Of a stretch of DNA of 64,000 nucleotides, positions 1 to 64,000 are shown one piece after another. The stretch's first letter is position 1, and every line of letters starts with the position of its first letter. The stretch is from Neisseriaceae bacterium. GTDB taxonomy: Bacteria > Pseudomonadota > Gammaproteobacteria > Burkholderiales > UBA11063. The position numbers were made by a program, and so were the translations under genes. The notes under the pieces are model-generated. The model saw only the letters and a program-made list of their open reading frames with translations. It made no database searches and had not been told where the DNA came from. The DNA lies in the NCBI GenBank assembly GCA_947446595.1, contig CANFGS010000006.1, positions 1 through 64,000 of the forward strand, read 5' to 3'.

Positions 1-318
1 AAATAAACACAACTATATTATACCATGCCAATACCTAATCAAGCTACGGGGGTTACTATATCACAATAAAAAACCAAACACTACCCCATAAAAATGAGGT
101 AGTATATTTATAGGGTAGGCTTGGGGGATATTTAGGTAATTTAATATGCGTTTGTCGTGGCTTTATTTTGAGGCTTTTGATATATGTTTATCATGTTTTT
201 TGTGACTATTTCTACTAGAAATTAACGCTAAGTGATCCATATGTTTACCATAATTTATATCACGGATGCCTATGGTATATGATTGTCTAAAAGAGAATTT
301 ATCAGTCATATAATGCTT

Positions 319-840
319 TCATTTTAGATTTAAATGCGTTACTATTTCCTCAACTACCTGTATAGCTTTCATATTGCTAGTATTAACTTTAAAATCTGTT
401 ATTTGGTCGTAGAGCTCTTTACGTGATTGATATAGTTGTGATATTTTGCTACTAATATCGCCATCTTTTAATAAAGGACGCTTTCCTGCAGATTTTGACA
501 AGCGTTCAACCAAAATTTCAAGATCTGCGTACAATTGAACCACTACATTAGCACCTGAAGCAATCAAGCGCCGATTTTCTTTACTTAAAACACAGCCCCC
601 ACCAACAGACAAAACAAAAGTATTATTTATATCTAAGGTGCGCCTAAGTTCATTTGTTTCACGTTCCCGAAAACCGATTTCGCCCTCAATAGCAAATATT
701 GTAGAAATATCAACTCCGCAGTGTTGCTCTATATTTTTGTCTAGATCGATAAACTCTATCTGCAAACTCTCAGCCAAAGCTTTACCAATAGTAGTTTTTC
801 CAACTCCAGTAATTCCGATTAAAACTATATTTCTATTCAT
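319..840 (-). CDS. aroK: Shikimate kinase
   Basis: ORF with P-loop GITGVGKTTIGKALA, FIDLD, GGGCVL and KRPLL motifs typical of shikimate kinases. Confidence 0.9.
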   Translation of the reverse strand: MNRNIVLIGITGVGKTTIGKALAESLQIEFIDLDKNIEQHCGVDISTIFAIEGEIGFRERETNELRRTLDINNTFVLSVGGGCVLSKENRRLIASGANVVVQLYADLEILVERLSKSAGKRPLLKDGDISSKISQLYQSRKELYDQITDFKVNTSNMKAIQVVEEIVTHLNLK

Positions 841-864
841 TTTTTATATAACGCATACAATTAT

Positions 865-892
865 TAAAAAAGCCAAGCATTAAAGCTTGGCT
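865..892 (-). terminator. Rho-independent terminator of the small lipoprotein gene
   Basis: On the minus strand AGCCAAGC-TTTAAT-GCTTGGCT hairpin followed by a T-run (aaaaaa on + strand at 866-871). Confidence 0.8.
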
Positions 893-912
893 CTTCGTAA
901 AACTTTAAAAGC

Positions 913-1104
913 TTATTGTGCAGCTGAAGCTTCAGGAGCAGCGGCTTCTACAACAGGAGCACTAGCTTCCATAGCAACAGGAGCACTAGCTTCCATAGCA
1001 ACAGGAGCAGATGCTGTAGTTTCAGTAGAAGCAGCAGCCTTTTCGTTATTAGAACAAGCTACCAAAACAACTCCGGCAACTAATACAGCTAGTAATTTTT
1101 TCAT
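913..1104 (-). CDS. Small Ala-rich lipoprotein with internal APVAMEAS repeats
   Basis: Signal peptide MKKLLAVLVAGVVLVAC with lipobox; tandem 24-nt DNA repeat; overlapping + strand ORF 887-1120 is the shadow frame. Confidence 0.7.
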   Translation of the reverse strand: MKKLLAVLVAGVVLVACSNNEKAAASTETTASAPVAMEASAPVAMEASAPVVEAAAPEASAAQ

Positions 1105-1209
1105 AATTAACCCTTTTTAAAAATAAACTTATTGTAAATGCTTATATAAAGCGAAGCGAATGTCGTTATTATAACATATAAAATAAAAATGTTATAATTA
1201 TTTATTAGC

Positions 1210-1650
1210 CTATACTCTATGTTTTTTAATATATTCCACCGCTTTTAATTGCGCAATTGCAATTTCTAATGCAGCATGTGCTTTTGCAAGTTCACGCTTA
1301 TCATTATGCTCAGTATTTCTAAGCCTTGATTTTGCTATGTTTTTCTGTTCAATTACTTTAGCTTCATCAAGAGCTTCCGTTCTTTGCAAAATATCTGCTA
1401 AAATAGTTACATGGTTAGCCTTAACTTCCATAAAACCACCCGAAATAGCAAATACTAATTGAAACTGTTCATTTGGCAATTGTAAACGTAAAACCCCAGA
1501 CTTTAGCTTGCTAATCAAAGCAATATGATGCGGATAAACTCCGATTTCACCCTCGCTCGCTGGAGCGACCAAAAACTCAGCCTCTCCAGAGAAGATTTGT
1601 GCCTCAGAATCAACTATATCAACTTTCATTACATGGTTGGTATGCGTCAT
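1210..1650 (-). CDS. atpC: ATP synthase F1 epsilon subunit
   Basis: Position after atpD; typical epsilon N-terminus (MKVDIVDSEAQIFSGEAEFLVAPASEGEIGVYPHH). Confidence 0.95.
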   Translation of the reverse strand: MTHTNHVMKVDIVDSEAQIFSGEAEFLVAPASEGEIGVYPHHIALISKLKSGVLRLQLPNEQFQLVFAISGGFMEVKANHVTILADILQRTEALDEAKVIEQKNIAKSRLRNTEHNDKRELAKAHAALEIAIAQLKAVEYIKKHRV

Positions 1651-1666
1651 AACTATCTCCTAGGAA

Positions 1667-3070
<1,404 letters not shown>

Positions 3071-3078
3071 TTAATAAA

Positions 3079-3951
3079 TTAAACTGCTGCACTACCAGCT
3101 ACAATTTCTGCCAACTCTTTAGTAATCGCGGCTTGCCGAGATTTATTATATACAAGTTTTAGAGATTTTATCGCCTCTCCAGCATTATCAGTTGCTGCCT
3201 TCATCGCAATCATACGCGCAGCTTGTTCTGAGGCCATATTATCAGCCAAACATTGATAAACCACAGACTCCACATAACGCCTAATCAATTGATCAAGCAC
3301 CTCGACGGCTGACGGCTCATACTCATAATCCCAAGGAAGTTTATGCTCCTGTTTAAAAGCATTCTCATTCAATGGTAATAATTGTTCAATAATTGGTTGC
3401 TGCTTCATAGTATTTACAAAGCTTGAATAAACTATATGGATTGCATCTAGCTCACCTCTATGAAATTTATTCAAAAGTATCGCAACTGGTGCCAATATAT
3501 TTTCCATTTTAGGGGTATCACCCAACCCAACGGCAAAACCAGCGATATTAGCATTAATACGATTAGCTGCATTATATCCCTTTTGACCTAGCGCACATAC
3601 TTCAACAACTACATCTTCTGCATTAAAATTTTTGATATTTTCATAAAAAAGTTTAATCGCATTAGAATTAAGGCCTCCACATAATCCCTTATCTGATGTT
3701 ATCAGAATCACTCCTACATTCTTACGCGTATTTGGGTTACGTAAAAAAGGAGTAGCTTTCTTTGCGTATGCGTTTACACTAGCTAAATGAGCAATAACTC
3801 GCCTTATATTTTCAGCATAAGGACGAGCCTGCCTCATTCGCTCTTGAGTTTTCCTCATCTTTGAGGTTGATACCATCTGCATTGCCCGAGTAATTTTTTG
3901 CGTGTTTTGCACGCTTTTTATCTTACTCCTAATCTCTTTGGCTGCTGACAT
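3079..3951 (-). CDS. atpG: ATP synthase F1 gamma subunit
   Basis: EIRSKIKSVQNTQKITRAMQMVS N-terminus and RQAAITKELAEIVAGSAA C-terminus. Confidence 0.97.
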   Translation of the reverse strand: MSAAKEIRSKIKSVQNTQKITRAMQMVSTSKMRKTQERMRQARPYAENIRRVIAHLASVNAYAKKATPFLRNPNTRKNVGVILITSDKGLCGGLNSNAIKLFYENIKNFNAEDVVVEVCALGQKGYNAANRINANIAGFAVGLGDTPKMENILAPVAILLNKFHRGELDAIHIVYSSFVNTMKQQPIIEQLLPLNENAFKQEHKLPWDYEYEPSAVEVLDQLIRRYVESVVYQCLADNMASEQAARMIAMKAATDNAGEAIKSLKLVYNKSRQAAITKELAEIVAGSAAV

Positions 3952-3976
3952 TCCATACCCTTATATTATAAAACTA

Positions 3977-5521
3977 CTAGTTTACTAAGAAAATAGCCTT
4001 AAACTCTTTAAGAGCTTTTTTAATTACTTCTTCATTATCTGCTGATAATTCACCACTACTATTGATTGCATCAAGAACCTGTGGGAAGTTAGCCTTCACA
4101 TAAGCAGCAAAGCCAGACTCAAAAGCCAAAGCCTTAGGTACTGGAATATCGCCGTAGTAACCATTATTAGCAGCATATAATGTCAAAGACATCTCAGCTT
4201 TACTAAGTGGGCTATATTGTTTTTGTTTCATTAGTTCTGTTACTACTTGACCATGACTTAGTTGCTTACGCGTTACTTCATCCAAATCAGATGCAAACTG
4301 CGCAAAAGCTGCTAATTCACGATATTGTGCTAGAGCCAAACGAATACCACCACCAAGTTTTTTAATTACTTTAGTTTGTGCAGCACCACCGACACGAGAT
4401 ACTGATATCCCTGGGTTAATAGCTGGACGAATACCTGAATTAAATAGGTCAGTTTCTAAGAAAATTTGCCCATCAGTAATCGAAATCACATTGGTTGGCA
4501 CAAATGCAGATACGTCACCTGCTTGAGTTTCAATAATTGGTAATGCTGTTAATGAACCAGTTTTACCTTTAACTTCACCATTAGTTATACGTTCTACATA
4601 CTCTTCATTTACACGTGCAGCACGCTCAAGTAGACGAGAGTGAAGATAAAACACATCCCCAGGAAACGCTTCACGACCAGGAGGGCGACGTAGTAATAGG
4701 GAAATTTGACGATAAGCAACAGCTTGTTTTGATAAGTCATCATATACAATTAGAGCATCTTCACCACGATCACGGAAATATTCACCCATCGCACACCCAG
4801 AGTATGGAGCTATGAATTGTAATGCAGCAGCTTCTGCAGCTGAAGCAGCTACAACTATAGTATGAGCTAATGCACCATGCTCTTCAAGCTTACTAACCAC
4901 GTTAGCAATTGATGAAGCTTTTTGACCAATAGCTACATAAATACAAGCTACACCACTATCCTTTTGATTGATAATTGCATCAATAGCAACAGCAGTTTTA
5001 CCTGTTTGTCTGTCCCCAATGATTAACTCACGTTGACCACGACCAACCGGAACCATCGCATCAATAGCTTTAATACCAGTTTCTAAAGGTTGTGATACTG
5101 ATTTACGTGAAATAACCCCAGGTGCTACTTTTTCAATAGGAGAGCTATGTTTAGCATTAATTGGTCCCTTACCATCTATTGGACGACCAAGAGCATCAAC
5201 TACACGACCCATTAGTTCAGGACCTACAGGAACTTCTAAAATACGCCCGGTACATGAAACTTCATCACCTTCGGTAATGTGTTCATAGTCCCCAAGGATA
5301 ACCGCACCAACGCTATCGCGCTCTAAATTCATCGCCATACCATATACATTACCAGGAAATAGAATCATCTCACCCTGCATAACATCTGATAGCCCATAAA
5401 TACGTACAATCCCATCAGTAACAGAAACTACAACCCCTTTAGTACGGTAATCACTACCAGACTCAGCAGATTGAATTTTCGATTTTATAATATCACTAAT
5501 TTCGGAAGGATTTAAGTGCAT
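3977..5521 (-). CDS. atpA: ATP synthase F1 alpha subunit
   Basis: [54 protein letters not shown]. Confidence 0.98.
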
Positions 5522-5530
5522 GAATCACTC

Positions 5531-6058
5531 CTAACTTATAAGTTTAGTAGTCAGATTTAACAGACTACCTTTTATTGAATAATCAATGACACTATCATTG
5601 ATTAATATTTTTATACCGCCAATAAGATCCTGTTTAAGCTCTACACTAGCAGCAATCGTTTTACCAAATCTTTTGGACAATGACTGTTCTATTTTAACTC
5701 TATCAGCATCGCTAATTACATATGCCGATTGAATAACAGCCTTTGCCATATTGCGATCATCTTCTACTTTTTGCTCAAATAAAGTATAAATATCTGACAA
5801 AGATGACAATCTATCGTTGTCTTGAAGAGTCTCCAAGAAACGCTCCACTTGATTAGTTGGCTTATCCAAAAACCCCTGTAATATTTCCAAGATTTTATTC
5901 TTGTCAAACTCTGGGTTACTAATCAAGTTTGTAAATTGCTCACTTGAGGCAACTTCAGATAAAATATTAAGGTTATATAACCAACTATCAATAGTATTTT
6001 CTGACTTTGCTAGTTCAAATAGCGCATTTGCATATGGGTGTGCCAAATTATTAGACAT
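5531..6058 (-). CDS. atpH: ATP synthase F1 delta subunit
   Basis: Operon position and delta subunit features (HPYANALFELA..., DLIGGIKILINDSVIDYSIKGSL). Confidence 0.95.
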   Translation of the reverse strand: MSNNLAHPYANALFELAKSENTIDSWLYNLNILSEVASSEQFTNLISNPEFDKNKILEILQGFLDKPTNQVERFLETLQDNDRLSSLSDIYTLFEQKVEDDRNMAKAVIQSAYVISDADRVKIEQSLSKRFGKTIAASVELKQDLIGGIKILINDSVIDYSIKGSLLNLTTKLIS

Positions 6059-6064
6059 TATAAA

Positions 6065-6535
6065 TTACAGCTCCGCCATTATAGTTGCCAATATTTTTTG
6101 ATGTTTACTCTCATCAACTTCAGCTTTAAGAATTTGTTTAGCACCCTCAACGGCTAAAATAGCCACTTGAGAACGTAATTGCTCACGTGCTCTTACGAAC
6201 TCTTGCTCAATTTGTGATTTTGCATCATTCAAAATCTTCTCAGCCTCAACACGTGAACGATCTTTTGCTTCTTCAACAATCTGATCAGCACGCTTTTCAG
6301 CATTACCCATTATTTCTACTGCCCGAACCTGCACATGACGCAGTTCTTCAGCGACACGAAACTCAGCATCAAGCAACTCTTGCTTACCTTTTTCTGCCGC
6401 AGCCAACCCACTAGCTATTTTACTGGCTCTTTCTTCCAGCATATTATTTAGTGGCGGCCAAACAAACTTCATAGTAAACAGGACTAAAATTGCAAATGTT
6501 ATTGCCTGACCGAGTAACGTTGCATTAATATCCAT
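6065..6535 (-). CDS. atpF: ATP synthase F0 b subunit
   Basis: [31 protein letters not shown] helix plus long amphipathic helix. Confidence 0.96.
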
Positions 6536-6574
6536 GTTATTCTCCTATAGCTTTTAGTTAAACATCGACATTAG

Positions 6575-6892
<318 letters not shown>

Positions 6893-6970
6893 TCACCGCG
6901 AATTATATAAGAACAAATCTACCTTAAGAACAATAAATTGCCCCAAAAATTGAAATTTTCTAAAATAATA

Positions 6971-7753
<783 letters not shown>

Positions 7754-7772
7754 TTATATACCTGTAAATAAA

Positions 7773-8147
7773 CTAATTATTTATTAGACTAACCCAGTAC
7801 CCAGCAATAGTAACTAAGTAGCCAATCAATAGCAGCAAGAAATTACATTGCCGATAAAAAATAATAACTAATGCAAATAAAATAAAATTTGCCAAAAACC
7901 TAAAAACCATAGCCTTTTGATGTCGCTTTAACACAACGCCTGGATATGCAACCACACCTTTTTTAAAGGCAAAAAAGGAATATACTAAGGTAGGTATAAA
8001 AACTAAAACCCCACCTAAAAATGCTGATAATATACTATTGAAATTCTTGCTAATAACAGCGACTAACAAAGTAAATATGAGTGTTAATACAACTTCCCAT
8101 AGAATAACTTTATGCCCTATAATTAGCTGCAAACTTTTGTAATTCAT
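7773..8147 (-). CDS. atpI: ATP synthase subunit I-like membrane protein
   Basis: First gene of the atp operon, ~124 aa, four predicted TM helices. Confidence 0.75.
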   Translation of the reverse strand: MNYKSLQLIIGHKVILWEVVLTLIFTLLVAVISKNFNSILSAFLGGVLVFIPTLVYSFFAFKKGVVAYPGVVLKRHQKAMVFRFLANFILFALVIIFYRQCNFLLLLIGYLVTIAGYWVSLINN

Positions 8148-8313
8148 ATGGGCGAGATTATACCATATGGTTGTACATTTTATGAGTATTTTATACTAAA
8201 AATTTTTAAATCAAACAACCTGGCATAATTTTTCAGTTTTTTAACTCACTATTTTTTGGTGCATATGCTAAAATAACTTGTATTAAAACTTATTATCACT
8301 AATTAAGGATCTT

Positions 8314-9645
8314 ATGTCAAAAAAATTATTTATCAAAACCTTTGGTTGTCAAATGAATGAATATGATTCAGACAAAATGGCTGATATACTAAATCAGTTT
8401 GAAGGTTACGAAAAAACCACCAACCCTGAAGAGGCTTCAGTCATTTTATTTAATACGTGTTCGGTTCGTGAGAAGGCTCAAGAAAAAGTATTTTCTGATT
8501 TAGGTAGAGTTCGCCATATAAAAGAACAAAATCCAGATGTAATTATTGGGGTTGGTGGTTGTGTAGCCTCTCAAGAAGGCAAAACAATAGTTAAACGTGC
8601 ACCTTATGTAGATATAGTATTTGGCCCTCAAACTCTTCATAGAATTCCTGAATTAATCAAAAGCAAACGCCAAACTGGTAAATCACAAGTTGATATCACT
8701 TTCCCAGAAATTGAGAAATTTGACAATATGCCAAAAGCTCGTGTAGAAGGTGTCGCTGCATATGTATCAATAATGGAAGGCTGTTCCAAATACTGTTCGT
8801 TTTGTGTAGTTCCTTATACTCGCGGTGAAGAAGTATCGCGCCCATTTGAGGATATTCTTAATGAAATAAATACTTTGACTACCCAAGGAGTTAAAGAAAT
8901 TCATCTTTTAGGACAAAATGTCAATGCCTACCGTGGGATAATGGCTGATGGTGAGATAGCTGATTTTGCACTATTACTTGAATTTGTAAACGCGATACCT
9001 GAAGTTTTACGTATTCGTTACACCACTTCGCACCCAAAAGAAATGACACAAAGAGTTATTGACTGTTATAGTACCTTACCAAAACTAGTTTCACACTTAC
9101 ATTTACCTGCACAAAGTGGGTCTGATCGTGTATTAGCAGCAATGAAACGTGGATATACAAGTCTTGAATACAAATCTATTATTCGTAAAATTAAAGCTCT
9201 GCGTCCAGGGATTTCGTTTTCGTCTGATTTTATTATTGGATTTCCAGGCGAGAGTGAAGCCGATTTCGAGAAGACGATGCAGCTAATAGAAGATGTTGGC
9301 TATGATACCAGCTTTAGCTTTGTGTACTCCAAACGCCCAGGAACTCCAGCAGCAGAACTACAAGATGATACACCCACAGCAACAAAGCTTGAGCGTTTAC
9401 AAAAACTTCAAAAGAAAATTGAGTCTCAAGCTAAACAAATTAGTCAACAAATGGTAGGCACAATCCAAAAAGTTTTAGTGGAGGGCAAATCAAAGCGGGA
9501 TCCTAATGAACTAAGTGGTAGAACTGAAAACTACAAAGTAGTAAATTTTTCTGGTAATGAACGTTTAATTGGACAGATAATTGACATTGAAATCGTTGAT
9601 TGTATGCCCAATAGTCTTCGTGGGAACATAGTAATCACCAATTAA
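8314..9645 (+). CDS. miaB: tRNA-2-methylthio-N6-dimethylallyladenosine synthase
   Basis: [30 protein letters not shown] radical SAM cluster, TRAM-like C-terminus. Confidence 0.96.
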
Positions 9646-9660
9646 TGAGGAGCTAATATC

Positions 9661-10578
9661 ATGCAAAAAATTTCTTTTGATGTAGAGAACAGTAGTGCAT
9701 TAATAACTTTATGCGGTCCCATGGACGAGCATATTCGCCAAATAGCTAATCATTTTGACGTTACAATAAACCGCGTTGGAGAGAGTTTTACCGTACGTGG
9801 TGAAAACGCTGATTCTGCAATTGAGAGTCTAAAAGCATTCTTTGAATTATCAAAGCATGGTTCATTAAGTATCGAAGACGTTCAATTAGGGTTAGCATCT
9901 GGAAATAACCAAGGGGTTCGCGATAATTCAACAATTATCCACTCACGTCGTGGAGATGTTACTGGTCGTACTGCAAACCAAAATACTTATATTGAAGCAA
10001 TCTTTAATAATGATATTATCTTTGGAATTGGACCTGCTGGTACTGGTAAAACCTATCTTGCAGTTGCTTGTGCAACAGAGTTATTTGAAAAAGAACTCGT
10101 GCGCCGAATAGTATTAGTACGTCCAGCAGTAGAGGCAGGGGAAAAGCTTGGATTTCTACCCGGAGATTTAGCTCAAAAAGTTGATCCATATCTACGCCCA
10201 TTATACGATGCCTTATATGATTTATTAGGCTTTGATAAGGTTTCACGTTTATTTGAAAAAAACCTTATTGAAATAGCACCCTTAGCATTTATGCGTGGTA
10301 GAACTCTAAATAATGCAGTAGTTATTCTTGATGAAGCTCAAAACACCACTCCAGAACAGATGAAAATGTTTCTAACTCGGATAGGGTTTGGTTCTAAGGC
10401 AATAATAACAGGGGATATAACGCAAATTGATTTGGATCGCAGTCAAAAAAGCGGCCTTATAGCTGTTGAACACATTTTAAGAAACATCAGAGGAATTCAC
10501 TTCCATCATTTTACCAAGATGGATGTAGTGAGACACCCTTTAGTGCAAAAAATAGTTGAAGCTTATGAAGAGCAATAG
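9661..10578 (+). CDS. PhoH-like ATPase (YbeZ)
   Basis: GIGPAGTGKTYLAVACA, RPAVEAGEKLGFLPGDL, ILDEAQNTTPEQMKMFLTR; adjacent to miaB as in many proteobacteria. Confidence 0.92.
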   Translation: MQKISFDVENSSALITLCGPMDEHIRQIANHFDVTINRVGESFTVRGENADSAIESLKAFFELSKHGSLSIEDVQLGLASGNNQGVRDNSTIIHSRRGDVTGRTANQNTYIEAIFNNDIIFGIGPAGTGKTYLAVACATELFEKELVRRIVLVRPAVEAGEKLGFLPGDLAQKVDPYLRPLYDALYDLLGFDKVSRLFEKNLIEIAPLAFMRGRTLNNAVVILDEAQNTTPEQMKMFLTRIGFGSKAIITGDITQIDLDRSQKSGLIAVEHILRNIRGIHFHHFTKMDVVRHPLVQKIVEAYEEQ

Positions 10579-10582
10579 ATGA

Positions 10583-11107
10583 TTAATGGGGGTGTCCATC
10601 ATCCCCATCATTTACTTCAATGGTATTCTTCTTCTCCTCAAACTCTTGATTACTTACAATAGTTAACTGTACTTTGGCAGTACCACGTCTATGCATACCT
10701 AGAAGCTTTGCAGCAGAATTACTTAAATCAATCACCCGACCTCTTTTTGGCATTCGATCAGTTACTTCAACATAGATAATCCGATTCGAAGATAAATCTT
10801 TTACTTTTAATTTAGTACCAAGAGGTAATGTTGGATGAGCTGCAACATTAATATTATTTGAATTAAATATTTTACCATTGGCCATCTTTCCACCATCAAA
10901 GCCGTCTCTACCGCCATAATATGTCGCTATTCCATACATATAGTTTTGATGTTTCTTAGTAGTTTTCTTATGCTTTTTATGTGCTTTATGAGACTTATAA
11001 TTTTTATGTGCTACTTTGGGGAATGATGCTGATTTCTTTGTAGTATCCGTAGCACTTACCAAGTTTATAGTTAGAGTCAATAACAAAAATAGTACTATCT
11101 TTAACAT
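10583..11107 (-). CDS. RlpA-like double-psi beta-barrel protein with Lys/His-rich linker
   Basis: GIATYYGGRDGFDGGKMANGKIFN...AAHPTLPLGTKLKV...VEVTDRMP...RVIDLSNSAAKLLGM. Confidence 0.85.
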   Translation of the reverse strand: MLKIVLFLLLTLTINLVSATDTTKKSASFPKVAHKNYKSHKAHKKHKKTTKKHQNYMYGIATYYGGRDGFDGGKMANGKIFNSNNINVAAHPTLPLGTKLKVKDLSSNRIIYVEVTDRMPKRGRVIDLSNSAAKLLGMHRRGTAKVQLTIVSNQEFEEKKNTIEVNDGDDGHPH

Positions 11108-11578
11108 TTATACACCTCCAACAAAATCTAATTGCCGCCACGCTTCATAGACACAAAGAGACACTGAATTAGATAAATTAAGGCTACGCTGCGTTTTTTG
11201 CATTGGTATTCTTGCTACTAGATTTACATTTTCTAGAACTTCTTTAGGTAATCCACGTGTTTCAGAGCCAAACAATAGTACATCATCTGTATGATAATTC
11301 ACTTTATCATAATTAGTAGTTCCAACGGTTTCAATAGCAATTATACGTCTTGGTTTAATATAGCTACTAAAGCTCTCCCAATTATCATGTACTGTGATAT
11401 TGGCATACTCATGATAATCAAGCCCGGCACGGCGTAATTTTTTATCTTCAAGAGGGAACCCAAGAGGTTTGATTAGATGAAGTTCACATCCAGTATTAGC
11501 ACAAAGTCTGATTATATTACCAGTATTTTGAGGAATATCGGGTTCATGTAAGACTACAGATAGCGAATGTTTTAGCAT
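11108..11578 (-). CDS. trmL: tRNA (cytidine(34)-2'-O)-methyltransferase (SPOUT family)
   Basis: VLHEPDIPQNTGNIIRLCANTGCELHLIKPLGF, LLFGSETRGLP, SLNLSNSVSLCVYEA. Confidence 0.92.
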   Translation of the reverse strand: MLKHSLSVVLHEPDIPQNTGNIIRLCANTGCELHLIKPLGFPLEDKKLRRAGLDYHEYANITVHDNWESFSSYIKPRRIIAIETVGTTNYDKVNYHTDDVLLFGSETRGLPKEVLENVNLVARIPMQKTQRSLNLSNSVSLCVYEAWRQLDFVGGV

Positions 11579-11579
11579 A

Positions 11580-12500
11580 CTAGATATTTGTTATTAGATC
11601 TTCATAAGTTATGGCAAATACAAACCCATCGCCATTAGCAGTTGTAAGCCATGTAAAAGGAAGATTAGGATATATATATTCTAATTCTTCTTTATTATCT
11701 CCCATCTCTACCACCAAAACACCATTTGGATTTAGGTATTGACATGCATTTTGTAAGATTTTAATAACTAGATCTAGCCCGCCATCACCACCAAATAACG
11801 CATGTTCTGGTTCATGTAAATACTCAGGACTTAGCGTATCCATTCTTAGTTTATCTACATAGGGAGGGTTGGTTAAAATCAAATCAAATTTTTTGTTTTC
11901 TAGATTATTCCAAAGGTCTGACTGTAGTAGTGTTACTCTATCTGCCATATCATAGCGTTCAATATTAATAGCTGCCACATCTAGGGCATCATTATCAATA
12001 TCTACTGCAATTACTTCACTATCATAAAAATAATCTGCAGCAATAACTGCGATAGATCCATTACCAGTACATAGATCTAATACATCATGCACTAATTCAA
12101 CATGCTCTATAAATGGAGTGAGCCCATCATTTAATAAAATCTCGGGGATAAAAGAACGTGGAATAATAACACGCTCATCTACATAAAACGAATACCCTTG
12201 GATAATAGCCTCATTGGTCAAATATGAAGCAGGTATCGCATCAATAGCTCTTTTTTTAAACCTATCAAGGATAAGCGTCGCTTCGCTATCAAGAATAATA
12301 GCATCAAGATATGGCTCTAATACATCAAGTGGGAGATTAAGAGTTGCTAGGATTAAATAGACCACTTCATCATAGACATTGGTAGTACCATGCCCATAAA
12401 AAAGATTATGTTTATTAAATAGACTAATCCCGAAGCGCAAGAAATCGCGCACAGTTTTAAGTTTACTATGAGCTTCTATAAATAAATTATCTTCCTGCAT
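11580..12500 (-). CDS. prmB: 50S ribosomal protein L3 glutamine methyltransferase (HemK/PrmB family)
   Basis: VIIPRSFIPEIL, LDLCTGNGSIAV, ILTNPPYVD; PrmB-like N-terminus (YGHGTTNVYDEVVYLIL). Confidence 0.85.
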   Translation of the reverse strand: MQEDNLFIEAHSKLKTVRDFLRFGISLFNKHNLFYGHGTTNVYDEVVYLILATLNLPLDVLEPYLDAIILDSEATLILDRFKKRAIDAIPASYLTNEAIIQGYSFYVDERVIIPRSFIPEILLNDGLTPFIEHVELVHDVLDLCTGNGSIAVIAADYFYDSEVIAVDIDNDALDVAAINIERYDMADRVTLLQSDLWNNLENKKFDLILTNPPYVDKLRMDTLSPEYLHEPEHALFGGDGGLDLVIKILQNACQYLNPNGVLVVEMGDNKEELEYIYPNLPFTWLTTANGDGFVFAITYEDLITNI

Positions 12501-12547
12501 ATCGTAAACCCCTTCTATTTTTCATCAAATTAGTGCAAGAGCATAGA

Positions 12548-12644
12548 TCCTCGATTCACATTTAGGAAGCAGAATACGTATGTCGAGGATGACGTAAAAC
12601 ATCATCCCAGCACCTTTCTCGTCATCAAAGCAGCAGGCTGGGAT
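12548..12644. repeat. Intergenic element with two nested inverted-repeat pairs
   Basis: TCCTCGA (12548-12554)/TCGAGGA (12583-12589) and ATCCCAGC (12604-12611)/GCTGGGAT (12637-12644) between prmB and sucD. Confidence 0.5.
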
Positions 12645-12676
12645 CCATGCCCTAAATGCCTAAAGTGTAGACAACA

Positions 12677-13561
12677 CTATATCATCTTCTTTTTCTTAAG
12701 CAGATCATACATCGTACTTCCTAACTCCGCCGGTGATCTAGTATAAGCAATTCCAGCTTTTTCAAATGCTGCAAATTTCTCTTCAGCAGTTCCTTTACCA
12801 CCAGAAATAATAGCTCCCGCATGTCCCATGCGTTTACCTTTAGGCGCGGTAACTCCAGCGATATATCCTACAACTGGCTTAGTTACATTAGATTTCACAT
12901 ATTCTGCTGCTTCTTCTTCAGCACTTCCACCAATCTCACCGATCATAATAATTGCTTCAGTTTGTGGGTCATTTTGGAATAATTCAAGAGCATCAATATG
13001 AGATGTTCCAGGAATTGGATCGCCACCAATACCGATACAAGTAGATTGACCAAGACCAAGTTTAGTAGTTTGAGCAACTGCTTCATAAGTAAGAGTCCCT
13101 GAACGAGACACAATACCGATTTTACCTTTTAGATGAATATGTCCTGGCATAATACCAATCTTACATTCACCAGGCGTGATAATCCCTGGACAGTTTGGTC
13201 CAATTAGACGACTACCTGAGCTTTCAACATAACGTTTTACTTGAAGCATATCAAGAGTTGGCACACCTTCGGTAATACATACAATTAATTTTACCCCAGC
13301 ATCAACCGCTTCAACTATAGAGTCAAGCACAAAAGGAGCTGGAACATAGATTACTGATGCATCAGCATTAGTCTCATCAACAGCTTCTCTCATAGTATTA
13401 AATACTGGCAATTCAAGATGAACCGTGCCACCTTTACCAGGAGTAACTCCACCTACAACTTTTGTACCATAAGTTAATGCTTGTTCTGAATGAAACGTAC
13501 CATTTTTTCCGGTAAAACCTTGAACCAACACTCGTGTATCTTTATTTACTAAAACACTCAT
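12677..13561 (-). CDS. sucD: Succinyl-CoA synthetase alpha subunit
   Basis: [38 protein letters not shown], phospho-His region [17 protein letters not shown]. Confidence 0.97.
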
Positions 13562-13608
13562 TATTTTTTAGCTCCAATAACTATTTATAAAATTTTATAT
13601 AATCTAAA

Positions 13609-14793
13609 TTAACTAACTATTTCTTTTAATGTACCAACTACTTTTTTCGCTGCATCAGCTAGGCCATCCGCAGGTATAAGATCAAGTCCAGATTCGCTAA
13701 GAAGTTTAGCCCCTACTTCAGCATTATTACCTTCTAGACGCACAACTACTGGCACTGATACATGAACTTCTTTTACCGCAGCAATAATAGCTTCAGCAAT
13801 CATATCGCAACGAACAATTCCACCAAATATGTTAATTAAAACGGCTTTTACGCTTTCATCCGCTAGGATAAGCTTAAACGCTTCAATTACACGAGCTTTA
13901 GTAGCACCACCACCAACATCAAGGAAGTTAGCAGGTTGTCCACCGTAGAGCTTGATGATATCCATAGTTGCCATAGCAAGACCAGCACCATTAACCATAC
14001 AGCCAATATTACCTTCAAGAGCAACATAGTTTAATTCAAATTCTGACGCTTTTAATTCACGTTCATTTTCTTGTGATTTGTCACGTATTGCTAATAAATC
14101 AGGATGGCGATACAGAGCATTTGAGTCAAGAGCAACTTTCGCATCCACGCATACTAGATCTCCGTTTTCACGAATAGCTAGTGGATTGATTTCAAATAGT
14201 GCAAAATCATTTTCAACAAATGCTTTGTAGCTACCTAACATTAATTTAGTAAATTGGCCAATTTGATCAGGTGTTAAACCAAGTTTGAACCCAACTTCAC
14301 GGGCTTGGAATGGTTGCAACCCTACTAGTGGATCAACAACTACTTTAAAAATCTTCTCAGGTGTTTCCTCAGCTACTTTTTCAATCTCAACTCCACCTTC
14401 AGTTGACGCCATAAAAGTAATACGGCGACTAGAACGATCTACAACAGCACCAAGATACAATTCACGTTGCATAGGATATAAGTCTTCACTTACGTATACA
14501 GAATTAACTGGTTGCCCATGGGCATCAGTTTGATAAGTAACTAAGCGTGTACCGATAAGGCTTTTAGTTACAGCCATAGCTTCATCTTTGGATTTTACTA
14601 CTTTAACACCACCAGCTTTACCTCTACCACCGGCATGAACTTGTGCTTTAACTACAGCAAATTTGCCACCTAGTTTATCAAATGCAGCACCTGCTTCAGC
14701 TTCATTTGTTGCAAGTATACCAGTTTGAACGCGTAAACCATATTTCGCCAATAATTCTTTGGCTTGGTACTCATGTAAATTCATTAATTTCAT
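13609..14793 (-). CDS. sucC: Succinyl-CoA synthetase beta subunit
   Basis: [48 protein letters not shown]. Confidence 0.97.
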
Positions 14794-14921
14794 TCCTAAA
14801 AAACTTCAGTGTCCGTAATTTTAACATAGAGTGAGTGTCTCGCTGTTATGATTATCTATAATATTTAAAAATTTTATTGCAATTTTTCTGATTTTACGAT
14901 AGAATTACGGTCTTTGGTAAT

Positions 14922-15011
14922 GGAAGCTTGGCAGAGCGGTTGAATGCAACAGTCTTGAAAACTGTCGAGGGTGCGAGCCCTCCGTGAGTTCGAATCTCAC
15001 AGCTTCCGCCA
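14922..15011 (+). tRNA. tRNA-Ser(TGA)
   Basis: GGAAGCT/AGCTTCC acceptor stem, long variable arm (GAGGGTGCGAGCCCTC), anticodon loop CTTGAAA, GTTCGAATC T-loop, encoded CCA. Confidence 0.95.
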
Positions 15012-15063
15012 ATTATATTTGACAACGCACGTCCTGTTGTGACATAATCATTACCTTATCAGT

Positions 15064-15140
<77 letters not shown>

Positions 15141-15266
15141 TTTTATATTCAAGAAAAAATCACCAAAAGCTCAATAAAATCAAGGCTTACAGCCTAGTTT
15201 AGTATTTGTTTTGGCTTACCTAAAATACCCCTAAATATGCGCCAAAATGCGTAAAATTCCGTCCGC

Positions 15267-15288
15267 TTTGCCCCAAATTTGCCCCAAA
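15267..15288 (+). repeat. Arm-site-like tandem near attL
   Basis: TTTGCCCCAAATTTGCCCCAAA between attL and int. Confidence 0.65.
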
Positions 15289-15337
15289 ATTTAAGATAGT
15301 AGAAGCTGCATTATGAAGCCGTATGCGATTTATCATG

Positions 15338-16495
15338 CTAGTATTTTCCCACAAAATTATAACCTTTGTCTTCGGTTTTAGGTATCCATCTACCATATTT
15401 TTTAAATATCATCTCAACATCAACGTGTCCCATCTGAGTTGCTACCCACCAAGCATTCTCGCCATTAGATAATAATGTTGAGGCGAAAGTATGGCGCATC
15501 TGATAACAGTTCCGATATTTCACTTTTGTAGTGGCAAGTAAATACCGCCAATGTTCTGCAACCTTTTTACTACTAGACCATGCAATGGCAGTATTGGGAT
15601 TATGGAATACATAGTCACTATCTTTAGTGTAATTGAGTTGACAAGTAAGTGCTTCAAATGCCTTTGGCAACAGTATTATTTGCCTAGTGCCAGATTTAGT
15701 TTTAGTGCCTTTTTCAACGTTGCAAACCTTAGCTCGGCAAATATTGGCAAATCCATTTTTAAAATCAATGTCAGCCCATTTAAGCGCAATTAATTCGCTA
15801 ATCCTAAGCCCTGACCAGAAACCAAACTGTACAAGATTTTTAATTTGCCCGTGTGCAGCATCAATAATAGTTTGTTTTTCTATTTCATTAAATGGCTCAG
15901 CGTTAAAATCTGATTTTACTGATGCCACTTGAATTAATTTGCTTAATGCAATCTGTTCAATTGGATTATCTTTTAATAATCCGTCATTAATTGCATCAGC
16001 AAATAAATTACGTAATGGGGTTAAATAATTCCGAATTGTTTTAGGTGTGGCTTCTAAATTAGATATCCACTCTCTAATTATGGGAGCAGTAATGTCATTA
16101 ATATTGTACTTACCAAAATTAGGAATCAGTTGCCCTTTAATTACTTTGCGATAACCGTCAAATGTTGATGGTGACATATAACCATTTTCTACCATCCTAG
16201 CATAATTAGCCAATTGTTGCTCTAAAAGTTCTTGGCAATAATAAACCTTAATCTCCTGAATTATTCCAAGCCGTTTGGCTAATTTGGATTCAGGGAAGTA
16301 CTCGTTGTAATTAAAATCATTACGGGCAATTTTATTTAATATTTCAGCACGTAAATTAGTACAATACTTGATATTAGCTTTTGTTGGCGCAAGTTTTAGT
16401 GTTTCTCTACATCTAGTACCTTTGTACATAAATACTATTCTTAGAGTTTCACCCCTTACTTCAACACCCTGCGGTGTTATGATAGTTCGATCCAT
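15338..16495 (-). CDS. Tyrosine recombinase / phage integrase
   Basis: C-terminal GFWSGLRISELIALKW, YQMRHTFASTLLSNGENAWWVATQMGHVDVEMIFKKYGRW catalytic R-HxxR-H-Y motifs; adjacent to attL. Confidence 0.95.
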   Translation of the reverse strand: MDRTIITPQGVEVRGETLRIVFMYKGTRCRETLKLAPTKANIKYCTNLRAEILNKIARNDFNYNEYFPESKLAKRLGIIQEIKVYYCQELLEQQLANYARMVENGYMSPSTFDGYRKVIKGQLIPNFGKYNINDITAPIIREWISNLEATPKTIRNYLTPLRNLFADAINDGLLKDNPIEQIALSKLIQVASVKSDFNAEPFNEIEKQTIIDAAHGQIKNLVQFGFWSGLRISELIALKWADIDFKNGFANICRAKVCNVEKGTKTKSGTRQIILLPKAFEALTCQLNYTKDSDYVFHNPNTAIAWSSSKKVAEHWRYLLATTKVKYRNCYQMRHTFASTLLSNGENAWWVATQMGHVDVEMIFKKYGRWIPKTEDKGYNFVGKY

Positions 16496-16719
16496 TTTTG
16501 ATATTCCTCAATATTTACATATAACATGCCATCTTTGGCAGTTTTAACAATTTGTTCGCCCCATTTGCCTTCATGGCGTTTTTTGCGAACAGCCATTTCT
16601 GTTATGCCAGTTAACTGACTAAATTGTTTGAGTTTTACCCATTTAATCGCTGGTATTGCTTTAAGTTCCATATTACACCTCATAAAATAATGCCTTTTTG
16701 CAGTTGTTTTTGTTTCCAA
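16477..16719 (-). CDS. Excisionase-like small HTH protein (true start probably internal at MELKAIPAIKW)
   Basis: IKWVKLKQFSQLTGITEMAVRKKRHEGKWGEQIVKTAKDGMLYVNIEEYQKWIEL resembles Xis-like winged HTH; directly upstream of int. Confidence 0.6.
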   Translation of the reverse strand: METKTTAKRHYFMRCNMELKAIPAIKWVKLKQFSQLTGITEMAVRKKRHEGKWGEQIVKTAKDGMLYVNIEEYQKWIELS

Positions 16720-16868
16720 GCCTCAACCTCACCCTTGCTCCATAAGAAATAACCATGTTTATCCACATATGGAGTTAGGAATTTACCTAAGGACATCCAG
16801 CGGTAAATTGTATTTCTGGTTTTAATATTGAGGATTTTCATAACTTCAAAAGTTCCAATATAGTCCAT
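16680..16868 (-). CDS. AlpA/MerR-like HTH excisionase-type regulator
   Basis: IGTFEVMKILNIKTRNTIYRWMSLGKFLTPYVDKHGYFLWSKGEVEAWKQK. Confidence 0.6.
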   Translation of the reverse strand: MDYIGTFEVMKILNIKTRNTIYRWMSLGKFLTPYVDKHGYFLWSKGEVEAWKQKQLQKGIIL

Positions 16869-16874
16869 AACAAT

Positions 16875-17108
16875 TTACCCCACAATGTAATATTCGACAA
16901 ACCATGTGCCAGTTTTAGGGTTACGTTTGCGTTCTGCAGCAATGTTCATGCCACGCCTGCGTAACTCATAAATATGCGCCCCAAGCCTAGTAATGCGAAA
17001 CTTCTGTATCGCTTCCCATGTACTAATCTTTTTGTGCATGAGTAAAAACTCTTTGATTTGCTCACGTTGTGCTAACATAATAACCAACCTTTCCTGTAGA
17101 AAATCCAA
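16875..17108 (-). CDS. Small phage helix-turn-helix protein
   Basis: Winged-HTH-like: ISTWEAIQKFRITRLGAHIYELRRRGMNIAAERKRNPKTGTWFVEYYI. Confidence 0.6.
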   Translation of the reverse strand: MDFLQERLVIMLAQREQIKEFLLMHKKISTWEAIQKFRITRLGAHIYELRRRGMNIAAERKRNPKTGTWFVEYYIVG

Positions 17109-17157
17109 TACACAGATACTAGTATCGCAGGCTGTGATTGGATGTTACCGTACACTT

Positions 17158-17451
17158 TCATAATAAAGCCATGTAAATAGCATTGCGAGTAACCATAAAA
17201 TTAGCCTTAGTGCCTGCAACCACATTTTTTATGGCTAAACTTACTACCCGATCCACTTGTTTATTGCTTAAGCTAACCCTTGATACCACCAAAAAATGCA
17301 ATTGTTCCCGTCCAAACATAGTAAAAGTGTCCCCATTACTACTTATTTTGTGGTTATTCATAAGGTGGTAGCTTATGTGATTGGCTAAATAATCTACTGC
17401 ATGAGCCATGTCATTGTATTTTTTAAAGAATTGCTTAATTTGCTTTAGCAT
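17158..17451 (-). CDS. Hypothetical phage early protein
   Basis: 97-aa ORF in the leftward early operon, overlapping the end of recT by 17 nt. Confidence 0.5.
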   Translation of the reverse strand: MLKQIKQFFKKYNDMAHAVDYLANHISYHLMNNHKISSNGDTFTMFGREQLHFLVVSRVSLSNKQVDRVVSLAIKNVVAGTKANFMVTRNAIYMALL

Positions 17452-18346
17452 GGCTCATTCCTTTATAAAACTTGTCGGCTTTTTTTGCTATTTCAGGTGA
17501 TACCACCACATCATTATTGACTTCATCTGTAGTATTTTCAGTTTTAGGTTCATCAGCATGTTCAATATCAGCAGATTCCACCTCAACTGCATCGCTAATA
17601 TCAATAACTTGCTTATTTATGGTATCAACAGCAGTATTAACTGGTTTGGGTTTATTATCAAACTCAAACATCTCATCATCACGATGTATGACTTGCTCCA
17701 AATCGGTACTCATTGGTAGACGCTTGGATATTCGGCGAATAACAGTCTTTTTAGCCATTTCTGCCCAATGTTCCTTCCATGCCTGACCATCTTTGGATTT
17801 GCTAATGCTACGAATTCTCTCAATATCGGTAACACTCATAACTTCACGGTAAATGGCATTATCTTTGGTTTTAACTATCGCATAAGCACATATTGGTTTG
17901 CCACGTTCCCCGACAGTTGGTTTATGGGTAATATGCTCATAATCACCCAAGCAATAATCAAACTCGTCTTTATCATAAACCACATGTGCCGAAATGCTGG
18001 CAAGTTCACCGCTATTACGTACTTTTTTAAGTACACCACCCACCATTGGCATATACTGCACGAACTTTTTATATGAACCATCTTTTTGCTTGGTATTGTA
18101 GATAACCAGTGCCGCTTCCCGTCCATCAGGTAATAATCCATCCTGCGCAGTTTTAAAGCAGCTCATGAATAAACTAGCCCGATCAGCAGCCAATAATTCT
18201 GGGGTTTGAATTGCAGCAGTTTTTACAATTCGGGCAAATCGCTCAAAGCTACAATTACTGGGTAATACCGCCTGAAACTCAGCTTTACGCTCAGCGAACT
18301 GGATATCAAGTAGTTGCAGTGGGTTTTGCGTTGGTTGTTGTGTCAT
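17435..18346 (-). CDS. recT: RecT-type single-strand annealing recombinase
   Basis: RecT fold features: ADRASLFMSCFKTAQDGLLPDGREAALVIY...VQYMPMVGGVLKKVRNSGELASISAHVVY...KTVIRRISKRLP. Confidence 0.9.
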   Translation of the reverse strand: MTQQPTQNPLQLLDIQFAERKAEFQAVLPSNCSFERFARIVKTAAIQTPELLAADRASLFMSCFKTAQDGLLPDGREAALVIYNTKQKDGSYKKFVQYMPMVGGVLKKVRNSGELASISAHVVYDKDEFDYCLGDYEHITHKPTVGERGKPICAYAIVKTKDNAIYREVMSVTDIERIRSISKSKDGQAWKEHWAEMAKKTVIRRISKRLPMSTDLEQVIHRDDEMFEFDNKPKPVNTAVDTINKQVIDISDAVEVESADIEHADEPKTENTTDEVNNDVVVSPEIAKKADKFYKGMSHAKAN

Positions 18347-19209
18347 AATGATTGCTCCTCAAAGTTAAATTTATTCATTGCCCAATTGGGTAAACCGATG
18401 GTTTGTACCTTGTCTTCATAGCCATGCCATTTGCCTGAACTCATACAGTAGTTGTACAAATTTAATAATCTGCGATTTTCTTTTAAGCCAATATCAAGCA
18501 TTACTTCATCTCCAGCTAAAAAGCTACATTCAAATGGTGCTACCTTTTCAACAGGTATAAATATGAATGCTGGATAATCTGGGGTTTGGTATATAGTTTT
18601 AACCGCATTACAGTAAAATGCCAGTTGATTGTAGTAGCCAAAAGTGTATATAGATTTAGCAAAGTCGTTAGGCTCGGCGTTAACAGTAGTTTTTAAATCA
18701 ATAATTAGCCCACTAGGAAACTGATCGCAAGGTTCAATCAAGTAGTCAAGTTTTCCTTTACAGCTGATACCAGTATCTGCATCAATCCAGTACAATTCAT
18801 GCTCAGGCAAGCCATTATTAAGTAATATTCGAGAGGTTTTCTTATTCAATACTGCATCACGAATACGTTTAACTGCCACCATGTCATCGGTAGAAATAAT
18901 GGTCTTACCAGCACTATTAGCTACAAATTCAGCAAATGCCAACTTGCCATCTTTAGTGCGTTTATCAACATTTGGCTCAACCACGTAGTCACTAATGAAT
19001 AATTGGTGCTCAAATAAGCAGGTATGCACTGCTTTACCAAAACGCATAGCCTCAGTTTCAGCATCAGGTACACGATCTAATGCTAAATGTTTTGTCCAAA
19101 AGTGTTTAGGTGAGCGTTTTAAATCTTTCAGTTTACTTTGAGATATTGCTGGGTTATCGTAGTAGTTAATCATAGTACCTCCAATATATATAACTGGCAT
19201 TTTTTGCAA
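18343..19209 (-). CDS. RecE/DUF3799-like PD-(D/E)XK exonuclease
   Basis: YYDNPAISQSKLKDLKRSPKHFWTKHL, MRFGKAVHTCLFE, GKLDYLIE...LIIDLKTTVNA; coupled to recT. Functional start likely the second Met (MINYYDN). Confidence 0.85.
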   Translation of the reverse strand: MQKMPVIYIGGTMINYYDNPAISQSKLKDLKRSPKHFWTKHLALDRVPDAETEAMRFGKAVHTCLFEHQLFISDYVVEPNVDKRTKDGKLAFAEFVANSAGKTIISTDDMVAVKRIRDAVLNKKTSRILLNNGLPEHELYWIDADTGISCKGKLDYLIEPCDQFPSGLIIDLKTTVNAEPNDFAKSIYTFGYYNQLAFYCNAVKTIYQTPDYPAFIFIPVEKVAPFECSFLAGDEVMLDIGLKENRRLLNLYNYCMSSGKWHGYEDKVQTIGLPNWAMNKFNFEEQSL

Positions 19210-19370
19210 ATAGTTTGATTATTGAATGGTTTAAATAATGCACCACACTTTGTGCATGTAATACAATCACAATTGCTAATTGACTTACTACATGGGCAAA
19301 CAGTTGTAAGTATGGCATTATGAGTAATCGCATGTTTGTGCACATTTTTTTCTAATATAACTTCATTCAT
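19170..19370 (-). CDS. Small Cys-rich (zinc-ribbon-like) phage protein
   Basis: Multiple CxxC/CxC pairs: CPCSKSISNCDCITCTKCGALF...ICKKC. Confidence 0.45.
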   Translation of the reverse strand: MNEVILEKNVHKHAITHNAILTTVCPCSKSISNCDCITCTKCGALFKPFNNQTICKKCQLYILEVL

Positions 19371-19485
19371 TCTCTCGCCTTTATTTTTACAATAATGTAA
19401 TTAGAACCCTAATTTGTGCTAAAATTACGTTGTTTATAGGTATAGAGCAGCTTATGTTAGAGTTGAGTAGTTCATGACGGCATTA

Positions 19486-19537
19486 TCTCATAATGAGAGA
19501 TAATATGCAAGTATATTTTATTCTTTTTGAGAGATTT
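19486..19537. promoter_or_regulatory. Operator-like sites for the phage repressor (left cluster)
   Basis: TCTCATAATGAGAGATA (19486-19502) matches 15/17 with TCTCATTTTGAGAGATA at 28565-28581; second degenerate site ATTCTTTTTGAGAGATT (19520-19536). Confidence 0.65.
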
Positions 19538-19557
19538 AATTTAAATTGGTTGATTGA

Positions 19558-19683
19558 AATCAAAAATATCCCATACAAAACGTTTATCGTTTAGGGTTTC
19601 TTAAAAATTTTATAACTAATCCAAATATACAGGTTGGTGACTTCACCTACTACGACGCCCCAGATGGAATGAATGATTTTTAA
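19558..19683 (+). pseudogene. Remnant of a Vat/CatB-type xenobiotic (streptogramin A) acetyltransferase N-terminus
   Basis: In-frame reading NQKYPIQNVYRLGFLKNFITNPNIQVGDFTYYDAPDGMNDF* resembles the conserved FIKN-TNPNI-VGDYTYYDDP-FE N-terminal block; no start codon and stop immediately after. Confidence 0.65.
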
Positions 19684-19713
19684 AAATAATACTATCTTGT
19701 CAATAGGAAAACG

Positions 19714-20946
19714 ATGCAGCATATTTGTGGTAATGAAGTTGATACTAAAGGTAAATATGGAGAAAACCTAGCGTATGACCTTGCTAAAGTAGCTTTTTTA
19801 AAGCAATGGTGCTATCAAAACCCAAAATTAAATAATGGTAAAGAATTATGTGATTTATTGATAATTTTCGACGATATAATGCTAATTTGGTCAATAAAAA
19901 ATGTAAAATTAACTGATATATATTATGATGATGTTAATAAACCTATAAAGACTGGTACGCCATTTAAAATAAAAGAAAAGCATAAAGATAAAAGTAAAAA
20001 GCAACTCATTGGTGCATATAAAGAAATATTTGAACGCGACGCTATTATTGAACTACCAAATTATGGAGTTATTGATAAGAATAAGTTCAAAAAAATATTT
20101 TTATGTTCAGTATTTATCGGAGATAAGGAATTTTGCTCTCCTTTATTAGAGAGAGCTGATGGCTTATTGATCCACACCGTTCCTGAAGAAGACCTTAATA
20201 TATTAGTGCACGAGCTAGATACTGTAACTGATTTTATTGACTACTTTAAATTTAAAGAGTCATCATTTAAAAATATAGTAGTAAATGGGAATGAGGGCAA
20301 TTTATTAGTAACTTATATTAATTTTAAAAATAACACTAATGTAAATCTAAATAACTTTGACCAGATTATTGTAGATGACAATATATGGGAACAATGGAAG
20401 CAAGATACCCGATATCAACATAAAAAACGAGCTGATAAAATTTCTATAATATGGGATGAATTAATCGATAGATTTATTAATGACAATGATTTAAGCCACC
20501 CTCATAATCAATTAATGTTAACACAACTGGCAAAACCGAATAGGTTTCTTCGTCGAGTATTAGCATCATACTTTAGTGAAATTATAAGCCAACAACCTAA
20601 ATTGCTTTGTCGCTGTTTAGTATCAGCACAGTTAAGCGATGTAATATATTTATTTTTTAACATAAACCTAGATTTAAATCATTACAAGATATCTGATATA
20701 AATCCATTATTGCTTACTAGAGCTAGTATGGCTTTATATGAGTACCCTGATTATTCAAAAGTGATTGGCATTGTAAGGCTAGAGAATAACAGATGTAACC
20801 AATATTTATTCGCTCTGATATCAGATATTAAGCCATTAACAGAAGAAGATTATATACGGTATCGCACAGAGTATTCAAATTACACTAACACAACTACTAA
20901 CTTATCTAAATCCAATATACAAGAATATGAAAACTGTAATCAATGA
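19714..20946 (+). CDS. Putative solo PD-(D/E)XK nuclease-like protein, candidate defence gene
   Basis: N-terminal GKYGENLAYDLAKVAF...GKELCDLLIIFDDIMLIWSIKN resembles the E...D...(x)xK nuclease core; opposite strand to neighbours, inside the accessory block. Confidence 0.5.
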   Translation: MQHICGNEVDTKGKYGENLAYDLAKVAFLKQWCYQNPKLNNGKELCDLLIIFDDIMLIWSIKNVKLTDIYYDDVNKPIKTGTPFKIKEKHKDKSKKQLIGAYKEIFERDAIIELPNYGVIDKNKFKKIFLCSVFIGDKEFCSPLLERADGLLIHTVPEEDLNILVHELDTVTDFIDYFKFKESSFKNIVVNGNEGNLLVTYINFKNNTNVNLNNFDQIIVDDNIWEQWKQDTRYQHKKRADKISIIWDELIDRFINDNDLSHPHNQLMLTQLAKPNRFLRRVLASYFSEIISQQPKLLCRCLVSAQLSDVIYLFFNINLDLNHYKISDINPLLLTRASMALYEYPDYSKVIGIVRLENNRCNQYLFALISDIKPLTEEDYIRYRTEYSNYTNTTTNLSKSNIQEYENCNQ

Positions 20947-21034
20947 CAATTTATCGACTATCTGATATTTACCGGTAAACAATATTAACATACAGTATTT
21001 TTATTATTGTGCTTAGTCAGATACTGAACAAGAT

Positions 21035-24000
21035 TTAGTTAGCCTGATTACTGCACATTTCTTTTGCTTGCTCCATAACGCTCACAATAGCAGCATCGCT
21101 TTTATCAGGTGGATAACCGTATTTTCTAAGCAAACGACGAATTTCCATACGCATGTTTGCTTGTACGCTTTCTCGCACATGCCAATCAACGCTCATATTA
21201 GCTTTAATTGTTTTAGTTAAGTCTTTGGCAATCAATTGTAATATTTCATCTTGCATTACTTCACGAGCTGATTCACTTTCAGCTAAAGCATCATAAAAAG
21301 CAAGCTCATCATCAGTTAATCCCATATCATGACCACGCTTGTGCGCATCATTGATTTGCTTGGCAAGCTCAATAAGCTCCATAATTACTTGAGTGGTTTC
21401 AATAGCCCGATTTTGATATTTTTTCAATGAGGCATATAATTTCTCAGAGAATTTTTTTGACTGAACTAGATTATTTTTAGCAAAACTTTTTACCTTGCCA
21501 GTCAACAGCTTATTTAGCAACTCAACAGCCACATTTTGCTGCTTCATCCCTCGTATTTCTTCTAAAAATTCATCTGAAAGAATCGCAATATTTGGTTTAT
21601 TAAGACCTACTGCACCCAAAATATCAATAACCTCATCCGATGTAATTGACTTAGATATCAACTGATTAATTTGAGTATCCAACTGGGCAGCAGTTTTTTT
21701 CTTGTTCTCTTCTGGAATCAATTTTATAATACCTGCTTTGACTCCTTTATAAAACCCTACCTCCATACTAAGTTTCTCAGCCTCAGGAACGGTTGCGCAT
21801 AATGAATAAGCCTTTGATAATTCGGATACTAATTTTAAGTAATCTTTCTTACGCTCCTCACGTAACCCGATAATAAAATCTATCGTTGCCACAATGGCAT
21901 ACATTCTATCTTGTGGAGTAGCAGTTAGCCCATTAATGCCAAAGAATTTTGAATAATCATGTCCATGTAGCAATTCACGAATTAAGTCTATTTTTTCAAG
22001 CATAATTTGAGCCGCTAAACCAGTATCAACCCCAGTTATTTCTCTATCCTGCTTGGTATACGCTCCAAGTGCATTGCGTAAATGCTCTGCGATACCTATA
22101 TAATCAACAACTAAACCGCCTTGCTTATCTTTAAAAACCCTATTTACCCGTGCAATTGCCTGCATCAGATTATGTCCACTCATTGGTTTATCGATATACA
22201 TGGTATTCATACTAGGCACATCGAATCCAGTTAACCACATATCACGAACAATAACTATTTTTAGTGAGTCATCATTATCTTTCATGCGTTTGGCTAAAGC
22301 GTCTCTCGTTTTTTTAGTACCTATAAATGGTTGCCATGCTGAATTATCAGATGATGAACCAGTCATAACAACTTTAATCACACCTTTGTTTAAATCATCA
22401 CTGTGCCATTGTGGTCTAAGCTCTATAATTGCCTCATATAGACCAATTGCAATTCTTCGTGACATGGCAACTATCATTGCTTTACCGATACTAGTTTCTT
22501 GCGCTGCTTGACGCTTTTCAAAATGATCCACAATATCCTGTGCTACCAATTTAATACGGCTATCTGAACCCACAATAGCTTCTAAGCGTGACCATTTAGA
22601 TTTTAGTTGCTCTTTTTGATTATCTTCCTGAAACTCTGTTATTTCGTCGTACTCTTGGTCTATTAAATCGGCAACGGCATCTGGCAAATCTAATTTAGCA
22701 ATACGGCTCTCATAATAGATTTTGACCGTCGTACCGTCTTCTACTGACCTGGTCATGTCATAAATATCAATATAATCACCAAACACCGCACGAGTATTTT
22801 TATCAGTTAGTTCAATTGGTGTACCAGTGAAGCCAATATATGAGGCATTTGGCAAACTGTCTCTCATATATTTTGCATATCCGTATTTGACATCAACTGC
22901 CTGGTTATCATTTTGTACTTTTGCAGCAAAGCCATATTGACTACGGTGTGCTTCATCAGCAATAACTACCACATTTGACCTGCTAGTTAAAATTGACATT
23001 TGGGTATCACCATTTGCCTCTGGAGTAAATTTATGAATTGTGGTAAAAATTACTCCGCCAGCTTCACGATTTAATAACTTCCGCAAATCTAATCTATCTT
23101 TAGCTTGCACTGGAGTTTGACGTAATAAGTCTTTTGAATTAGAAAATGTAGCAAATAGCTGATCGTCTAGATCGTTTCTATCAGTAATTATCACCACCGT
23201 CGGATTTCTAAGTTCTTTTGCTGATACTAATAAACCCGCATAGAATACCATTGACAAACTTTTGCCAGAACCTTGCGTGTGCCACACCACCCCAGCTTTC
23301 TTGTTCCCCGATAAAGATGTTGCATCTATGGTACTACGTAATGCTTTATTGACAGCATGATATTGATGATAACCAGCTAAAATTTTATAAACATTATTGC
23401 CGTCAGTTTGAAATAAAGTAAAGTTTTTAATCAAATTCAAAAATGTAGCGTGATTTAAACTGCCACGAATCATTACCTCTAATTGCGGAATTGACAGCGG
23501 TGCTATATCATTACCATCAATAGTACGCCACATCATAAAGCGGTCTTCATCTGAGGTAAGTGTTCCTATCCTAGCATTAATCCCATCACTTATGATTATG
23601 AATGAATTATAGGTAAACAAGGATGCGATTTTATTTTTATATGTTTGTATTTGGTTAAATGCTTCACTAATACCCACATTTTCGTCTGACGAACTCTTAA
23701 GCTCAATAACAACCAATGGCATCCCATTAATAATCACAACTAAGTCTGGGCGTTTTTCCACATTGTTTTCAATCACCGTAAATTGAGACGTTACCGCCCA
23801 ATCATTATTTTGCGGATTTTGAAAATCAAAGATTTTAACTTTTTCAGTTTTAAATAAACCATTATCCTGCCTGATACTAACATCAATACCGTCAGTCAGC
23901 ATTTTATGGAATGCTTGATTGTTTTTAATTAGTGAAGGGCTTTGTGGTATAGATATTTGATGTAGCGCATCAATGATTGCATCAGGTGGTAATTTTGGAT

Positions 24001-24178
24001 TTATTCGCTCTAAAGCAAGCTGCAATCTATCACTGAGTAATACATCATTAAAGTTTTTACGCTCTGGGTATGCGCCATTAGGGGAAATATCATTTGCAGG
24101 TAAAATATTATATCCAAGCTCTTCCAGCCATGATAATGCAGCTTGTTCCAAATCTGCTTCAATAAAACTATTACTCAT
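21035..24178 (-). CDS. hsdR: Type I restriction endonuclease subunit R
   Basis: RPDLVVIINGMPLVVIELKS nuclease motif, VVWHTQGSGKSLSMVFYA, DEAHRSQYG, SYIGFTGTPIE. Confidence 0.97.
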   Translation of the reverse strand: MSNSFIEADLEQAALSWLEELGYNILPANDISPNGAYPERKNFNDVLLSDRLQLALERINPKLPPDAIIDALHQISIPQSPSLIKNNQAFHKMLTDGIDVSIRQDNGLFKTEKVKIFDFQNPQNNDWAVTSQFTVIENNVEKRPDLVVIINGMPLVVIELKSSSDENVGISEAFNQIQTYKNKIASLFTYNSFIIISDGINARIGTLTSDEDRFMMWRTIDGNDIAPLSIPQLEVMIRGSLNHATFLNLIKNFTLFQTDGNNVYKILAGYHQYHAVNKALRSTIDATSLSGNKKAGVVWHTQGSGKSLSMVFYAGLLVSAKELRNPTVVIITDRNDLDDQLFATFSNSKDLLRQTPVQAKDRLDLRKLLNREAGGVIFTTIHKFTPEANGDTQMSILTSRSNVVVIADEAHRSQYGFAAKVQNDNQAVDVKYGYAKYMRDSLPNASYIGFTGTPIELTDKNTRAVFGDYIDIYDMTRSVEDGTTVKIYYESRIAKLDLPDAVADLIDQEYDEITEFQEDNQKEQLKSKWSRLEAIVGSDSRIKLVAQDIVDHFEKRQAAQETSIGKAMIVAMSRRIAIGLYEAIIELRPQWHSDDLNKGVIKVVMTGSSSDNSAWQPFIGTKKTRDALAKRMKDNDDSLKIVIVRDMWLTGFDVPSMNTMYIDKPMSGHNLMQAIARVNRVFKDKQGGLVVDYIGIAEHLRNALGAYTKQDREITGVDTGLAAQIMLEKIDLIRELLHGHDYSKFFGINGLTATPQDRMYAIVATIDFIIGLREERKKDYLKLVSELSKAYSLCATVPEAEKLSMEVGFYKGVKAGIIKLIPEENKKKTAAQLDTQINQLISKSITSDEVIDILGAVGLNKPNIAILSDEFLEEIRGMKQQNVAVELLNKLLTGKVKSFAKNNLVQSKKFSEKLYASLKKYQNRAIETTQVIMELIELAKQINDAHKRGHDMGLTDDELAFYDALAESESAREVMQDEILQLIAKDLTKTIKANMSVDWHVRESVQANMRMEIRRLLRKYGYPPDKSDAAIVSVMEQAKEMCSNQAN

Positions 24179-24675
24179 TGTTGTATATCCCGATTATATT
24201 TAGTCCAGTTGATTTTAACATAGTCAAACATTCCACGAGACAAGTTGCAATCTGGGTAAATTATCTTAAATGCTGCTAATGCCTCATCAAAGCTTTTATT
24301 CACAAATTCCCCATTGATTGCTAAAAATAACATTGCTATTCCAGCAGAACGAGACATACCTTGATTACAGTGTACCAACACTTTTAAATCATCACTCAAA
24401 TTGGTATCAATAAATGTTAGAGCTTCATCAATAATACTATGTGCAATGTAATCTACCTTGTCTACATCAACTAGGTTTAATATCAATCGACTACCTCTTT
24501 TTGCTATCAGATATTCGGGATGATCTTTCGGAGCTCCGTTAGTTTTATAACCTAACGCTTCCCTGTGATAAGGTTCTTTACATGCGTGAACAATTGCCCA
24601 ACCACTTTGAAATCGAACACTGCTATCGTAGTCAAATTGACTACCAACATATAAATTATTGTATACTTCAATCAT
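24175..24675 (-). CDS. Dual-specificity protein phosphatase embedded in the hsd operon
   Basis: VLVHCNQGMSRSAGIAMLFL (HCx5R P-loop) with DSP-like fold; overlaps hsdR start by ATGA, starts 4 nt after hsdS stop. Confidence 0.88.
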   Translation of the reverse strand: MIEVYNNLYVGSQFDYDSSVRFQSGWAIVHACKEPYHREALGYKTNGAPKDHPEYLIAKRGSRLILNLVDVDKVDYIAHSIIDEALTFIDTNLSDDLKVLVHCNQGMSRSAGIAMLFLAINGEFVNKSFDEALAAFKIIYPDCNLSRGMFDYVKINWTKYNRDIQQ

Positions 24676-24679
24676 AAAT

Positions 24680-25966
24680 TTAAACTCCGTGTGTCACGTC
24701 AATTTCACCTGACATGAGCTTTGGTAATAATGAGTCTCGAATATTCTCAAGTTTTTTACTTTCCACGCAGGTATTGACAAAATAGTCCACAATGGGCGAG
24801 ATAATTGCATTTAATTTTTTTAGTTGTATTGCATCTGGAATCAAAACTTTAGCACTTGAAAGATGTTTGCGTTGGATATGACCCATAGTAGTCGCTTTAT
24901 CTTGAGCCACTCCAATAAAATACTCTAAATGATGCTTAGTCCAATAATAATAAAACCACTTTGGATAGCTATCGGAAGTTATTTTAAACAGATGTTGATT
25001 TAATCCACCCATGCCACCACACCATATGTCCACCAAAAGTGTTCCAGACCATGAAAATACAACGTCTCCATTTGCCAATTTATACGTATTAGCTATGTTA
25101 TAGCTACATCGATCACTACTATCATCAACGTATCCTTGCCGTAACTCCTTAATTTTTATCACAGGTAATGACAATTCATTATCTTTTGGTCGATATTTTT
25201 GCATAGCAAGCCCATTTGTAAATGTAGCAACTTCATCTAAATTTTTTATCTGCCAACCTTTGGGGATTTCGCCAAACTCGCTATCAATCATAGCGCCACC
25301 AGAGTCTTTATATGGAGTGCCATTTTCATCTGGGAAATTAAAATCTATTATCCATTGCTTAAATATAATTTGGGTTATTTCATCTAATTTTTTACTGATC
25401 TGTTGGTTTACCTCTATTTTGTCATCAAGACAGGATAATATATCAGCAATTTTTTTCTGTTTTTCTAGTGGGGGTAAATTTATCACTAAATTTTTAACAT
25501 CGCTAGGACTAATATTTGCTTGATTTGCTGCTCCACCAGCATTTTTGGCTAAATAATATCTAATCTCACTCTGGATTATATGGTAGTATAAAAAATTATA
25601 ATCAATGGAATTTTTATCAGTAATTATAAATTTGCCCACACGTTGATTTAATAAAAGCTGGGGGCATTTCAATTTAACTCTACCTACTTTACCAACGGCA
25701 GACGCAAATTGATTAACGTTAGAACCTGTAAGAGATATTAATATATCATTAAAAAATAACTGATATTTACTTTTACTTTCAAATAGTTCATAATCTACAT
25801 ACTGAACATCTTCTAATGTTACATATGGAGAAACAATATTTTTAATTTTTATTACAGGAACCCCAACATTCTTGAAATCAGTAGTTTTAAAAGCATATCC
25901 AGAGATTATATCTACCACATCCCCTAGCTTTTTAACCATCCAATCAGTTGGCAATTGTTTCAACAT
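24680..25966 (-). CDS. hsdS: Type I restriction-modification specificity subunit S
   Basis: Two target-recognition domains with conserved repeats (LPPLEKQKKIADILSCLDDKIEVN; GEIPKGWQIKNLDEVATFTNG). Confidence 0.95.
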   Translation of the reverse strand: MLKQLPTDWMVKKLGDVVDIISGYAFKTTDFKNVGVPVIKIKNIVSPYVTLEDVQYVDYELFESKSKYQLFFNDILISLTGSNVNQFASAVGKVGRVKLKCPQLLLNQRVGKFIITDKNSIDYNFLYYHIIQSEIRYYLAKNAGGAANQANISPSDVKNLVINLPPLEKQKKIADILSCLDDKIEVNQQISKKLDEITQIIFKQWIIDFNFPDENGTPYKDSGGAMIDSEFGEIPKGWQIKNLDEVATFTNGLAMQKYRPKDNELSLPVIKIKELRQGYVDDSSDRCSYNIANTYKLANGDVVFSWSGTLLVDIWCGGMGGLNQHLFKITSDSYPKWFYYYWTKHHLEYFIGVAQDKATTMGHIQRKHLSSAKVLIPDAIQLKKLNAIISPIVDYFVNTCVESKKLENIRDSLLPKLMSGEIDVTHGV

Positions 25967-25975
25967 GCAGCACTC

Positions 25976-27478
25976 CTAGAAATCAAACCCAATATTTCCT
26001 AACTTATCCCTTACCTCATCCTGTAAGTGATTAGATTTAGCAAACATTTCAGCAAGTTCAGAGGTTAATCTTTGCATCTTATCGTCAAATGGCTCGCTTT
26101 CTACATAAGCCTCTTCCGAACCAACATAACGTCCTGGAGTCAAGATATACTCATGCTGCCTCACTTCATCTAGCATACTAACTTTACAAAACCCTTGAAC
26201 ATCTTCATAAGCCTGATCGTACTTCCATTTATGGTAAGTATCTGCAACCAACTTAATCTCATCATCTGATAATTCACGATGTTTGCGTGTTACCATCATT
26301 CCTAGCTTACGAGCATCAATGAATAATATCTCATTCTTTCTGTCATGCCCATTTTTAGACTTCTTGTTTTTAGTCACAAACCATAAGCAAACTGGGATAG
26401 TCACTGTATAAAAAAGATTGGTAGGCATAGTTACAATACAATCTACCAATCCAGCTTCAATAATATTTTTGCGGATTTCCAAGTCCTCTTTAGTATTGCT
26501 TGACATTGAGCCATTAGATAAAACAAATCCAGCAATCCCATTTGGGGATAATTTAGAGACCATGTGTGAAATCCAGGCATAGTTTGCGTTATTCGCAGAT
26601 GGTACGCCGTATTTCCAACGTGCGTCATCTTTCAATCGCTCACCCCCCCAATCTTTGATGTTAAATGGTGGGTTAGCTAAAATATAATCAGCTCTTAAAT
26701 TCTTATGTAAATCACCACTAAAAGTATCGGCATCTCGTTCACCTAAATTACCATCAATTCCTCGAATTGCTAAATTCATTTTGCACAAACGCCAAGTTGT
26801 TGCGGTATATTCTTGCCCGTAAATATGAATGGCATCTTTTCTACCTTGATGCTCTTCCACAAATTTTTGACTTTGTACAAACATGCCACCGCTACCGCAA
26901 CATGGATCATACACCCGACCTTCGTATGGTTCAATCATCTGTACCAATAATTTAACTATTGATGGTGGAGTATAAAACTCACCCTCTGATGAACCAAAAT
27001 TGCTAAGAAAATACTCATATACACGTCCTAAAACATCTTTTGCCCGTGATTCTTTATCACCAAGTTTGAAAGAAAACAAATCAACTAATTCACCTAATTT
27101 GGTCTTATCTATCTCAGGACGAGCATAATTTTTAGGTAATACCCCCTTCAGACTAGGGTTGTTTTTTTCTAGCACAATCATTGCATTATCAATAACCTGT
27201 CCAATATTTGGTTGCTTGGCGTGATTTTTGATAACTTCCCATCGAGCATCAGTTGGAACGAAAAATACATTATCTGCAATATATGCATCTGCTATTTCTT
27301 CTTCGGCATTGCCATCATTAATAAGCTGGTTATACTTCTCCTCAAATCCATCTGATATATATTTTAAGAATATTAAACCTAATACTACGTGCTTATACTC
27401 TGATGATTCAATATTACCTCTGAGTTTATCTGCCATGTCCCATAAAGACTGTTCAAAACCTAAATTCATAGTTGCCAT
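25976..27478 (-). CDS. hsdM: Type I restriction-modification DNA methyltransferase subunit M
   Basis: VYDPCCGSGGMFVQ, YILANPPFNIKDWGG, N-terminal ALWDMADKLRGN-like helix. Confidence 0.97.
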   Translation of the reverse strand: MATMNLGFEQSLWDMADKLRGNIESSEYKHVVLGLIFLKYISDGFEEKYNQLINDGNAEEEIADAYIADNVFFVPTDARWEVIKNHAKQPNIGQVIDNAMIVLEKNNPSLKGVLPKNYARPEIDKTKLGELVDLFSFKLGDKESRAKDVLGRVYEYFLSNFGSSEGEFYTPPSIVKLLVQMIEPYEGRVYDPCCGSGGMFVQSQKFVEEHQGRKDAIHIYGQEYTATTWRLCKMNLAIRGIDGNLGERDADTFSGDLHKNLRADYILANPPFNIKDWGGERLKDDARWKYGVPSANNANYAWISHMVSKLSPNGIAGFVLSNGSMSSNTKEDLEIRKNIIEAGLVDCIVTMPTNLFYTVTIPVCLWFVTKNKKSKNGHDRKNEILFIDARKLGMMVTRKHRELSDDEIKLVADTYHKWKYDQAYEDVQGFCKVSMLDEVRQHEYILTPGRYVGSEEAYVESEPFDDKMQRLTSELAEMFAKSNHLQDEVRDKLGNIGFDF

Positions 27479-27662
27479 TTTAATCCTCTTTGTATAAAAA
27501 TATACAGTGCAAAATATTAGTTTATGGTAGCGTTTTGTGAGGGTTATGCCGTTTAATTATTGCTAACCACTCCTACCTTAACCATCGGGTGCGGGTATAT
27601 TAACACCACTCAATAGTGAATAACTTATTGATAATATTGGTTTTTATTTGTGTATGTACTGG

Positions 27663-27682
27663 TTTGGGGCAAATTTGGGGCA
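27663..27682 (-). repeat. Internal copy of integrase arm-site-like tandem TGCCCCAAATTTGCCCCAAA
   Basis: Reverse complement identical over 20 nt to 15269-15288 near attL. Confidence 0.7.
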
Positions 27683-27886
27683 GATATTACTATAATTATG
27701 CCAAAAATACAGGGGTATCCCGAATTTTGAGGCTACACCCTCCAGAAAATTTATTTCAGTGGAGCTAAAATTTTCATTGCCTTATAAACCATTATCCTTA
27801 CCATACATTATCTATTTTCACTCAAACTGCCAATTTGGTAGTCTCACGTGCAATAATTATTAGTACTGATACAGATGTATGTATCG

Positions 27887-28546
27887 CTATAATAGCTTAC
27901 CTAATAAATAAACAACTCTACCTATAACCCTCAACTCATCATCACCGTTAAAATGTTTTTCTGGATAGGCTGTGTTTTCTGAACGTGCTATTAATTTGCC
28001 TGATCCTAGCTCTTTAAACATTTTTTTTATGAATATATCATTATGTACTGAAATAGCATAAATACGGTTATCAAGTATTTCAATTTGTGCGGTATCTACA
28101 ATAACTTTTTGTCCATCGTGTAATTCAGGAGTCATGCTATCACCCTGTACTTCGAAAATACAAAGGTTTTCCTCTTTCCATCCAAATATTTTAATATCAT
28201 TGCGATCTACAGCATGATGACGAACGATATCCTGCTCAAATATTGTATTGCCGTTACCTGCTGATAAGCGATTAGCATATACTGGGATTTGCGCTACTGT
28301 TTCATATTCATTTGCCCCATCTTCAACATCAAGCTGACCTGGCTGGAGTTTAAATAATTGTTCAACTGTCTTTGCTACTTTAGAACCAAATTGTCTAGTG
28401 CCATTTAAAATCATGTAGTATGGAGTTGGACTAATACTATACTTTTTTGCAAAAGCATTTACCGAGCCCTCAAAATGTTCTTCAACCAACCGCAAGAAGT
28501 TATTAACTCGAATTGCGTTAACTCTATCACTCACTTTATACCTCAT
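27887..28546 (-). CDS. CI/LexA-like phage repressor with S24 peptidase domain
   Basis: N-terminal HTH region, IFEVQGDSMTPELHDGQKVIVDTAQ and later Lys-containing FIKKMFKEL segment. Confidence 0.92.
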   Translation of the reverse strand: MRYKVSDRVNAIRVNNFLRLVEEHFEGSVNAFAKKYSISPTPYYMILNGTRQFGSKVAKTVEQLFKLQPGQLDVEDGANEYETVAQIPVYANRLSAGNGNTIFEQDIVRHHAVDRNDIKIFGWKEENLCIFEVQGDSMTPELHDGQKVIVDTAQIEILDNRIYAISVHNDIFIKKMFKELGSGKLIARSENTAYPEKHFNGDDELRVIGRVVYLLGKLL

Positions 28547-28564
28547 ATCGAAATAAATTTACTC

Positions 28565-28581
28565 TCTCATTTTGAGAGATA
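28565..28581. promoter_or_regulatory. Repressor operator overlapping the rightward promoter
   Basis: TCTCATTTTGAGAGATA containing the palindrome CTCTCA-TTT-TGAGAG, immediately upstream of TATAAT (28586-28591). Confidence 0.65.
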
Positions 28582-28594
28582 GTGATATAATATC

Positions 28595-28720
28595 GCTAGA
28601 ACTTTTTAATAATTTCCATTTTAAAAGTAAAGCCTACAGGCATTGCAGTGAAAATGGAATATGCATATTAGTTCTAGCTAACAGGTGGCTAAGTTTTTGC
28701 AAGCGACATAGCCATCTGTT
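28595..28720 (+). ncRNA. Putative structured phage RNA between cI and the replication genes
   Basis: GCTAGAACT/AGTTCTAGC, TTCCATTTT/AAAATGGAA nested perfect stems plus AACAGGTGGCTA/TAGCCATCTGTT 12-bp stem with one G-U; TATAAT just upstream; no convincing CDS. Confidence 0.5.
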
Positions 28721-28842
28721 CCTCAGGCTCTATTATACCATTATGAGAGAATAAATGATGATAAATTAAACTCTCGTACACTTGCTCAGTTTGCAAAAGA
28801 CTCTTTATTTATAAATTTTAATATGCATACGGAGGTGTAACC

Positions 28843-29793
28843 TTGAATAAACCATTCATCAAATTATTACTAAAACATCCTATTGCATATCACAAATGTT
28901 TTGCCGAGCTAATGAAAAGTGCGAGCGGTGGCTTATTTTTATCTCAAGTCTACTACTGGTGGAGTAATAAAAGTGGTGATTGGAATTATAAATTTAATCA
29001 AGATTTTATGGAAGAGCTTGGTTTAAGCGAATGGGAATTAAGAAAAGCTAAAGAGAAAGCGATTGAGCTGCAAATAATTGATTTTAAGTTAGGTAAAGTT
29101 GGCAAATTAGCTAATGTACCATTTTACAAAATCAATGAGGACAGCCTATTTAGCCATTTAGAACAGCTAAGTAAAATTAAACATGAGCAAGCAAATTTCT
29201 CATCCTCATTAGCTATTGAGGAATCCACACTAGGTATTGAGTATAACTCTAAAGGTCATGAGGATACCTCAACAGGTATCGAGAAATACACAACACCTCT
29301 TGAGAGTGTCTCGCAACCATTATATACAGAGATTACTACAAAAACTAACTCAGAGACTATAGCAAAAAATATAAATGCCACTAACAATAAAACTGGTGAA
29401 TTAGAAATACTACCAGAACCAGAAATAAAATCAGCATCTTGTAATAATTCTGGTGTGGTTACAAAAAATAGTGATCTTGTGTTTGATTATACTGATTTTG
29501 ATGATTTACAGGCAAAAGCGATTGAGGCTTGGTTTGTTTATCGCAAAGAAGCTAAAAAGACCTACAAGACCAAGTCCCGTTTAACCGCATTACGCAATAA
29601 GATGCTGGAACTAAAAGCATCTGATCTACTCATTGAAGCAATTAACCACAGTATTGCAATGGAGTACAGGGGATTATTTCCGCCCAATAATGCTGGGCGT
29701 TATGTACCTTCAGGTTCACCGCCTAAAAAGCAGTTTAATTATGTTCATGATTTCACCAATGAAAAGCCTGGACAACAAGTTGATACATTTTAA
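28843..29793 (+). CDS. Phage replication initiation-like protein (TTG start)
   Basis: N-terminal replication-protein-like winged helix (FLSQVYYWWSNKSGDWNYKFNQDFMEELGLSEWELRKAKEKA); precedes dnaC-like gene; SD GGAGG at 28831. Confidence 0.7.
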   Translation: MNKPFIKLLLKHPIAYHKCFAELMKSASGGLFLSQVYYWWSNKSGDWNYKFNQDFMEELGLSEWELRKAKEKAIELQIIDFKLGKVGKLANVPFYKINEDSLFSHLEQLSKIKHEQANFSSSLAIEESTLGIEYNSKGHEDTSTGIEKYTTPLESVSQPLYTEITTKTNSETIAKNINATNNKTGELEILPEPEIKSASCNNSGVVTKNSDLVFDYTDFDDLQAKAIEAWFVYRKEAKKTYKTKSRLTALRNKMLELKASDLLIEAINHSIAMEYRGLFPPNNAGRYVPSGSPPKKQFNYVHDFTNEKPGQQVDTF

Positions 29794-29831
29794 TTACGCT
29801 AAACCATAAACCAAATATTGAGGAGTTCACC

Positions 29832-30590
29832 ATGTCAATAAAATTTACCTTTGGCATTATTGCAGAAGAACAACGAACCTGTGATAAACATAAGCAAGAG
29901 TATACTAGTCGTATGTTTATGCGTAGTGATGGTGGGGAATATTGGACTGGATGCCCTATCTGTAATGAAGAAGAACAGCGACAAAAACGTCGGCAAGAGC
30001 AACTTCAGGAACAGATCGCTTATAAACAACGCCAAATTGCCAGATTATTTAAACAATCGGCTATTCCACCACGCTTTAGTGATGATAGCTTCGACAATTA
30101 CATTGCTGATACTGCTGAGAAATCTACAGTAAAAAACTCCATGCTAGAGTTTGCAAATAATATTGCCAACAATCTAAAACTTGGGCGCAATGTCATTTTA
30201 GCGGGTAACTCAGGCAATGGTAAGACGCATTTATCAGTTGCTACCGCTAAAACCGCTATTAATGGTGGTCATACCGCATTATTCACAACTGTTGGCGAAA
30301 TGATCGACAAAATCAATGAAGCTGGCTGGAATAAAGCTACTGCAATTGATAACTATACCGTACCCGATTTGCTAATTTTAGATGAAGTTACCTACACGCT
30401 TAATAGCGAAGAGCAAAAAAACCTGTTTAAGGTTATCAATAAGCGTTATGAGCAAGTTCGTTCCACTATTATACAAACTAATTTACCCATGCCTGATCTT
30501 AAAAATGTGCTGGGTGAACGCATTATTGATCGCCTACGTGAGAATGGTGGAGTTGTGCTTTATTTTACATGGGAGAGTTATCGCAAATGA
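29832..30590 (+). CDS. DnaC-like helicase loader ATPase
   Basis: CPICNEE zinc motif, VILAGNSGNGKTHLSVATAKTA Walker A, DLLILDEV Walker B. Confidence 0.92.
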   Translation: MSIKFTFGIIAEEQRTCDKHKQEYTSRMFMRSDGGEYWTGCPICNEEEQRQKRRQEQLQEQIAYKQRQIARLFKQSAIPPRFSDDSFDNYIADTAEKSTVKNSMLEFANNIANNLKLGRNVILAGNSGNGKTHLSVATAKTAINGGHTALFTTVGEMIDKINEAGWNKATAIDNYTVPDLLILDEVTYTLNSEEQKNLFKVINKRYEQVRSTIIQTNLPMPDLKNVLGERIIDRLRENGGVVLYFTWESYRK

Positions 30591-30967
30591 ATAACACCAA
30601 TTATACCCATAGCATTACGATGCCATACCCAATTAGCACAAATCGCTATTACCGTAACCTTCAGCATATTACTACTTTATCTAAAGAAGGTCGATTATTT
30701 AAACAAACAGTTAGGTTGGCAAATTTGCGCATTAAGCCAATTTTGGATGATGTGGTGCTAAACATTACTATCCACCCAAAACAGAAAAAAGATGGCGGTG
30801 CTTATAACCAGATTATTGACCTTGATAATGGGCTCAAGTGTATTTTAGATAGTCTGATTGGAGTTGTTTACCATGATGACAAGCAAGTTAAGGGATTACA
30901 TGTTGACTATGGTTCATCAAAAGTTGGTGGTGCAGCCACAGTTTTAGTCAGTAAATTTGTAGTGTAG
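30569..30967 (+). CDS. rusA: RusA-family Holliday junction resolvase (likely start at 30587)
   Basis: MPYPISTNRYYR, HPKQKKDGGAYNQIIDLDNGLKCILDSLIGVVYHDDKQV. Confidence 0.9.
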   Translation: MGELSQMNNTNYTHSITMPYPISTNRYYRNLQHITTLSKEGRLFKQTVRLANLRIKPILDDVVLNITIHPKQKKDGGAYNQIIDLDNGLKCILDSLIGVVYHDDKQVKGLHVDYGSSKVGGAATVLVSKFVV

Positions 30968-30979
30968 GTTACCTATTAA

Positions 30980-31855
30980 ATGCAACATTTAATCAATAAG
31001 ATTCATCATGCCAATTGTTTTGATGTTTTGGCTCAAATACCAGACAATAGTATTGACTTGGTATTAACTGACCCACCATATCTAACTACCAAATTGGAGT
31101 ATGATGTTTTGGCAGCTAAAACCCTTGATTTGAACAAGTGGTTTGCTGAGATTATTCGTGTTGCTAAACCAACTGCACCAATATTGATTTTTAGTAGTGG
31201 CAAATTTACCTACAGGATGGTCAATATTGGCTGGCAATATTTTAGGTATGAGCTTATCTGGGATAAAGTTAATAAGGTAACAGGTGCATTAGATTCAAAC
31301 TCCCGACCATTATTAAACCATGAATTTGTATTGTATTTTAGTAAAAACTTTGTACGTGGGAGCAATAAAAGCAATTTGGAGCGTAATGTTTATAACCATG
31401 AAGTGCTTGTTTCAAAAACTGATATTAAGAAAAATCGTGGCTTAACTTTATACGGCAAACACAATGGTTTTGAATATAAAAAACTCAATGATAAAAAATA
31501 TCCAAAGAGCATATTGCGTTATAACAAACCCAATATTAAGTGGACGCATCCATCTGAGAAACCTTTCGGGCTAATTGAACGCCTAATTTGCCTATATTCT
31601 CACCCAAATAGCATTGTGCTAGATACTTTTTCTGGTAGTGGCGTAGTTGCTCATGCGTGTATTTTAAATGATAGAAACTTTATTGCTACCGAACTGGATG
31701 CCAAGTTCCATGCGGGTTCAATTAAGCGATTAAGTAACTGCATGTTTGCAAGTCAGGTTATTGCTAATAATGAATTTAATGCACTAGAACCAATTTGCGA
31801 CGCACTGCGTCGTGATTTTAAAGTTAGTAATCATGAAGCACCAAACCATTTATAA
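30980..31855 (+). CDS. Orphan DNA methyltransferase (N6-adenine/N4-cytosine type)
   Basis: DLVLTDPPYLTTKLEYD catalytic motif followed by LDTFSGSGVVAHA SAM motif (beta-type order). Confidence 0.9.
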   Translation: MQHLINKIHHANCFDVLAQIPDNSIDLVLTDPPYLTTKLEYDVLAAKTLDLNKWFAEIIRVAKPTAPILIFSSGKFTYRMVNIGWQYFRYELIWDKVNKVTGALDSNSRPLLNHEFVLYFSKNFVRGSNKSNLERNVYNHEVLVSKTDIKKNRGLTLYGKHNGFEYKKLNDKKYPKSILRYNKPNIKWTHPSEKPFGLIERLICLYSHPNSIVLDTFSGSGVVAHACILNDRNFIATELDAKFHAGSIKRLSNCMFASQVIANNEFNALEPICDALRRDFKVSNHEAPNHL

Positions 31856-32198
31856 AGAACTAGGTATTAGCTATAAGAACTATACCAAACTGCGCAATAA
31901 ATACAGATTCTTTGCGTACATTACCGATTTATTAACACTGGATTATGTGCTAAACCTTGATGGTGATCTGGCTAATAACCTACTGAGGGATTTAAAAGAA
32001 ATACTACAGCACAAAGCGGTATTGCGAGGCTTAGACTTGGCTTTATTTGGTAGTTTACGCTGTTTTAGTTTAGATAATTTGCAACTTATCCGTAGCTTGG
32101 CGGAAGCAACTAATCGTTACCAATCACATAAATGGCAGTACGGTAGTCCAGATATTGGGCATACTGGTACTGGAGATAAAAATGTCATCAATATATAG
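31812..32198 (+). CDS. Hypothetical phage protein
   Basis: ORF in the rightward operon overlapping flanking genes. Confidence 0.5.
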   Translation: MILKLVIMKHQTIYKELGISYKNYTKLRNKYRFFAYITDLLTLDYVLNLDGDLANNLLRDLKEILQHKAVLRGLDLALFGSLRCFSLDNLQLIRSLAEATNRYQSHKWQYGSPDIGHTGTGDKNVINI

Positions 32199-33711
32199 CC
32201 TAATTCAAAGCATTTACCAGATTGGCAATATGCTGGTATATAACGGTAAGAATATCCTGCTTGATGGTAAAAACGCCTATGAAGCATTACAAACTTACTT
32301 AACCGCACGTGAGCTAGAATTACTAAATCAACATATTACTGACTATTTTTATGGTGATGTAGCCGAATATAACAAGCATTTAATTGCAACTGGTCGGGAT
32401 AAATTAGCGGGTTATGAGTTTGCTGTGGTAGCTAAAGAACATGGCTTGGATGTTTATGTAAAAACCAACCCAAACACCAACGAGCTTAAATACCTGACCT
32501 CCACTATTGAAGAACGCCACTTACAAAAGCTATACAACTATATGCTCTATGTTGCCAATAATCAAAACATTGCCCATATGCCTGAGAAAATTGCTAAAAA
32601 ATATTTGCAAGATTTAATCAGGAGCAAGAGCTTCCATATCAACGTACCCAATATTGTATCCATAAGCAATTCTACCAATGAATACTGCTTTAGCTATATA
32701 CCACTGGAGCAAATCCGAGAGCTAAACAAAAATAACCAAACCCCCGCATGGGATAACTTTTTACTCCAGTTTAATCTTGAAGTTGAGCGTGAACTATTTA
32801 TGGCGTTTGTCTATAGCATATTTAAAGCGGATAATTTTGGTCGGCAAATACTCTGGTTACAAGGTGCAGGACTAAGCGGTAAGTCAACCGTAGTTAATGT
32901 TATTGCTGATGAACTAAAACGCTACGGTGAGCATTTAGTTAGAACCATTGCGGGTAGATTCAACTTTGATAAATATGGCTTTGATGGTTTAGATCAGGCT
33001 CGTTTATCTATTGTATCCGATACCAAAGAGCGAGCATTATTATCCCGCCCAGAAATATTGCAAATCACGGGTAATGATTATGTTCATGTACAAGGTAAAT
33101 TTAAGCAAGCTAAAACCATCAAGATATTTAACAAAGTTATTGCCGTGAGCAATGTGTCACCGTTTGTGAGCATCAGCAAATTACATGAAACCAGCCGAAT
33201 GCTGTATTTGAGGTTGGATACTGAGCTATGCAAACAACGGTTTAACTTTTGGTACAAAAATAATAGCAATAATGACAGAGGTGACTGGAAATCTCAACTA
33301 CATAAAGAGTTTGACAAATTTTTAGCTAACTGTGCCGATTATTATTACAAATATTTAGCTACTGATGGTAGCTTTCAAATACCACCAGAGTTATGGAATA
33401 AGCTGGAGGAAAACAGCATTAGCAGTTACCGTAATGTAGTTAAAGCATTTGTGGATAATTGCCTTGCACACATTGATGGTAAGCGTATCTCGCTTAAGTC
33501 TGCTCAAGAAAAACTAAAGAAGTTCACTAATGTAAAAAGCGTCACTACTGTTTTGGCAATGGAGCTATACCAGACATTGGAATCTGAAGGCTATCGCATT
33601 GAGACTTTGCAAAATAAATCAGTAAAAATCATGGCAATTATGAACTGCCAATTTAAAAATGACCATCTAACTTTTGAACAACTACAAAAACAACTATTGG
33701 ATAAGGAGTAA
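32155..33711 (+). CDS. SF3/D5-type phage helicase-primase (likely start at 32182)
   Basis: LWLQGAGLSGKSTVVNVIADEL Walker A, VSDTKERALL, NKVIAVSNVSPF. Confidence 0.8.
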   Translation: MGILVLEIKMSSIYSLIQSIYQIGNMLVYNGKNILLDGKNAYEALQTYLTARELELLNQHITDYFYGDVAEYNKHLIATGRDKLAGYEFAVVAKEHGLDVYVKTNPNTNELKYLTSTIEERHLQKLYNYMLYVANNQNIAHMPEKIAKKYLQDLIRSKSFHINVPNIVSISNSTNEYCFSYIPLEQIRELNKNNQTPAWDNFLLQFNLEVERELFMAFVYSIFKADNFGRQILWLQGAGLSGKSTVVNVIADELKRYGEHLVRTIAGRFNFDKYGFDGLDQARLSIVSDTKERALLSRPEILQITGNDYVHVQGKFKQAKTIKIFNKVIAVSNVSPFVSISKLHETSRMLYLRLDTELCKQRFNFWYKNNSNNDRGDWKSQLHKEFDKFLANCADYYYKYLATDGSFQIPPELWNKLEENSISSYRNVVKAFVDNCLAHIDGKRISLKSAQEKLKKFTNVKSVTTVLAMELYQTLESEGYRIETLQNKSVKIMAIMNCQFKNDHLTFEQLQKQLLDKE

Positions 33712-33716
33712 ATGTA

Positions 33717-34466
33717 ATGGCAACAGAAACATTGGAATTGCAACCAGTTGAGAGCAACCGAGATATTGAGAACAAATATCGGGATGAGTTACTAACCTTT
33801 TTTAGCAGTGGCATATTTTTATTTGACACCAAAATTGGTGACAACCAGCATACTAATCCAATTAAATTACAAAATGCATTGGTTGATTATTATTCAAACG
33901 ATAAACTTAAAAAAATGACTAAACGCCTATTTGACGCAGTAAATAGCTACCATAAGGCGGAATTTGACCATCAAATCAACACTTCCACAGATAAAAAAGT
34001 ATCCCATGTTGACAATAGCCAGCCGTATCAGAGCTACACCGAACAATTGCAGTTTATGAATTACACCGTGACTAAAAATCTACGAGATGATTTTATCTAC
34101 GGCATTATGCTATCACTACTGATGCAGGAATTATTTAACACACCTAAACAGGTAGAAAATCAAATCATTAGTGAAGCAGTTAATAAAATCAATGACCGTA
34201 TTGAAATTATATCCAGCGACCAGGTTATCAAGATTACTCAAGGCTTAACCATAGTCAAATGTAAGGCATTAGGTTTAAATCAGTATAAATGGCAAACAAT
34301 GGAAGATGATCGGGTACGCCCAACCCATGAAGCCAATAATCAAAAGGTATTTGATTGGGATAACCCACCAGAGAAAACGGGACATCCTGGTACTGAGATT
34401 AATTGTCGGTGCAAGCCAGTAATTATTGTGGATAGAACTATGGCTAGTTTACTTGACTTAATGTAA
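33717..34466 (+). CDS. Minor head / SPP1 gp7 (Mu F)-like head morphogenesis protein
   Basis: C-terminal YKWQTMEDDRVRPTHEANNQKVFDWDNPPEKTGHPGTEINCRCKPV. Confidence 0.75.
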   Translation: MATETLELQPVESNRDIENKYRDELLTFFSSGIFLFDTKIGDNQHTNPIKLQNALVDYYSNDKLKKMTKRLFDAVNSYHKAEFDHQINTSTDKKVSHVDNSQPYQSYTEQLQFMNYTVTKNLRDDFIYGIMLSLLMQELFNTPKQVENQIISEAVNKINDRIEIISSDQVIKITQGLTIVKCKALGLNQYKWQTMEDDRVRPTHEANNQKVFDWDNPPEKTGHPGTEINCRCKPVIIVDRTMASLLDLM

Positions 34467-34528
34467 ATCCAAAGCCAGAACTACCGTTAGAAACTGAAGT
34501 AAGAGAAGCATTTAACTATAATTGCGTT

Positions 34529-34996
34529 ATGATGAGAAATATAGAAAACCCCAGATTAGCGAATAAAAAAGCAAAAAATATTAATGCAGTTAATACCCAG
34601 TTTAATCCTGATTACTGTGGGCTATTAATTGAGCATTGCGAAAGTGGGCATTCTCTAGAGACATTTGCTGGAGCTTATAACATTAGCCCAGACAAGATTG
34701 TGCAGTGGGCAATGGAATATCCAGACTTTAAAGATGCCGCTAAAATTGCCTTAACCAAGCAAATGTATTACTGGGAATGCCAGCTACTGGAAGGTATGCG
34801 TTCAGGCGAAAAGTCGCAAATAGAATGTGCCAAGTTGATGATAACCAGCTTTAAAAATGTAACCGAAAACAAGATACGTGAGAGCCTATACGATGACTAC
34901 AAAGAACAAAAAAACGAAAAACTCCGCACAACTGATACTGATTTAGCCAAAGAGCTTCAGGCTAAGTTAACTAAATTAGAGGAAATTAATAAGTAA
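34529..34996 (+). CDS. Putative terminase small subunit
   Basis: HTH-containing ORF upstream of terL: GHSLETFAGAYNISPDKIVQWAMEYPDFKDAAKIA. Confidence 0.65.
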   Translation: MMRNIENPRLANKKAKNINAVNTQFNPDYCGLLIEHCESGHSLETFAGAYNISPDKIVQWAMEYPDFKDAAKIALTKQMYYWECQLLEGMRSGEKSQIECAKLMITSFKNVTENKIRESLYDDYKEQKNEKLRTTDTDLAKELQAKLTKLEEINK

Positions 34997-34997
34997 A

Positions 34998-35354
34998 ATG
35001 AATGCTCCAGATAGAGACACTCAATTAGCAAGACGGATATATAGGCTACCTACAGCCTATAAAACCGTTATATTGCAATTAGTCTCTAAATGTGAGGATT
35101 TACGTACCAAAGATTGTATAGAGCGACATTTACAAAATGCTAACAGTATTATTGGTTCATGCATGATGGATGATGGTTATCAAAAATTACCCAAAGTTAA
35201 AACCAAATATTACTTCATTGATAAACACGATAATAACCGCCTAACCATTGAGCAAATGGCACGCAAATTTAACAAATCCACCAAAACTATTTATTACTGG
35301 GTATACACCAAATACCAATTTTTATTTAACAATTATGAGGTTACGAGAGAATGA
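34998..35354 (+). CDS. Hypothetical HTH-like phage protein
   Basis: C-terminal LTIEQMARKFNKSTKTIYYWVYTKYQ resembles HTH. Confidence 0.5.
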   Translation: MNAPDRDTQLARRIYRLPTAYKTVILQLVSKCEDLRTKDCIERHLQNANSIIGSCMMDDGYQKLPKVKTKYYFIDKHDNNRLTIEQMARKFNKSTKTIYYWVYTKYQFLFNNYEVTRE

Positions 35355-35689
35355 GTAATTTAAATACACAACCAGTATCGTTAACTCCAATATTAGGTAC
35401 TCCATTACTGTACCAAGTCAATGCTGATACTACTGGTAAGGCTGTTCCAATTCAAAATCAAAGGCTGCATAACTTAGCTGTACAAGGGGCAAACTTTGGC
35501 AGTGGTACAGTTGCAATTGAGTGGTCACTGGATGGTACAACTTGGAGTCCATCATTAGGTACAGATGGTAAGGCAATAACCTTTACCCAAAATGGCTTAG
35601 TTGGTAGTTTATCAATTAATGGTATTTATTTGCGAGCTAGTTTATCAGGTAGTACTGGTGCGCAAAATGTAACCGTAACCCTTAATTAG
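35351..35689 (+). CDS. Small putative virion (beta-rich) protein
   Basis: VAIEWSLDGTTWSP...NGIYLRASLSGSTGAQNVTVTL beta-sandwich-like pattern. Confidence 0.45.
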   Translation: MSNLNTQPVSLTPILGTPLLYQVNADTTGKAVPIQNQRLHNLAVQGANFGSGTVAIEWSLDGTTWSPSLGTDGKAITFTQNGLVGSLSINGIYLRASLSGSTGAQNVTVTLN

Positions 35690-35703
35690 CATCAATATTA
35701 GCC

Positions 35704-37320
35704 ATGCACCAAATAAAGCTAATTCTGGATAAAATCAAGCATGGTACTGCAACCAATAGTGAAATTGAGTTAGCTAATAGCTGGCTACTATTACAAAAAA
35801 TAAATAACTTTGCTAACTTTTGCAAATTCATGATACCTGAATTTGATTGGCAATGGTATCACGACATCATTATGAATAAAATACAGCAGTTAATTGATGT
35901 TGGGCGTGGTAATTTGATTATTGAGATGCCACAACAACACGGAAAAACAGTTGTGGCAGGAGTATTACTGACCAGTTATATTTTTGGTCGCTTTCCTGAG
36001 AAGCGATTGGTTTATGCCACCTATAATGAAGAGCGTGCCAAGGACGTAGTACAAAACGAAATCTTGCCCATGATTATGTCGGATATTTATTCACAGGTAT
36101 TTCCTGAGAGTAAAATCAAATGGAATGTTGAGGAAGAGTTAGATAGTAAGATCAAGAAAAAGAAAGAAGCCACAGCTCTGGGATTTAGTAACGTTAATTC
36201 TAATCGTGGTGGTTTTAAAGCTGCTGGACGCAGAACCATGCTAACTGGTAAACCAGCACATCTACTTATTATTGATGATTATTTCAAAGATGATTCAGAA
36301 GCATTTAGCCCTAAAATTAGAGACCAGGTTTGGAATTGGTATGCAACAACTGCTCGTACTCGTCAGCAAGTTAATACTATAAAAATCGTATTTGCTACCC
36401 GTTGGCATAGTGATGATTTAATCGGTAGAATTAAAAAAGAAAGTTTACTCAATAGAGACAATCCAGACTATATTCAATGGGATATTTTAACTTTCCCTGC
36501 ATTAAAAGAAGCTCATCACGCTAATTATGAGTATGACAAGCGTAAGATTGGCGAATATCTAGATGTTAACAAAAAACACTTATACGCTGAATTTAAGACA
36601 GACATTCGTGCTTGGCGTGCGCTATGCCAACAAGAGCCGCTGGATGAGAAGGGCTTAATATTCCAGCGTGATTATTTCCACCAATACGAACAATTGCCTG
36701 AAATACAGCAAGTGTATATTTCAATTGATACCAATTTTACTAAAACTGCCAAGCATGGTGATGATTGCGGCATTACTGTATGGGGAACTAATAATCATCG
36801 CTATTATTTACTGGATTTTTACAATGCTAAATACAATTTTATTGAGCTAAAAAATAAGGTGGTAGACCTAATTAAGATTTACCCCAATTATGCTGGCATA
36901 TTGGTAGAACTAAAAGCTAATGGTGCAGCACTAGTAGATGAACTAAACCAATACTTCCCTAGAGTTTATGGCATTGACCCAGAAAATAAAAGCAAATTAC
37001 AGCGGGCGCAGTATGTACTGGATGAATTTGTAAATAACCGAGTATTCGTGCCAACTAAGCAATTACAACCAAGAATTGATTTTTATATCGAGCAACTATG
37101 CCAATTCACTGGGCAAAAAGATGGCGTGGATGATCTGGTGGATAGTACCACCATGTTTTTAGGTTATGTGAAGCACACTATTATTCGCATACCTAGCCTT
37201 GAGAGCTTAAATAAGCTGGCAATACCTAATTTGGCTAATAAACTCTTCGGCAAGCCAAGAATGAGCAAAATAAATGCTACTGTAACCTCAAGTGGTTTTA
37301 GTCGGAGACGATTATGGTAG
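35704..37320 (+). CDS. terL: Terminase large subunit
   Basis: EMPQQHGKTVVAGVLLTSYIFG, HLLIIDDYFKDDSEA, IVFATRWHSDDLIGRI, VYISIDTNFTKTAKHGDDCGITVWG. Confidence 0.94.
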   Translation: MHQIKLILDKIKHGTATNSEIELANSWLLLQKINNFANFCKFMIPEFDWQWYHDIIMNKIQQLIDVGRGNLIIEMPQQHGKTVVAGVLLTSYIFGRFPEKRLVYATYNEERAKDVVQNEILPMIMSDIYSQVFPESKIKWNVEEELDSKIKKKKEATALGFSNVNSNRGGFKAAGRRTMLTGKPAHLLIIDDYFKDDSEAFSPKIRDQVWNWYATTARTRQQVNTIKIVFATRWHSDDLIGRIKKESLLNRDNPDYIQWDILTFPALKEAHHANYEYDKRKIGEYLDVNKKHLYAEFKTDIRAWRALCQQEPLDEKGLIFQRDYFHQYEQLPEIQQVYISIDTNFTKTAKHGDDCGITVWGTNNHRYYLLDFYNAKYNFIELKNKVVDLIKIYPNYAGILVELKANGAALVDELNQYFPRVYGIDPENKSKLQRAQYVLDEFVNNRVFVPTKQLQPRIDFYIEQLCQFTGQKDGVDDLVDSTTMFLGYVKHTIIRIPSLESLNKLAIPNLANKLFGKPRMSKINATVTSSGFSRRRLW

Positions 37321-39008
37321 CAAAAAATAATAATCAGCATAAAAAGCCACGCACATCGGCTAAAAATGTGCAATCTGCACCACAAACCACACCACAAAAG
37401 CCGTACCTGCGTGTTAGTGATATTCGCAAATTTGCCAATAAGCCACGCATGCCAAGCTCATTAAATAGCATCAACCAAACATTGCAGAACTTCCAAAACA
37501 TTATCTTTGATATGATGCCAGAATTGGATAGCAAACAAAAAGAAGCACTAGCTACGGCAATACCATATATGTATAACGTTGTGGGTGACTTTGTAACTAA
37601 TCCATCATCAGTTAGTATTAGCACCTTTCAACGCATGGCATATACCGATCCAATTATTGCTAATGGATTGGAGATTAATAGTGCATTAGTTACCCGCAGT
37701 ATTGGTGATTATTACCACGAGAATGAGAAAATACAAAAGCTAGTACGCTATAACCTAAAACACCTCAAAGGTGGTTTGCAGGGCTTGATTAAGGAAATGC
37801 TAACCTCAATGTGGGCTGGTTATTTCATTGGCGAGAAAGTAGTTGATGAAGAGAAACTCAAAACAACTGGCAAGTATTTAATTAGTCATGTTACACCGAT
37901 GCCACCAATAACCACAATATTTGCGGTAGATGAACAAGGCAACGTTAAAAACCGCAATGGCGTATTCCAATACATCATTAACTCATACACACCAGGTTAT
38001 CAAAATATGAACCTGCAAGAAGGCTCATTTATCGGTAACTTCAATGGTGCTGGGTTGAATTACAATAACGAGCTAATCGGTATTGACCCATTAGCAGCAC
38101 TTGGTGATTTAGATTATCCTGCACGCCAACCCTATATTCAGTTGTTTGGTTTAATTGAAATACCACGAGACAAGTGCATCCACTTTGTAAATCGCAGTAT
38201 TGATAATTTTAATAACCCATACGGTAGGAGTTTACTACGCCGAATCTATAATATTTACCTGCTTAAATATGGTATTCAGCAGTTTATGGCAATGGCATTG
38301 CAGTTTCGTGCATTCCCGCAAATGGTAATTTATACCGATGGACAACAGCAAATCCAAGATGATAATGGCAACATTACCACCAATTATGATGTTGGGCTAA
38401 AAGTAGCCGAGCAACGAGAAGGTACAGGCACATTTGTATTGCCTGGTATGAAAGGCACTTCATTTGATGTGCAGGCAGTTGACGTTACTGGTGAACTACA
38501 GGTATTTATCCAAATATTGCAATTTTACGACCAAGAAATCTACAAAGGTTTGGGTATTCCACCAAGTATGTTTGATAGTGGTGGTGGCTCATATGCTATG
38601 GGTTATATGCATGATAGCCTACACAGTAAAGTGCTTGGTGGTACTATTGATGAAGTAACCAGTTGCCTTATCAATCAATTAGTAGCTGACATTATTGATA
38701 AAAACTTTAAACCGTCAGAATATGATAACTTTGGTGCATTTAAAGAGCGAACTCTAACTTTAGATGATAAGCTCAAATATGCCAAATTATTTGAAACTGC
38801 CAGAAACTCTGGTATCTGTAGTACTCAATTAATGGATGACTTAAACCGTATGCGTGAAATACTGGATTTTACTTATACCAGCAAACCAGTACCTCAGGAT
38901 GTAGTAAATAAATCCCCAAATACCAATGATAACAGCACCAATGGTAAAAATACCAATATGCGGGATACCAAGCAAGATACCGCCACTCCTTATGCTAACT
39001 GGAGTTAG
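37314..39008 (+). CDS. Portal protein
   Basis: Follows terL; FVTNPSSVSISTFQRMAYTDPIIANGLEI...HFVNRSIDNFNNPYGRSLLRRIYNIYLLKYGIQQF. Confidence 0.85.
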   Translation: MVAKNNNQHKKPRTSAKNVQSAPQTTPQKPYLRVSDIRKFANKPRMPSSLNSINQTLQNFQNIIFDMMPELDSKQKEALATAIPYMYNVVGDFVTNPSSVSISTFQRMAYTDPIIANGLEINSALVTRSIGDYYHENEKIQKLVRYNLKHLKGGLQGLIKEMLTSMWAGYFIGEKVVDEEKLKTTGKYLISHVTPMPPITTIFAVDEQGNVKNRNGVFQYIINSYTPGYQNMNLQEGSFIGNFNGAGLNYNNELIGIDPLAALGDLDYPARQPYIQLFGLIEIPRDKCIHFVNRSIDNFNNPYGRSLLRRIYNIYLLKYGIQQFMAMALQFRAFPQMVIYTDGQQQIQDDNGNITTNYDVGLKVAEQREGTGTFVLPGMKGTSFDVQAVDVTGELQVFIQILQFYDQEIYKGLGIPPSMFDSGGGSYAMGYMHDSLHSKVLGGTIDEVTSCLINQLVADIIDKNFKPSEYDNFGAFKERTLTLDDKLKYAKLFETARNSGICSTQLMDDLNRMREILDFTYTSKPVPQDVVNKSPNTNDNSTNGKNTNMRDTKQDTATPYANWS

Positions 39009-39009
39009 T

Positions 39010-39243
39010 TTAATCGCTATAGTTATCGTTAAAATGTTTCTGAGCTACTCTGAGTGCTTCTTCCATAGTTGCATATACAGAGATAGTCTTATCATCATTA
39101 TTTTTACCATTGATTAAGCTAAGTTCAAATTGTTTAGTCTCTTTATTAAAGTAAATAGTATAAATCCATTGCGAACATGCAGGATAGGCATATAATCCAC
39201 CATCCTTGTTCCGCCAAGTTAAAAAATTGTAAACGTTGCTCAT
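39010..39243 (-). CDS. Small antisense hypothetical protein
   Basis: 77-aa ORF opposite to the structural operon, C-terminus ATMEEALRVAQKHFNDNYSD. Confidence 0.5.
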   Translation of the reverse strand: MSNVYNFLTWRNKDGGLYAYPACSQWIYTIYFNKETKQFELSLINGKNNDDKTISVYATMEEALRVAQKHFNDNYSD

Positions 39244-39347
39244 TAAAGTGCCACAATAAAAAAGTTATTATTGCAGCGATATTAGCACAGTAGAAATATG
39301 ATTTTTTGCGAAAATTCGGGAAATGCTCTGGTTAAATTTTAGGTGAC

Positions 39348-39377
39348 TTTACTTCATAGCGAAGTGTACGCTATAAT
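39348..39377 (+). promoter_or_regulatory. Sigma70-like promoter for the paralogous gene pair
   Basis: TTTACT-18 bp-TATAAT with ACTTC/GAAGT and TAGCG/CGCTA inverted repeats in the spacer. Confidence 0.5.
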
Positions 39378-39482
39378 CCCAGCAACTCATGCTACAAGAG
39401 CATGAAACAGGGAATAATCAAGGATTGGTACTCCTTAATTATTCGTTCACTAAATAACCTTTATTTCGCAAAGGAATTAGCT

Positions 39483-39917
39483 ATGCTTCATGCATCCACT
39501 ATTTTACTACAGTCGAACATCCTCGACAACCAATCAATAATTAGGCGTTATCTATCAGTAGTTGACGAAGTATTAAAACAACTGCAAGCTCTAAAAATAG
39601 ATGCTGCTGTAACTACTGTTGTTAAAAATATACCTAATTATACTCAAATTGAATTAATTGAGAACTTAATTAGCCTGTGTAGATTAACAAGAAAAGACGG
39701 TACAACCACCGATTTTGATACTTATGCAAAAGAACTATTAGCCCAATTTTCAATTAATGAGCAGTTCTGCATTTTAGCTCACACAGATTTATCATCTGTG
39801 AATAATAACGTTGAAGACGTTGCATCCTCATTAGCCCTAAATTTTTATGATGTTATTCATCACTCCTTGATAAGTAGTGCCACCAAAGATAATGGAGGTA
39901 CACCATGTCAAATTTAG
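39483..39917 (+). CDS. Hypothetical moron protein, paralogue A (re-called start)
   Basis: From MLHASTILLQSN; aligns with the downstream ORF from its start, unlike the 39402 start in the ORF track. Confidence 0.6.
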   Translation: MLHASTILLQSNILDNQSIIRRYLSVVDEVLKQLQALKIDAAVTTVVKNIPNYTQIELIENLISLCRLTRKDGTTTDFDTYAKELLAQFSINEQFCILAHTDLSSVNNNVEDVASSLALNFYDVIHHSLISSATKDNGGTPCQI

Positions 39918-40312
39918 ATTACATCCTACTAAAAAACACTAATTTTGATAAAAAAGCGGTCATCAATAAATTTGCAAATCTCATTGATGATATTTTAGTC
40001 CAATTTAAAGCTGATGGTTTTGCTGATGCGATTGCTGGCATAGCCAAATGTGTGCCAGATGAAGCCAAATTAGGCTTAATTGATGGAGCTATTAAGGGTA
40101 AGTGTGAAATTCTAAAAGTTACTGATCTGCTAACCGATGGACAATTCAACAATTATGTCCCAAGAATATTGGCAAATTTAACGATTAATGAGCAGTTTTA
40201 TGTATTGGCACATATCGATTTAAGTTTGCTCAGAAATAAAGTAGAAGAACCAAATTTAGTGTTCGCTAATACAGTGTACTCAATTATTCGAAGTAGGATA
40301 ATTTGTAAATGA
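39905..40312 (+). CDS. Hypothetical moron protein, paralogue B
   Basis: Shared NEQF(Y/C)(V/I)LAH(I/T)DLS block and N-terminal ILLxxxxxDxxxxIxxxxxxxDxxLxQ pattern with paralogue A. Confidence 0.6.
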   Translation: MSNLDYILLKNTNFDKKAVINKFANLIDDILVQFKADGFADAIAGIAKCVPDEAKLGLIDGAIKGKCEILKVTDLLTDGQFNNYVPRILANLTINEQFYVLAHIDLSLLRNKVEEPNLVFANTVYSIIRSRIICK

Positions 40313-40342
40313 TTTATGTCAAAATGTTACGCTAATGAACAA

Positions 40343-41176
40343 TTATGGTTTATCATTTTTTATAACTGGTAAACCAATCCTACATAAATAGTTAGCAAAT
40401 CTTTGAGATAAACTTTCTCTAAATAACTCATTTACAGTTGCTAGGTATTTATCTTTATACTGATTATTAAATAGTTCAAGTATTGGCACAGAAAAATAAC
40501 ATTTAAAATCCACGACCAATTCAGGTATTTCGCTATATTTACTTAAAAAGTGATATCGATCTTCTTTATTTTGGCGAAGTCTTTTTTTTGCAGTATCACT
40601 AGACCAATCAGTCATAGAGGTTATTTTATATATTTCCTCAAGATATGTATTATCAAAAACCTTAGCGGAATTAAACGCTGGAGCTAATAGTATATTTGGA
40701 ATAAATTGTTTTACTCTAGTTGGTTGGCTATCTTGTTGAATGGAATATAATTTAGTTATTTCATAGTTCATACTTTCTAAATCACATTCTTGAGACAAAA
40801 CAACTACATATGGAAATGTTATTTCACCATCACCATAAGGACTTTTAATACTAAAGTTGACTAGAACATCTCCCTGAGAAATTCTCACTTTTTGTTTATA
40901 CCCATCAAATAAAGTATTGATTTTATCATAATACAATTCAATGCCATCTGCAAGGGTTGATAAAGTTAAAGAAGATTCATTGTTTCTAAATTTTAGTGGA
41001 ATTATTTCTTTGTTAAACACTTGAAAATAATTATTATCATTTGTTTTGTATATGCCATTAATATTAGGAATTTCTTTTTTGATATTTTCAGAGCTTAAAT
41101 GAGAAATTGAATAATTATCATACCAAAATTCTTTTGGTTTAACAAGGTATAATCGCTCTATCTTACTTACCAACAT
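40343..41176 (-). CDS. Uncharacterised 277-aa protein with LSQECDLE motif (candidate cargo/defence)
   Basis: Third gene of an antisense three-gene operon. Confidence 0.5.
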   Translation of the reverse strand: MLVSKIERLYLVKPKEFWYDNYSISHLSSENIKKEIPNINGIYKTNDNNYFQVFNKEIIPLKFRNNESSLTLSTLADGIELYYDKINTLFDGYKQKVRISQGDVLVNFSIKSPYGDGEITFPYVVVLSQECDLESMNYEITKLYSIQQDSQPTRVKQFIPNILLAPAFNSAKVFDNTYLEEIYKITSMTDWSSDTAKKRLRQNKEDRYHFLSKYSEIPELVVDFKCYFSVPILELFNNQYKDKYLATVNELFRESLSQRFANYLCRIGLPVIKNDKP

Positions 41177-41408
41177 GTCGAGGTGTCTCTAGATAATAAT
41201 TATGTCTGAAAGACTCTTCAAATTCATGAATTCCGTTTTCTAATTTTTCAAAACTATTTAGATTAAATGTAGACCTATTAAAATCTGAGTTACTAATAAT
41301 ATTATCAGAATCCAACACTTGAAATTGCTCAACTATAGGCAACTTAGTTTTATTATACCTTTCATTTCCTACAACTAGATAATTTTTTACTTTAGGATTC
41401 ATGCTCAA
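41163..41408 (-). CDS. Small hypothetical protein, middle gene of antisense operon
   Basis: Overlaps both neighbours (14 and 17 nt), suggesting translational coupling. Confidence 0.5.
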   Translation of the reverse strand: MSMNPKVKNYLVVGNERYNKTKLPIVEQFQVLDSDNIISNSDFNRSTFNLNSFEKLENGIHEFEESFRHNYYLETPRHVGK

Positions 41409-42147
41409 CTCCCATTATTTTTCGTACCTTATCGGTTATTGATTTTTCAAATAATTTTTCAATTGAAGTATGGAATTTATTAATATGAGTCTCAAATAAC
41501 TTTTCGTTCAGTACATTAACCGCATAACAGTCATAATCCAATATAAACTCATTTTTTGACACTCTAGCTGGAAAATCTGGATTTAAAATCCCATAAATAA
41601 AATTCATCAAATAGCTATCATAATTAAAAATAGTTTGTCCAATAGAACGTGCAATGCTACGTTTATCTTCCTCTTCAAAAAATCTACTAACTGGTGTTGA
41701 TAATGCACTATTTACATATGAAGTCCAACTTAGTGGATCATTTTTAGGGATATTCAGTTGATTAATAAACCTCAATCCAATCCTATTCAAAAAATCCACA
41801 CTACTTACTTTATTAAAAACATCTAAAATAGTTCTTGTAAACACCACATAAGCCTCAAATGTTTCATAACGAGTCGTATTAATGAGAATAAAGTTTGGTG
41901 CAAATGTCACCTGAAAACTGTTATTATCGCTACTAAATATTCCTAGAGGTTCTTTTTTTAGATCGTTTTCTACTAATCCATCCTTAATTTTTGAGGTAAA
42001 TTGATTCAATTCTTTTACTTCAAATTTAGAAAATATATGTCTCAAATCTTCATTGAATTTGTTTAGTAATTCATTATCAAAGTTTGTTATAGCATTAAAG
42101 TCAAGCCTTAAAATAACGCTAGTTATAAAATTTGTTTTATATTTCAT
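41392..42147 (-). CDS. TIGR04255-like sporadically distributed protein
   Basis: Pattern ITSVILRLDF...FVAPNFILINTTRYETFEAYVVFTRTIL...VDFLNRIGLRFINQLNIP resembles TIGR04255 members. Confidence 0.65.
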   Translation of the reverse strand: MKYKTNFITSVILRLDFNAITNFDNELLNKFNEDLRHIFSKFEVKELNQFTSKIKDGLVENDLKKEPLGIFSSDNNSFQVTFAPNFILINTTRYETFEAYVVFTRTILDVFNKVSSVDFLNRIGLRFINQLNIPKNDPLSWTSYVNSALSTPVSRFFEEEDKRSIARSIGQTIFNYDSYLMNFIYGILNPDFPARVSKNEFILDYDCYAVNVLNEKLFETHINKFHTSIEKLFEKSITDKVRKIMGVEHES

Positions 42148-42326
42148 ATAGTTGTTAGTCCGTAAAATGGAACTTGCATTAATAGTCTATGCTAGGAGTT
42201 ATTTTACCATATACTGAGTCACTCACAATCATATTAAACAAACTTATCACATGATAATCTTCACTTATCCAGAATCACCATTAGAAACAGCACAACTCTG
42301 CCATCATCAGTAAAATTGCTTCCTAT

Positions 42327-43676
42327 ATGGAGCAATTATCAATGCAAAACAATAAACCCAATAAATACGTATTTAGTAATACTGGTGAGGTGCAAACCTA
42401 CCAAGAGCAGGACGATGCTTTAATTGTTACAGCATTGTTATGCAAAGTTGGTACTTTTACCGATGCCAATGGCACAGAAGTTAATCTCAGCAAAGCGCAA
42501 CTGCAAGGCTTAGTTAATACCTACAATTTGGAGGTAGAGGCTGAGTATAGCAAAATTCAGGCTAATAAAAAAGAGCCAATCGGTCGCATATTCCTCGAAA
42601 AACTCCTGCGTAAAAAAACACCAGAATTATCTCTTGATGAAGTAACGCTTGCTCCAGTTACTACCGAACATACGCTACATAACAGCTTCGTTGTAGGTAG
42701 AGTTCTTGGTCGGCTTGAATTTAAAGAAATAACCGACACCTATGGCGAAATCTGGGGTAAATTATTTATCAGTACCAAAGAGTATGTGGATAAGGTCAAA
42801 GGTGGCATTTTAAACCAAATCAGTATGGCATTTTATCCTGATAGCAATAAGCTGGAGGAAATTAGCTTCACAGTATATGGTGCTATTGATGGTGCGCAAA
42901 TTATCAAGATGTCACAAAATGGTATTAAACCAGATAAAACCATGTTAGCCACTACTATTGGTGAACTGAGCAAGAAACTATCTGCTATCAACAATGAGAT
43001 CACCGACATTGATACCAAATTATCTGCAGTTAGAAATAAACGAAGTTTGGAACGCACCGTTCTGGGCTTGGTACAGTTCGGTAAGATTTACCCACGTGAC
43101 CGTGATTTATTGGTAACCAATTTAGTTAATATGAGTTCGGATAATGACCGCAATATTTTACTTAGCACAATTAAATTATTACCCAATGCAGTTGATTTGC
43201 GGGTGTATAACAAAAATAAACAAGCATTTAGGATGGAGGAATTAGTGATGTCCAAAGATAAAACCGTATTAGTGCAAACTGCTGAGGAAATATCCAACGC
43301 TGTGCAGGAAAGCCTTAAATTATCAAAGAATAAGGAATCCGAAGCTAATACTACTGAAGTAAAACCAGAAACCAAGTTATCTGAGCCAGATGCAGGACAT
43401 GATCGCCAGCATTTCACCAAAGAGCATGCAGCAATTTTATGCGATATGCTTAAAAATGGCAAAAACAATGATGCTATTGATTATCTTAAAAAGTTTACTG
43501 ATGAGGCAATTGCTACTGAGGAAATCCAACAAACTGCTTTAAGTGATAATAAACCAGAAAGCAAGCCAACTGATGAAAAGCATCTTGAAGATGAAAAAAC
43601 CAAAAAAGAAGAACTAAAAATGAGCGTATTGTCGCAAATCTCAAAACTAACTGATATTTTACATAAGCTACCATAA
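42327..43676 (+). CDS. Putative prohead protease/scaffold-like protein
   Basis: Position before decoration and capsid genes; N-terminal protease-like domain and charged, coil-rich C-terminus. Confidence 0.55.
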   Translation: MEQLSMQNNKPNKYVFSNTGEVQTYQEQDDALIVTALLCKVGTFTDANGTEVNLSKAQLQGLVNTYNLEVEAEYSKIQANKKEPIGRIFLEKLLRKKTPELSLDEVTLAPVTTEHTLHNSFVVGRVLGRLEFKEITDTYGEIWGKLFISTKEYVDKVKGGILNQISMAFYPDSNKLEEISFTVYGAIDGAQIIKMSQNGIKPDKTMLATTIGELSKKLSAINNEITDIDTKLSAVRNKRSLERTVLGLVQFGKIYPRDRDLLVTNLVNMSSDNDRNILLSTIKLLPNAVDLRVYNKNKQAFRMEELVMSKDKTVLVQTAEEISNAVQESLKLSKNKESEANTTEVKPETKLSEPDAGHDRQHFTKEHAAILCDMLKNGKNNDAIDYLKKFTDEAIATEEIQQTALSDNKPESKPTDEKHLEDEKTKKEELKMSVLSQISKLTDILHKLP

Positions 43677-43686
43677 GGAGGCATCA

Positions 43687-44127
43687 ATGATACCAGCACC
43701 ACAAAATAAAACCCAGTTGCAGCAAACCTATACTAATTTATGGGCAACTGACCCATCATTAGCCTATTTTATTGATGTAGAGTTAGCACCCAGCACCAAT
43801 ACTGATGGCTACCAGCCTGGCTGTATTTTAGCCCAATATACTGCTGGGCAATATCAAGGTCAATGTGTCAATTACGATCCGAGTGGTACAGATGGACAAA
43901 ATGTAGCCTTGATTGTATTAACTGACCAATACCTCACTCCAGATGCACAAAAGTTGGGTACACAAGGTCAGGCATTAGTGCAAGCGGTATTAGGTGGTGC
44001 TACATTTTATCAAGACCAAGTGTACTTTAATAAGCAAGATGGTACAGATAATATTGCACCAGCAATTGCGCAAATTGGAGGCAAGATTGCTTTTGGTCGT
44101 GTTGGCTTATATGCAATTGGTACTTAA
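43687..44127 (+). CDS. Putative head decoration/cement protein
   Basis: Position directly upstream of the capsid gene; beta-rich Gly-rich sequence. Confidence 0.5.
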   Translation: MIPAPQNKTQLQQTYTNLWATDPSLAYFIDVELAPSTNTDGYQPGCILAQYTAGQYQGQCVNYDPSGTDGQNVALIVLTDQYLTPDAQKLGTQGQALVQAVLGGATFYQDQVYFNKQDGTDNIAPAIAQIGGKIAFGRVGLYAIGT

Positions 44128-44139
44128 TATGATAGTTTT

Positions 44140-45507
44140 ATGGAGCACAAAATGACTATAGATCAAAATTTACTTATCAAAGCCCAGAAGATTGCCGAAA
44201 AAGTCCGCTCTCAAGTTGGAGTTATTGACGTTGAGCAATTACTGGAGTTTGGCAGAGCCGAAATTAAAAAATCAGGTAATCTAACTAAAAAAGTTCAATT
44301 TTCAACAGATAGCACTATTAGTGTCGGACAGTATGGTGTTGTGATTGATAATATCCGCCGTGATTATGGTTCAACTGAGGATTCAACCTTTAGTTTAGAT
44401 GATTATTTCCCTGAACGTTTTAGTAATATGCCATATATTGTAAACTCAATTCTTGAAGGTAATACAGGGCTATTACCGCCAAGAGCATTAGGTCAACCAA
44501 TACCACAAGTTAAACGACTCAATATTAAGTCCACTACATTTAGTGCTGCTGGTTATGCAGGCGGTATGTCATTTGGTGAATTAGATATGTTCCTACGTAA
44601 TTTAAGCTCTCAGGATATTTCAGAGAACGGTTTGGATACTTATCTAATCTACAATGAGCTAAAACTATTAACTCAATTATATTCACGCAAGAAATTGCTT
44701 ACTGCTCAAGCAGCAACGTTAGGACAGATTGAATATGAGTCTGATGGACAGTTTGACTTTCAGGCTAACTACGGAATACCTGCAGAAAATATTGTCCGCC
44801 CAATATCAGGCAACTGGCTAAATCCAAATAACACGATTAACCAAAATGCAATGCCATTTCAGGATTTGTCTTATATTTTAGATCGTTATCCACCATTTTA
44901 TAAGTTCAGAAGTGCCTATATGCGTGGTGGTAAATTAATCATGAATCCGACTACTGCCGATGGCTTCTTGAACAATATCAATAACAACGAATGGGCAAGG
45001 AACATCTTTGGCAATGCTGCCATATTTAAACGTGCCACTATGGATATGTGGTTACAGCATATGTACCCATCTGGCAATTTGCAAGCAGTTATTGAAGATG
45101 ACATGTATATTGATGATGATGGAGTTAGCAGATATACTATTCCTGATGGACGTATATTAATTGGCTTTGACTCTGCATCGCATGGTGGTAGCTTGGGTGA
45201 GTTTGTATTTATTCCAGCGGCACAAAAAGGCGGATTATTAAATGCACAACCTGGTGTTTATACCTTATTGGAGGATTGTTCAGTACCAGGTAGTCGTGGC
45301 GGTGTGGGTAATCCATTTGTAAATATTATCGCTGGATTTAACGGCTTACCACGCATAGCCAATCCAAACAATATGTTAATCATTGATGTTTTAGCTGTAA
45401 ACAGTGACTCATCACCTTCATCATTTCAAGAGGAGCAATTAAATGACCGAGAATCAAATAACCAAAGAGCAAATACAAACAAACGAAAAGGTGCGAGTGC
45501 GACTTAA
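44140..45507 (+). CDS. Major capsid protein
   Basis: Position and size; DYFPERFSNMPYIVNSILEGNTGLLPPRALGQPIP, AAGYAGGMSFGELD. Confidence 0.75.
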   Translation: MEHKMTIDQNLLIKAQKIAEKVRSQVGVIDVEQLLEFGRAEIKKSGNLTKKVQFSTDSTISVGQYGVVIDNIRRDYGSTEDSTFSLDDYFPERFSNMPYIVNSILEGNTGLLPPRALGQPIPQVKRLNIKSTTFSAAGYAGGMSFGELDMFLRNLSSQDISENGLDTYLIYNELKLLTQLYSRKKLLTAQAATLGQIEYESDGQFDFQANYGIPAENIVRPISGNWLNPNNTINQNAMPFQDLSYILDRYPPFYKFRSAYMRGGKLIMNPTTADGFLNNINNNEWARNIFGNAAIFKRATMDMWLQHMYPSGNLQAVIEDDMYIDDDGVSRYTIPDGRILIGFDSASHGGSLGEFVFIPAAQKGGLLNAQPGVYTLLEDCSVPGSRGGVGNPFVNIIAGFNGLPRIANPNNMLIIDVLAVNSDSSPSSFQEEQLNDRESNNQRANTNKRKGASAT

Positions 45508-45706
45508 TCTAACCAGCGCAATACCTAGTAAGGGATTAACAACTGATCCAATAATTCACAATGCTAATGAGGTTGTGGAGGTTGAACCAGAATTAGCCAA
45601 GAAATGGACAACTGAAAAGTATCGCAGAAGTCCAACTAAAATGTGTGAGCGCAAAGGTGGTGATTTCTTATTGCCTGAGTATATTACACGGGCAAGTTAT
45701 GTATAA
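45443..45706 (+). CDS. Small hypothetical head protein overlapping the capsid 3' end
   Basis: 87-aa ORF with SD (aagaggagca) inside the capsid gene, 65-nt overlap. Confidence 0.6.
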   Translation: MTENQITKEQIQTNEKVRVRLNLTSAIPSKGLTTDPIIHNANEVVEVEPELAKKWTTEKYRRSPTKMCERKGGDFLLPEYITRASYV

Positions 45707-45716
45707 AGGCTAAGCG

Positions 45717-46295
45717 ATGCCAGCAAATTATTTGCAACCACGTTATCTAACTATTGATGATGTAAAGCCGTATCTTGAAGGTAAAGTTACATTTGCTGCT
45801 GATATCAATCAGGGGTTACCTGATGACCAATTCGGTGAGCTGATTGCTTTTGGTGAGAGTGCATTAGAGCGTGATTTTTCACCATACTTCAAGATACCAT
45901 TACAAACTACCGATGGTGCTAACTGGTTGCAATTACCTGCGGATACTATTGCATTACTTAAAAAGTGCTTAATTAATCGTGCCTGTTTACAGACTCTACG
46001 TCAGACCTTTGGTAGCAATACCAATGTGCGGGGTGATAACTATGAGGACAAGTATGAAGTTGAATATTCGGCATTAAAAAGCACTTTATTTCAACAAAAA
46101 CCCAATGGAGTATTTTTATTTCCACCAGCAGCAGGCTTGGCATTAGCTAATAATGGTATTAACTATAACAACGTATTGCCTGGCGGTAAAAATGTACCTC
46201 TTGGCGGGGGTAATGTACCAAGTGCGCTAAGTTACGCAAGAACTCGATTAAATAATCCTGGTCGTTCTTTTTGGTATTTCTATGTCAGAAAATAA
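45717..46295 (+). CDS. Head-tail connector-like protein
   Basis: YLTIDDVKPYLEGKVTFAAD... gp36/DUF1320-like start, position after capsid. Confidence 0.55.
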   Translation: MPANYLQPRYLTIDDVKPYLEGKVTFAADINQGLPDDQFGELIAFGESALERDFSPYFKIPLQTTDGANWLQLPADTIALLKKCLINRACLQTLRQTFGSNTNVRGDNYEDKYEVEYSALKSTLFQQKPNGVFLFPPAAGLALANNGINYNNVLPGGKNVPLGGGNVPSALSYARTRLNNPGRSFWYFYVRK

Positions 46296-46722
46296 TACCA
46301 AACAAGCTATTAAACAGGCTGTTATTGATGCAGTCAATGATAGCAAAGACGAGATTATCAGCCAAATTACTAATCAAAAGCGCACCATGTTCGATGATAA
46401 TTCACATGCATGGTCACCATTATTACCGCAGACCATAGCTCGTAAAAAACGAGAAAAGGACTTATTCAGATCACCTGAGAGTATCAATATCCGCAATGGT
46501 GATTTATTCAGGGCTTTTACCAATACAGGCAGCTATAAAACCACAAAGAGCAATGAACGCATTGATTTTGATATTGAGCTAGATGATGATTTGCAAAATA
46601 AAACCAATGTGGTAGCTTCGCATGGGCGTAATATAGTTGATGTAACCCAAACTGAACTAAACCAGATAACCAACACCTTAGCAAACGTGATTGCTAAAAC
46701 TATAAGGCAGAAATATGAGTGA
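46282..46722 (+). CDS. Virion morphogenesis / head completion-like protein
   Basis: WSPLLPQTIARKKREKDLFRSPESINIRNGDLFRAFT pattern of virion morphogenesis proteins. Confidence 0.6.
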   Translation: MSENNTKQAIKQAVIDAVNDSKDEIISQITNQKRTMFDDNSHAWSPLLPQTIARKKREKDLFRSPESINIRNGDLFRAFTNTGSYKTTKSNERIDFDIELDDDLQNKTNVVASHGRNIVDVTQTELNQITNTLANVIAKTIRQKYE

Positions 46723-47302
46723 CCGTATTGATAAAGCTACCTACAGTCTATATTGCAATTTACCATCGCAATTATTAGTGCAGTCAGTAGTAAATTATTT
46801 CAATAGCCCACTATCGGGTAAGTTTGGGCAGTTATTTGGTAGCAATGTATTTTCTTATCGGCGTGATGATACCGAAGAACGAGTATTACCATCCCTCAAC
46901 GTTTACTCACTTGGCTTTGAAACCACTGGCGATTTAGCGTATTTGCTTGGTAATCTTCGACTAGAATTTAATTTGCCAGTAAAACTTATTCGTGCTCGGC
47001 AAACTGAAGCAGGTATCGTAATTGGTGAGAGCTTGTTTTTGCTAACTCGTAACCCACAGTGGTTAATGAGTATTATGGAAACTGTGCCAGCACTTAAAGA
47101 GCTAGGTACACGGTTATCAGCTAATTATGAACCATTGTACCCACATGATAAAGATAGCTTGATGTTTTTTGTAACTATGAATTACAAAGTTGATATTGCC
47201 AGTTATTTTGATTATCTAAATGACAACGGGCTTGATGTATCCGATCCATGCAATGTGGCTGATATTGTTAAGGTCTATGATTTGGATATTCCACAACTAT
47301 AG
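46715..47302 (+). CDS. Tail completion/terminator-like protein
   Basis: Position between connector genes and tail sheath. Confidence 0.45.
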   Translation: MSDRIDKATYSLYCNLPSQLLVQSVVNYFNSPLSGKFGQLFGSNVFSYRRDDTEERVLPSLNVYSLGFETTGDLAYLLGNLRLEFNLPVKLIRARQTEAGIVIGESLFLLTRNPQWLMSIMETVPALKELGTRLSANYEPLYPHDKDSLMFFVTMNYKVDIASYFDYLNDNGLDVSDPCNVADIVKVYDLDIPQL

Positions 47303-47307
47303 TTGAT

Positions 47308-48072
47308 TTATACTAATTTAACTACAATTTTATCCTGCCCAATATCACCAATAATTATGATATTAGGATCTTTATATTGTTTGTTTAAATATTCAAATTC
47401 AATTCCCAATTTATTGATTTCTTCATCACCGCAGTCTATGGGAATATTTATTAATTTGTTGATAATTGAATGAATTTGCGTTAATAATATTTCATCCCAT
47501 TCGTTTAATAAATTAGCTATTGCCTCTCGTTTAAAGACTGTATCTTCACTTTGATTATTTGAGGAATACCCAGCAGCTTCACCAATTTCTAAAGAAAATC
47601 TACACTGAATAAAAGACCTTTTAATATTTTCTTGTTTTTTATTTGGCGAGTGTGCTGCAAAAGTATTTCTATATTCTAAAATTGAGGCATTATAAAAATT
47701 ATCATTTAATTCTAAATTAAGTTTTTTGTTAAAGCAGTCTAAAACTTCTTTTTGTAAAAAACATGCATTCATTAATCCGTAAAATCTCAAATAACGTTCA
47801 CCTACACTTGAATCCTTTGTTGCACCACCGACACCATATTTTCTAAAGTTGTACTTAGCTTCTTGAGTATCCTCTAAAATATAGAAACAATCAATAACCA
47901 AATCATAATTTTCATATTTAATGGTTGTATATTTTTTTAATAAATTTTCAAATGTAACATCATTCCCGCTATTATTAGATGCAATAAATATTCTACTAAA
48001 CATTTTTCGGCAAACATCAATATATTTATCAATTAATTCAAATTGGGTTTTTTGAAAAGGTATTTCTGGCAT
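47308..48072 (-). CDS. HEPN-like protein (RNTFAAH motif), antisense cargo gene
   Basis: EYRNTFAAHSPNKK matches HEPN RNx4H ribonuclease signature in an all-helical-looking ORF; opposite strand to the tail operon. Confidence 0.55.
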   Translation of the reverse strand: MPEIPFQKTQFELIDKYIDVCRKMFSRIFIASNNSGNDVTFENLLKKYTTIKYENYDLVIDCFYILEDTQEAKYNFRKYGVGGATKDSSVGERYLRFYGLMNACFLQKEVLDCFNKKLNLELNDNFYNASILEYRNTFAAHSPNKKQENIKRSFIQCRFSLEIGEAAGYSSNNQSEDTVFKREAIANLLNEWDEILLTQIHSIINKLINIPIDCGDEEINKLGIEFEYLNKQYKDPNIIIIGDIGQDKIVVKLV

Positions 48073-48209
48073 TATGAATCTTTCTATTTATTTGGCATAA
48101 TTTTAACATTTTTGTACCACTAGAAATACAGGAAACTAAGCGAGCCTAATTCTGGACTAAGTAATATCCATTTAAATGATTTTATTTAGGTTAAAGGAGC
48201 AAGTTTCTC

Positions 48210-50165
48210 ATGCCAATAATCAACAAAGTACCAAATAAAAAAATCACTATCAATTTACAGGGCGCAATCGGTATTCCTAGTACCGATGCCAATATCTTAT
48301 TAATTGGGCATAGAAGTGGCGTAGTTAGTGGCGCAGTGCCCAGTTATGCAGAGTTACAACCTAAATCAGGTTACCCATTATTAACAGCATATAGGTCATA
48401 TGATTTGCCGAGTTTTAGTAGTGGTGACACTGCAATTAGCTATATGCAGGCATTAGGATTTACAGCAAACTATGGTTTATCTAATAGCCTATTATTCCCA
48501 GCACCAACTCAGGTAATTACGCCACCAAGTGTGAGTTCATTATCAAGTGGCGAATTATCAGCTAAAACCAAATTCAAGAAACAATCTCTACAAGATGGTG
48601 CATCTACCGTAACCCTACAATGGGATGTTGCACCAATTGGCTTTGATTTGCTAGTGGGCAGTAGTAAAGAAATAAACATCATCCAGATTAATGGTGCTAA
48701 TACTGCAACGGCTATCACGCAAAGCGTTAACCTTAATCCATATCAATTAGTGCTAACTAATGTACAAGGAACATTCACTACTGCCGCCCAAATTGCAGTG
48801 AGTTACATTGATACAGATGCCAATGTACCTGATCCAGCCAGAACCGATGAAATCTGCATGATGGTATACAGTGCTGTCAATAGTATCAATACTAACTTCC
48901 CACAAACCATTAATACTATTACACCAACAATTAGTATTTGCTTTTTAAATCCGATGGATACTGGATTTAACCCTAATAGTACGCCAATCCAATATCTAAA
49001 TAGCGATGGCAGCAATGCTGTATTAAGTGCGGTACAAACGCTACCTAACGGCAACACTGGTATTTATTTTGCCACCACGCCTGCTAATTTTGGAGTAGCT
49101 CCGTTAACAGCACTTGGCAACACGTTAGTCAGTAAAGACTCGTCTAATAGTGGTACGTTGGTACAAGTATTGCCTGGTATTACCTCTAGCGGTATCGGCA
49201 TAGAGTTAACCAATATCACAGGAACATTTGCAGTTGGTGATGGGGTTACTATTGCTTTGGATAGTACTCAGGATATATTTAGCCTATTAACTACAGCCAA
49301 ACAATATCCAGTTAGCCCATATGAAGTTAAGACTCAATCGGATATTAGTAGCCCGACATCTAAGTTTGTACCACTATTTAATTATTTGGCTAAAGCTAAT
49401 GCACCAACTTCGGTTAATAATGGTTCATTTTTTGCAATGGCTGTAGTATCTAATATCTCAATACCAAAACAACAAGCAAGCACTTTACCAGTATTTGATC
49501 CATCCACATTTGGTGCTGAATATATAACAGGAGCATATTATCCATACATCAGAAAACTTGGCGATTATCCACTAAATAGTGCGATTGTAGCAAGTCAGTA
49601 TGCGGGAATTATTGCCTGCAATGATGTACCCTTTAATCCACTAAATAACGTATTACTCAAATTACCAGTTGTAGCAGATTTAACTACAGTATTAAACGAT
49701 TTAAGCTCCATCACAGTTGCAATTAATCTAGGCTGGACACCTATTGGGGTTAACTCTAAATTACAAGCCTATATTGTGCGTGCAGTTACAGGCTTATTGT
49801 ACTTACCTGGTACAGAAGCACCAGATACTGAGTATTTCCCAGTTACTGATTGGCAAATAATCGGCTTATGGAAGAAGGCAGTATTTCAGGCATTGAGTCA
49901 GCCATCATTTACCAATAAGCGTAAGTCAACCCAGTTAAAAGACAATATCATCAATGCATTACAACCATTAGCCCTAAATTTTGAAACACAAGGCATGTTT
50001 TATAACATGGCAAAACTAGTTGGTGAATTCCAAACTACTGATGATGCCCAAGACCCAGCAAAATACAATGTGATTACTCCAGTTTGCGTGACCCCAGAAT
50101 TTAACGCAATTGAGGTAACCGTAAACGTAGTTAGCTATTTATCGCAAGTAACTACTACAGCTTAG
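48210..50165 (+). CDS. Contractile tail sheath protein
   Basis: Long ORF before the tail tube; WTPIGVNSKLQAYIVRAVTGLLYLPGTEAPDTEYFPVTDWQIIGLWKKAVFQALSQP. Confidence 0.75.
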   Translation: MPIINKVPNKKITINLQGAIGIPSTDANILLIGHRSGVVSGAVPSYAELQPKSGYPLLTAYRSYDLPSFSSGDTAISYMQALGFTANYGLSNSLLFPAPTQVITPPSVSSLSSGELSAKTKFKKQSLQDGASTVTLQWDVAPIGFDLLVGSSKEINIIQINGANTATAITQSVNLNPYQLVLTNVQGTFTTAAQIAVSYIDTDANVPDPARTDEICMMVYSAVNSINTNFPQTINTITPTISICFLNPMDTGFNPNSTPIQYLNSDGSNAVLSAVQTLPNGNTGIYFATTPANFGVAPLTALGNTLVSKDSSNSGTLVQVLPGITSSGIGIELTNITGTFAVGDGVTIALDSTQDIFSLLTTAKQYPVSPYEVKTQSDISSPTSKFVPLFNYLAKANAPTSVNNGSFFAMAVVSNISIPKQQASTLPVFDPSTFGAEYITGAYYPYIRKLGDYPLNSAIVASQYAGIIACNDVPFNPLNNVLLKLPVVADLTTVLNDLSSITVAINLGWTPIGVNSKLQAYIVRAVTGLLYLPGTEAPDTEYFPVTDWQIIGLWKKAVFQALSQPSFTNKRKSTQLKDNIINALQPLALNFETQGMFYNMAKLVGEFQTTDDAQDPAKYNVITPVCVTPEFNAIEVTVNVVSYLSQVTTTA

Positions 50166-50186
50166 ATACTATAAGGAGCAAGCAAT

Positions 50187-50612
50187 ATGGCAGGATTTTA
50201 TGCAGAACGTGGTTTTATAACCCTAAATGGTGTGCCATTTACCGATCAGGGTAATATAAAAAGCGTAACAGTCAATGTTAATGAGAATTTAAGCGATGTG
50301 CCTGGTATGACAACTGACCATTCAACACCAGGTTTTACTCGTGGTAATACAACCGTTAGCGCAGCAGTTGAGATATTTATACCTAATCAAGGCAACACGA
50401 TACCCAATTTTTCGGCACTGGATTATGAGAGTAATAATTTTGCTCTTGTGGTAGTTGCAAGCTCCAATGCTTATAACGGTAAATATGCTGGTAAAACCTA
50501 TATCCTGAATAACATTGCTTATGATGGAGGCTCTGCTGGTTTTGCAGGTGTCGGACAAGTCGGTACAACTACGGCTAATTTTAAAGCACAAACTTATCAA
50601 GAGGTTAATTAA
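50187..50612 (+). CDS. Tail tube protein
   Basis: GFYAERGFITLNGVPFTDQGNIKSVTVNVNENLSDVPGMTTDHSTPGFTRGNTTVS; follows sheath. Confidence 0.7.
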   Translation: MAGFYAERGFITLNGVPFTDQGNIKSVTVNVNENLSDVPGMTTDHSTPGFTRGNTTVSAAVEIFIPNQGNTIPNFSALDYESNNFALVVVASSNAYNGKYAGKTYILNNIAYDGGSAGFAGVGQVGTTTANFKAQTYQEVN

Positions 50613-50647
50613 TTAGCCTATAAACCAATTTAGGAAAGTAAAGAATT

Positions 50648-51277
50648 ATGCAAAAAATACATACACCAGATGATAAAGATACTAACAAAGCTGATTCAAT
50701 TATTAAAGCCATGAAGGTAGCTCACGACCCCCGTGATGATGACAAATTACCTGAGCAAAAGTTTAGTGAGATTGAGGCTCAGTATGACTTATTGAAGCAG
50801 ATGCGCAGTGGCGTGCATTCCAAGTTCATTATTGAACATGATGGTAAAGAATTTCCGATGCGCCTAATCTCTGAGGATGAACAACAGGAGTGTTTCTTAA
50901 AATCATTGGCTGATTTTTACAAATTACCCGAATATTGCCGTATTCATACGCACTTAATTGATCGTTATAACATGGTGTTTATTTTAGAAAAAGCACTGAG
51001 TTCATCTCCACTAAACCCAACTGATGGTACGGTATTTATGACGCTAAAATGCTTAAAATCAATGACATCAGCAAGTTTAAGTTCATTATTTGCCAAATAT
51101 ACCGCAATGGATAAACAGCTAAACCCATGTGTTGATGAAATGACTGACGATGAGTTTGAGTTTTTATTGGAGGAATGCGTAAAAAAGCCCGAATTAGTGA
51201 GCAGCTTATCGGTACTGCAATTGCAGAGGATAGCACATATATACATCAAACACCTCATATTACTTCGGGACAAATAA
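50648..51277 (+). CDS. Tail assembly chaperone, zero-frame product
   Basis: Between tube and tape measure; ends after internal A_AAA_AAG slippery site. Confidence 0.75.
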   Translation: MQKIHTPDDKDTNKADSIIKAMKVAHDPRDDDKLPEQKFSEIEAQYDLLKQMRSGVHSKFIIEHDGKEFPMRLISEDEQQECFLKSLADFYKLPEYCRIHTHLIDRYNMVFILEKALSSSPLNPTDGTVFMTLKCLKSMTSASLSSLFAKYTAMDKQLNPCVDEMTDDEFEFLLEECVKKPELVSSLSVLQLQRIAHIYIKHLILLRDK

Positions 51278-51378
51278 GCTATTACTTGCTATGGCGTAGT
51301 TATCTTAATCAAAAACAAGCTGATAATGAGGTTAAGCAACTTGCCATATTTGAAAAGCTAAGGGGTAATCGTGGCTGA
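50648..51378 (+). CDS. Tail assembly chaperone, predicted -1 frameshift fusion product
   Basis: A_AAA_AAG at 51181-51187 in frame; -1 frame continues as ARISEQLIGTAIAEDSTYIHQ... to 51378, immediately before tape measure. Confidence 0.75.
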
Positions 51379-53245
51379 AAATATTATCAAAGTTGTATTT
51401 GAGGACAATAGCAATAGTGGTGGTACTACTAATTCAGGTGCTGGAGGTAGTGGCAATAGCTCACCACTCAATGGTACAGCCACCCCATCAGAAAATATAC
51501 TCAGTAGCTTCTCAGCTAAAATATCCCAAGCAGTAGAATTGGTTAAAAGTTTAAGTGCACAAAATAAAGTCAATTTCACTAATTTAAAACAAGCTGCATC
51601 TAAAATTGACCCGATATTCGATCCTAAAAGCGTTAAGGATTTTAATAAGGTACTCAAAGATGCAACTGCCGATAATGCTTCCATAACCAAACAATTTAAA
51701 GAAATCAACAAATCACTACTTGAATTTAATAAACAGCTCAAAAACTCCAATGAAAATACCAAAGATAACAACTCTAGCAATAAAAATAATGGTAGTGGTA
51801 ATAACAGCAATACTATAGCTACCATTGCCAAAACCGTAGCAGGTGGATTACCTCTTTATTATGCTACTGAGGCATTTAGAAGTTATGCTGCAACCAATGC
51901 GCTAGACTCTGGTAATAATCTAATGAACCCTTTAACCTATGCCAGTCAAAGACGGGGACTACAGTTTGAGCAAGATAGAAGTATTGCTAGTGGTATTGGT
52001 GCATTATTGGGTGGTGCTATTGGTTCAATTATACCTGGTGTTGGTACAGCAATCGGTGTAGGTATTGGAGCTACTGCAGGCTCACAAATTGGGAGCTTAG
52101 GTTATAGCTATTTTGGTGGGCAGGATAATGCCCAAGATCAGCTTCAATATGAAGTTAGCCAAAACTATACCAATCTAATGCGAGGTAATAGCCTATCGCA
52201 TCAGTTAGCTTCGATGTACGGCAATACCTTTAATAAACCCAGCGAGAATATGTTTTTATTGCCCCAGTACCTACAAATGGGCAATATGAACCAGTTTGGC
52301 GGTAATTTATCACAATCCGATTTAGCTGGCGTTGCTAAAATATCCGATCGTTATAATGCTAACCCTGCTCAAGTTGGTAGCCTACTTACCCAGATTAATG
52401 CATCAATCAAAGATATGAGTGCCACATTGTTAAATGTTGACTCCCATGCACAGAAAACTGGTGGTGATATTGTATCCCAATTGGCAGTAGCAGTACAGCT
52501 TATGCAAAAAGGCGGATTATCCGCACCTGATGCGATTAATAAAGCATTTAATCAAAGTTTGTATGGTACTACCTATGCAGGAGCACAAAACGGTTATTTT
52601 CAAAGTTCCTATATTAATCAATTCAGGTTACGTACATTGGGTAAAGTTGCAGGCATTGATGTTGAAGGAGTAATGCAAAGCGATCCGAATGCAATTGCTA
52701 AATTTAACCGCCTGCAATCACGAGCTGAGAGTAATAGATTAACGCCTAATGCAGGTAATTTATTGGTAAATATGGTATCCCAAAGTTTAGGCTTAGGTAA
52801 TGGCATAATCAATGCTAACGCAGCTAATCAAGGTACATCTACCCCATACACCGATATATTCAATAAACTAAGTAATCCTGAAACTGTACAGCAAAAAAAC
52901 TATAAGAGTCTGGGTGTTAAAAATCCTGACCAAGACCTGTATGGTGAAATTAATCCACATAACTCATTTAAAAATTCAGTGGTAGATAGAGTAAAAGACT
53001 TTGGTAGCAGTATCCTTGATAAAGGCAAACAATATGTTAGTGAAGGTTTAACTCATTTATTAGCAAAGGAATACTTATCTAATCTGCAACAAATGGAGGT
53101 AGATGAAAAATCTGGCAATATGACAGATTATCAAAACTTGGAACGGTTAAATAAAAACTTAGAACAGCAAATTAAAGCCTTAAATAAGAATACCCAAGCC
53201 CTACAACAAAAGAATATTGCTGGAGGTAGTAGTTATGGCAACTAA
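51371..53245 (+). CDS. Tail tape measure protein
   Basis: Position after frameshifted chaperone, long Gln/Asn/Ser-rich helical ORF with Gly-rich hydrophobic segment (IGALLGGAIGSIIPGVGTAIGVGIGATAGSQIG). Confidence 0.8.
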   Translation: MAENIIKVVFEDNSNSGGTTNSGAGGSGNSSPLNGTATPSENILSSFSAKISQAVELVKSLSAQNKVNFTNLKQAASKIDPIFDPKSVKDFNKVLKDATADNASITKQFKEINKSLLEFNKQLKNSNENTKDNNSSNKNNGSGNNSNTIATIAKTVAGGLPLYYATEAFRSYAATNALDSGNNLMNPLTYASQRRGLQFEQDRSIASGIGALLGGAIGSIIPGVGTAIGVGIGATAGSQIGSLGYSYFGGQDNAQDQLQYEVSQNYTNLMRGNSLSHQLASMYGNTFNKPSENMFLLPQYLQMGNMNQFGGNLSQSDLAGVAKISDRYNANPAQVGSLLTQINASIKDMSATLLNVDSHAQKTGGDIVSQLAVAVQLMQKGGLSAPDAINKAFNQSLYGTTYAGAQNGYFQSSYINQFRLRTLGKVAGIDVEGVMQSDPNAIAKFNRLQSRAESNRLTPNAGNLLVNMVSQSLGLGNGIINANAANQGTSTPYTDIFNKLSNPETVQQKNYKSLGVKNPDQDLYGEINPHNSFKNSVVDRVKDFGSSILDKGKQYVSEGLTHLLAKEYLSNLQQMEVDEKSGNMTDYQNLERLNKNLEQQIKALNKNTQALQQKNIAGGSSYGN

Positions 53246-54521
53246 TGCATCACTCTACAATTTGCTAGGTTTAACCGAACAAGGTCTGCAATTATTTAAC
53301 GGTTGGGATTTACAAAATGCTCAATATAATGGCGTTAATTTTTATATTGCTAAACCATTTGGTAGCGGTAGTATCACTAACACTTTGGATATTATCAATA
53401 CTGCAACTGCAATTATTGGCAGTGATGCTAACTCATTCCCACTAAACAGCAATCTACCAATAGGTACAAAAGAATATTTGCAAGAAATACGAGATAATGT
53501 AAGACGTAAATTGGTAGTGCATCCACTGGTTAACACCAACTCCAATATTATTGAGGATTTAGGCTTTGAGGTTGAGCGGTTTAATGGTATTGGCTTGATT
53601 ATTGGTGATAGCTATTACACCGCATATAGCAATTTGTACAACTACTTTTTAGCTCGACAAGGCGATGTAACTTTTGAAAGCATCCCTAAAGAATATCGCA
53701 ATGTCCTTCAGCATCCAGTGCGTGGCAAAATAGAAAATGTATTCTTGCATGAGTTTCGGGTAATTCACAGTTCACAACGTTGGAAAGGAATATTATTTGA
53801 ATTTACCTTTGTGGCGCAAGAAGTAACCGCAATTACACAAAAATCACAATCTACCATCAACAAAGTTAACCAGATGTTTAATCTGATTATTGGTAGCATC
53901 AATGATATATTAGCTATTATTGCACAAATTGAAGCCTACGGTAACATGATAAGCACATACTTTAACAGTACCACCCCAAGTAATGCGGTTAATTTTGCCA
54001 ATCAGACTGTACCGCAAATTAAAAATTATAGTGTGCCATTATTGCGTAATACTGCAACTATTCTGTATAACAACTTTAAACCCCAGAGCTATACCAATTA
54101 TTACTTTGAAAACCAAACTGTCGATTATTCAAAGTTTGGGGTACTAACTCCATATGCAACAGGCTCGGATGATACCAGTATCAACGCATTATTACAAATC
54201 TATAACGCTAATGTGCAGAATGAAATCAATCAAATCAATGGCTATGGGTTAAATATTCAGGCAAATAACCTAATAACCTCACTCAAAAATAGCTATGTCA
54301 ATTTGCTGGATTTATCCAAAAACCTATCCATCAACAATAGTAGCCAATATATCAGCTACCCAGTGCCTTATACCATGTCGATCCGAGAATTATGTTTTAA
54401 CAATAACCTCGACTTTGATGATGTGAATGTTATACAAAATATTATTGCTGCAAATCCTGGCAAATTTGCCTCAGTCAACAAAATAGTAGTTGATACTGTT
54501 TTGTTGCTACCGAGAGCTTAA
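53217..54521 (+). CDS. Baseplate/DNA-circularisation-like protein with C-terminal LysM-like segment (likely start 53235)
   Basis: HEFRVIHSSQRWKGILFEFTFVAQE; C-terminal YTMSIRELCFNNNLDFDDVNVIQNIIAANPGKF...LLLPRA. Confidence 0.5.
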   Translation: MLEVVVMATNASLYNLLGLTEQGLQLFNGWDLQNAQYNGVNFYIAKPFGSGSITNTLDIINTATAIIGSDANSFPLNSNLPIGTKEYLQEIRDNVRRKLVVHPLVNTNSNIIEDLGFEVERFNGIGLIIGDSYYTAYSNLYNYFLARQGDVTFESIPKEYRNVLQHPVRGKIENVFLHEFRVIHSSQRWKGILFEFTFVAQEVTAITQKSQSTINKVNQMFNLIIGSINDILAIIAQIEAYGNMISTYFNSTTPSNAVNFANQTVPQIKNYSVPLLRNTATILYNNFKPQSYTNYYFENQTVDYSKFGVLTPYATGSDDTSINALLQIYNANVQNEINQINGYGLNIQANNLITSLKNSYVNLLDLSKNLSINNSSQYISYPVPYTMSIRELCFNNNLDFDDVNVIQNIIAANPGKFASVNKIVVDTVLLLPRA

Positions 54522-54523
54522 TC

Positions 54524-55954
54524 ATGAATAACGTTAGCTATATGGTTTCAATCTTTGACATTATTACTAATCAAAATAACATCATCAGTAATGATACTAA
54601 AGATATTACTGGATTATTGAGCAACTACGGCATAGAGCGAATACTAATCATGAATAATCTGTTTATGCCATTAGCAAATAGTGCTGTGATTGATTTAACT
54701 TATAGTGCCAGTAACAATAAAACCAAGTTGTTTAACTCGGCAATTGCTGAAGGTAACTTAGTAAAAATTGAGGAAGTATTTAACAATAATTACAAAACAG
54801 TGTTTGTGGGTTATATTGCTACGGTAAATATTGGTCAGGATACCCAAATTGGCTTAAATCTTACACTGAACTGCTTATCGCTACTTGGGCAATTATCCTA
54901 CCAATTAGTAGCTAATGATATTGACGATACCTTGATGCTCGGTGGTGGTGAATTCCCAATTACTGATTTTGTAGCTAATCAGGTGGAGCTGGGCAAGATA
55001 TTGATAGCATTTCAAAACCAATCCCTGATGAGTTATGCACTCAATCATCAAATAATTAGTAGTTATGATAACTATGATGGACAACAATTAGCTTTCTTAA
55101 TTCCAACTGGGCAAGACGGTTTAACCAGCAAAACTGCTGTTTATTTTTTTGCCTCAACCAACGACAACCGCTTTGATAGTTTATTGCGTACCGTATATGC
55201 TTATCAACGACTCATTTATCAGGATTTGGATGGCACAATCAAGATCGCCATACCATCAGTTGCAGAGACTGCCATTGGTAGCTTTTATCAATTTGACATT
55301 GGCAAGTTTAACGATACGGTAGATAATAACAGTATCAAGTATGAACGCTATAGCATTGCTAAAAATGCTGGCATAGTTTGTAATCGTGCATTTGCCTCTC
55401 TTATCCCAGTTGGGTTTAATTTGGTAGGCAAAAATGAAAAGGATACCATTAATTATGTGTCCAATCTGTCGGGTAAAATATTTACACGTGGGCAGGCATT
55501 ACTAAACTCAGGTATTTTTACTATCAGCAAGCATGACATCATCGATTTAAGCGACAACATTATCAAAGACCCAACACTATTGCGATTATTTGATATTACA
55601 CAAGGCAGTAATAGCAATATTGTAGCCACCGATGTATCAGGAGTGAAGAACAGCAAACCAATCGTAGGATTATATGCTAATCGCTTATTGGCGCAGGATG
55701 CTTTCCTAGAAACACAGCTAGAAATAGATTTGCCACGCCTATCTTGCTACAATGCAGCTAATGGTGAGTTAACTGATATACCGCTGGGCTATACGGTCAA
55801 TGTTGATGATAATGGCAATCTTGGATTAGAAACTAACAAACTGTATTGCTACCAGATAGCACTAAATTATGACATCAACAACGGTACACGGTTAAGTCTT
55901 GGATTATGTAAGCCATACAGTTTCACAACACTGTGGGCTGGTACAAATGAGTAG
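54524..55954 (+). CDS. Baseplate hub-like protein (gpP/gp44 type)
   Basis: Position and C-terminal DIPLGYTVNVDDNGNLGLETNKLYCYQIALNYD. Confidence 0.6.
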   Translation: MNNVSYMVSIFDIITNQNNIISNDTKDITGLLSNYGIERILIMNNLFMPLANSAVIDLTYSASNNKTKLFNSAIAEGNLVKIEEVFNNNYKTVFVGYIATVNIGQDTQIGLNLTLNCLSLLGQLSYQLVANDIDDTLMLGGGEFPITDFVANQVELGKILIAFQNQSLMSYALNHQIISSYDNYDGQQLAFLIPTGQDGLTSKTAVYFFASTNDNRFDSLLRTVYAYQRLIYQDLDGTIKIAIPSVAETAIGSFYQFDIGKFNDTVDNNSIKYERYSIAKNAGIVCNRAFASLIPVGFNLVGKNEKDTINYVSNLSGKIFTRGQALLNSGIFTISKHDIIDLSDNIIKDPTLLRLFDITQGSNSNIVATDVSGVKNSKPIVGLYANRLLAQDAFLETQLEIDLPRLSCYNAANGELTDIPLGYTVNVDDNGNLGLETNKLYCYQIALNYDINNGTRLSLGLCKPYSFTTLWAGTNE

Positions 55955-55959
55955 GAATT

Positions 55960-56625
55960 ATGAGCGACTTTAGAAAAGCAATCAACTGGGTAAAAACCCG
56001 TTCCCTTATATTAGCTGGTTTTATTAAAAATGCCAAGTTTAATAATGATGGCAATCCAAGTGTTACCACTGATGTAAATAACATCACGGTTATTGGTAAT
56101 AATCGGCAAAACGTGGCTTGTGTATTTCCATATGGCTATTTTAGTGTACCCAAAGATGGTGTCAATGCAGTAATGCTTAATACTGGGGATACTGGTAGCA
56201 ATCCATTAGTTCTCGGTGTATTGGTTGGCTTTGATAATTTACCCTATACGCCTAAACCAGGCGAAGGTGGATTATTTAGCGATAACTGGCTACTGGTACA
56301 ACAAAATGATGCTATTCGAGCTTACAAGATTGATGATGCTGAGTATTCTGCAACGTTATCCAGTGGAGAATGGTTAGGTAAGTATTTGACCGATATTTTA
56401 AATCGTTTGGATGCGATTGATGAATATTTGAATACTCATACCCACACTGGGGTGCAAACTGGCACTGGTATATCTGGAATTGCTAATCCAATTACACCTG
56501 ATCCGAACATAGATAAAGATAAAACCTCAATTAGTAATGAAGAGTATTTGCTTAATGATAATGCTAAACCAATTAGTACAGCACTTTCTCGTGAATTTGA
56601 TATTGATGCAGTAGTGGATTATTAG
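55960..56625 (+). CDS. Baseplate spike-like protein (Mu gp45/gpV type)
   Basis: OB-like VACVFPYGYFSVPKDGVNAVMLNTGDTGSNPLVLGV, HTHTGVQTGTGISG. Confidence 0.7.
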   Translation: MSDFRKAINWVKTRSLILAGFIKNAKFNNDGNPSVTTDVNNITVIGNNRQNVACVFPYGYFSVPKDGVNAVMLNTGDTGSNPLVLGVLVGFDNLPYTPKPGEGGLFSDNWLLVQQNDAIRAYKIDDAEYSATLSSGEWLGKYLTDILNRLDAIDEYLNTHTHTGVQTGTGISGIANPITPDPNIDKDKTSISNEEYLLNDNAKPISTALSREFDIDAVVDY

Positions 56626-56626
56626 A

Positions 56627-57004
56627 ATGTATTACAACACCAGTATTTACCTTGATCCAGAGACTAAAGATTATGTTAATTTGAATGGGCAAATTGAGAA
56701 TAAAAACCAAGTGGTAACTGAGATTTATTTACGGCTAACCATACCACAAAAAAAGTACATGTATGCTAAAGACCCAACTATTGGTAGCTTGTTGTATAGC
56801 TTGAGTAACCAACGTGGTACGGTAAATAAAACCCAGTTGGCACAGATTGTAGCTAATGCTCTAAAACCAATGGTAGAGCAAAGAAAAATTACCATTCAAG
56901 AAATAAACATACCTCGCTTAGTATTGGGCAATATTTCTATTGAAATTAATTGCACCGACGTAAGCGGTGAGCAGATTCATTTTGTATTAAATGCGGTTAT
57001 ATAG
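56627..57004 (+). CDS. Baseplate wedge-like protein (gp46/gpW type)
   Basis: Position between spike and baseplate J genes; size ~125 aa. Confidence 0.55.
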   Translation: MYYNTSIYLDPETKDYVNLNGQIENKNQVVTEIYLRLTIPQKKYMYAKDPTIGSLLYSLSNQRGTVNKTQLAQIVANALKPMVEQRKITIQEINIPRLVLGNISIEINCTDVSGEQIHFVLNAVI

Positions 57005-57015
57005 TTTGAGATTAT

Positions 57016-58242
57016 TTGATGAAAACACAACAGCAATACTACCAACAATATGTCAATTTTGTAAAAGCACTTAATCCTGTTGCTGTGCCAGATGCAGCAG
57101 CAACTGATTGGTGGGTTAAAGCTAATAGTATTGGTGCTATTGCTAGTGGTATTGACCAAGATATTTACACCTTCAGGCAAAACATCTTTCCGCAGTACGC
57201 TAGTGGTAACGCTCTGGACAAGTTTTTAGCATCATATAATTTACAACCACGTAGTGCGGGAGTTCCTGCAACTGGTTATTGTAGTTTGCCGACAGTCCAA
57301 GCACAAGATGTAACATTGCCTGCTAATACTCAGTTAAGTATTTCTAATAACCAATATTTTATTCAGCAAACTACCACCATTAAGGTGGGAACATTGGGGC
57401 AAATTCCAATCCAAAGTGCTAATACTGGTTCAGGTCAACAATTAGCTAATGGTACAGAATTAAAACTAACTAACCCAGTTGGCAATATTGATAAATTAGT
57501 CGTATTAAGTATGAATGATGGATCTGGTAGTGAGAGCGATCCAAACGTCAGGTATAGAATTTTACAAGCAATTCAAAACCCAAAACTTGGCGGAACTAAG
57601 CAGGATTACATTACTTGGGCAACCTCACAACCCAATATAACTGCTGCTTACATTGTAGCTAATATTTTGCAAACTGGTATTTTATCGGTGTTTGTATTAT
57701 CAGGTACGAATGACCCAGATGTAATTTTAGCTAAACCAGATATTATTTATAACCGCACCACCACTAAGCCAGATATGCAAACTGCACAAAATTACATTGA
57801 GACTCAACGCCCAATTAATGATAATGCTTTGGTATCCACCACTGACACACAAGTTTATGATAATGCCAATACTATCAACGTTGGTGTGATCTTAATTCAA
57901 AATTTAACACTTGCTACCATATTGCCTGATTTTAACAATCTGACAGTTGCTGATTTAATCAGACGTGAAGTTAGGCGAGCGTTTATTTCTAGTCCATTAT
58001 ACGGCACTTTGATTGGTAATGGTAGGTATGTGCTGCTTAGCGATGTAGTCCAATCAATAGACACTGGCTTAAGTGTTACTGGTGGGATTTATGCCCAGAT
58101 TTTAATTGACCGCAAAGTGGATTACAAAGGCACACAAAATAATATCCCCATCAATGCCACTATACAGCAAGATAATAACCTATTTTTAGTATATGACATT
58201 GAGTATATAGCAATCAACGTATATGTTTTGGACAGTATCTAA
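57016..58242 (+). CDS. Baseplate J-like protein
   Basis: VPATGYCSLPTVQAQDVTLPANTQLSIS...GSGSESDPNVRYRILQAIQNPKLGGTKQDYITWA. Confidence 0.85.
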   Translation: MMKTQQQYYQQYVNFVKALNPVAVPDAAATDWWVKANSIGAIASGIDQDIYTFRQNIFPQYASGNALDKFLASYNLQPRSAGVPATGYCSLPTVQAQDVTLPANTQLSISNNQYFIQQTTTIKVGTLGQIPIQSANTGSGQQLANGTELKLTNPVGNIDKLVVLSMNDGSGSESDPNVRYRILQAIQNPKLGGTKQDYITWATSQPNITAAYIVANILQTGILSVFVLSGTNDPDVILAKPDIIYNRTTTKPDMQTAQNYIETQRPINDNALVSTTDTQVYDNANTINVGVILIQNLTLATILPDFNNLTVADLIRREVRRAFISSPLYGTLIGNGRYVLLSDVVQSIDTGLSVTGGIYAQILIDRKVDYKGTQNNIPINATIQQDNNLFLVYDIEYIAINVYVLDSI

Positions 58243-59546
58243 TGGCTAAACTCCAGATATTTATTGATAAAACACCAATCTATAGCAAGAGTACAATTAC
58301 TTTGCGAGCTGGGTTCTTTGCTGATGATTATAGTTTAACTGACGTTACTGCAGATTGTAGCTTTGCTTTTAACTTCGGTAATGAAAATGTAACTCAAACA
58401 GACAACAACCAGTTCTTTGCCAATAAAGCTGGTGATGTTGGGATTCAGGCATTTTATAGTTTACCGCCAGAAGGTGAACAGCAATCTCCGCAGGAATATA
58501 TAGCAACAACTAGCTTTGTGATTATTGGTGAAGCCATATTGCCCAATAAAGACGATATCTATGCTTGTATTAAGCGTGAAGAACCAGATGGCGTTTATAC
58601 TCAAGTTGCAGATGTAGAAAGTTTCACTTACTTGGATAACCAGGCAGTTGCTGACATTTTTGCTAACCTGTATATAAATTTACAGATTGAAGCTAATCAG
58701 ATTTACCCAGAGGAAACTGCTGATTATACCGACTGGATAAATATGCTATTTAGTGAGGTATATATCAATACTGAACAAGGACAGATTAATAAGGTATTGC
58801 AGTTGTTGCGTAATTTGCAAATACTGGCATCCATGAATCCGTTTGATATTGCGAGTGCAATTACTAGTTACATCTATTACCGCACTAACTTGGCAATTTA
58901 TGTATTCATTCAAGAGGACAAGGTCAACTTTGATAAAGCATGGATTTTGGGCACAGACAAATCTATACTTGGCGTTAATACCTACTTGTCTGATAGTAAG
59001 ATTAATACTAATTTGGTAATCAATATATTTGATGTAGAGCACCAACTAAACGATCTATTTAGAATTGAATTAGAGAATTTTATCAGCAAAATAACTAGAG
59101 CATACTTTGGTTATACCATCGACTATAACAAAACACCAGAAGAGTTTAACCTAAATTACGATATAGGTATGACGTATAAGGGCGACCAGCGTATTATTTA
59201 TTCTTATTGCTTGAAATATAGCCAGAGTGCTTTTTATGCGGTTGTGGGGCTAATAAACCCCATACAACCTAATTATATTAAGGATATGCTAATTGCACCA
59301 CCAGATGGCACAGTAATTAATGCTCCAACTAAGTTAACTGTGACTGGTATATTTGTTGATAATGTCACTGCTGATATTACTTTGGCTTGCCAAATTACCA
59401 AAAACAATAATAATCTCAAGGTGGTTGGTGATGTACTTATTCCTAATAAAAATGGTGATTGTACACTCACTATCACTTACGGCTCTATTATCAAGCAAGT
59501 TACCTATGTTAGCGAGCTGGTGACCCAACAGTCTGGAGTATGCTAA
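58242..59546 (+). CDS. Putative baseplate/tail protein with C-terminal Ig-like domain
   Basis: Follows baseplate J; C-terminal VTADITLACQITKNNNNLKVVGDVLIPNKNGDCTLTITYG. Confidence 0.5.
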   Translation: MAKLQIFIDKTPIYSKSTITLRAGFFADDYSLTDVTADCSFAFNFGNENVTQTDNNQFFANKAGDVGIQAFYSLPPEGEQQSPQEYIATTSFVIIGEAILPNKDDIYACIKREEPDGVYTQVADVESFTYLDNQAVADIFANLYINLQIEANQIYPEETADYTDWINMLFSEVYINTEQGQINKVLQLLRNLQILASMNPFDIASAITSYIYYRTNLAIYVFIQEDKVNFDKAWILGTDKSILGVNTYLSDSKINTNLVINIFDVEHQLNDLFRIELENFISKITRAYFGYTIDYNKTPEEFNLNYDIGMTYKGDQRIIYSYCLKYSQSAFYAVVGLINPIQPNYIKDMLIAPPDGTVINAPTKLTVTGIFVDNVTADITLACQITKNNNNLKVVGDVLIPNKNGDCTLTITYGSIIKQVTYVSELVTQQSGVC

Positions 59547-60296
59547 ATGGCTTTTAATCAAAACTATTATTTAACTTGGGAGAACGGCGAATTAGTCACC
59601 GCTGATACTATGTCGGCATTTAGTGATGGTGTAGCTGCTCAGGTATTAGCTCTGACTAACGGAATATTGCCCGTGATTTTAAGTGGTGGTATTGTTAGTA
59701 TTAGCGGTAATGCAGCAAATGTTACTGAAGGATACTATAGAGTTGCTAATCAAACTTCTGGCGAATTAGAAATACCTGGTTATTTTTATGCACCAGCCGT
59801 AGCCAATTTGACGGTCAATAATGCTCAGTATATCGTTGCTAGAATTAGCATAACTACCATTTCACAATACACCACAGTCGTTAGTGGCTCTGTACTGGTG
59901 GTAGATACTCCAACTGCTCAAGATGTGATTTTGTATTCGTCAAATGATAATGGTGCTGGCATTACCACAATATCACGAGCTAATGATTTGCAATTGATTA
60001 TTCCAGCGATTAATAAAAGCAATCAGCTAATTGTAAATAATGCAACTGCTACATCGCTACAAATTGGCATGAATAACCAGCAGACATTGATTTTAGCAAT
60101 TGCACAGGGTGCTACAGTAACACTGCCTAATACTACAAATGGAGTGTATTCAATAATCAATAGCTCAAATGCCACTATTTACCTAGTACCTAGTGGTGGT
60201 TATACCATCTTTGGCAAAACCCAATATTTAATAACACCAGGTAGTAGCATGGAGTTAAGCCCAATTAATGTCAATAAATGCTGGGTGTTCCTATAA
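59547..60296 (+). CDS. Putative tail fibre/distal tail protein
   Basis: Beta-rich ORF at the end of tail operon. Confidence 0.45.
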   Translation: MAFNQNYYLTWENGELVTADTMSAFSDGVAAQVLALTNGILPVILSGGIVSISGNAANVTEGYYRVANQTSGELEIPGYFYAPAVANLTVNNAQYIVARISITTISQYTTVVSGSVLVVDTPTAQDVILYSSNDNGAGITTISRANDLQLIIPAINKSNQLIVNNATATSLQIGMNNQQTLILAIAQGATVTLPNTTNGVYSIINSSNATIYLVPSGGYTIFGKTQYLITPGSSMELSPINVNKCWVFL

Positions 60297-60311
60297 TCGC
60301 AAGGAGTAAAC

Positions 60312-60872
60312 ATGAGCTTTTTAAATAATCCAGATATCCAAGATGATGGACAAGGTAATGTAAATATACAAAAGCCCGATGGTAATGCTGCTAACTTGAA
60401 TATTACAGGAACAACCACTGGTGCATGGTTTAGCTTCAACAATATGCAAAATAATGGCAATACAACCGTTGTCTTTCAAAATAAAGATGGTAAAACGCCT
60501 GTTAGTATTGTTGTGACAGGTGCTGCTCAAATTTCTCAAACCCTAACCGTTACAAGTACATTTACCGCAAATGGAGCTAGTAATCTTAATGGCGCAACTG
60601 TAGTAAATGCCGCAGGAAATAGTTTACCGTTTCAAGCAGCTGGTGCGGGTGGGCAGTTTTGGTTTTACTCCAGTGGTGGACAAAATAATGGTGCGGTAAT
60701 TCGTGGACAACAAAATCAATTCGGGATTGTGTTTACAGGTACTGATCGGGTAAGAATCGAGGGAGTTGGCGGTGATAACCGAGCAGCAACATTACAAGAT
60801 ATTGCAAATGTAACGTTTATGCAAAATCCAGGTCTTATGAATGGTGAATTAGCAACTGGTTTTAATGGGTAG
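60312..60872 (+). CDS. Putative distal tail protein
   Basis: Asn/Gly-rich beta ORF at the end of tail operon. Confidence 0.45.
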   Translation: MSFLNNPDIQDDGQGNVNIQKPDGNAANLNITGTTTGAWFSFNNMQNNGNTTVVFQNKDGKTPVSIVVTGAAQISQTLTVTSTFTANGASNLNGATVVNAAGNSLPFQAAGAGGQFWFYSSGGQNNGAVIRGQQNQFGIVFTGTDRVRIEGVGGDNRAATLQDIANVTFMQNPGLMNGELATGFNG

Positions 60873-60878
60873 GTAATT

Positions 60879-61598
60879 ATGGCGGGTTCAATTGGTAAAA
60901 TAGCAATTTATTCGGTAAGTTTCCAACGCTTTGGTAAAACTTGCTATGCCTTATCAAAGGCAATGTGGGGTGATGCCAGAGCAGATGGCGGATATTCTCT
61001 ACCTCAATATGATGCATTGATAAACGGATTTGTTAACTATAATGCTGGGATTGGTTGCACCTATGGCTTTATGATACCATCAAACATTAGTTTTTATACC
61101 AATGGTGGTAACTTTGATATTGGGGTCTATGGTGGTAATCAGTTATGTCGTATAACTGGTGGTGCAACTGGTTTATTTAGTTACAATAATACATGGAATC
61201 AGGGAACATTATCCTCAACTCAAAAAGCATTAGCTCAAGAAAAATATTACCTTGATATTTACAATACTATGCAAAATGAGTATAAAAACTTCAAATACCT
61301 AATTCACGATGACGATAAGTTACAAAGATACTTTGTGGTATCTGATGATGGTACTGGCAACCTAATTGTTAAAAAACTAGATTTACTCAGAAAAACTGAT
61401 GAGAATTATTTAACCTATACTAACTTCAATTTACTTGCGTTGATTGATTATGCCACGAAAAATTACCCGATGCTAGATAAGCAAATAAATGAATTGCAAG
61501 AAATTGTGATGAACAACCAGAAAATTAGCGTTATTGATGCTAACCAGATTATTTATGACAATGATGTCTTCACTCAAAACTATTTGGCAAAGCAGTAA
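60879..61598 (+). CDS. Hypothetical tail-operon protein
   Basis: Last ORF of the rightward late operon. Confidence 0.45.
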   Translation: MAGSIGKIAIYSVSFQRFGKTCYALSKAMWGDARADGGYSLPQYDALINGFVNYNAGIGCTYGFMIPSNISFYTNGGNFDIGVYGGNQLCRITGGATGLFSYNNTWNQGTLSSTQKALAQEKYYLDIYNTMQNEYKNFKYLIHDDDKLQRYFVVSDDGTGNLIVKKLDLLRKTDENYLTYTNFNLLALIDYATKNYPMLDKQINELQEIVMNNQKISVIDANQIIYDNDVFTQNYLAKQ

Positions 61599-61665
61599 AT
61601 AATTGCGGAATATTGCAAATTTTGCACTTTATTGATTAGTAGATAAGGTATAATGGTGTTGCCAT

Positions 61666-61709
61666 AAGTCGCTAAGCCTCTTAACAATGCTCAACCCAGC
61701 GACTTTTTT
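61666..61709 (+). terminator. Terminator (or short sRNA 3' end) after the late operon
   Basis: AAGTCGCT/AGCGACTT perfect 8-bp stem followed by TTTTTT. Confidence 0.55.
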
Positions 61710-61836
61710 AGCTTATGCAAACTAGGTATTCTATATACAAAATCTAATCCAATAATTCACATCAAAATGATAAATGATCCTAAATATGGTATAATTATGG
61801 CAGTAAAAATTGTTTTGAGGTCAAGTAGAAAATAAA

Positions 61837-62397
61837 ATGTTTAATGAGTTTAAAGTAACCCAAATTGCAGCTTTCTTCCTTCAAAAAGAAGGCGGGGAGA
61901 TGTTTCTTTTGAAACTGATGAAGTTGCTATATTTATCAGAGAGGGAGTCTTTTGCTCGTTTTGAATGTTCAATTTCTGGGGATAAATTTTACTCTCTTCC
62001 ACACGGACCAGTTCTATCCAGAACTAAAGAGTTAATGGATGGAGAGCAAAAATCTAGTCCAAATGGTTGGAGTAGTTGGATTACTGATAAAGCCAATCAT
62101 AAACTTGGATTAAAAAAGAATAAATTAAATATTTCAATTGATAAATTTACTGAATTAAGCTCTTCTGATTTAGAGGTTATGGAGCATATTTGGGATAAAT
62201 ATGGGCATATGAATCAATGGCAAATCCGTGATTACACCCATAAACATTGTCCAGAGTGGAAAGACCCGAATGGTTCAGCATTACCAATTACTACTGAGGA
62301 CTTATTGGTTGCCGTTGGTAAAGATAAGGAACAAATTGCGCTTATTCAAGAAAGAATCAAAGAAGAAGAGTACTTGGATTCTATGTTTGGACACTAA
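61837..62397 (+). CDS. Panacea/DUF4065 (SocA-like) domain protein, putative antitoxin
   Basis: LLKLMKLLYLSERESFARF...SGDKFYSLPHGPVLSRTKELMDG...HCPEWKDP signature. Confidence 0.88.
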   Translation: MFNEFKVTQIAAFFLQKEGGEMFLLKLMKLLYLSERESFARFECSISGDKFYSLPHGPVLSRTKELMDGEQKSSPNGWSSWITDKANHKLGLKKNKLNISIDKFTELSSSDLEVMEHIWDKYGHMNQWQIRDYTHKHCPEWKDPNGSALPITTEDLLVAVGKDKEQIALIQERIKEEEYLDSMFGH

Positions 62398-62400
62398 CAG

Positions 62401-62805
62401 ATGTTCATTCCATTTAAAAAAGCAACTTTATTAATACCATCTTCGCCTGATAATTTAAGAGACGTCAAACATTTATTTATAATTCTAACAAATCCTCCTA
62501 GCTCTGAAAAACAAGCGAAAGTTTTGCTTGTTAACGTGTCTACAGTCTACAACAATCATGTGTTTGATGATGCCTGTATTATTGAAACTGGTGAACATCC
62601 TTTTATAAAACGGCGAAGTTTTATTCATTACCGCTATGCTAGGATTGAAGAAGCAAGCATGCTAATTAAAAAAGTAAAAAGTGGTGAATTTATTGCTCAT
62701 GAGTCTATGAGTGATAGTTTGTGTACAAAAATCATAAATGGATTATTCAAATCAAAATTTATAGCGACTAAGTTTCAAGAATTTTATAATCAATATAAAT
62801 CTTGA
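62401..62805 (+). CDS. Putative toxin partner of the Panacea protein
   Basis: 134-aa ORF 3 nt downstream; DDACIIETGEHPFIKRRSFIHYRYARI. Confidence 0.6.
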   Translation: MFIPFKKATLLIPSSPDNLRDVKHLFIILTNPPSSEKQAKVLLVNVSTVYNNHVFDDACIIETGEHPFIKRRSFIHYRYARIEEASMLIKKVKSGEFIAHESMSDSLCTKIINGLFKSKFIATKFQEFYNQYKS

Positions 62806-62870
62806 CAACGTACGTTTCGGGTTAATGTGTGAGATGATGCGTTATAAATTCTGATGGTGAATAAAATCAC

Positions 62871-62895
62871 TTTGCCCCAAACCTGCCCCAAATTT
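62871..62895 (+). repeat. Arm-site-like tandem near attR
   Basis: TTTGCCCCAAACCTGCCCCAAATTT 58 bp inside attR. Confidence 0.65.
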
Positions 62896-62952
62896 TTTGA
62901 AAATATAAAAATAATTAGTGTTATTAGGGAGTTGCGGTACTCGATGTGGTAA

Positions 62953-62975
62953 TTCAAATCCAGCCCCCGCAACCA
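62953..62975 (+). repeat. attR core (23-bp direct repeat)
   Basis: TTCAAATCCAGCCCCCGCAACCA identical to the tRNA-fMet 3' end. Confidence 0.93.
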
Positions 62976-63142
62976 ATTCAATAAATTCTATAAACTTACT
63001 AAACAAAAACACATTTACAATAACATCAAATTAATTCATTAGTGCCATATTTTATATTATGTTATAATTTATAACTAGAATACAAAATTATTATCTGGTA
63101 TATACTTCAAAACTATAAATAAATTTTTAAAAAGAAAAGTAA

Positions 63143-64000
63143 ATGAGTTCTCATTTTTTGACAGATGTTAATTGCAAAAAATATAAAGGTTTCAACGACT
63201 TCCATGTTGAAAACCTTGCAAGAGTAAATTTAATTGGTGGAAAAAACAATGTTGGTAAAACAGCTTTTATGGAAGGATGTTTTATTAATGTTTCAGCAAT
63301 TAACGTTAATTCTTTTGCGTGTACATTACATAGTGTTAAATTCATGAGGGAAAATATAAATATACTAACTAATAATTTAAATTATAAACCTGTGTCTTAC
63401 CTTGAATATTTTAATGATATTGATATTGATTCAAATATAAATCAAACTTCATTTAAAATTGAAGAAAAAGATGGGCAAAAAGACTATGCTTTCAAAATTT
63501 ATAATAAGCCTATTTTAGTACCATCTATTAATTTACTGGCACCAATGCCAAATATAAATTATAATAATCAAACAATCTTACTACCTCAATTTCTTCAACC
63601 ACTTGCAAATACATCCCCTAATAAAGTTCACAATGTCATTTTTATTGATGGTTTTGGTCAATCTAATATTGAAATTGTACGCAACTTTTCTGTAGTACAG
63701 AAAATGGAGCAAGAAAAATATCTTATTGAGGCTTTGCAGGGTTTCGATGAAAAAATTGAAAGCTTTAAGGTGATTAATGAAATTCCACAATGTAAAATTA
63801 ACGGCAGATGGTTGGAGCTTACAGAGTTAGGTGATGGTACTGTGCATTTAGTGTCTATTGTCACATCACTTTTTAGTGCAAAAGATGGATATTTATTTAT
63901 TGATGAAATAGAAAATGGCGTACATTACACATATTTAAAAGAACTTTGGAAGATAATATTTACAGTTTCCAAAGAGGTCAATTGTCAAGTCTTTGCAACT
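63143..64000 (+). CDS. AAA/OLD-like ATPase (N-terminal part; runs off window)
   Basis: Open + frame not in the ORF track: MSSHFLTDVNCKKYKGFNDFHVENLARVNLIGGKNNVGKTAFMEG (Walker A) ... LFIDEIENGVHYTYLKELWKIIF (Walker B). Confidence 0.85.
   Translation, partial: MSSHFLTDVNCKKYKGFNDFHVENLARVNLIGGKNNVGKTAFMEGCFINVSAINVNSFACTLHSVKFMRENINILTNNLNYKPVSYLEYFNDIDIDSNINQTSFKIEEKDGQKDYAFKIYNKPILVPSINLLAPMPNINYNNQTILLPQFLQPLANTSPNKVHNVIFIDGFGQSNIEIVRNFSVVQKMEQEKYLIEALQGFDEKIESFKVINEIPQCKINGRWLELTELGDGTVHLVSIVTSLFSAKDGYLFIDEIENGVHYTYLKELWKIIFTVSKEVNCQVFAT

Follow-up and report, generated by a model that had tools for sequence, protein, structure and literature searches.

Accessory genes are known from type I restriction-modification (RM) operons: the type IC operon EcoprrI carries PrrC, and the RRDM island of EPEC carries DarTG2 (PMC12707154, PMC12255303). 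Phosphatases have also been tied to anti-phage defence, as in the prophage-borne KKP system (PfkA-PfkB-PfpC; PMC11341870) and in the DS-8/DS-9 metallophosphatase and HAD phosphatase systems, described without known targets (PMC13092281). The gene described here encodes a protein of dual-specificity phosphatase fold (DSP) and, like DarTG2, lies between hsdS and hsdR. Whereas PrrC and DarTG2 are toxins or toxin-antitoxin modules, DSP is a phosphatase without a toxin partner that also occurs in non-RM systems. It resembles KKP in being a prophage-borne phosphatase tied to anti-phage defence, but PfpC is a PP2C enzyme acting with two kinases and DSP has no linked kinase. KKP is defined by a PP2C and two adjacent Ser/Thr kinases; our protein matches DSPc instead, and no kinase motif pair was present in the fetched genome loci. 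The DS-8/DS-9 folds differ from that of DSP, and the portion of that report accessible to us mentions no DSP component. Searched against PADLOC-DB v2.0.0, including its PDC candidates, DSP matched none of the families at E up to 0.01. No description of DSP in type I RM was found in the searchable literature, which excluded a 2024 embedded-defence preprint (10.1101/2024.01.29.577857). Embedding between hsdS and hsdR is of a known kind; the phosphatase family and its spread over unrelated systems appear new within this searched scope.

The window, that is the whole 64,000-nt stretch analysed, derives from a Neisseriaceae bacterium with a genome of 1.74 Mb and contains four head-to-tail genes on the minus strand, with one overlap:

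25976-27478, minus strand: hsdM, type I modification subunit, 500 aa (Pfam HsdM_N, E 6e-26, and N6_Mtase, 8e-104; PADLOC MTase_I, 781 bits)
24680-25966, minus strand: hsdS, specificity subunit, 428 aa, with two target-recognition domains (Pfam Methylase_S twice, 7e-35; PADLOC Specificity_I)
24175-24675, minus strand: DSP-fold phosphatase of the HACKEPYHR family, 166 aa, ATG start (Pfam DSPc, AlphaFold model, Foldseek)
21035-24178, minus strand: hsdR, restriction/translocase subunit, 1047 aa (Pfam HSDR_N, SWI2_SNF2 and T1RH-like_C, down to 8e-119; TIGR00348, 615 bits)
24175-24178, minus strand: ATGA overlap of the DSP stop and the hsdR start (sequence)

With hsdM, hsdS and hsdR intact and adjacent, this is a type I RM operon. 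The coordinates agree with the order hsdM-hsdS-DSP-hsdR, the gaps of 9 nt (hsdM-hsdS) and 4 nt (hsdS-DSP) and the ATGA overlap described in an earlier reading of the DNA made without database searches (the sequence-only reading). By eye, a ribosome-binding-like GGAG precedes DSP and overlaps the end of hsdS. Since no clear ribosome-binding motif was seen by eye at the hsdR start, translation of hsdR probably depends on that of DSP. Translational coupling probably runs from hsdS through DSP to hsdR, which would match the levels of DSP and HsdR. A scan for an operon promoter and terminator gave sites no more numerous than in shuffled sequence.

The predicted protein combines the HCX5R[S/T] P-loop and the fold of the DSP superfamily, and three of its segments stand out:

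24346-24372, minus strand: catalytic P-loop HCNQGMSRS, residues 102-110, with Cys103 and Arg109 (Cys and Arg invariant in alignments)
24466-24468, minus strand: Asp70, candidate general acid (Asp in 71/72 homologues, Glu in 1/72)
24496-24588, minus strand: family signature and putative recognition loop, residues 30-60 (HACKEPYHREALGYKTNGAPKDHPEYLIAKR; entropy)

The full P-loop HCNQGMSRSAG noticed in the sequence-only reading is indeed there, at residues 102-112, and His102, Cys103 and Arg109 are invariant in all 72 aligned homologues. The DSPc match scored 35.5 bits against a Pfam cut-off of 33.5, and the AlphaFold model had a mean pLDDT of 94.6. Nearly all of the 72 homologues align across the full DSP length, and dN/dS was 0.05-0.24 in five close pairs, indicating purifying selection; the gene is therefore no chance open reading frame. 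Taken with the conserved residues, these data suggest that DSP is probably catalytically active. Its fold, CX5R loop and general-acid spacing are those of the eukaryotic-type DUSPs (DUSP12, DUSP8, VHR), the spacing from Asp70 to the catalytic Cys being probably DUSP-like. The best solved relatives in Foldseek were DUSP12 and other human DUSPs (TM-score about 0.6-0.75); assigning a substrate by fold was abandoned because only generic DUSPs were returned. The best viral structural match was a protein of Vibrio phage VpV262. This protein, ORF44, and the DSP of Vibrio phage 1.077.O belong to the same family (42-45% identity, TM 0.83-0.88) but are phage genes outside RM operons.

What sets the family apart from DUSP12, DUSP8 and VHR is the segment between the first core strands, which here is a family-specific HACKEPYHR...HPEYL. 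In the homologue alignment the mean entropy was 0.37 bits at residues 30-43, 0.58 in the P-loop and 1.3-2.1 elsewhere, making HACKEPYHRxALGY the most conserved stretch of the family, above the P-loop. This segment is the putative counterpart of the recognition region of other DSPs; the conserved loop could also be structural. The signature offers a direct handle for surveys, and a nearly invariant recognition loop would make the substrate question addressable with one purified protein.

The operon lies within a 47.9-kb prophage inserted at tRNA-Met and bounded by exact 23-bp att repeats:

15118-15140, plus strand: attL, at the tRNA-Met 3' end (exact 23-bp repeat TTCAAATCCAGCCCCCGCAACCA)
15338-16495, minus strand: prophage integrase, beside tRNA-Met (PHROG integrase, 9.5e-55)
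27887-28546, minus strand: CI-like S24 repressor, sharing the strand of hsdM and upstream of it (Peptidase_S24; PHROG transcriptional repressor, 2.8e-28)
35704-45507, plus strand: terminase, portal, maturation protease and major head genes (PHROGs)
62953-62975, plus strand: attR (second copy of the 23-bp repeat TTCAAATCCAGCCCCCGCAACCA)

Further prophage genes include RecT, an exonuclease VIII-like protein and replication genes (Pfam/PHROG). hsdM and the repressor gene share a strand, hsdM lying 408 nt downstream where lysogenically expressed cargo is placed, and such expression is predicted from this position. Residence in a prophage suggests that the RM-DSP operon serves as a superinfection-exclusion cassette. 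Two other regions of the prophage were noted. A 410-aa gene (19714-20946, plus strand) lies between the exonuclease and hsdR, divergent from the RM operon, and its PHROG matches are weak and of unknown function. At the right end (61668-62805) an abiF RNA (Rfam RF03085, 45 bits) is followed by genes of 186 aa and 134 aa, the former SocA/Panacea-type antitoxin-like by eye; together they may form another defence or toxin-antitoxin module.

DSP loci were retrieved from a species-level collection (one genome per species) via exact peptides shared with the window DSP, so the counts are biased towards close relatives. Genes in the fetched loci were called as mechanical open reading frames and family searches covered selected neighbours. 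At 21 of the 63 loci type I RM genes were found on the DSP strand. These loci come from no fewer than nine phyla, archaea among them (Balneolota, Cyanobacteriota, Melainabacteria, Chloroflexota, Planctomycetota, Bacteroidota, Pseudomonadota, Bipolaricaulota and Euryarchaeota). At 16 loci as well as in the window DSP has hsd genes on both sides, in many cases overlapping by 1-8 nt, and 41/61 loci had a same-strand neighbour within 60 nt. The survey for DSP between hsdS and hsdR that the sequence-only reading had proposed thus returned a recurrent, same-strand accessory inside hsd operons rather than an arrangement unique to this genome. In a congeneric genome (L062) hsdM and hsdS are followed, where the contig ends, by a DSP 89% identical to ours across 38 residues. 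At this locus (L062:2561-4536) a HEPN-like gene and an MNT-like nucleotidyltransferase segment were seen by eye to separate hsdM from the specificity region; this segment shares the reading frame of HsdS, which suggests an MNT-HsdS fusion.

That reading also knew of no standard type I system with this component, and the phosphatase proved to be an optional rather than a standard subunit. DSP was present in 2/391 good genomes of the phylum, one copy being broken by a stop, while HsdR-like matches occurred in 217; given this rarity, co-location with RM is far above chance. Assuming a 5% chance of hsdR within 8 kb, the probability of at least 20/61 is 8e-12, a value to be taken as approximate only, since defence genes tend to cluster and the 5% was assumed without a matched control gene. 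No DSP was found in the fetched flanks of the other sampled HsdR loci of the order of L038.

Other DSP loci carry different defence genes. DSP follows GajA-GajB of Gabija at L056 (GajA-GajB is nearby at L010), follows a CD-NTase and an S_4TM effector of CBASS at L029, and precedes QatA-QatB-QatC-QatD at L018. Further neighbours are PifA (L051), AbiTii (L027 and L025, the latter inside an RM operon), LmuB-like proteins of Lamassu-like systems (L015, L028, L063), UvrD-PDDEXK proteins (L009, L050, L055), PrrC/RloC-like AAA_13 proteins (PADLOC PDC-S06; L043, L058, L066), the candidate defence family PDC-M68B (L013) and Eco57I-type RM (L012, L035). At several loci, for example L057 with its glycosyltransferases, no recognisable defence neighbour was found. 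A profile search of viral contigs gave 61 DSP loci, with hsd genes only at L066. Many viral copies lie close to terminase genes, a setting as compatible with a general phage gene as with a defence gene, and in two related contigs DSP and a terminase-like sequence are fused in frame (L120:7986-10289, L121:6593-8896). Lytic phages are among the carriers. As side observations, DSP is fused to DUF2971 in Oceanospirillum linum (L054:7923-9083) and adjoins a DUF2971 gene in a Prevotella assembly (L040:2-1761).

We favour, by a modest lean, the reading that DSP, which belongs to a DSP family of its own, is catalytically active as a phosphatase and is an optional accessory embedded in anti-phage systems that acts on one conserved, context-independent substrate. 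In the present case, where a type I RM operon in a temperate prophage houses it, it would most likely dephosphorylate one conserved infection-relevant substrate whichever defence system carries it, working alongside restriction without modifying HsdR or HsdM. More tentatively, DSP may be a general-purpose conflict enzyme that has been recruited by phages and by many anti-phage systems as unrelated as type I RM, Gabija, CBASS, Qat and Lamassu-like ones, and whose one shared phospho-substrate is made or exploited in infection. A phosphatase recurring across mechanistically unrelated defences and their phages points to such a common phospho-substrate of infection.

As to the class of substrate, the invariant charged loop and the neighbours in phages incline us slightly, on circumstantial grounds, to the phosphate of a nucleotide or nucleic acid rather than that of a protein. 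DSP might act on a nucleotide, a signalling molecule or a nucleic-acid end, in end-healing or signal-quenching; this is a substrate class within the preferred reading, so that our confidences in the two overlap, and taken by itself we find it possible though rather doubtful. Besides the charged recognition loop, it is favoured by Vibrio phage 1.077.O, where DSP overlaps the gene for a polynucleotide-kinase-type HAD 3'-phosphatase, by a Spiroplasma plasmid on which DSP follows endonuclease IV, by the phage copies fused to or near terminases and near a helicase and an exonuclease, by the PrrC/RloC-like AAA_13 neighbours and by a sub-threshold Pfam match to the Rit1 DUSP-like domain. However, each of these links comes from one or a few neighbourhoods, and the close structural matches are all protein DUSPs. 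A HAD-type phosphatase of one common family was also noted just downstream of DSP in three Bacteroidota loci (L020, L027, L045), echoing the HAD-DSP pair of Vibrio phages.

The protein phosphatases among the best fold matches would suit a role against counter-defence, in which DSP reverses phosphorylation by phage-encoded protein kinases and so shields host or defence proteins. This would explain why defence systems of unrelated kinds use it and why a competitor-excluding prophage carries it. We nevertheless consider it unlikely: phage kinases are not universal, yet the recognition loop is nearly invariant, lytic phages themselves carry the gene, and a motif scan of the fetched genome loci found no protein kinase beside DSP, the only hits being Fic proteins in some RM loci. 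These Fic proteins (HPFxDGNG) were seen in DSP-carrying type I RM operons at L001, L004 and L017. It is improbable that DSP is a neutral passenger, in the sense of a mobile phage gene that settled in an insertion hotspot and has no defence role. The hsdS-hsdR slot has been suggested as a hotspot (PMC12255303) and viral contigs commonly carry the gene, but tight same-strand overlaps recur across unrelated operons, the gene is under purifying selection and its catalytic residues are retained everywhere.

The sequence-only reading was right to place DSP inside a type I RM operon; its suggestion of phospho-control of restriction is not supported and we judge it quite improbable. Under such control, restriction would be turned on or off by the removal of phosphate from HsdR (or HsdM) by DSP, for example after entry into a new host. 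The overlap of the DSP stop with the hsdR start would suit this, as would the reported phosphorylation of EcoKI HsdR (Cajthamlova 2007, as cited in PMC12707154) and the presence of HsdM in bacterial phospho-proteome lists (PMC4754617). The EcoKI precedent makes the mechanism a possible one, but nothing in the present data favours it. DSP also occurs in HsdR-less operons and in phages and is absent from most type I systems, and no alignment column separated RM-embedded from other DSPs (family-wise p 0.41). HsdR columns 785, 917 and 670, at which DSP-linked HsdRs showed an apparent Ser/Thr excess, were considered as phospho-acceptors and rejected as a lineage effect, the same residues being present in DSP-less HsdRs of the same order. 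After this same-order comparison no Ser, Thr or Tyr was specific to DSP-linked HsdRs. A PF00069 search of the host genome found no Hanks-type kinase above the Pfam cut-off. A single origin of RM embedding found no support either, as RM copies are scattered over the DSP tree and form no clade: RM context required 16 changes against a shuffled-label mean of 18.3, with modest branch support, and only three changes were forced by strongly supported branches. Some genomes hold more than one DSP. With no hsd gene within the fetched 20 kb, second, divergent copies lie at G448:C128:40104-40631 in the genome of L038 and at G449:C22:70339-70827 in that of L017.
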